From positions 1-28,804 of IMG/VR virus record IMGVR_UViG_3300038652_000277: DNA of 28,804 bases. The stretch is one strand, 5' to 3'. The first letter of the stretch is position 1, and every line of letters starts with the position of its first letter. The notes under the pieces were generated by a model. That model did no database searches, was not told where the DNA came from, and saw only the letters and a program-made list of their open reading frames with translations. This DNA comes from a virus. Positions 1 to 28,804 of this stretch are shown here, piece by piece. Position numbers and translations under genes: made by a program.

Positions 1-218
1 AAAGTGTTTTCGACTATGTCCTGTATATCCTCTACATTAGGACTGCTGTCTTTAATTTGGTCATTTAAGTTTTTTTCTGTTTTTTCTGCTGCTTTTTTAG
101 ATATTTCTTCTATATTTGTATCCTGAATATCTCTAACTGCACTTGCTATTGCTTTTTCTATCTTATCTCTATTGTAAGCCACAACTGTACCATTTCTTTT
201 AATTACATTCTCTACCAA
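1..218 (-). CDS. Ribonucleotide reductase, N-terminal ATP-cone (partial)
   Basis: The reading frame starts at a TTG (216-218) behind AAAAGGAG with 7-nt spacing and runs off the left edge, so only about 72 residues are visible. The peptide opens VENVIKRNGTVVAYNRDKIE and continues KAIASAV. Later it has VEDIQDIVENT. This is the ATP-cone pattern found at the N-terminus of ribonucleotide reductase large subunits (and of NrdR), where it binds ATP or dATP for allosteric control. A glutaredoxin-like gene lies 14 nt upstream, which fits a dNTP-supply role. Whether this is class I, II or III (NrdA, NrdJ or NrdD) cannot be decided without the catalytic domain; an anaerobic host would favour II or III. 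NrdR is less likely because no zinc ribbon precedes the cone. Confidence 0.75.
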   Translation of the reverse strand, partial: MVENVIKRNGTVVAYNRDKIEKAIASAVRDIQDTNIEEISKKAAEKTEKNLNDQIKDSSPNVEDIQDIVENT

Positions 219-232
219 ATTATCACTCCTTT

Positions 233-448
233 TTATATTATATCTTCTAGTTTAACTAATTTACTGTCTTTAATTATAATTGGGAAATATTGTTGACCTG
301 CTGCTTTTGCTTTTTCCATGTATCTATCTGCATCTGCTGCTTTTAATTCAGTCATTAATGAATATGTATATTCTATTTCTTCTTCATCTAGTGCTTTTTC
401 TACTTTTCTGCATCTCTGGCAACCAGGATTGCCTATTACTTGTATCAT
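233..448 (-). CDS. Glutaredoxin/NrdH-like redox protein
   Basis: A 71-aa protein with the thioredoxin-fold layout of small glutaredoxins. A first beta strand (MIQVIGNPG) leads into a CQRC active site (C10, C13), then a helix (RKVEKALDEEEIEY), and the cis-proline strand YFPIII (P56). Such proteins pass electrons by dithiol exchange, typically to ribonucleotide reductase. The neighbouring ATP-cone gene 14 nt downstream makes that the natural partner. The start is ATG behind AAAGGAGG. The protein is shorter than a typical glutaredoxin (about 80-90 aa) but keeps both cysteines and the cis-Pro. A diverged paralogue without cysteines is encoded at 994-1383. Confidence 0.8.
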   Translation of the reverse strand: MIQVIGNPGCQRCRKVEKALDEEEIEYTYSLMTELKAADADRYMEKAKAAGQQYFPIIIKDSKLVKLEDII

Positions 449-486
449 TTAACCCCTCCTTTTAAATTCCATTTTTATTCTCCTCC

Positions 487-714
487 TTAGTTCAAATCAT
501 CATAAAAATCTAATTCTTCATTAATCACCTCTTTATCATCAAAATCAAAATCTTCACAGTTCTCTACATTAAACCCCTGAGCCACCATATGATCAATAGG
601 GGCATTATTATACTCACACCAATCAATGCTGTCCCCTGTGCCATAATAAGTTGGGGCACCATATAACTCTGCTTCATTTGTTATCTCTTTATGAATGCAC
701 CCATCACACTTCAT
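487..714 (-). CDS. Small Cys-containing acidic protein, unknown
   Basis: A 75-aa protein that I do not recognise. It begins MKCDGC and has four cysteines (C3, C6, C33, C53), a spacing compatible with a small metal site. The C-terminal third is very acidic (many D and E, ending in DFYDDLN). It lies between a zinc-ribbon-like gene and the glutaredoxin gene in an apparent single operon. The only Shine-Dalgarno-like sequence is a modest GGAAAGAG just before the ATG. No membrane segment or signal peptide is visible. Confidence 0.6.
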   Translation of the reverse strand: MKCDGCIHKEITNEAELYGAPTYYGTGDSIDWCEYNNAPIDHMVAQGFNVENCEDFDFDDKEVINEELDFYDDLN

Positions 715-724
715 CTCTTTCCAC

Positions 725-997
725 CTACTCTACATTTGGTTTATGAACCATACTATCAAATAACTGCTTTAAACAATCATCACAGAAATGGAACTCCTCA
801 ATCTCACAATTATCTAAAAAGCTACCATATCCTGGTGACGATAAATTAACGCTATGTACCCATGTTAACTCTACCATATTTCCACCAGCAGTAATTACCT
901 GTTCTCCTCCAAAATTGTTTCCACTATTGTTTCCCTCTGCATAAAATTTATCCCCACACATATTACAAGTGTACTTTGTCCTTTCTACTTCTTTCAT
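725..997 (-). CDS. Small zinc-ribbon-like protein, unknown
   Basis: A 90-aa protein with two CxxC knuckles far apart, CNMC (C11, C14) and CDDC (C72, C75), plus C64. This suggests one folded zinc site closing a loop rich in Gly, Asn and Ser (residues 21-60). Function is unknown; similar small Cys4 proteins are common in phage accessory operons and may bind nucleic acid or protein. Its ATG overlaps the stop of the upstream gene (ATGA, 4 nt), which indicates translational coupling. Confidence 0.6.
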   Translation of the reverse strand: MKEVERTKYTCNMCGDKFYAEGNNSGNNFGGEQVITAGGNMVELTWVHSVNLSSPGYGSFLDNCEIEEFHFCDDCLKQLFDSMVHKPNVE

Positions 998-1383
998 TTT
1001 TCCCCTCCTACCATTTCATCTAATATTGTTATCTCACTAATATGCCCCTTTTCTAATGAAATTAAGTATTCTTCTATACTTACTGCTTTTACATGGCTTT
1101 CTTTATAGCTTTCTGTGTTGTATAGGATATCAATTAATTCATATAATAATATTTTGTGTATATTTATTACATCACTTAACCCTACTATTTGGTTGTTTTG
1201 AAGTAATACAGGGTATCCTTCTCTTTCATCTGCTGCTCTTTTTATTCTCTCCTGCTGTTCTTCTGGTAAATCTACTAATGATAAATGTTCAAATTCTATA
1301 TTATGGTCTCTTAACACTGATACATATTTCTTACTTAGTCTGCTCTTTGGTCTGCTTATTAATTTAAATATGCTTATCACCAC
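994..1383 (-). CDS. Glutaredoxin-like paralogue with SxxS in place of CxxC
   Basis: A 129-aa protein whose first 72 residues can be laid by eye over the glutaredoxin encoded at 233-448. The segment PKSRLSKK corresponds to PGCQRCRK, so both redox cysteines are serines (S14, S17). The helix and second strand (VLRDHNIEFEHL) match ALDEEEIEYTYS, and GYPVLLQNNQIVGLSDV matches YFPIIIKDSKLVKLEDI with the cis-Pro kept (P58). A C-terminal extension of about 55 residues is helical and acidic. With no cysteine in the active site it cannot do dithiol chemistry; a binding or regulatory role is an inference. The annotated start is GTG 1383, overlapping a GGTGGTGA Shine-Dalgarno. An ATA at 1369-1371 sits at better spacing. 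Confidence 0.6.
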   Translation of the reverse strand: MVISIFKLISRPKSRLSKKYVSVLRDHNIEFEHLSLVDLPEEQQERIKRAADEREGYPVLLQNNQIVGLSDVINIHKILLYELIDILYNTESYKESHVKAVSIEEYLISLEKGHISEITILDEMVGGEK

Positions 1384-1731
1384 CTAATACAGTTTTATTT
1401 CTCCATTTAACAGTTTGTAAACTCTGTTTACCCCACCATTTATCCAATACTCAACTCCTTTATTAGTCATATTGTATCTCTCTGCTAATTCTGTTAAGTT
1501 GTACTGATCAACATAGAAATCTATTAGTATGTATTTCATTTTATCATCTAAACAATCATGTGTCAAGCAACTTTTTAAATCTATTAATATATCTAGTGCT
1601 ATGCTATCTCCCATATTAGCCCATCTTTCTAATCTTCTGTAATTATTTAACAAATATCGTACAACATCTTTTTTTGAGTAGTCGGCTAAGTTTAGCAACT
1701 CTCTATTTAGTTTATCAGCTATTTTAACCAC
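1384..1731 (-). CDS. ArpU/RinA-like HTH transcription regulator
   Basis: A 115-aa basic protein with the layout of phage ArpU/RinA-type late-gene regulators. An N-terminal helical part (VRYLLNNYRRLERWAN then a GDSIALDILIDL helix) precedes a sigma region 4-like helix-turn-helix. The HTH reads LTELAERYNMTNKGVEYWIN and is followed by GGVNRVYKLLNG. Such proteins activate late or packaging genes in Firmicute phages. It overlaps the holA-like gene by 8 nt. The GTG at 1731 abuts the GAGGAGG Shine-Dalgarno with no spacing, so the true start may lie a few codons in (ATA 1720-1722, or TTG further down). The HTH assignment rests on pattern recognition only. Confidence 0.6.
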   Translation of the reverse strand: MVKIADKLNRELLNLADYSKKDVVRYLLNNYRRLERWANMGDSIALDILIDLKSCLTHDCLDDKMKYILIDFYVDQYNLTELAERYNMTNKGVEYWINGGVNRVYKLLNGEIKLY

Positions 1732-2554
1732 CTCCTCTAGTGTAGATATAACTGCATATATAATCTAAGGCTAATTCTGGGCTTATTTTTCCTGTTTTTA
1801 TTTTTCTATTATACTCATTGACTGTCTTAAACATGGTCATTAGGCTCTCTTTTGAGTATGTTCTTGCCTGTTTTTTAAATATTTTTACTTGATAAGGATG
1901 TAAACTAAAGTCTTTTGCTATATTTCCTTTTTGTTCTTTACATATAATCAAACCTCTCAACTGTTGTGCTATCATGTAAAGCAGTTTTATAGGGTGTTCA
2001 TTTAGTCTATTTAAGTATTTCATATAATTGTTATTTTCAAAAAGAGCATTTATGAAAATAAAGATGTCATTGTCTTTTGTTATCTCTAACTGCTCTATGT
2101 AGTTATTCTTTTCTGTTCGATTAAGGTATTGCAGTCTTTGTACCTCATTGTAGATGCTGCCCACATCTTTTTTATGCTTTGTAATTTTCTCTGCCTGTCT
2201 TTTTGTTATCCCCAATTTTGTGATTATCTGGTTTTTAATGAAGTCCTCATTTGCATCTATAGTTGTATCTACTATTTCTTCTTTATCTGCTGTTTTAAAT
2301 ATTTTCCTTCTTCCATCTTTTTTATCCACCTGGATCACAAATTTATACTCTCTTTCTAACTTACTGAAATCAGAACTAAGGAGGTCAGGGTTCTTTAATA
2401 ATCTATTCTTTCTCAATAAACCACCTTTAGGTAAAAACGCACTGATTTCATAATCACCTAAATATTCCTTTATTAATTTATCTGTTAACTGGTTGTTGCC
2501 TATAAATATGTATTTATCTTTTTTCTCTGTGCTTAAAAAATCAGTGATGTTCAA
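1724..2554 (-). CDS. holA: DNA polymerase III delta subunit-like (clamp loader)
   Basis: A 276-aa protein. The C-terminal half has the HolA signature pattern HPIKLLYMIAQQLRGLIICK, then SLHPYQVKIFKKQAR, then a helix ending in the NRKIKTG motif before SPELALDYI. In bacteria delta is the clamp-opening wrench of the loader. The N-terminal half is diverged and carries no obvious Walker motif, as expected for delta. The bacterial protein is about 330-345 aa, so this one is short. It starts at TTG 2554 behind AAGGAGGTT, right after the stop of the delta'-like gene. The order dnaX-holB-holA in one operon strongly supports the call. Confidence 0.75.
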   Translation of the reverse strand: MNITDFLSTEKKDKYIFIGNNQLTDKLIKEYLGDYEISAFLPKGGLLRKNRLLKNPDLLSSDFSKLEREYKFVIQVDKKDGRRKIFKTADKEEIVDTTIDANEDFIKNQIITKLGITKRQAEKITKHKKDVGSIYNEVQRLQYLNRTEKNNYIEQLEITKDNDIFIFINALFENNNYMKYLNRLNEHPIKLLYMIAQQLRGLIICKEQKGNIAKDFSLHPYQVKIFKKQARTYSKESLMTMFKTVNEYNRKIKTGKISPELALDYICSYIYTRGGG

Positions 2555-3220
2555 TTAAATAACCTCCTTAATCTTAATAAACATTTCCTCTAATATGAAA
2601 TTATACCCTTTATCATAATAATGTTCGTACTCTGTTATTATTTTTATTACCTCTGGGTCTTTCATATAATATTTTAATGGTTTTGAGAATAGTATAAAAT
2701 CTTCTATTTCTAAATTAAATAAACTTGATACTCTCATTTTTTCTATATTATCTGCTATCTTCTTTGCCACCTCTATGGTGTCTTTATCTGCCTTCTGTAA
2801 TAGTCCTATGGTATCATAGTAATTAAGGTATTCTTCCTTCTCTGCTGCCGATTTTAACTGCTCTCGGGTGTAATTATCCATTGTGAAGATAGCTGCTCTA
2901 GTCTGCAAAGTTCTTATAAACTGATTCTTAAATCTACCTGTAATTATTATTCTTGTGTGCTCATTTGGTTCTTCTGTGATCTTTAATAGTGTATTCTGTG
3001 ATTGATAATTCATTTCATTAATATTAAAGAGATATGTTCTTTCACTAGTTAATTTACTACTGTCTGAAATCACATACCTCACATCATCTACTGTTGCCAG
3101 TCCTCCTACTACATCTTTATATTTTTCTTTTATTAATGTTTTCTTCCCACTTCTATGCTTACCTAACAATATCACAAACTGTGGGAACTCTTTATTTAAT
3201 AACCTCTGCTGCCCTATCAT
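2555..3220 (-). CDS. holB: DNA polymerase III delta' subunit-like (clamp loader)
   Basis: A 221-aa AAA+-like protein with a degenerate P-loop (GKHRSGKK, residues 20-27, Lys where Ser/Thr should be), the helix QNTLLKITEEP, a sensor-like RIIITGRF and a TRAAIF segment in the place of the SRC motif. These are the hallmarks of delta', the stator of the bacterial clamp loader, which usually does not hydrolyse ATP. I place the start at ATG 3220. GGTGA lies 5 nt before it, and it comes 1 nt after the dnaX stop; an upstream in-frame GTG at 3229 has no Shine-Dalgarno. The C-terminal collar is shorter than in cellular homologues (about 330 aa). Confidence 0.75.
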   Translation of the reverse strand: MIGQQRLLNKEFPQFVILLGKHRSGKKTLIKEKYKDVVGGLATVDDVRYVISDSSKLTSERTYLFNINEMNYQSQNTLLKITEEPNEHTRIIITGRFKNQFIRTLQTRAAIFTMDNYTREQLKSAAEKEEYLNYYDTIGLLQKADKDTIEVAKKIADNIEKMRVSSLFNLEIEDFILFSKPLKYYMKDPEVIKIITEYEHYYDKGYNFILEEMFIKIKEVI

Positions 3221-3221
3221 A

Positions 3222-4226
3222 TTAATCACCCATCATCTTCATTAAGTGCCCTTGAATTAATAATTTCTCATCATTCTCATATCTAAGGCTAACATATAAG
3301 TTATTAAACTCATTAAATAAATCTCTTAACCTGTAACCACTATCAGTTACCACTTCTACCATTTCATCTAGGTTTTCTTCATACATTATTGGGACTTTTA
3401 TATAGTCAAATTCCCTAAACAGTGCATATTTTGTTAATTCAACTGTAAATTTAGCTGTTTGCTCTATTAGTTTTGTTAAATTTTTACCATCTTGGTGTGC
3501 TTTTTCTACTATCTCTAATACTTCTTTAGGGTTTGTTGAGGTTAATATTGATTTAAATAATTTAAAAATTAATGGATAATTAACACTGCCTGTTAGTTCT
3601 GTTATTTCTTCTATTGTTGGGTTTTCTATTTTTAGTGCCCTCTCTAAGATACTCACTGCACTTCTTACACTACCATCTGCTATCTTTGCTATATATTCTA
3701 CTACTTCTTTTTCTATTTGTTGTCCTTCTTTTTCCAGGATCATCTCTAACATTCCTGCTATTGCTGTCCAGCTTATCCTGGTAAACTCAAAGTGCTGCAC
3801 TCTTGTATGTATTGTAGGTATTATCTTCTCTGGTTCTGTGGTTGCTAATATAAACACAACCCCCTCTGGTGGTTCTTCTAGTGTTTTTAGTAAAGCATTA
3901 AATGATGATTTACTGAGTTGGTGGGCTTCATCTATAATATATAATTTATTGTTGCTAATCATTGATTTCATTTTAGTGTTTTCTCTTATCTGCCTTATAT
4001 TATCCACTGAATTGTTGCTCGCACCATCTATCTCTATTGTTTCAGCATTTAACTCATTAGCAAATATTCTTGCTATTGTTGTTTTACCTACACCACTACC
4101 TCCACTGAAAAGATAACCAGTGGAGATGTCATTTTCTTTTAGTTGTGCTTTCAATATTTTCTTATTTAGTTTTTGACCTAGCACATCTTCAAAAGTTTTA
4201 GGTCTATATTTTACTGCTAAACTCAT
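3222..4226 (-). CDS. dnaX: DNA polymerase III gamma/tau-like clamp-loader ATPase
   Basis: A 334-aa protein opening LAVKYRPKTFEDVLGQ, as in DnaX. Motifs in order are Walker A GGSGVGKTT (42-50), the EIDGASNNSVDNIR segment (65-78), Walker B with DEAH (99-102), the helix SSFNALLKTLEEPPEG, sensor I ATTEPEKI (128-135), and TRVQ (141-144) in the place of the SRC arginine-finger motif. The four-cysteine zinc module that bacterial DnaX carries before EIDAAS is absent; FANELNAET joins directly. The tau-specific C-terminus that binds DnaE and DnaB is also missing, so this is a gamma-like core. It is the first gene behind a consensus promoter (4266-4294). Confidence 0.9.
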   Translation of the reverse strand: MSLAVKYRPKTFEDVLGQKLNKKILKAQLKENDISTGYLFSGGSGVGKTTIARIFANELNAETIEIDGASNNSVDNIRQIRENTKMKSMISNNKLYIIDEAHQLSKSSFNALLKTLEEPPEGVVFILATTEPEKIIPTIHTRVQHFEFTRISWTAIAGMLEMILEKEGQQIEKEVVEYIAKIADGSVRSAVSILERALKIENPTIEEITELTGSVNYPLIFKLFKSILTSTNPKEVLEIVEKAHQDGKNLTKLIEQTAKFTVELTKYALFREFDYIKVPIMYEENLDEMVEVVTDSGYRLRDLFNEFNNLYVSLRYENDEKLLIQGHLMKMMGD

Positions 4227-4265
4227 TTTTACTTCTCCTCCATTTCTTTTCCCCTTCTACATATA

Positions 4266-4294
4266 ATTATACCAAATTGAGAGGTTGTTGTCAA
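4266..4294 (-). promoter_or_regulatory. Consensus sigma-70 promoter for clamp-loader operon
   Basis: On the minus strand TTGACA (4289-4294) and TATAAT (4266-4271) are separated by exactly 17 bp, a perfect match to the vegetative consensus. The -35 box overlaps the stop codon of the gene ending at 4291. The dnaX-like ATG lies 40 nt past the -10 box, behind ATGGAGGAG. Confidence 0.85.
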
Positions 4295-4650
4295 GGAATT
4301 TGTTGACTTTCTTTCATTTTAATATAAGCATAATACATATCTAAAAAGCTCTTTTCATCTAATAAAAAATATTCTTCTCCTTCTATATCTCCAAAATTTA
4401 AAACTACTGCATTTAGATCAATCTTTTTAAAGAAGGCTTCCTCTGATAACTTCTCTAAAAATTCTTTTTTTATTGTTTGCTGCTTTTGTGGCTCTTTCAT
4501 TGTTTTACATTCTAATAATATAAACTGACCTCTCACATCCCCTACTTTGAAATCAGGAGCACCACTGTTATTTACATTATATGTTTTTCCATCTACCATT
4601 TTAACCAGTTTAGTTACTTTTTGTTCATGTGGCTTACTTATTTCTCTCAT
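4291..4650 (-). CDS. Small PD-(D/E)XK nuclease-like protein
   Basis: A 119-aa protein with a core resembling the PD-(D/E)XK nuclease fold: SGAPDFKVG (D33), then FILLECKT (E47, K49), followed by a Gln-rich helix start (QKQQTIKKEFL). This order (Asp, ExK, Gln) is that of small phage resolvases and VRR-NUC/Vsr-like enzymes. It probably acts on branched or damaged DNA during replication, but the exact family is not identified. It is the last gene before the promoter of the clamp-loader operon and follows the C5 methylase gene by 13 nt. Confidence 0.55.
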   Translation of the reverse strand: MREISKPHEQKVTKLVKMVDGKTYNVNNSGAPDFKVGDVRGQFILLECKTMKEPQKQQTIKKEFLEKLSEEAFFKKIDLNAVVLNFGDIEGEEYFLLDEKSFLDMYYAYIKMKESQQIP

Positions 4651-4663
4651 TATTTACCCCTTT

Positions 4664-5767
4664 CTATAAACTACATAATTTATATTGATTATTGGCAATC
4701 CCATTTGATCTTTCTTCTTTCTTAATGTCCTCTTTTTTATATATGCTTTTGAATATTTCTTCTAACACAGGAACTACAATACTGTTACCTGCCATCTTAT
4801 ACATTCTAGTGTCTGACTGATCAGAACCATTATAAAAATCACTTTCTAACCTTTTCTTTGCTTTATAATAATCAACATTATCAAAACCCATCAACTTAAA
4901 ATATTCTAAAGGAGTTAACTTTCTTATGCTATACTCAGTTTCATCAAACTCTGTTATATCAATCTGCTTTGGTTGCTTATAGTCAGAAGCTAATAAAGAC
5001 CCGACTAGATAATTTATATCATGCACCCACTGTCTTGAATTAGTCCCCTGTGCTCTTATTGGTTGGGTTGTTCCTTTAATAACCATATCGCCTGTTTGTG
5101 GTATCTTATTCTGCAATTTTTGATTATTAAGGCTCTCTTTATATCTCTTATGATATTCTTCATTAAGATAATATTTCTCATTAACCTTTTTTTCTAAGGT
5201 ATCTTTTAAAATTAGACTTTCTTTTCTTCTGCCCACATGTAAATCAAGGCACTTCAAGCTGCTCACAATAAACAATCTATTTCTATTTTGGGGGGCACTG
5301 AAATGTTGGGAATTTAAGGTTAAAATTTTAGTCTGATACCCCATTTCCCTTAAAATATGTAACCAGTCTTTCAAACTATGTCTAAATTTATTAGATAATA
5401 GATTAGGTACATTCTCTGCTATCATCACCTCTGGTTTCTTATTTTCTGCAATTCTCATAGCTTCCCATAAAAGACCACTCCTGGTTTCTGACCCTTTTGA
5501 AAACCCTAATTTATTGCCTGATATACTTATATCTTGACAAGGAAACCCATATGTCATTAAATTAAAATCATCTAGTTTCTCTGCATCAATATTTTTTATG
5601 TTGCCTAAGTTTTTATCCTCACTCACACTGTGTATAGCAGAATAAGCAGCAGAAGGGTATTTATCTATCTCTGAATACCCAACTAAGTCATAAGCCACAT
5701 CTATGTTTGAAAGTGCCTTCTCAAATGCCCCTATACCACTAAATAAACTTAATAACCTCACCCCCAT
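4664..5767 (-). CDS. C5-cytosine DNA methyltransferase
   Basis: A 367-aa protein with the classical m5C methylase motifs. These are SAM-binding motif I LLSLFSGIGAFEKAL (residues 5-19), motif IV GFPCQDIS with catalytic C77, motif VI AENVPNLL (E118), motif VIII QNRNRLFIV (from Q160), a target-recognition region between about 180 and 310, and motif X MAGNSIVVPVLEEIF near the end. It transfers methyl from SAM to cytosine C5 at an unknown site. No restriction endonuclease is adjacent, so it is an orphan phage methylase, most simply a defence against host restriction. ATG start behind AAAGGAGG. Confidence 0.93.
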   Translation of the reverse strand: MGVRLLSLFSGIGAFEKALSNIDVAYDLVGYSEIDKYPSAAYSAIHSVSEDKNLGNIKNIDAEKLDDFNLMTYGFPCQDISISGNKLGFSKGSETRSGLLWEAMRIAENKKPEVMIAENVPNLLSNKFRHSLKDWLHILREMGYQTKILTLNSQHFSAPQNRNRLFIVSSLKCLDLHVGRRKESLILKDTLEKKVNEKYYLNEEYHKRYKESLNNQKLQNKIPQTGDMVIKGTTQPIRAQGTNSRQWVHDINYLVGSLLASDYKQPKQIDITEFDETEYSIRKLTPLEYFKLMGFDNVDYYKAKKRLESDFYNGSDQSDTRMYKMAGNSIVVPVLEEIFKSIYKKEDIKKEERSNGIANNQYKLCSL

Positions 5768-5777
5768 GTTTAACCTC

Positions 5778-6818
5778 CTAAAGTTTACTCACCTTCTCAT
5801 TAACCTTATCTCTTATCTCTTTATATAGTTCTTGATCTTCCTGTAATTTCTCTTTCAGTGCTAATTTACCTTGAAACTGCATTTTCTCTCCATCTTCATC
5901 ATATAATAATTCTCCTGTGTCATTATCAAAAAGTTTATACCAGGCACCTGCTTTTGCTATGATCTTTTCTTCCACTGCTGTTTCTATTGTATCCTCAAAT
6001 ATATCTATTCCTTCCATATAATTGAGGGTGTAACTAGCAAAGGCTCTATTTGGTTTACTGACCTTAGTCTTAACTATTTTTAATTCTACTAACTGCCCTA
6101 CTGGTCTATCTGCATTTCTCGATATTTTCTTATAATCCTCATCTAATAAACTCCCTTTTTTAGAGAATATTCTCAAAGCTGAATAATGTTTTAGTGCTCT
6201 CCCTCCTGGTGTTCTAAAGTTATTGAAGGGATTATCTATGTCCTCTCTAACCTGGTTGATAATAAATAAACTGGTATTATATTTAATAAGTAATCTTATT
6301 ATTTGCTTACAAAACTCTGTCATTGGAAGGCTTATTCCACCATATGTCTTTTTACCTACACTCTCATTTAGTTTAGAAGCAGGCAGCAAAGAAGGCAAAC
6401 TATCTAATACTACTACTGATAATCCTCCTGTGGACACTAATTCTATTATATAATCTAATACTTCTTCTGCTGTCTCTACTTCTGGTGCCATCACTATTAG
6501 ATTTTCTACATTCACCCCTAATTTCTCTGCCCATTTTAAATCAAGAGTGTGCTCTGCATCTATGTATAATGCTCTTTTATCTGGGAACATTTTCTGTGCT
6601 TCCCCACAAAAACCTAATGCTGTTGTTGTCTTACCACTACCATCTGACCCTGCTATCTCTGTTATTCTTTTTAGTGGCAGTCCCCCATATAATTGCCAGT
6701 TAATCTTTGGTGAGGGGAATGGTATTTTATCTATTCCTTCATAATCCATATTTTCTTTAATAAGCGGTCTGTCTTTACCTCTATTTATATTTCTTATAGC
6801 ATCATCTAGTTTACTCAT
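5778..6818 (-). CDS. recA: RecA-like recombinase
   Basis: A 346-aa RecA/UvsX-type ATPase. Walker A is GSDGSGKTT (57-65), with YIDAEHTLD, Walker B LSVVVLDSLPSL (133-144), and an L2 region with FIINQVREDIDNPF then TPGGRALKHYSALRI. It forms filaments on single-stranded DNA and drives strand exchange. I chose ATG 6818, with AAGTGGTGA placed 5 nt before it, over the GTG at 6830. The gene overlaps the upstream gene's stop by 8 nt. It sits with SNF2, Cas4-like and RecU-like genes, which suggests recombination-dependent replication or repair. Confidence 0.92.
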   Translation of the reverse strand: MSKLDDAIRNINRGKDRPLIKENMDYEGIDKIPFPSPKINWQLYGGLPLKRITEIAGSDGSGKTTTALGFCGEAQKMFPDKRALYIDAEHTLDLKWAEKLGVNVENLIVMAPEVETAEEVLDYIIELVSTGGLSVVVLDSLPSLLPASKLNESVGKKTYGGISLPMTEFCKQIIRLLIKYNTSLFIINQVREDIDNPFNNFRTPGGRALKHYSALRIFSKKGSLLDEDYKKISRNADRPVGQLVELKIVKTKVSKPNRAFASYTLNYMEGIDIFEDTIETAVEEKIIAKAGAWYKLFDNDTGELLYDEDGEKMQFQGKLALKEKLQEDQELYKEIRDKVNEKVSKL

Positions 6819-7335
6819 TCTGATCACCACTTTGCCCTACTGTGCTTGTGCTGTGATTAAAGGTTATCTCTGCTTTTCTTTTATCCACTATCTTCTTTAC
6901 TCCTGTATATACATTTTCTGCTTTTTCTATTTTTGACTTTAACTTCTTATATGCTCTCTTATATGCTTTCTCAATTATATCTTCTTCTAAAGTGGCTAAA
7001 CTTGCCTGTGATTCCTTTTCTGGAATTGTGCCCTCTACCTTTAATATCTTCTCATCATAGGCTTCATTCTTCATACTACCTGCCACATCCCCCTCAACAC
7101 CCAAATGCTCTAATCTCTCATTAGCAAAATAAATATAAGTGGGAAGTCTTATTGTAATCAGTTCCAATTCTTGTTCTGATAATTCACCTTTTTTTACCTT
7201 TTCTCTTATTTCTTCTAAGTAATTATCTAAATCTTCTATGTAATCCCCTATAATGCCCCCAACTAAACGATTAACTCTGTTTGAATTAACATTTAAATCA
7301 TTCAATAGTTGTTTAACTTTATCTTCTTTTATCAT
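6811..7335 (-). CDS. Helical protein upstream of recA, unknown
   Basis: A 174-aa protein, mostly predicted helix with high Lys/Glu content, that I do not recognise. It has an N-terminal helical repeat-like part, a central segment TIRLPTYIYFANERLEHLGV, and a C-terminal run of basic helices (YKRAYKKLKSKIEKAENV). It ends in a polar tail. The start overlaps the resolvase gene by ATGA (4 nt), and its stop overlaps the recA start. The tight coupling on both sides suggests a partner in recombination, but that is inferred from position only. Confidence 0.6.
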   Translation of the reverse strand: MIKEDKVKQLLNDLNVNSNRVNRLVGGIIGDYIEDLDNYLEEIREKVKKGELSEQELELITIRLPTYIYFANERLEHLGVEGDVAGSMKNEAYDEKILKVEGTIPEKESQASLATLEEDIIEKAYKRAYKKLKSKIEKAENVYTGVKKIVDKRKAEITFNHSTSTVGQSGDQNE

Positions 7336-7835
7336 CTTCTACCCCTTTCAAATAATACTCTTAAATCCCAGCCGTATCCCCCTTGTTCAAGTGGTAGTTT
7401 AGGTACTTCTAAAGTTTCTTTCTGGAAGTATTCTAAAGGAATTGATTTATCATTATTTGGATATTCTTCTATGAATTTTTCTGCATTTGGGAAAGCATAT
7501 CTTAAATATAAATATTCTAAAATTGTTATAGCAAAAACTTTTCCTTTTGTGTTTCCTGACCCCATCCATCTGAAATTAAATATTATATAACCCTGACCAC
7601 CTTCTCTAACTATCTCTGTTAATCCCTCTATTTGGCTTTCACTCACACAATTAAAATTGAAACTTTTCCCACCACTTGTATTCATTTTACACTCTATCCC
7701 ATACATAGTGCCTTCACTTAAAGCAAGGAAATCAGCATCAGAATTAACTTTACCATAAGCACTGTCGGGGATTCTTAATCCCCAACTTTTAAGGTCTTTC
7801 ATACTTTTACTTATATCACTTTCAAATAAGTTCAC
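7332..7835 (-). CDS. RecU-like Holliday junction resolvase
   Basis: A 167-aa protein with a nuclease core of the RecU type. DADFLAL (D33/D35) is followed by YGIECKM (E48, K50) and the helix ESQIEGLTEIVREGGQG (Q68), which leads into the strand YIIFNF. RecU, the Firmicute Holliday junction resolvase, has the same D, ExK, Q order followed by a Gly-rich turn. It would cut four-way junctions made by the RecA encoded nearby. The GTG start at 7835 has AAGGAGG with good spacing and overlaps the upstream Cas4-like gene by 14 nt. The N-terminal arm is short compared with cellular RecU (about 200 aa). Confidence 0.65.
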   Translation of the reverse strand: MNLFESDISKSMKDLKSWGLRIPDSAYGKVNSDADFLALSEGTMYGIECKMNTSGGKSFNFNCVSESQIEGLTEIVREGGQGYIIFNFRWMGSGNTKGKVFAITILEYLYLRYAFPNAEKFIEEYPNNDKSIPLEYFQKETLEVPKLPLEQGGYGWDLRVLFERGRR

Positions 7836-8634
7836 TTTGACCTCCTTTAAGTGGGTTGTGGTCTTTTTTACAGATAGTCTTATACATACAGAATCTACAG
7901 CTTTTTAAATCCTTCTCTGGTAGTGTTTCTTCTTCTATGTGCTGCTCAACTTTATTTATTTTATTAATTACTTTTTCTTTATCTTTTTCCGATTCAATTA
8001 CTTTGATGGCTTTCTTCTGATAGTTGTTTCGTTCCTCATACAGATACATAACTCTATCTATCCCAAAACTAAGAGAATAACTTATACCCTGCATTACATG
8101 ATATGGTGAGATACTTGTTCTATTTTGCCACCTAAAAGTATCATCTGTCTTTATCTCTAATAGATAAAATTTATCTTTGATCTTAATTATCCCATCTACT
8201 CTGAATCTAATATTATACCTGGTATCTACTATCAATGCTTCTAATCCATCATATGAGATAACATCTAAATAATCTAACTCATTATCCTTAATAAATTCTC
8301 TAACATCTACCCATTCGAATTTATAATCTAATTTATCATTAATATAAATTAATAGCTGCTGTATCCTCTCATGTCTATCTGTTCCTGTTTCCCCTTTTAG
8401 AATATTCTTAGGTTCTATGTTCTGTGTTTTATCTATCTCTGCCCCCACTCTTTTATAGAATAACTGTCTAGGGCAGCCCCCTATTGAAGAAGGGGAGTAA
8501 TACTGAGAAGGTTTCCTTAAATTCTCATTATTCCTTTTGGTTAAGGCTTCATCTAATATGTTAATTAAGTATTCACCATCTGTTATCTCTTTACTTCTTG
8601 TGTTTAGTTTTTTAACTAAAGTATCTAAACCCAT
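7822..8634 (-). CDS. Cas4/RecB-like nuclease with four-cysteine cluster
   Basis: A 270-aa PD-(D/E)XK nuclease of the Cas4/AddB-RecB type. SSIGGCPRQLFYKR (C54) is followed by GTDRHERIQ (H88), FRVDGII (D147), LLEIKT (E160, K162) and a Gln (Q182) in motif QhxxY-like YHVMQGISY. A C-terminal CRFCMYKTIC (C246, C249, C255) completes a four-Cys arrangement that usually holds a 4Fe-4S cluster. Such enzymes resect DNA ends and make 3' tails for RecA. It is not near any CRISPR array. ATG start behind GAGGGGGA, directly after the preceding stop. Confidence 0.8.
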   Translation of the reverse strand: MGLDTLVKKLNTRSKEITDGEYLINILDEALTKRNNENLRKPSQYYSPSSIGGCPRQLFYKRVGAEIDKTQNIEPKNILKGETGTDRHERIQQLLIYINDKLDYKFEWVDVREFIKDNELDYLDVISYDGLEALIVDTRYNIRFRVDGIIKIKDKFYLLEIKTDDTFRWQNRTSISPYHVMQGISYSLSFGIDRVMYLYEERNNYQKKAIKVIESEKDKEKVINKINKVEQHIEEETLPEKDLKSCRFCMYKTICKKDHNPLKGGQSELI

Positions 8635-8868
8635 TTATTCTTCCCCCTCTATTTCTGTTAATTTAAGTCTGTATTTCTTGCCATCTAAAGTAAAAACTTC
8701 TTCATAACCTGCAAACTTATCCACTACTGCCTTCATAAACTCACCAGTAATATCTTTCTTCTTCATAAAATGTGATTCAGTGGTATCTAAAAATCCTGCA
8801 TAGATATTATCAGATATTGCTCCTTTTGCTATGTGTAACTCATCTATTGTGTAATTTTTCAAAGACAC
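8635..8868 (-). CDS. Small unknown protein between unknown and Cas4-like genes
   Basis: A 77-aa protein that I do not recognise. It starts at GTG 8868, sharing one base with the previous stop (TAGTG), with GGAGGG ahead of it. The sequence is soluble, mixed helix and strand, with a C-terminal beta hairpin-like stretch (VFTLDGKKYRLKLTEIEGEE). No cysteines and no membrane segment. Translational coupling to both neighbours suggests a replication or recombination role. Confidence 0.55.
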   Translation of the reverse strand: MSLKNYTIDELHIAKGAISDNIYAGFLDTTESHFMKKKDITGEFMKAVVDKFAGYEEVFTLDGKKYRLKLTEIEGEE

Positions 8869-9815
8869 TATTTACCCTCCCTAAGATCAAACTTCTCCTG
8901 AACATTAACATATCCTCTACCATCACAATGACTGCACTCTACTAAAGGCTCGTTAATATGAGTAATCACTCTCTCTAAATAGTTATCTATTTTTTCTATC
9001 AACTCTTTTTCACTATTTGCTTTGATTGAAGGCAAAATAGGATACCTTTTATAATTTTCTTCCTCACTTGTCATTTCAAAAATGGTGGTTTCAGTATTGG
9101 AAGATATTCTACGATCTCTTAAAATATCGGATTCCAATTCTGTAACTAAATCAAAAGCATCTTTATCATATCTTCTTTTCTTGACAGTAAAACAGAAGTT
9201 ATAATCACTAGTTATCTTAGCATATCTATGGTCTATGTTTTCTTTAATAAACTTTCTTAATATGTTGTAGAGGTCTTTAGATGCTATTTTGCAAGGATAA
9301 TTGTGCAACATTAACTCTGGAATTAACATCTTATCTAAACCCTGATGTTTGAAGTTGGCATTATTTATCTCCACATCCTTAGTAGAAAAACTGACTTTTG
9401 ATTCCCCTGTGTATTTTGCTTTAGGTCTAAAGTAATAATCTTCTACTTCAAATAATGTGTTTATCTCATATTCTATTTCTCCCCATTTTTGTTCTGCTAA
9501 ATCGTATTCATAATTGTATAAACTTGCATAACTTGCTTCATTATCAAAATCTTCTTCTGACATAACTAGAGGAAGTTTCTCTGATTCTAATTCTGGATCA
9601 TTTAATTCATATCTAACATTTATCTTTTCTCGACTGCCTTTTTTCTCTATCTTTTCAACCTCATCTATATCCACATAATACCAGCCCTTAGAGTATGTTT
9701 CTTCTGGTTTAACCCCATTAACTTTTAAATCGAGCAGTCTGCTGCTCTTATAACTACGGGGGTTGTCTGTAAGAAAAATTCCTTTATCTGTTTTAATCAT
9801 ATCTAATTCTAACAT
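8868..9815 (-). CDS. Unknown replication-module protein with C-terminal CxxCxGxG knuckle
   Basis: A 315-aa acidic protein that I do not recognise. The body has no known motif. Near the C-terminus there is a single DnaJ-type knuckle CSHCDGRGYV (C294, C297); C175-like and C208-like cysteines also occur in the body, so one zinc site is possible. It lies between the sliding clamp gene (13 nt upstream) and a coupled small gene, which argues for a replication-associated job. ATG start behind GGAGGAGAG. Confidence 0.55.
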   Translation of the reverse strand: MLELDMIKTDKGIFLTDNPRSYKSSRLLDLKVNGVKPEETYSKGWYYVDIDEVEKIEKKGSREKINVRYELNDPELESEKLPLVMSEEDFDNEASYASLYNYEYDLAEQKWGEIEYEINTLFEVEDYYFRPKAKYTGESKVSFSTKDVEINNANFKHQGLDKMLIPELMLHNYPCKIASKDLYNILRKFIKENIDHRYAKITSDYNFCFTVKKRRYDKDAFDLVTELESDILRDRRISSNTETTIFEMTSEEENYKRYPILPSIKANSEKELIEKIDNYLERVITHINEPLVECSHCDGRGYVNVQEKFDLREGK

Positions 9816-9828
9816 TTATCTCTCCTCC

Positions 9829-10860
9829 TTAGTCCACTAACTTACCTGTAAAGTATTCTGTTTCATTATCTTTTAAACAAAAAGCTAAGTTTTCTCCATC
9901 ACACATCAATCTCGCAGTATCAGAAGTTGTGTTCTTAACAAAAAGGATTAAATCATCAATAACTAAATTACAAGCAAATGAGCCTTCTCCTTCTACTTCT
10001 AATTCTTCTTTTGATTTACCTTTAAGATCAGATAGTAATAACTTCTCCCCATCAGATTCCAGGTGGAGACCCTTATTACCCATTGGGTCTGTAAATATCT
10101 CTATCCTATTTAAGACTTCTTTCAAAGCAGCAGTCTCTATGTCAGCATGATTTTCATAAGAAGCATCTTTATATGTTGATAAATCTGGGAAATCCCCTAT
10201 ACCATATAACTGACTTCCAAAAATAGTCAAACTATCAGAATCAAATAATAACTTATTATCATCAACCATTATCTTTAAATCTTCTTCCTCAAACAGATTA
10301 ACCATTTCCATTAAATCAGCAGGTATCAATAACTCACTACTCAGTAACTTATCTTTTGTTATTGCCATTTTTGTTCCATCTAGGGTCAATACTTCTTCCC
10401 CTAGATAATAACCTGTTAATACAGGAACTTCTAGGTCAGTAGAAGGTGTTCCTTTATGTTTTGCCACTATCTCCTGCAACACTGCTGCATCTACTTCCAT
10501 TACCTCCTGTGGCTCTATCTCATAACTAGGAAACTCATCATTGTAATAATCTAATTTATATTTACCATTTGATTTTATCTCTAAGTATTTATCCTTAAAG
10601 TTAAACTCAACAAACTCTGAATTTAGACTTTTAATTAATTTAACCAATTTAGACCCTTCTACTACTTTTGACAGCTTTTCTTCTGTATCCACCTCCACTC
10701 TGGAAGTTATGGTATAAGTCTTATCAGTAACAGTTATAATTAATGTGCCTTCACTAACTAATAATTCAACATACTTACATATTTCCATTATCTTATTACT
10801 ATCTATTAACTTATTAACCTTACTTAGAGCATTTTTTAACTCTTTAACATTTATTTTCAT
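9829..10860 (-). CDS. dnaN: DNA polymerase sliding clamp, beta-type
   Basis: A 343-aa protein close in length to bacterial DnaN (about 366-380). It opens with KINVKELKNALSKVNKLID, as DnaN does. The three-fold repeated clamp pattern can be followed through the segments VEGSKLVKLIKSLNSE, YKLDYYNDEFPSYE, TGYYLGEEVLTLDGTKMAITKD and ADLMEMVNLFEEEDLKIMVDD. The beta clamp encircles DNA as a dimeric ring and holds the polymerase on it. It lies 11 nt after the phage polymerase gene, and a matching clamp loader is encoded in the same window. ATG start behind AGGAGGATTAG. Confidence 0.85.
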   Translation of the reverse strand: MKINVKELKNALSKVNKLIDSNKIMEICKYVELLVSEGTLIITVTDKTYTITSRVEVDTEEKLSKVVEGSKLVKLIKSLNSEFVEFNFKDKYLEIKSNGKYKLDYYNDEFPSYEIEPQEVMEVDAAVLQEIVAKHKGTPSTDLEVPVLTGYYLGEEVLTLDGTKMAITKDKLLSSELLIPADLMEMVNLFEEEDLKIMVDDNKLLFDSDSLTIFGSQLYGIGDFPDLSTYKDASYENHADIETAALKEVLNRIEIFTDPMGNKGLHLESDGEKLLLSDLKGKSKEELEVEGEGSFACNLVIDDLILFVKNTTSDTARLMCDGENLAFCLKDNETEYFTGKLVD

Positions 10861-10871
10861 CTCTAATCCTC

Positions 10872-13800
10872 CTATTTGATTAATTCACCATACCACTTCT
10901 TACTTACTTCATGATCAACTGACATTGTTACAGTTACAGGGTCTCCTGCTTTTAACATTAATTCTTCTACTCTCTTTTTCGCCTTTTCTATCTTTTCTAA
11001 GTCATTCTCTATCTGCCCTATTACTTCATCATGCACTGGTAATAATAGTTCATAACCTAATTCAGCTAAGTAATCATCATTATCAATTAAAACTATTGCT
11101 TTTTTAGTCATATCACTTGCTGATCCCTGAATAACACTATTTATTGTCTGCCTTTCTGCTTCTGCTATAAACCCTGTATTATCTTTTATCTTAACCCCAT
11201 CTTGTTTTGCTTGCTGTTTTATTCTCTGTTTTTGTTTCCAGTATCTTGCCTTTTCTAATTTCTTTCTATACTCTTTTCTCTTTTTGGGGTCATCACACTT
11301 AACCTCATACTCTGGGAGGTTAATATCTGGTAATCTTCTTTTTCTGCCATAAATGGTTTTAACATAATTGTTTTTCTTACAGAATATCCTTGTCTTTTCT
11401 ATTGTATCCTTAACTTTTGGGAATCTATCAAAGAAAGCATCTAGTATTTTCTGTGCTTCTTTTGGTGTCTTACCCATCATTTCTGCTACTGTTGGGATAC
11501 CCATGCCATACAGAACTCCTAAAAGTAGGCTTTTGCAATAATCCCTGTATTCTTCATTTTCCTGCTCTTTAGTACATGTTTCATATGGAACATCAAATAT
11601 CATACTTGCAATTATAGCATATAAGTCTTTACCATTATTATATGCTTCTATCATATGTTCATCACCAGACACATAAGACAGGATTCTTGGTTCTTGCTGG
11701 CTGTAATCTGTGGATATTAAAACTTTGCCTTCGTCTGCTTTAAACATCTGTCTTATCTCGTGATTGTCGCTCGGGATGTTCTGACAGTTATATGAAACAG
11801 TTGCTTGATTATTCCTTCTAACAACTATCTTTTCAGAAGGAACAGTAACACAATATACTTGACCATCATATGGAACTTTATTAATCTCTGTTGTAGAGAA
11901 GTATCTATCAGTTCCTTTATGTAAATTAACAACAGTATGCTTATCATCTTTGTCATACCAGGAGGTACTATACCCTGTCATAAGTGCCACTGATTGAACT
12001 AAATCAACTGCTCTTTTTCTGTCATTCCTCTGTAAAAAAGCTGCTCCTCTAGTATAATCACCACCCCATCTATGTATGCACTCTAAAAACCATTTTCTTG
12101 CTTCATAGTCTAAATTCAAAATTTCTCGATCCTTAAACACTTTAGTTTTAGAATCAACACTTAAATCTAACCACTCTTTTAAATACTCAACTTCTTCTTT
12201 ATACAGATTAATATAAAATTTATCACTCTGCCCTTTACGCTTTACATTGTCAAATAAAACTTTCAGTCTAGCAACTTTTCTTTTCGATTTAACCTCTATT
12301 TTGATTCTATTTATGCCTTCTTGAACATAACCATCAGCTTGAACAGCTATTGCTTTTTCTAAAGATAGTTTTTCTTCTTTAGTTAATGTCCTGCCTTCTT
12401 TCTTTATCCCCCCTCTAATTGCTTTTCTATCTATTGTTCTAGGAAGTCTTTTAAATTTATCATAAAATTCTTCGGCAGTTTCAGTAACTAATCTTCCTGC
12501 TCTAGTTTTAGATAACATTCTATGATCTGGGGTTACTAATAAATCAACACCCTGATAATCAAACTTATACATATCCCCTTTAAAATGATACGATATGTAA
12601 TCTAAAGGCTTCACAAATTCTATCTCTCCATTTTCTTCCCACTGTGCTACTTTTTCTGTTTTGTCTAAGTTCTTAAACAACTTCCAACCACTATCTGTCA
12701 ATATCTCTGTTTTATCATCATAACAATTAGGTTCGCTGCTTGAAAATCTGCCTGTCTTTGCCCCTACTTGATTTAACCTAGTATGTATTTTTCCATCACT
12801 TTTAACTACCTCTGGTAGTTTATCTATATAAGTTGATAAAAGTTTTCCTATTTTCCTCTCTTTTAACATATTATCAAAAAATAATCTAATATTTTCATCT
12901 TTTGCTTCATCTCTAAAGTGTTTTAGGGCATCAGCAGCAGTGGTTCTCTCCTCATACTCTAAATGTAACACATCATATATTACTATTGCTAATTGCACTG
13001 GGCTATTTAAATTTATAGGGTCTCCTAATTTACTTTTCTTTTTGTCTGATAAATGACTATAATCTAAAGAATCTAAGAAATCATGTATCTCTTTTTCTAT
13101 TTTATTTATTTTGTCTGTGTATTTTTTGCTTAATTCATTAGCATATTCACTATCAAAATCAAACCCTCTTTCTTCCATATTTATTACTGCTTTTATTGTA
13201 GGAATTTCCCAATTCAAATAGAATTTGCCTGCTTCTTTTAATCCTGTCTGATCTATATATTCGCCCTCTGGGTGTAAATACTCTCTCTGGAACTCATATA
13301 ACTCATAAGTCATTATAGCATCTTTAGCACCATATAAACTAGCAAGATAAATAGGAACAAGACTGATATTTATATCTTTAAATAAGTCTTTAAAGCTCAT
13401 TGATTCCTGCTCTGATTTACCTAACACATACCTATCATATAAGTATTTAAGACTATGTTTTTCATTTTCATTTAGATATGTACTTGCTATATATGTTTCC
13501 CACCCTGTTGAATTTTTGTCGAACTGACCTAAAGCATTAATAAACACTCTTATATCATAAACACTATTATGAAAAATAAACTTTTTATCTATCTCTCTAA
13601 ACACCTCTGAAACTTGTTTATATGTTAACTGCTTATCATAATCATATTTATAATTAAAAGTAATCAGGTTTGTCTTTTTATGTTTAATAGGAACATATAT
13701 CCCATTATTATTTTTTGAATACCCACTTAATCCTACTAATGTATCTAGCATAGGGTCTGGGTTTGATCCTACTACATCACTCTCTGTATCTACTGCATAT

Positions 13801-14027
13801 AATTCATCTTTAGTAAAGAATTTATATAATTTATTTTGGTCTGTTATTACTTCTATTTTTTGTTTTTCTTCTTCTGTGAAATTTTCATGTACTCTTTTTT
13901 CTATATTATTAAGCTGTGCTTTTAGTTTATTCTTACTTACCTGCTTTGTTGCTTTTTTTCTGTTTTTTAATTTATTAACTAACTCTTTATTCTTCTCTCT
14001 TACCCCACTAAACAGTGAGTTTTGCAT
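10872..14027 (-). CDS. polA: Family A DNA polymerase with intein
   Basis: A 1051-aa precursor; 738 aa remain once the intein (residues 435-747) is removed. No 5' nuclease domain. The 3'-5' exonuclease is intact: DTE (D80, E82), HNSVYD (N154, D158) and YGAKD (Y232, D236). Polymerase motif A is STDYSQQEPR (D774). The O-helix is R828-K832-L836-Y840, with Leu where E. coli has F762. Motif C is HDE (999-1001). The protein begins MQNSLF, which resembles a beta-clamp binding pentapeptide. It should be the replicative polymerase because no DnaE or PolC is visible in the window. ATG start behind GAGAGGAGG; a hairpin separates it from the SSB gene. Confidence 0.95.
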   Translation of the reverse strand: MQNSLFSGVREKNKELVNKLKNRKKATKQVSKNKLKAQLNNIEKRVHENFTEEEKQKIEVITDQNKLYKFFTKDELYAVDTESDVVGSNPDPMLDTLVGLSGYSKNNNGIYVPIKHKKTNLITFNYKYDYDKQLTYKQVSEVFREIDKKFIFHNSVYDIRVFINALGQFDKNSTGWETYIASTYLNENEKHSLKYLYDRYVLGKSEQESMSFKDLFKDINISLVPIYLASLYGAKDAIMTYELYEFQREYLHPEGEYIDQTGLKEAGKFYLNWEIPTIKAVINMEERGFDFDSEYANELSKKYTDKINKIEKEIHDFLDSLDYSHLSDKKKSKLGDPINLNSPVQLAIVIYDVLHLEYEERTTAADALKHFRDEAKDENIRLFFDNMLKERKIGKLLSTYIDKLPEVVKSDGKIHTRLNQVGAKTGRFSSSEPNCYDDKTEILTDSGWKLFKNLDKTEKVAQWEENGEIEFVKPLDYISYHFKGDMYKFDYQGVDLLVTPDHRMLSKTRAGRLVTETAEEFYDKFKRLPRTIDRKAIRGGIKKEGRTLTKEEKLSLEKAIAVQADGYVQEGINRIKIEVKSKRKVARLKVLFDNVKRKGQSDKFYINLYKEEVEYLKEWLDLSVDSKTKVFKDREILNLDYEARKWFLECIHRWGGDYTRGAAFLQRNDRKRAVDLVQSVALMTGYSTSWYDKDDKHTVVNLHKGTDRYFSTTEINKVPYDGQVYCVTVPSEKIVVRRNNQATVSYNCQNIPSDNHEIRQMFKADEGKVLISTDYSQQEPRILSYVSGDEHMIEAYNNGKDLYAIIASMIFDVPYETCTKEQENEEYRDYCKSLLLGVLYGMGIPTVAEMMGKTPKEAQKILDAFFDRFPKVKDTIEKTRIFCKKNNYVKTIYGRKRRLPDINLPEYEVKCDDPKKRKEYRKKLEKARYWKQKQRIKQQAKQDGVKIKDNTGFIAEAERQTINSVIQGSASDMTKKAIVLIDNDDYLAELGYELLLPVHDEVIGQIENDLEKIEKAKKRVEELMLKAGDPVTVTMSVDHEVSKKWYGELIK
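11787..12725 (-). mobile_element. Intein in PolA (residues 435-747)
   Basis: This in-frame insertion of 313 codons interrupts the conserved polymerase segment SSSEPN-(L)QNIP. It begins CYDDKTEILTDSGW (Cys1, block A) and has block B VTPDHRML (T499, H502). The block F-like YDGQVYCVTV precedes an end in VSYN followed by Cys+1 (CQNIP). The penultimate residue is Tyr instead of the usual His. A degenerate DOD-type endonuclease is suggested by AIAVQADGY (559-567) and ECIHRWGGDY (649-658), but the second motif lacks the second acidic position of a canonical LAGLIDADG. Cys+1 stays in the spliced enzyme in place of the usual Leu. Confidence 0.9.
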
Positions 14028-14055
14028 ATCTTTCCTCCTCTCAAATGAAAATATC

Positions 14056-14077
14056 GGGAGAGTTTTTACACTCTCCC
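14056..14077 (-). other. Hairpin between SSB and PolA genes
   Basis: A perfect 8-bp inverted repeat GGGAGAGT/ACTCTCCC with a 6-nt loop lies 13 nt past the SSB stop. On the minus strand it is followed by GATATTTTC, which is not a good U-tract. It is probably an attenuator, weak terminator or mRNA-stability element that lets SSB be made in excess over polymerase. Confidence 0.55.
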
Positions 14078-14090
14078 TATTTAAACTATT

Positions 14091-14777
14091 TTAGAAAAAG
14101 TCAGCAGGGTTATCTGATTTCTTAGACTTCTGACTATTTCCAGAAGAACTTGAAGATGTCTGATCAAAATTGAATGTTCCTGCTACCATTTTCTCTAAAT
14201 CTGCTTTATCTCTTTTAATAATTAAATTAGCTTTCTCTGCTCCTGCTAATTCTGTTCTTTTCTCTTTAATCTTCTCTCTATTCTTCTCTGTATCCTCCAT
14301 AAACTTACCTTCTTCTTTTGCCTGGGCTTCTGACATAGGGAATAAATTATATGTAGTGTTGGTGTCCCCTTTCTTCCCTGCTCTTTTAACCTTGATATAT
14401 TGACTAAAGAGAGGATTATATTCTTCCAGGTAACTCACAAATTTACCAATAAACTGTCTCCCTCTTTCCCAAACTTTTAATTCTTTACCATCTGAATAGT
14501 CAATTAACTGGATAAACCCTCTTGGTTTATTGCTGCTACCAGCTTGACACAATGGGCACTCTTTGCCTTCTGGGGTTAAACAGGCAACTTTTCTTGTTTT
14601 ACCCCCAATCTCAATCTCATGAACAACTTGCCACCCATTCTCGCTGAAATCCTCAATATCTGTGTATAAAAATCTTACCCATGCTCCATCACCATCATCT
14701 GCTAAATGAAAAAAGTCTGCTCCTCCACCTGTGCTTGAATACTCCTCGAACTGATTCATAAAATCTTTTGCTTTCAT
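14091..14777 (-). CDS. Single-stranded DNA-binding protein, T4 gp32-like
   Basis: A 228-aa protein with an H-x12-C-x7-C-x2-C zinc site (H53, C66, C74, C77), close to the H-x12-C-x9-C-x2-C pattern of T4 gp32. This is followed by an aromatic, basic core (PRGFIQLIDYSDGKELKVWERGRQFIGKFVS). A charged helical part, a Ser-rich linker (TSSSSSGNSQ) and a C-terminal tip SDNPADFF complete it. It coats single-stranded DNA at the fork and recruits partners through the tip. It lies directly before polA and behind its own promoter. ATG start behind AGGAGGAATT. Confidence 0.82.
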   Translation of the reverse strand: MKAKDFMNQFEEYSSTGGGADFFHLADDGDGAWVRFLYTDIEDFSENGWQVVHEIEIGGKTRKVACLTPEGKECPLCQAGSSNKPRGFIQLIDYSDGKELKVWERGRQFIGKFVSYLEEYNPLFSQYIKVKRAGKKGDTNTTYNLFPMSEAQAKEEGKFMEDTEKNREKIKEKRTELAGAEKANLIIKRDKADLEKMVAGTFNFDQTSSSSSGNSQKSKKSDNPADFF

Positions 14778-14825
14778 TTTTTAATTCCTCCTATTTTTTG
14801 ATTCCCTTTTTTGAGGGCTACTATT

Positions 14826-14854
14826 AATATACAACAACTAAACAAAAAAGTAAA
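14826..14854 (-). promoter_or_regulatory. Promoter upstream of SSB gene
   Basis: Minus-strand TTTACT (14849-14854) and TATATT (14826-14831) are separated by 17 bp. They lie in the 83-nt gap between the sigma-like gene and the SSB gene. The -10 fits well and the -35 is one or two bases from consensus. Confidence 0.6.
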
Positions 14855-14860
14855 GTGTTT

Positions 14861-15535
14861 TTAACTAATTATTTCTAACAAATTAACTTTTTTTAGACTA
14901 TTTATTCTCTTAACCAGCATTTTTTGAGATATGTTAAGTTTATCTGCTATATTTTGATAATCACCTCCTTTATCTAATAATAGGTTACACAACATCTTTT
15001 GCTTTTCAGTTAAAAAGTTGGATTCATTTATCCTCATTTTCAAAAAACTATCACTAAAATTTTTCAATGAATCTGATGTGTTTTGTATAATTGAGTTGTC
15101 CTTAGTACACATATTTTTAAAAGACATATCTCTGTCTGCACCATAATTAGAAGCCCCATCAGAACTAAATTCTTCATCTAAACTAACTGCTTCTTTATCA
15201 ATTTTTCTTTTTTGCCTACTCTGCCTTTTTATTTTATTCTTTAACTTTCTCTCAAAATAAAGACCAATAAGTGAGATTAGTTTAGCATTTCTTTCTACAT
15301 CATAGTTGAGGAGGGCTTTATGAATTGATTCTAAAGCAAAACTTGATTTATCCTCATCATCTATTGATATATATTTAGAACTTCTATTAACTAAATACCC
15401 TATGTTATCACAATACATTTTCGCTAAAATCATATCCCGTTTGTTGTTATCTTGATAGAGTAATACCATCTTATCTACATTTTCTGTCTCTAATAACTCA
15501 GCAGTTTGTTTTAAAGCATTATATGTATCTCTCAA
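14861..15535 (-). CDS. Phage sigma-70-like transcription factor
   Basis: A 224-aa basic protein with two separated helical parts. Residues about 33-108 (KRDMILAKMYCDNIGYLV to LKNKIKRQSRQKRK) resemble sigma region 2. Residues about 175-216 (LTEKQKMLCNLLLDKGGDYQ then NIADKLNISQKMLVKRINSL) form a region 4 helix-turn-helix. The linker is acidic and polar. It may redirect host RNA polymerase to middle or late phage promoters. The TTG start at 15535 has AGGAGGG with 6-nt spacing, in a sequence that is almost repeated at the next gene upstream (15803). Confidence 0.65.
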   Translation of the reverse strand: MRDTYNALKQTAELLETENVDKMVLLYQDNNKRDMILAKMYCDNIGYLVNRSSKYISIDDEDKSSFALESIHKALLNYDVERNAKLISLIGLYFERKLKNKIKRQSRQKRKIDKEAVSLDEEFSSDGASNYGADRDMSFKNMCTKDNSIIQNTSDSLKNFSDSFLKMRINESNFLTEKQKMLCNLLLDKGGDYQNIADKLNISQKMLVKRINSLKKVNLLEIIS

Positions 15536-15611
15536 ATTTACCCTCCTCCCATTTTATCCCTACATTGTGAATATATCAGTTATTTTCTCTACATCATATC
15601 TTTTTATATTT

Positions 15612-15803
15612 CTATTCATTTTCACTACCCCATCCCAATAACAATCTTTCACAGATAGCTTCTTTTACTAGTATCTTTAACATCATATCAGCTATTTCTT
15701 GGTCATCTGTTATACCACACTGCTCTTTTGCATCTTTTCTTATTTCATCATCAATCTCTATTATTGCAGATACTTTAACTTTAGCTTTCACTGTATCTCC
15801 CAA
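15612..15803 (-). CDS. Small unknown protein
   Basis: A 63-aa protein that I do not recognise, containing SAIIEIDDEIRKDAKEQCG, a helical C-terminal half and an acidic end. I place the start at TTG 15803 because GGGGAGGG lies 6 nt before it. An upstream in-frame ATG at 15821 lies inside that Shine-Dalgarno. Residues DQEIADMMLKILVKEAI look amphipathic helical. It lies just upstream of the sigma-like gene. Confidence 0.55.
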   Translation of the reverse strand: MGDTVKAKVKVSAIIEIDDEIRKDAKEQCGITDDQEIADMMLKILVKEAICERLLLGWGSENE

Positions 15804-15844
15804 ATTTACCCTCCCCTCCATTCTTAATTATCATTAATTTTGTA

Positions 15845-16126
15845 TTATAAATTATTTAAATAGTTAATAAGTGTCTCGATCGTTTCAGTTTTAGTGCTAT
15901 CATTTCTTCTATCTTTAGATATTTGACCCTCTAAAACAACTCTCCCATTATCTCTAATATACATAATTTCAGACACATCAACATCTACAATATTATTTGC
16001 TAGATCGTAATACTTTTCATCTATTTTATCAAGACCTTTACCACTAGAAAATAACCATGCCGTCACATTATGCCCCTCTATATAAGCCTGCAATTCTTCT
16101 GTACTTATTTTAATAGGAGCTTGCAT
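15845..16126 (-). CDS. Small unknown protein downstream of primase
   Basis: A 93-aa protein, 12 nt past the primase gene, with ATG behind GGAGGAAGG. It has no cysteine and no membrane segment; strands and one C-terminal helix (TETIETLINYLNNL) seem likely. A short strand pair VDVDVSEIMYIRD and GRVVLEGQIS resembles small phage proteins of unknown function. Confidence 0.55.
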   Translation of the reverse strand: MQAPIKISTEELQAYIEGHNVTAWLFSSGKGLDKIDEKYYDLANNIVDVDVSEIMYIRDNGRVVLEGQISKDRRNDSTKTETIETLINYLNNL

Positions 16127-16138
16127 AACCCTTCCTCC

Positions 16139-17068
16139 TTATGTCATATATTTTAACTCATACTCAAAATCATCAATATTTGGTGTATCTCCTGGATCAT
16201 CCCCATTTGTAAAAAATGCCCTTTTGACTAAACTATTTTTAAACTCTGCTGCTATCTTTTTAGAATAAATGTCACCTGCCTTATCATTATCAAAAGCACA
16301 AACTATTACTCTGTAGTTTAATCTTTTTATTTCCTCTATCTGTTCTCCACTTAATGACCCCAATGTTGCAACAACATCTTTTCCACTTCTATATACTATT
16401 ATAGCATCTATCGCTCCTTCTGTCAACCATAATTCGTTATTTTTTTCTAATAAATGTTTACCATATAAAGTATTGGTATTTCCCTGTGTATCATTCCATC
16501 TACTATCTATCCCTTTTTTCTGGTAACCAACAACTTCAAAATCTCTACTAAATACTGGAAAGACTAATGAATTTGTCTTTAGATCATAACTAACCTGAAA
16601 CAATTCTGCCATCTCTCTCGTTATTCCTCTTTCTTCCATGTAATCATGATAGTCTGAAAATTCAGTCGGGTCATAATCAAACTCTTTTATCTCATTTCTA
16701 TTTCTGTTAATATCTATTTCTATTTTCCTCTGGTTATATTCTCCTGTTACAAAATTAGAAACTATCCATTTTATTGCTTGTGGGTATGTGATATTCAGAA
16801 CATCGCTCACCACATCTATGATACTTCCAGAATAATCGCAGCCAAAACAATTAACTGTTCCTGCTAAAACTGTGTCTCCCTTATAATTAGTATGAGTTTC
16901 ATAACAGATTCCACAGCTAGGAGTAGAATCATTATGGTTAGGACTAGGACAGGTTATCATTATACTATGATTAGTTTCTTTTGATTTTATTGTATGATCT
17001 TCCTGCTGTAATGCCTTAACTATATCTTCTATTTCTGCGAATATAGGCACTCCTGCTACTTCTATCAA
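16139..17068 (-). CDS. dnaG: DnaG-like primase
   Basis: A 309-aa protein with a DnaG-type zinc-binding part, C40-PSPNH45, C52, C55 and CFGC (C74, C77), then helix DVVSDVLNITYPQAI. A TOPRIM domain follows: LWLTEGAIDAI (E217), the strand VIVCAFDND (D260, D262) and a DPGD loop (291-294). It makes RNA primers for the lagging strand. The C-terminal helicase-binding domain of cellular DnaG is absent, so it is about half the usual length. It starts at TTG 17068, overlapping the DnaB stop by 4 nt (TTGA), which supports a helicase-primase unit. Confidence 0.88.
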   Translation of the reverse strand: MIEVAGVPIFAEIEDIVKALQQEDHTIKSKETNHSIMITCPSPNHNDSTPSCGICYETHTNYKGDTVLAGTVNCFGCDYSGSIIDVVSDVLNITYPQAIKWIVSNFVTGEYNQRKIEIDINRNRNEIKEFDYDPTEFSDYHDYMEERGITREMAELFQVSYDLKTNSLVFPVFSRDFEVVGYQKKGIDSRWNDTQGNTNTLYGKHLLEKNNELWLTEGAIDAIIVYRSGKDVVATLGSLSGEQIEEIKRLNYRVIVCAFDNDKAGDIYSKKIAAEFKNSLVKRAFFTNGDDPGDTPNIDDFEYELKYMT

Positions 17069-18351
17069 AATAAATCAACTCCTTCTCTATCTATCCTCTG
17101 TGTTTTCTTTTCCCCGTCTGAATTATCCACCTGTAAATAAGGATTAATTATTCCTTTATCCATATCCCAAATAAATAACAGGTCTATGTCAGCTTTACCA
17201 AAGTTGTTTTTCTTAACACACAACTTCATCATTTTATCAATTTTATTGAATGTTATAACCCTTCTACAGTTATGAGCAATAGCATCTGCACCATATATCT
17301 CACTAATCTTAGGTACTTCTATTTCATCTATCGCTTCTACTGTTTCTTCCTGGTCTGCATCTCTATTTGCTTGATGTGGGGTTAAAATAGGCACTGCATA
17401 TTTCTCTGCTAACTGATATAATTCAGAGGTTATATTCTCATACCTAACTGTTCTCTGTGCGCCACCTAATTCATCATGGATTAAACTTATCTGATCAATG
17501 CCTACAATATCAGGATTATATTTTTCTATTAATCCCTCTATTTTGCTTACTGTTAATCTGCCCTGTATATCTCTAGGTTTAATTATAATAAAAGGAACTT
17601 CCCCGTTTTTTAGATCATCAATATATTCCTCATAATCTTTTTCTATTATTTTATTTCCTCGCATTAAATCTGTATTACTAAAATGTTTATTTAAAGTATC
17701 AAACCTATAACTCATTACATCTAAAGGCATCTCTCCTTCATACAGCAACACGCTCTTTCCCTGTTTCCATGCCTGCACTAAGAAGAACATTAATAACCAG
17801 GTCTTACCCTTAGAAGTTCTTGCTATGATACTTGTGAAATCACCTTCACTGTTCCAACCACCTAATATATCATCTAATTCTTCTATGCCTGTGCTTATGC
17901 CTTGCATATCTTCCTGTTCTGCTCTTTTTCTGAATTTATCCAATCTCTCTGGTGCTGATTTAACTAAATCTACACCTTCTTTATAATTATTATGTATCTT
18001 GTTAAATTCATCCATTTTTGTTTTTAAGTATTCAAACGCTTCATTACTATCTTCCTCAGTTTTCTTTGCTAACTGTCTGATAAAAGGAGACATTTGACTG
18101 AATAAATATTGTTCTTTTAGCTGCTCAATTAAATATCTATTGCTTTCCTCTATCTCTAGCATATCAAAGTCTTGGAATTTGTCCAATATAGTTGTTTTAT
18201 CTGGGATATTACCATATTTTTTATAGTGTTCCTTAATAAAATTATATTCTTCTTTATATACCATAAAATAATCATCTGTTATATCGTTCTGTCTTAAAAT
18301 TGATAAACTTCTCTCATCTAATATTTTATTCAAGACTTGAAGTTCTACCAC
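17065..18351 (-). CDS. dnaB: DnaB-like replicative helicase
   Basis: A 428-aa protein with an N-terminal helical domain (to about residue 130) and a RecA-like ATPase. The motifs are STGIEELDDILGGW (153-166), Walker A ARTSKGKTW (178-185), LYEGEMP (203-209), Walker B PDIVGIDQISLI (280-291) and the TPHQANRDADQEE segment. It is the hexameric fork helicase, working with the loader and primase encoded on either side. GTG start at 18351 overlaps the loader's stop by one base (TAGTG). The protein ends EGVDLF, an acidic-hydrophobic tip similar to those of SSB and the initiator. Confidence 0.88.
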   Translation of the reverse strand: MVELQVLNKILDERSLSILRQNDITDDYFMVYKEEYNFIKEHYKKYGNIPDKTTILDKFQDFDMLEIEESNRYLIEQLKEQYLFSQMSPFIRQLAKKTEEDSNEAFEYLKTKMDEFNKIHNNYKEGVDLVKSAPERLDKFRKRAEQEDMQGISTGIEELDDILGGWNSEGDFTSIIARTSKGKTWLLMFFLVQAWKQGKSVLLYEGEMPLDVMSYRFDTLNKHFSNTDLMRGNKIIEKDYEEYIDDLKNGEVPFIIIKPRDIQGRLTVSKIEGLIEKYNPDIVGIDQISLIHDELGGAQRTVRYENITSELYQLAEKYAVPILTPHQANRDADQEETVEAIDEIEVPKISEIYGADAIAHNCRRVITFNKIDKMMKLCVKKNNFGKADIDLLFIWDMDKGIINPYLQVDNSDGEKKTQRIDREGVDLF

Positions 18352-19019
18352 TACCTACCACCTCTCCTATGGTCATCACCTTTTAGGATCAAACCCTGAC
18401 ACTGCCCTAACATTCTACTAAATATTCTTTCCCCTAACACTCTTTCTAAATCTTCTTTTGATTTATTGCTAGTATATATTTGAGAAAGATTATTACTAAT
18501 CCGATAGTTAATATAATTATAGAGGACTTCTTTAGCCCAATTTGAAGGGTTTTCTGCACCTATATCATCCCAAACTACTAAATCTGCTTGTTTAATATGC
18601 TTTTTGAATTTCTCCATCTCTTTTTCTTCTCTATTAAAATCATCTTTCAAACTCTGCATTAATTCTGGGACTGATATGAATTTAACCCTAACACTCATAT
18701 CATTATCTAAGGCAACTGCCTTAATATAAGCGTTAAGCATTATACATGCCCATGTAGTCTTGCCATTACCCCTAACTGGTGATAGCAGTATTAACCCTTT
18801 TCCTTTTTCTACATTTTCAACTATATTATCTCTAAAAGATTCTAAAAAACTTTGCTTATCACTATCCACCTCTGTTAGTTGTAAATTGTGGACTTTCTGA
18901 TACTTCTTTGGGATATTGCTAACTCGATATAAAAATTTAAGTTGATTATATCCTATGCAATATTCATTACAATATTCTGTATTATGTTGCTTACAATAAT
19001 CCTCTGCCCAACATTCCAA
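18351..19019 (-). CDS. DnaC/DnaI-like helicase loader ATPase
   Basis: A 222-aa protein of the DnaC/IstB AAA+ group. A Cys-rich N-terminus (C3, C9, C17, C21) may hold zinc, as in DnaI. Walker A is RGNGKTT (83-89), Walker B is LVVWDDIGAE (147-156) and sensor I is YTSN (182-185). The C-terminal part has LGERIFSRMLG and a final basic tail. It would load the DnaB-like helicase whose gene overlaps its stop. The start is TTG 19019 with AGGAGG 7 nt ahead. Confidence 0.85.
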   Translation of the reverse strand: MECWAEDYCKQHNTEYCNEYCIGYNQLKFLYRVSNIPKKYQKVHNLQLTEVDSDKQSFLESFRDNIVENVEKGKGLILLSPVRGNGKTTWACIMLNAYIKAVALDNDMSVRVKFISVPELMQSLKDDFNREEKEMEKFKKHIKQADLVVWDDIGAENPSNWAKEVLYNYINYRISNNLSQIYTSNKSKEDLERVLGERIFSRMLGQCQGLILKGDDHRRGGR

Positions 19020-19041
19020 ACTTACCCCTCCTTTTTCTAAT

Positions 19042-19116
19042 CTATGTAAATAACCCCTTTTGATTACCTCTAAATTCCTCTGTAAGCTCCATTAGGGTAC
19101 CATAAGCAGGTTTCAT
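19042..19116 (-). CDS. Possible 24-aa leader peptide
   Basis: A short frame from ATG 19116 encoding MKPAYGTLMELTEEFRGNQK and four more residues, ending 22 nt before the loader start. AGGA lies 5 nt before the ATG, a weak site, and an in-frame stop precedes it. The peptide is of ordinary composition. It may be a genuine tiny gene or leader for the loader; nothing else supports it. Confidence 0.3.
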   Translation of the reverse strand: MKPAYGTLMELTEEFRGNQKGLFT

Positions 19117-19363
19117 TTAGTTCCTAGTAGTTTTATACCTTTTTGTGTTTTGCTCCTCTACTTGTGTCTGTGAGAGCGTTTTACAATCTATCAATTAAAG
19201 TAATTATGCTGATTGTTTACTAAACTTTGCAAATAACACTTTTAATTGCCCCCTAATTTCAATCTGTGGGGCTTCAACACCACCTAGATTTAGTTTTATT
19301 TGGTTCAAGGCATAAAACTATACCCTTAAGAATAAAACCTCTTACTGACTGATTAAAAGCCTT
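19117..19363 (-). other. Non-coding stretch between initiator and helicase loader
   Basis: No open frame of useful length on either strand. A perfect 9-bp inverted repeat TAGTTTTAT/ATAAAACTA with a 12-nt loop lies at 19291-19320. A CCCC/GGGG pair spans 19244-19272, and a weak promoter-like TTGCAA (19227-19232) with CATAAT at 18 bp (19203-19208) is seen. The stretch is less AT-extreme than the region at 20200-20330. It could be a structured 5' leader or small RNA for the loader-helicase-primase genes. Confidence 0.45.
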
Positions 19364-20173
19364 CTAAAAGAAATCTGGCATCTCTGCTGCTTGTTCACTA
19401 CTGCTCTTAGTATATAATTCTTTTTCTATCTTGTCAAGGATTTTATCTCTAAAAGTTATATGTTTATGGATAAATCCCCAATTTAATCCTGATCCGTTCA
19501 TATATTCCTGCTCATATGTATTAATGAACTTCCTTGCTATAACTAGGAAGTCTTTCTTTTTTAAGCAATCTCTGCTGTTCATCATCTTGTTAATCACTGT
19601 CCCTGCCCAATTTATTTTCTTTAGTTCATATAATCTCAAATCTCTGTGGTGTTGCCCAATCTGCATAAACACTCCTGCTAAATCTCTATTAGTCACCTTA
19701 TCCCAATCAATTAACTCAAACTTAGCTTGCAAAAACTTCTGCATGCTATAATCTAAAATTGTTTGAGGGTTGTTCCCATTGATCTTAAAGGAATACATCA
19801 TTACTGGGTGTTTTGATAATTCATCTGTTTTATCTGGTTGACCTAAGAAAGGCAGCAGAGTTTGTTTTTTCATACTGTTAACCTCCTTTAAATATCTAAC
19901 ATCTTCATTTTTCATATTAAGAGTGATTATTATTCTTTTATCTTTGGTCTGCCCTTTTTTAGAATAATTAATCATATTTCTCTCTTTAAGATAGTCTAAT
20001 GACTTTTTCTGTTTATAAATACTCATGTTTAATCTCTCTTTTATTTTTTGATAATTTGTAGTAATGCTTTTTTGATTAAGACTAATTAAATAATTTAATA
20101 AATATAAGTTGTTAAAATCTCCTTCAAATTTATCTAATAGTTTTTGGAAATCTGTTGTGTTTACATTAATCAA
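19364..20173 (-). CDS. Winged-helix replication initiator-like protein
   Basis: A 269-aa protein. The N-terminal part has a winged helix pattern: NYLISLNQKSITTNYQKIK, then ERLNMSIYKQKKSLDYLKER, then NMINYSKKGQTKDKRIIITL. A central segment LIDWDKVTNRDLAGVFMQIG follows, then basic helices and the tip AAEMPDFF. The location between a repeat-rich non-coding region and the loader gene is that of phage replication initiators or replisome organisers. The start is TTG 20173 with AAGGAGG 6 nt ahead; the upstream in-frame TTG at 20194 lies beyond that Shine-Dalgarno. No homologue is recognised by name. Confidence 0.6.
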   Translation of the reverse strand: MINVNTTDFQKLLDKFEGDFNNLYLLNYLISLNQKSITTNYQKIKERLNMSIYKQKKSLDYLKERNMINYSKKGQTKDKRIIITLNMKNEDVRYLKEVNSMKKQTLLPFLGQPDKTDELSKHPVMMYSFKINGNNPQTILDYSMQKFLQAKFELIDWDKVTNRDLAGVFMQIGQHHRDLRLYELKKINWAGTVINKMMNSRDCLKKKDFLVIARKFINTYEQEYMNGSGLNWGFIHKHITFRDKILDKIEKELYTKSSSEQAAEMPDFF

Positions 20174-20303
20174 TTCTGCCCTCCTTCTCAGCAAAATTTA
20201 TTTTTCTTTTTTATGTTCTTTTTTTTCTTTTTTAACTATATTTAGTTTTAACCTTTATTTAGTTTTATCTTTATTACTTATATTACTTAATAACAAGAAT
20301 AAT

Positions 20304-20333
20304 ATTATATATACTACAATAAAGGTTGACCAA
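20304..20333 (-). promoter_or_regulatory. Promoter-like site for initiator gene
   Basis: Minus-strand TTGGTC (20328-20333) and TATAAT (20304-20309) with an 18-bp spacer. The -10 is perfect and the -35 has mismatches at two or three positions. It lies 52 bp downstream (transcription sense) of the nearest dyad, which could act as operator. Confidence 0.5.
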
Positions 20334-20384
20334 TTCTCCATTAACCCATAGAATGATAGGCTTAACTCCACTTTTAAGGGGGGT

Positions 20385-20429
20385 TGATTCGTAAAATGAT
20401 TTAACGAATGACCTCTTATCCCTGTCATA
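20385..20429. repeat. Origin repeat unit 1 (45 bp: dyad plus conserved tail)
   Basis: The unit begins TGATTCGTAAAATG and contains an imperfect 23-bp palindrome (20387-20409), ATTCGT...ACGAAT, with a single mismatched position. A 20-bp tail with TTATCCCTGT follows. The full 45 bp are identical to unit 2. A dyad of this length suggests binding by a dimeric protein. Confidence 0.85.
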
Positions 20430-20497
20430 TCAACGATTATAAATTAAAAAATTCTTTAAATCTGTTAAAAAAGGCGATTAATCTTTATCTTTTGAAA

Positions 20498-20542
20498 TGA
20501 TTCGTAAAATGATTTAACGAATGACCTCTTATCCCTGTCATA
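20498..20542. repeat. Origin repeat unit 2 (45 bp identical to unit 1)
   Basis: Identical to unit 1 over 45 bp, starting 113 bp later; dyad at 20500-20522. Here the tail extends into a hairpin, CCTCTTAT (20525-20532) against ATGAGAGG (20552-20559), with an inner CTGT/ACAG stem around a CATA loop. Confidence 0.85.
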
Positions 20543-20591
20543 ACAGTGCTTATGAGAGGGGATGCGCCTTAAATTGATATAAAAACATAAA

Positions 20592-20616
20592 TGATTCGTA
20601 AAATGATTTAACGAAT
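20592..20616. repeat. Origin repeat unit 3 (25-bp core dyad)
   Basis: The 25-bp core of units 1 and 2 is repeated exactly (dyad at 20594-20616), 94 bp after unit 2. The tail is diverged but keeps TTATCGCCTGT, against TTATCCCTGT in the others, followed by a CTGT/ACAG mini-hairpin at 20630-20640. Confidence 0.85.
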
Positions 20617-20644
20617 CCCCCGTTATCGCCTGTATGACAGTAAT

Positions 20645-20717
20645 GATAGAGGGTTATATCTTTAATTAATGGTTAAATTAAGTTTTAAATCACCTTAATT
20701 AACCAAAACCCTCTATC
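20645..20717. repeat. Nested inverted repeat flanking the origin region
   Basis: Outer arms GATAGAGGGTT (20645-20655) and AACCCTCTATC (20707-20717) are perfect over 11 bp. Inner arms GGTTAAATTAAG (20671-20682) and CTTAATTAACC (20694-20704) pair with one bulged A. No U-tract follows on either strand, so it is not a standard terminator. Its 5' arm overlaps the sequence that could pair with unit 3's tail. Confidence 0.7.
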
Positions 20718-20748
20718 CTTACTGGTATGTAGGTCTTAACCACACTTT

Positions 20749-20958
20749 TTACTCATCTTCAATTCCTTCATAAGATGATGTTATTTTAGAGTATTTTTCG
20801 GACAAAATGTTGTCTATTTTATCCCATGTTTTTTCTACTACTTCATCTTCATTTTCTCCTTCTTCTAATTCAACTTTGATCTTTGCATTTAATTTATGCC
20901 ACTGTTTATTAATCTCAAAACTAACCCCTCTACCTAGTTCTATTTCTTTAATTTCCAT
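20749..20958 (-). CDS. Small acidic phage protein, unknown
   Basis: A 69-aa acidic protein with VSFEINKQWHKLNAKIKVEL, then EEGENEDEVVEKTWDKIDNI. The pattern of a beta strand pair, an EEGE turn and a helix occurs in small phage proteins found next to recombination genes, but I cannot name a function. ATG start follows AGGAGGAAG and directly abuts the previous stop. It is the last gene before the non-coding repeat region. Confidence 0.6.
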   Translation of the reverse strand: MEIKEIELGRGVSFEINKQWHKLNAKIKVELEEGENEDEVVEKTWDKIDNILSEKYSKITSSYEGIEDE

Positions 20959-21324
20959 TTATTCTTCCTCCTTAGATTTATATTCAAAATAATTATCAGC
21001 ACTATAATTAGGGAAAGTGACTACTCCATTATTATAATCAAGTCTAGCTTTAATGGCAGGAGTGGTGCCTGTCTCTATTTTTAAACCCCATAATTCTGCC
21101 ATCTCCTCTACAAAATTAACCATTTTCAAATCTTCATTTCTTTTTTCTTCTGAGCAATCATCTCTATGTTCTGCATGGACATGTATCTCAATATCAGCAT
21201 CTAAATCAAACTGTTCTTTAATCTGTTGTTTTAGCAACAAGAATGTATCTGCTGGGTGTGTTGGTCTTTCATATTTAACTTCTTCTTTAACAAAAAATGC
21301 TTTGATCTTATCAAGTATCTTCAA
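20959..21324 (-). CDS. Unknown 121-aa acidic protein
   Basis: Starts at TTG 21324 behind TTAGGAGGAG. Its middle part, QQIKEQFDLDADIEIHVHAE then HRDDCSEEKR, is rich in His and acidic residues. A stretch LKIETGTTPAIKARLDYNNG then VVTFPNYSADNYFEYK may form a beta domain. One cysteine; no membrane segment. Not recognised. It is the middle gene of a three-gene set driven by the promoter at 21720-21748. Confidence 0.55.
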   Translation of the reverse strand: MKILDKIKAFFVKEEVKYERPTHPADTFLLLKQQIKEQFDLDADIEIHVHAEHRDDCSEEKRNEDLKMVNFVEEMAELWGLKIETGTTPAIKARLDYNNGVVTFPNYSADNYFEYKSKEEE

Positions 21325-21335
21325 TTTTTCTCCTC

Positions 21336-21698
21336 CTAATTTAACTCTTTCGCCTGGACATAACTATACTCTGATACGCTAATACATTCTGCAATCTCAC
21401 TTAATGCTGCTGTTGGAACTTTGCCCTCATCAATTAAAACTTCTAACCTGTCTAAATCAGGCACAGTTTTGGTTGCATCAATGTTATGTTCTTGTAAGGT
21501 TTCCATTAATTTATCTTCGTCAACTTTTTTCTTTCCCTGTCGGGTAATCAATTTAACCTCAACATTATCTTCCACCTGTTTATCAATACCTTTTTCTTCC
21601 ATTTCAGATTGTAAAACCTTCCCAATCTCTTTTCTCTTTTTGTCATAATCCTTCTTTTTTTGATTATATTCATTATATTTTTTAATCAAATCTTTCAT
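21336..21698 (-). CDS. Coiled-coil protein, unknown
   Basis: A 120-aa protein. The first 35 residues are a highly charged helix (KKYNEYNQKKKDYDKKRKEI), then a short strand pair VEVKLITRQGKKKVDEDKL and further helices. Similar small charged proteins accompany phage helicase and nuclease genes, but no function can be named. ATG start behind GAGGAGGTGA, and a consensus promoter lies 22 bp ahead. Confidence 0.55.
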   Translation of the reverse strand: MKDLIKKYNEYNQKKKDYDKKRKEIGKVLQSEMEEKGIDKQVEDNVEVKLITRQGKKKVDEDKLMETLQEHNIDATKTVPDLDRLEVLIDEGKVPTAALSEIAECISVSEYSYVQAKELN

Positions 21699-21719
21699 AT
21701 TCTCACCTCCTCACTTAAC

Positions 21720-21748
21720 AATATAACAAATTAAACAACAGTTGTCAA
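21720..21748 (-). promoter_or_regulatory. Promoter between SNF2 helicase and coiled-coil gene
   Basis: Minus-strand TTGACA (21743-21748) and TATATT (21720-21725), 17-bp spacer, in the 53-nt gap after the helicase stop. The -35 is perfect. It would drive the three small genes ahead of the candidate origin and may transcribe through it. Confidence 0.75.
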
Positions 21749-21751
21749 GAG

Positions 21752-24565
21752 TTAATTATACTTATTTTTAAGATAGTTAAGTGATTCTCGTAACATACCT
21801 TCCTTATTTTCCTCGTTTATTTCTCCATCTGTTGCTTTATCTACTATCTCTCTTTTATTATCTATAATATTCAAAATACTCTCATCTATTGTATCTTTAC
21901 CAACTAAATAATAACTATTTAACCCATGAATATCATTTAATCTACCATAAGCTCTACCTTCTGCTTGATCATGTTCAGCAGGTGTCCAACCAAACTCTAA
22001 AAAAGCTACACTCTGTGCTTCTGTTAGTGTTATTCCTTCACTTCCTGCCTGTATTGAGATAACTATTAATTTTTTATTTGGGTCATTTTGAAACTGCTTA
22101 ACTGCTTGATCCTTTTCTTCATCAGTTGTGTTACCTGTTATTTTTAAGCAGTTAAAATCAGCAGCTATGCTTTCTGTTATATCTATATGGTGAGCAAATA
22201 AAATCAGTTTTTCCCCTGTTTCCAGGAACTCATTTATCCATTTATAAGCATTTTTCTTTTTCCCCTGTGCAGAGAGTTTCCGTAGTTTTGCTATCTTAAC
22301 CATTACCTCTGCCCCTCTTGCTTTAAGTGCTTTCTTTAACCCTTCATTCTTCTTTAACCAGTTAAATATATCCCTCTCTGCTTCTTCATAACTGCTTCTG
22401 TTGTCTATCTCTATCCAAACCCTAGACCTATTAACAGGAGGTAATTCTTTTAAAACCTGTGATTTCTTTCTTCTTATGAAACCAACCTCTCTTAATCTCT
22501 GGTTCAATTCTTCAAGATTACTAGCACCATTAATGTCCATACCAAAATTGGTTTTCTTTCTATCACAATATCTGCCTGTGAAGTTCCAAAAGCCGCCTAA
22601 ATCTTCTAATCTATCAAGTATCTCTAATTGTGGTATATACTCTTTAGGTTTATTTTTAATAGGTGTGGCAGATAGCAGCAGTCTAACTGGTATATCTAAG
22701 GCTTTAACTAACTTCTTAACTGCCTTAGTCCTTTGACTTTTGTATCCTTTAAGATTATGTGATTCATCACATATCAAACTGCTAAAATTAAGTTTCTTTA
22801 ATAATGTAAGATTATCTTTAATAATATAATAGTTAATAATATAAATATCAGCTTTAGGCAACTTCTTATTTTTTGTTCCATCTATTATTACAATCTCTTT
22901 ATCATCTTCTAACCACTTTTTATATTCTTCTTTCCAGTTGATTTTCAAAAAAGCAGGACAAATAATAAGAGCAGGGTAAGCATTTAGTTGATTAATTGTC
23001 GCTATAGCCTGCACAGTGTTGTGTGTTACTATGTGATCATCTGTAACATACAAACCATCATCTGCATTTACAGAAATGCACTGTGTTTGCTTTTTACCTA
23101 TATAATTGACCTCCTTCATTGCTCTGCTAGGTTCAAACCTTTTATCATCTAGTCTTTTTTTATTTTTAGTTAGCTTGTTTAAAGAAATACTTTTTGGAAC
23201 TTTAATAGCTGATACTTGATATGCAGGTCTCCCAATTCTCACCTCTCCTTTATATGTGTATTTTGGTTTCTTGTTCTTCACCTTAGATCTACCAACACCC
23301 CCTAACGATTGAATTAATTGTAATACTTGTTTACACATTCTTTTAGAAGAACTATAAAAAAGATTCCTCCCTTTAAAGGCATATCCATCTGTGTCTAATA
23401 AACCTTGTAATAATGCCTGTCTTTGTTTAATAGAGCCTTGTAGGTATATTTTTGGTATAAATTTCTGATAAGACTTGCAACCTTGTAAATTAAGTTCTCT
23501 TAGGGAATCTAAAATCCTATTGTTATGGTTTTTCATGTCTGTGATACTATACTCACCTTTTTGTTCATGTCTTAATTTAATGCCTTTGGGTAACCTTTTT
23601 TTAAATATATTTATCAATTGTTGGTTAGTATTTGATAATTTAACTCTTGACTTTATTGATAGCTCCCCATCTCCTAATAAGACACCTAATACATAGGGGT
23701 CGATTGGCAGGTCTTTCTTTTCCATTTCAATCGGAGCAACTAATGGGATAAATCTTTTTGATTGATTATCACTTTTAAATAAATCATCTTTAATCTCAAT
23801 CAACTCTTTAGTTTGATAAGGTCTGTTTTGAGCATTTCTATCTGAAGTGTTAACATTCCAAAGGTGATGTTTTCCACATTCAGTGGAACTCCCATCATTA
23901 AAAATTACTTCATATATATCATTTAGCCCTTGTGGGTAAACACCTATTACTTTTGTAGGTTTTCCATCACTACCTATCACATAATCGCCTACTTGTATCT
24001 CCCCCATAGTTACCCAACCATTAGGTGTCAGTAGTTTAGCATCTAAAGGTTGATCTTTCCCCAGCCCAACCTGGTCTGCTATAAAAGTTCTCTTTTTATT
24101 TATCGCATAGTCAACCCCTGCTTTCTGGAAAGGTCTTAGTTTTAAGTTTAAACCATCTATCTCTATATTAGAATCTATTGCTTTAGACTTTTCTACTTCC
24201 TTCTCTAACTTATCTTTTAAAGCATATACTTCTTTATGGACATTAAATTCATTATCTCTAGCAAATTTAACAACATTCTGAATATTGCTAAGACTAGGTT
24301 TAAGTTCCCATCTCTTTTCTGTGTTATCCCACTTCCTTCCTGGTATTTCTTTTACCTTTTCTATTAAATCCTCATCATAATCAAAATAGATCACTATATC
24401 TTCATCTAGTTTTATATTCTTATCAGTAAAAGAAGTGTATTGCTCTACTTCTTTCTCATAGCAATACAGACCATATAAGTGTATTGCTAGAGTGTATTGC
24501 TTAGTTTTTGGATCATATTTTGCACCTTCTATGTACTCATCTACTTCAAATTCATGTTGCAACAA
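21752..24565 (-). CDS. SNF2-family helicase with intein
   Basis: A 937-aa precursor; 591 aa remain after removing the intein (171-516). Residues about 50-120 contain PGRKWDNTEKRWEL, a HARP-like pattern seen in annealing helicases. ATPase motifs are LRPFQKAGVDYA, Walker A GLGK-T (split by the intein), DESH, SATPIKN, then SIQAGSEGITLTEAQ and motif VI DQAEGRAYGR. SNF2/SMARCAL1-type enzymes anneal or remodel DNA and reverse forks. The TTG start at 24565 follows AAGGAG, which lies inside the end of the upstream 41-aa ORF. The next gene has its own promoter. Confidence 0.9.
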   Translation of the reverse strand: MLQHEFEVDEYIEGAKYDPKTKQYTLAIHLYGLYCYEKEVEQYTSFTDKNIKLDEDIVIYFDYDEDLIEKVKEIPGRKWDNTEKRWELKPSLSNIQNVVKFARDNEFNVHKEVYALKDKLEKEVEKSKAIDSNIEIDGLNLKLRPFQKAGVDYAINKKRTFIADQVGLGKDQPLDAKLLTPNGWVTMGEIQVGDYVIGSDGKPTKVIGVYPQGLNDIYEVIFNDGSSTECGKHHLWNVNTSDRNAQNRPYQTKELIEIKDDLFKSDNQSKRFIPLVAPIEMEKKDLPIDPYVLGVLLGDGELSIKSRVKLSNTNQQLINIFKKRLPKGIKLRHEQKGEYSITDMKNHNNRILDSLRELNLQGCKSYQKFIPKIYLQGSIKQRQALLQGLLDTDGYAFKGRNLFYSSSKRMCKQVLQLIQSLGGVGRSKVKNKKPKYTYKGEVRIGRPAYQVSAIKVPKSISLNKLTKNKKRLDDKRFEPSRAMKEVNYIGKKQTQCISVNADDGLYVTDDHIVTHNTVQAIATINQLNAYPALIICPAFLKINWKEEYKKWLEDDKEIVIIDGTKNKKLPKADIYIINYYIIKDNLTLLKKLNFSSLICDESHNLKGYKSQRTKAVKKLVKALDIPVRLLLSATPIKNKPKEYIPQLEILDRLEDLGGFWNFTGRYCDRKKTNFGMDINGASNLEELNQRLREVGFIRRKKSQVLKELPPVNRSRVWIEIDNRSSYEEAERDIFNWLKKNEGLKKALKARGAEVMVKIAKLRKLSAQGKKKNAYKWINEFLETGEKLILFAHHIDITESIAADFNCLKITGNTTDEEKDQAVKQFQNDPNKKLIVISIQAGSEGITLTEAQSVAFLEFGWTPAEHDQAEGRAYGRLNDIHGLNSYYLVGKDTIDESILNIIDNKREIVDKATDGEINEENKEGMLRESLNYLKNKYN
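23018..24055 (-). mobile_element. Class 3-type intein in SNF2 helicase Walker A (residues 171-516)
   Basis: A 346-codon insertion between Lys170 and Thr517 of GLGK/T. It begins DQPLDAKLLTPNGW, with Asp where Cys/Ser is normal. It carries the WCT signature described for class 3 inteins: Trp236 in KHHLW, Cys496 in QCISV and Thr514 in VTHN. It ends in HIVTHN with His and Asn, and Thr at +1. A LAGLIDADG endonuclease is present with both motifs intact (VLGVLLGDGEL and LLQGLLDTDGYAF). The insertion disables the ATP site until spliced. Confidence 0.93.
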
Positions 24566-24568
24566 AAA

Positions 24569-24694
24569 TCAACTCCTTTTAAATAAATTAGGGTATCGTT
24601 TAACAATCTCATAATATTCATTTATGTCAAACATTTCAGGTTTTTTATCCCATTTGATTTCTTTTAAGATATAATCAATTTCTTCTTTACACAT
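24569..24694 (-). CDS. 41-aa protein upstream of SNF2 helicase
   Basis: ATG 24694 lies 9 nt past AAGGAGG. The encoded peptide starts MCKEEIDYILKEIKWDKKPE and ends YPNLFKRS; its stop overlaps the helicase Shine-Dalgarno, so the two are translationally coupled. Composition is ordinary. It is the first gene after the promoter at 24719-24747. Unknown function. Confidence 0.6.
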   Translation of the reverse strand: MCKEEIDYILKEIKWDKKPEMFDINEYYEIVKRYPNLFKRS

Positions 24695-24718
24695 ACACCT
24701 CAACCTCCTTCAACTATT

Positions 24719-24747
24719 ATCTTAACACATCACAAGAAAAAAGTCAA
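24719..24747 (-). promoter_or_regulatory. Promoter for the SNF2 helicase operon
   Basis: Minus-strand TTGACT (24742-24747) and TAAGAT (24719-24724), 17-bp spacer. The -35 begins only 6 bp past the U-tract of the preceding terminator, marking the border between the late and replication modules. Confidence 0.7.
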
Positions 24748-24752
24748 GGCAA

Positions 24753-24785
24753 TAAAAAAAAGACCCCACTTAATTAAAAGTGAGG
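24753..24785 (-). terminator. Rho-independent terminator after the lysis cassette
   Basis: Minus-strand CCTCACTT (24778-24785) pairs with AAGTGGGG (24764-24771) around a 6-nt loop, with one G-U pair, and is followed by TCTTTTTTTT. It begins directly after the stop codon of the last lysis-cassette gene. Confidence 0.9.
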
Positions 24786-25277
24786 TTAGTTACCAAATAT
24801 TATATATCCAACAATAGCAATTACTGCTATTCTTTCTGTCCATTGTTGTATTTTTAATGTATTTAATTTTTGTTCTTCTAATTTAACTAAATATTCTGTG
24901 ATATTTAATTGTTCGTCTTTTTTATTTATTATACTATTAAGATCAGATATTTGTTTATATTTTTTTTCTATCTGTGAGGTCATTAAATCTATTTCTTCAT
25001 CTTTACTCTTGATTACATTTTCATAGGCTGCTCTCTCATTTTCTATTTGATCTCTTAGGTCAGCGATTAATTCATTTTTATTATCTACTTTATTTCTTAA
25101 ATCAGTCATTTCATTTGCTATCTCTTTTATGTTCTCTGGTTCAGTTGCTAACAGCCCATCATCTGTTAAAACAAAATGACCTAAATCTTCTTTAATGACT
25201 TCATTCGCTGTTACGCTTATCAATGGTATCGTTAAGAATATTAAGAGCAGAATTAATATCGTGGTTGCTTTTTTCAT
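24786..25277 (-). CDS. Secreted or membrane coiled-coil protein, spanin-like candidate
   Basis: A 163-aa protein. It has an N-terminal signal sequence (KKATTILILLLIFLTIPLIS, likely cleaved near SVTA-NE), a long helical, charged central region with coiled-coil character (about 50-130), and a C-terminal membrane segment (IAVIAIVGYIIFGN). There is no lipobox Cys. The ATG at 25277 lies 6 nt past AGAGGAGG; an upstream ATG at 25283 has no room for a ribosome site. The first 77 nt overlap the end of the gene at 25201-25566 in another frame, as in paired phage spanin genes. Confidence 0.65.
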   Translation of the reverse strand: MKKATTILILLLIFLTIPLISVTANEVIKEDLGHFVLTDDGLLATEPENIKEIANEMTDLRNKVDNKNELIADLRDQIENERAAYENVIKSKDEEIDLMTSQIEKKYKQISDLNSIINKKDEQLNITEYLVKLEEQKLNTLKIQQWTERIAVIAIVGYIIFGN

Positions 25278-25566
25278 CTTCATCCTCCTCTAAGTTATCA
25301 GTTTTTTCTTTTTCCTCTTTTACGATTTCTTCCTTTTTCTGTGTTTCTTTTCTTTTATCTGCTACTTCCTGCTTTATCTGTTCTACTTTTTCTTGTGTTT
25401 CTTCTACTTCTTGCTGTTCCTTTTCTATTTCTTTTTGTATATCTTCTTTTTCTTGTTCTTTTTTCTCTGATTTATTATTTAAAAACCCTGATCTTCCTTT
25501 CAATCCTAAAAAAGCAAGAACAGCAAGTAAAATAGGAATACCAAAAGTCTTTAATAAATCCATCAT
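25201..25566 (-). CDS. Membrane-anchored coiled-coil protein, i-spanin-like candidate
   Basis: A 121-aa protein. An N-terminal transmembrane segment (residues about 5-24, IPILLAVLAFLGL) is followed by a long Glu/Lys/Gln coiled coil (30-92) and an acidic end. This layout matches i-spanins and some holin accessory proteins. It lies in the lysis cassette, 12 nt after a small membrane protein, and its 3' end is shared with the next gene in a different frame. ATG start behind GGGGGG. Function by analogy only; if the host has no outer membrane the protein must do something else. Confidence 0.6.
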   Translation of the reverse strand: MMDLLKTFGIPILLAVLAFLGLKGRSGFLNNKSEKKEQEKEDIQKEIEKEQQEVEETQEKVEQIKQEVADKRKETQKKEEIVKEEKEKTDNLEEDEDEKSNHDINSALNILNDTIDKRNSE

Positions 25567-25578
25567 AGTAATCCCCCC

Positions 25579-25791
25579 TTAATTCTTATATTTTTTAGAT
25601 GCAGCGTTAGTTGCTCCAAATTGTATTAAGTCTGCTGCAACAACACTTAACCAATAATTAGCATCTAATTGATCAGTTAATACCATTACTGTGGATACAA
25701 TGAAAACCATTAGGGATAGAAGGAACTTTCTGGATAAAAAAGAAAGTGCCCTCCCTACCAATTCATCTCTTTCTTTTTCTTTTAGTTTCAT
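25579..25791 (-). CDS. Small membrane protein, holin-like
   Basis: A 70-aa protein with an amphipathic charged N-terminus (KLKEKERDELVGRALSFLSR) and two likely membrane segments (FLLSLMVFIVSTVMVL and NYWLSVVAADLIQFG), with a basic end KKYKN. This is the size and shape of a small class II holin or antiholin. It starts at ATG 25791, sharing one base with the amidase stop (TAATG). Confidence 0.55.
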   Translation of the reverse strand: MKLKEKERDELVGRALSFLSRKFLLSLMVFIVSTVMVLTDQLDANYWLSVVAADLIQFGATNAASKKYKN

Positions 25792-26264
25792 TATAGATCA
25801 CTTCTAAACTTATCCATATCTATACCAGGACAGAGGGTTGCTTGATTAGGGTACTCATTATGCCCTATAACATTTTCTTTGGGCACATTATATGCTTTCA
25901 TTAATGCTCTGGCTAACTTTAACGCTTTTTGGTATTGTTCTTCGCTTATTTCTTCTTTATCAAAATTACCAATAACCATTATTGATATTGTGTAAGAGTT
26001 GTTTCCTCCCACAGACCACCTCATCTCTGCTGCATAACCTGTTTTAAATACGGCATCTTTAGGTGGCACCACATAGTGATAACCCAGTCCTTGCCAGCCT
26101 TTATTTATGTGACCCTTAGCAAACCCCTCTACTGTTTCAAAACCCCTGTAATCGCTGGTTAAGCTCGCTGAGTGGTGTATGTCTATGTGGTTTATGTCCT
26201 CTATGTTTCTTTTAGGGTATTCACCATTCTTAGGCAGTTTATCTCTAACATCTTTTATTTTCAT
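25791..26264 (-). CDS. N-acetylmuramoyl-L-alanine amidase (endolysin)
   Basis: A 157-aa Amidase_2/PGRP-type zinc enzyme. Metal ligands are His in IDIHHSA (H30/H31), His135 in VIGHNEYP and Cys145 in TLCPG. Also present are GLGYHYVV and the FKTGYAAE segment. It cuts the bond between N-acetylmuramic acid and L-alanine in peptidoglycan. There is no signal peptide, so it needs the holin encoded just upstream. It is a single catalytic domain without a cell-wall binding module, which fits short endolysins. ATG start 16 nt after the holin stop. Confidence 0.92.
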   Translation of the reverse strand: MKIKDVRDKLPKNGEYPKRNIEDINHIDIHHSASLTSDYRGFETVEGFAKGHINKGWQGLGYHYVVPPKDAVFKTGYAAEMRWSVGGNNSYTISIMVIGNFDKEEISEEQYQKALKLARALMKAYNVPKENVIGHNEYPNQATLCPGIDMDKFRSDL

Positions 26265-26279
26265 TTTATCCCTCCTATA

Positions 26280-26798
26280 TTATCTTTTTTTATCTTCTTC
26301 TTTCCTGTTTTTCTTATTGTACTTATTCTGTTTATCCAAATAATCATCACTCCACCTAAATAATTGTTGAGTTAAAGGCATATCAAACCCCATTTTATAA
26401 AAATTTTCATGTATTGATTTAAGTTCTGTTAACGATAGCCACATTATTGCAAATGCTCTTACTGAACCAACTCCAAATTGCAAGCTAATCACATTAGCAA
26501 TAAAAACAGCTATTAAATATTCTATGAATTTCCAAATTCCATTTCTCATTGTTCTGCTGGTAACTACTGCACTGGGGCAAATGCCCTGCTCTCTCAGTTC
26601 TCTTTCTTTAGTCAGCCCTGCACCTATTCCTGTAATTAAATCAATTAACATTAATAATACTAGTATTTGTAAAGGTTCACCAAATCCACCAAACATATAA
26701 TCTCCTAAAATAACTAACCCAGACCCTATTGTTTTTGCTACAGGGTGCTCGGCAATGCTATTTGCATAGTGAGTTAACAAGTTCTCTATCTCTATCAC
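26280..26798 (-). CDS. Phage holin, TcdE/Cph1-type
   Basis: A 172-aa membrane protein with hydrophobic segments GSGLVILGDYMFGG, LQILVLLMLIDLITGIGAGL, FIEYLIAVFIANVISLQ and VRAFAIMWLSLTEL. The LIDLITGI stretch followed by a KERELREQGI-type basic loop is typical of the TcdE/Cph1 (phage_holin_4) family. The C-terminus is strongly basic and polar. It forms holes that release the endolysin. I chose GTG 26798 because GAGGAGGTGA precedes it at 8 nt. An in-frame GTG at 26810 falls inside that Shine-Dalgarno. Confidence 0.82.
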   Translation of the reverse strand: MIEIENLLTHYANSIAEHPVAKTIGSGLVILGDYMFGGFGEPLQILVLLMLIDLITGIGAGLTKERELREQGICPSAVVTSRTMRNGIWKFIEYLIAVFIANVISLQFGVGSVRAFAIMWLSLTELKSIHENFYKMGFDMPLTQQLFRWSDDYLDKQNKYNKKNRKEEDKKR

Positions 26799-26818
26799 TA
26801 TTAATCTCACCTCCTCTA

Positions 26819-28702
26819 TTAAGTTATGTCTGTAATTAATCCATTTGTAACTGTTATTGTTTTCCCATCAGAGGTTGTAAATGTGCCAGTTGCACCAAAT
26901 GTCTTACTACTATTAATAGCATTATCTTGTACCTTATTTTGGGAAACAGACCCATTTCCCAACTTAGTTTCTGTTACAGAACCAGTGCCTATCTTATCTT
27001 CTGTTACAGAACCAGTGCCTATCTTATCTTCTGTTGCTGCTCCGTTTGCTAATTTAGGCTCAGTTATGCTACCATCAGCAATAGATGCTTCATCTGTCTG
27101 CCCTGCTCTTTCTGACACCTCTATAGAAACATTTCCTAATTGACCATCTTCATTGTAACCTCTTAATTTAATATAGTAGATTTCACCTGCTACCATATTT
27201 TCTATTTGTTTTGTGGTCTCATTGTAGTATGTTGCAATATTGAATTGATTACTAGACCCTCTCGCTACTCTCCTATCATTATTAGCAGTGAAAGCTGATG
27301 TATTACTACAGTAAACATTATATCCTTCTACTTCTCTATTTTCCTGTGCTGCCCAAGCCACTGTAATGCCTTTAATAGAGGAATGTGTTATTATATCTTG
27401 TGGTTGAATTGGTGTTGTTTCTTTATTGATTTTTGCTATAGCAGGTAATGCTTCTCTTTCTAACCATGATGCTGTCATACCTACAGGGAAACCTGTTTCT
27501 GACATATTAGGTCTGCCTTTAGTAGTTAAAACTGTCCTCAGTTTACCTTCTTCTATTTTAATATTGTGCCTATACCCAACAACCCCAAATTTTTGTATTC
27601 TATCAAAATGAACACCATTCGGTTGAAACTCAACAAAGTCATTAAGTTGGATAGGATAGAAAAAACCTGTCTCTATTTGTTGATCTGCTTTTGGTTCTTT
27701 AAGGTCATGTAAACTATTCTCTGCTAATGTAATAGCTTCTGTTGCTGTATTTATATTACCAACACTCGATTCACTGATCTCCATATATATTTCACCAAAA
27801 GCATCTATTGAATCTTGATCAAATCTTTCTATTGCTTGTCTTTTTCCTGGGTTACCATCTTCGTCATCTACATTAATATCACTGTAAACAACTCTCACAT
27901 AGTTTCTTATGTTTTCTATCCCCATCTCTAATCTTCTGACATCTGTATAATCACCAGGAGTGAATGACCAAACAAAATCATTAGGGTCTCTTTCTGGCTC
28001 ATAAAGCATTAATTCTATGTCTCCTGTGCCATTATTAAATCTAGGTTTGACTTCCCAACCTATTTGATGGGCTAATTCTCTCAATGCAGCATACACTTTT
28101 TCTTTTCTTTGTATATATGGGTAAATGTTCCAATTAGGTGATGTAGGCACTACTAGATCATACTCTGATTTACCATTATCATCTAATATTTGTTGCATAG
28201 CATTTTCTACTGGTTGTCCCGTTTCTGAACCATACTGTCTTTCTGTTTTTATATATGCTCTTAATAAATCAGAAGAATCACAACTGCCCTGAATAACCAT
28301 AGGATCACTATGAAATTGAACTCTATTTAGATAACCTCTTTCAAACACTTTCCACCATTCAGGTTCAGGGGTTCCATTTAACCCTGTTAAAGCTATCTCT
28401 ATTAAGAACTTTCTACCCATAAATATTTTAGGCTTATACAACTCATTAACTACATTAAAAGGACTGCCCTTCATTAAAGGAGAAAATGATCTTTTGTTTC
28501 TGTTTCTTTTTATGTTAAAAGTGAATGACTTGCCTTCTGCATCTATGTCTGTGCTTATCTCTATACTCTCTACCCAATTTCTTCCCTCATAATTAGTTAT
28601 TTCTTCCATATTACCGTCTGCATCTTCAAAATAAACTCTAAAATGTGCTCTATATTCTGACGATTGGAGTAAATCAGCTTCTCTTGTTGTTAAACTTCTC
28701 AT
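26819..28702 (-). CDS. Tail-tip/fibre protein with FN3 domain and decapeptide repeats
   Basis: A 627-aa structural protein. Residues 1-400 resemble tail-tip or baseplate proteins (WWKVFERGYLNRVQF, ALRELAHQIGWEVKPRF). An FN3-like domain occupies about 430-530 (VAWAAQENREVEGYNVYCSN, GEIYYIKLRGYNEDG). Five degenerate ten-residue repeats of the form GSVTEDKIGT follow (541-590), and the end is DGKTITVTNGLITDIT, typical of fibre tips. It probably touches the host surface. Its ATG overlaps the preceding gene's stop (ATGA). Confidence 0.75.
   Translation of the reverse strand: MRSLTTREADLLQSSEYRAHFRVYFEDADGNMEEITNYEGRNWVESIEISTDIDAEGKSFTFNIKRNRNKRSFSPLMKGSPFNVVNELYKPKIFMGRKFLIEIALTGLNGTPEPEWWKVFERGYLNRVQFHSDPMVIQGSCDSSDLLRAYIKTERQYGSETGQPVENAMQQILDDNGKSEYDLVVPTSPNWNIYPYIQRKEKVYAALRELAHQIGWEVKPRFNNGTGDIELMLYEPERDPNDFVWSFTPGDYTDVRRLEMGIENIRNYVRVVYSDINVDDEDGNPGKRQAIERFDQDSIDAFGEIYMEISESSVGNINTATEAITLAENSLHDLKEPKADQQIETGFFYPIQLNDFVEFQPNGVHFDRIQKFGVVGYRHNIKIEEGKLRTVLTTKGRPNMSETGFPVGMTASWLEREALPAIAKINKETTPIQPQDIITHSSIKGITVAWAAQENREVEGYNVYCSNTSAFTANNDRRVARGSSNQFNIATYYNETTKQIENMVAGEIYYIKLRGYNEDGQLGNVSIEVSERAGQTDEASIADGSITEPKLANGAATEDKIGTGSVTEDKIGTGSVTETKLGNGSVSQNKVQDNAINSSKTFGATGTFTTSDGKTITVTNGLITDIT
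26971..27030. repeat. Two tandem 30-bp direct repeats in tail gene
   Basis: Two perfect 30-bp copies (26971-27000, 27001-27030), beginning CTGTTACAGAACC on the plus strand, encode two of the decapeptide repeats of the tail protein. Identical DNA copies suggest recent slippage or length variation in the fibre. Confidence 0.85.
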
Positions 28703-28804
28703 AATATATCTTCCTCCAATGTAAATTCGACATCTATTGATTTTCCTATATCTCTATATTCGTTTTGGTCAACTCTACATTCACAGATAATATAATCTTC
28801 TGTA
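28699..28804 (-). CDS. C-terminus of an upstream structural protein (partial)
   Basis: An open frame enters from the right edge and ends at TGA 28699-28701, overlapping the ATG of the tail gene by 4 nt. The visible end is IICECRVDQNEYRDIGKSID followed by VEFTLEEDIL. It is too short to identify; position suggests a tail component. Confidence 0.6.
   Translation of the reverse strand, partial: TEDYIICECRVDQNEYRDIGKSIDVEFTLEEDIL

Follow-up and report, generated by a model that had tools for sequence, protein, structure and literature searches.

In phage T7, processivity of the family A polymerase depends on a thioredoxin-binding insertion that takes up host thioredoxin, and in T4 the clamp is a trimer that is contacted by the C-terminus of the polymerase. 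The annotated phage nearest to the locus analysed here is Streptococcus phage Dp-1, with a complete genome of 56.5 kb (NC_015274); both Dp-1 and MS1 (KY629621) are phages of Streptococcus pneumoniae. In Dp-1, genes for DnaC, DnaB, DnaG, a sigma factor, SSB and PolA follow one another as gp66-71, and past a queuosine block come DnaN, Cas4 and RecU (gp10-12), UvsX (gp15), a ligase Ia domain (gp16) and three clamp-loader genes (gp17-19); MS1 is organized alike. In bacteria, a QxxLF motif of actinobacterial PolA2 has been modelled in the beta pocket, to its authors' knowledge the first such case among bacterial polymerases of family A; the authors also point to phage homologs of PolA3 enzymes (PMC12926913). 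QxxLF is the beta-clamp-binding consensus given in a review, according to which the LF pair alone can bind, the motif of Hda lies at a disordered N-terminus, and binding in E. coli owes much to the Gln, delta being the only natural Gln-less ligand cited (PMC11139829).

The stretch of DNA analysed here (the window) is a 28.8-kb IMG/VR virus record, a fragment of an incomplete virus genome, in which the minus strand carries all replication genes (Table 1). Their order is DnaC-DnaB-primase-sigma-SSB-PolA, then clamp-Cas4-RecU and, further along, UvsX and DnaX-delta'-delta. The sigma-like genes near the module lie at 14861-15535 and 1384-1731, and their Dp-1 equivalents are annotated as sigma factors. 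An initial annotation, made from the sequence and its open reading frames, had read a beta-type clamp, dnaX-, holB- and holA-like loader genes and a Pol I-like polymerase in this region; all five were matched to these families by profile at the same positions, and structure prediction confirmed the folds of the clamp and delta, DnaX and delta' being confirmed at the profile level. From its list of accessory genes, SSB, primase, DnaB and DnaC were borne out by PHROG matches and the initiator was not: the candidate has no match in the PHROG search and a weak Pfam hit below the cut-off. Two relatives of this candidate occur in neighbouring loci. Its C-terminus, EMPDFF, may mimic the tip of SSB, which ends in NPADFF. 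The C-terminus of DnaB (window 17065-17082) is GVDLF, a short hydrophobic tip past a variable linker; the corresponding tips of DnaB-like helicases in relatives are DVF, DLF, NLF and VVF, with a final F in 13 of the 14 listed, and possibly represent another docking peptide of the clamp or SSB type. A thioredoxin-domain ORF was also seen at window 233-448 (phrog_22 5.5e-8). A search of genome contigs for the host returned only two distant matches, both in metagenome-assembled Firmicutes genomes.

Table 1. Replication and recombination features of the window, with the profile matches or other evidence on which each assignment is based.
Feature	Coordinates	Strand	Evidence and remarks
Delta (HolA-like), 276 aa, TTG start	1724..2554	-	PF21694 (delta C-terminal domain) 9.3e-18
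Delta' (HolB-like), 224 aa	2555..3229	-	PF13177 1.1e-8; phrog_5846 1.1e-16; positioned as Dp-1 gp18
DnaX-type clamp loader ATPase, short, 334 aa	3222..4226	-	PF13177 4.5e-30, AAA and DNAX lid; phrog_5846 4.5e-78
UvsX/RecA-like recombinase	5778..6830	-	phrog_97 4.9e-64; syntenic with Dp-1 gp15
RecU-like Holliday junction resolvase	7332..7835	-	PF03838 1.9e-5; syntenic with Dp-1 gp12
Cas4-type exonuclease	7822..8634	-	phrog_1706 2.9e-42; syntenic with Dp-1 gp11
Beta-type sliding clamp (DnaN), three domains, 343 aa	9829..10860	-	PF00712 7.2e-13; phrog_947 2.3e-37
Family A DNA polymerase (PolA), 1051 aa including intein	10872..14027	-	PF00476 7.4e-78; PF01612 (3'-5' exonuclease) 4e-8; phrog_17 1.4e-110
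PolA intein, 313 aa, residues 435-747	11787..12725	-	inserted before CQNIP; alignment to intein-less PolAs
Candidate clamp-binding motif QNSLF, PolA residues 2-6	14010..14024	-	M1, Q2, L5 and F6 invariant with Dp-1 and MS1
Single-stranded DNA-binding protein	14091..14777	-	phrog_14578 4.9e-43; tip NPADFF
DnaG-like primase, zinc ribbon and Toprim	16139..17068	-	Pfam, PHROG
DnaB-like replicative helicase	17065..18351	-	Pfam, PHROG; C-terminus GVDLF
DnaC-like helicase loader	18351..19019	-	phrog_50 1.7e-54
Possible replication initiator, by position only	19364..20194	-	Pfam DUF4423 0.0048, below cut-off

PolA lacks a 5'-3' exonuclease domain and is 40% identical to Dp-1 gp71 (38-40% across Dp-1 and MS1). 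The motifs of its 3'-5' exonuclease (VDTE 79, HNSVYD 153, YGAKD 232) and polymerase domains (DYSQQE 774, YGMG 840, VHDE 998) are intact. Within the replication module, as covered by this fragment and by searches for the C family, this proofreading enzyme is the sole replicative polymerase. The profile search of the window found no C-family polymerase, with controls positive, and agrees with the earlier reading that the only polymerase here is Pol I-like. DnaE and PolC were also sought beyond the window by way of relatives. All 36 related IMG/VR records contain the clamp, and a C-family polymerase was above the cut-off in none of them (bacterial controls positive); this search covered the C family. 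Among complete records, a clamp (phrog_947) without a C-family polymerase (PF07733) was found in Dp-1, MS1, R5C, KF3 and Seurat. Contig L091 extends about 4 kb past the left end of the window, where the translations read as a ribonucleotide reductase and a dUTPase-like ORF, and no second polymerase is present among the listed ORFs of this extension. The genome being a fragment, a second polymerase of this virus could have gone unseen. The self-contained, clamp-dependent Pol A replisome proposed in the initial annotation is thus upheld as a composition, and clamp dependence is the part of it that we infer.

The virus may have three inteins in all. In addition to that of PolA, one lies inside the Walker A motif (GLGK ... 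HNT) of a SNF2-type helicase (window 21752-24565, minus strand), where LAGLIDADG and Hint matches were found, and the reductase running on into L091 (14009-17296) appears to hold another. In four relatives (L095, L098, L100 and L141) the DnaX match is lengthened by about 400 bases and spans about 1.4 kb, and in L141 the DnaX frame at the Walker A site resembles an intein end (VTHNT), which suggests inteins in the DnaX of several relatives.

The clamp gene directly follows PolA, with 11 bases between them. For the clamp, the AlphaFold2 model (pLDDT 95.4) was matched by Foldseek over its full length to the beta clamps of E. coli and P. aeruginosa (E ~1e-28, TM 0.89). When a profile of 44 related clamps was compared with the PDB, the 48 distinct sequences that matched were all beta clamps, the best ones aligning over nearly the whole chain. 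With its three domains, the protein falls into the ~340-380 aa class of DnaN. The positions of subsite I of the peptide pocket are mostly hydrophobic in this clamp family (E. coli L155 corresponds to V/L/I, L177 to I/V/M/A and V360 to I/V), and P242 is a proline in 35 of the 44 clamps. H175, R176, M362 and the C-terminal PMRL are not kept, and the positions on the Gln side drift; in the window clamp, T172 is replaced by L and M362 by G. To judge from these alignments, a retained subsite I and a drifting Gln side would fit relatives that keep the LF pair and lose Gln. Among the loader subunits, DnaX has an intact Walker A motif and no tau-like C-terminal extension. Delta, unlike the other four clamp, loader and polymerase genes, found no match in the PHROG search; its AlphaFold2 model (pLDDT 90.6, pTM 0.64) has B. 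subtilis delta, YqeN, as the top Foldseek match (2.8e-10), followed by E. coli delta. Relatives of delta were chosen by gene order, an iterated delta HMM having merged all clamp-loader ATPases. Identity of the window proteins to those of Dp-1 and MS1 is 42% for DnaX and 20-27% for the clamp, delta and delta'.

The N-terminus of PolA, MQNSLFSG, is well supported, because the ATG at 14027 is preceded by a strong ribosome-binding site, GAGGAGG. The PolAs of Dp-1 and MS1 start with MAQKGLFG, so that the Gln and the Leu-Phe pair of the consensus are present as QNSLF in the window and as QKGLF in the two phages (candidate peptides MAQKGLFGAKPR and QNSLFSGVREK). The next ~50 residues are poorly conserved across the three proteins, which points to a flexible tail. 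We examined 39 PolAs of the clamp lineage, dereplicated at 70% identity, some of them from short contigs without a visible clamp. LF is present within residues 2-14 in 28 of the 39 (background 1.1% per 13-residue window), and the broader pattern [LF][FWL] in 38 (background ~10%). By comparison, among PolAs from 14 phages in which no clamp was detected, none has LF and one (T7) has [LF][FWL]. The Gln is absent in most of the relatives that bear the motif. Salmonella phage ZCSE2 had been drawn as a clamp-less control and was rejected as such: its PolA starts with MSFLFDGF, and the parallel clamp search found a clamp in its genome. More distant PolAs also fit the pattern, namely those of R5C (SGDLFGG), Pan1 (INGLFD) and KF3 (MGFF). 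On a tree of PolAs built without the N-terminal tails, from which Pan1 was left out, the motif and the clamp mostly co-occur. The clamp label changes at least 2-3 times on this tree, giving 2-3 independent pairs, which agree or are neutral and are too few for significance in a sign test (p = 0.5); Fisher p-values for motif versus clamp overstate independence, because there are only these few pairs.

The same kind of N-terminus is found beyond family A. Polymerases of a non-A family that lie near or adjoin a clamp gene start alike in Iggy (MRSDALGLFW), AQKL99 (MRADALGLFW) and Seurat (MRTDAIGFFW) (L195, L196 and L177, respectively). Seurat had been considered as a PolA example and was rejected as such, its polymerase matching phrog_1252 and not Pfam family A; it is kept as a clamp-linked polymerase outside family A. 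A stand-alone NAD-dependent ligase Ia domain starts with QKSLF in Dp-1, QRTLF in MS1 and QKTLF in a further locus, L127 (L001:9859-10218 and L007:5472-5843, both PF22745; L127:4722-5144, by 46% identity). This protein has only ~120-140 aa, though it is annotated as a DNA ligase. The window gene at 4291-4650 was considered as its relative and rejected, there being no similarity. In our literature search, whose coverage left out central publications on Dp-1 and on viral replicases, no report of an N-terminal motif in phage PolA was found, the closest idea being the QxxLF motif of actinobacterial PolA2.

Taken together, we consider it likely that the window encodes a replisome of the Dp-1 type, in which a phage clamp and loader render a proofreading PolA processive, probably through an N-terminal QNSLF tether, without host Pol III. 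The minimal loader, consisting of the DnaX ATPase, delta' and delta, would place the phage's own bacterial-type beta clamp on DNA, and the loaded clamp would make the Pol I-family polymerase processive in place of the host enzyme, with PolA presumably copying both strands. PolA would most likely reach the clamp through its extreme N-terminal peptide, joined to the exonuclease domain by a charged, poorly conserved linker, and the Leu-Phe pair would occupy subsite I of the peptide pocket, a site that delta would also use during loading.

The clamp and loader might serve mainly in recombination, repair or late transcription, as T4 gp45 does, while replication by PolA needs neither of them or relies on a host factor; the module does include UvsX, RecU and Cas4, sigma-like genes are near by, and many phage PolAs (T7, T5 and others) function without a phage clamp. 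That the N-terminal motif fits the beta-binding consensus and tracks the clamp gene, together with the immediate proximity of the two genes in the window, makes this improbable in our view. About equally improbable is that the N-terminal LF motif is real and binds SSB, the helicase or the loader, with PolA contacting the clamp elsewhere. Such a partner would accord with the missing Gln in many relatives and with the hydrophobic tips of the helicase and SSB tails, which indicate that several tail-docking contacts may exist, yet it does not readily account for an association with the clamp gene that is found repeatedly across distant PolA lineages and also in polymerases outside family A (Iggy, AQKL99 and Seurat), or for the recurrence of the motif on the ligase Ia domain.

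A hybrid replisome, where the phage clamp and loader work with host Pol III alpha or the phage PolA works with the host clamp, seems slightly less probable still. The QxxLF consensus is shared with the host, whose clamp could therefore accept QNSLF, and much of the bacterial subsite I is kept in the phage clamp. The phage set is, however, complete (polymerase, clamp, three loader subunits, helicase, primase and SSB), phage clamps differ greatly in sequence (24-25% identity between the window and Dp-1 or MS1), and the Gln preferred by the host pocket is lost in most relatives. We thus retain tethering of PolA to the phage clamp as the preferred reading. On balance, although with less assurance than for the window itself, we favour a wider version of it, by which several phage PolA lineages gained an N-terminal QxxLF or reduced LF tether to a phage beta-type clamp and so became processive replicases independent of host Pol III, with ligase Ia domains and a group of polymerases outside family A sharing the tag.

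If a natural Pol I-type enzyme rides a beta clamp, clamp tethering would be independent of polymerase family, and the genes described here would offer a compact kit of expressible parts with which to study processive Pol I enzymes. Should the N-terminal motif prove real, a class of phage replisomes that has received little study would become open to direct tests.

The novelty implied in the initial annotation did not hold up, the same module being present in the complete genomes of Dp-1 and MS1, where the annotations of its genes read DnaN, clamp loader and DNA polymerase I. The combination of PolA with a beta clamp is recurrent and already known; what is new here, judging from the comparison of sequences, is probably the specific N-terminal motif as the likely tether. 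The window shares with Dp-1 and MS1 the genes for PolA, clamp, DnaX, delta', delta, SSB, primase, DnaB, DnaC, sigma, Cas4, RecU and UvsX, arranged almost identically, the lack of a C-family polymerase and QxxLF at the PolA N-terminus. It differs in the absence of the queuosine block between PolA and clamp, in a module without dUTPase (Dp-1 gp14; a dUTPase-like ORF lies just past the window in L091) and ligase Ia domain, in the intein within PolA and in the clamps, which are ~25% identical. Vibrio Mardecavirus KF3, Dinoroseobacter phage R5C, Pseudanabaena phage Pan1 and Salmonella phage ZCSE2 also have PolA near or beside a beta-type clamp and an N-terminal hydrophobic pair, and KF3, R5C and Pan1 a DnaX-like gene; KF3, R5C and ZCSE2, however, belong to distant PolA lineages on the tree, and delta and delta' are unannotated in all four. 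T4 likewise encodes a clamp-dependent replicase of its own (gp43, gp45, gp44/62), whose polymerase is of family B, whereas the window combines a family A enzyme with a three-domain beta-type clamp and an N-terminal motif. T7 has a family A replicase as well, but our clamp search found no clamp in it, whereas the window has its own clamp and loader. Finally, actinobacterial PolA2/APEX, likewise of family A, also has a beta-binding QxxLF motif; there it sits in a loop of an exonuclease domain that is inactive, and the enzyme is accessory and probably mutagenic (PMC12926913), whereas the motif described here is N-terminal and belongs to a proofreading-competent, presumed replicase.
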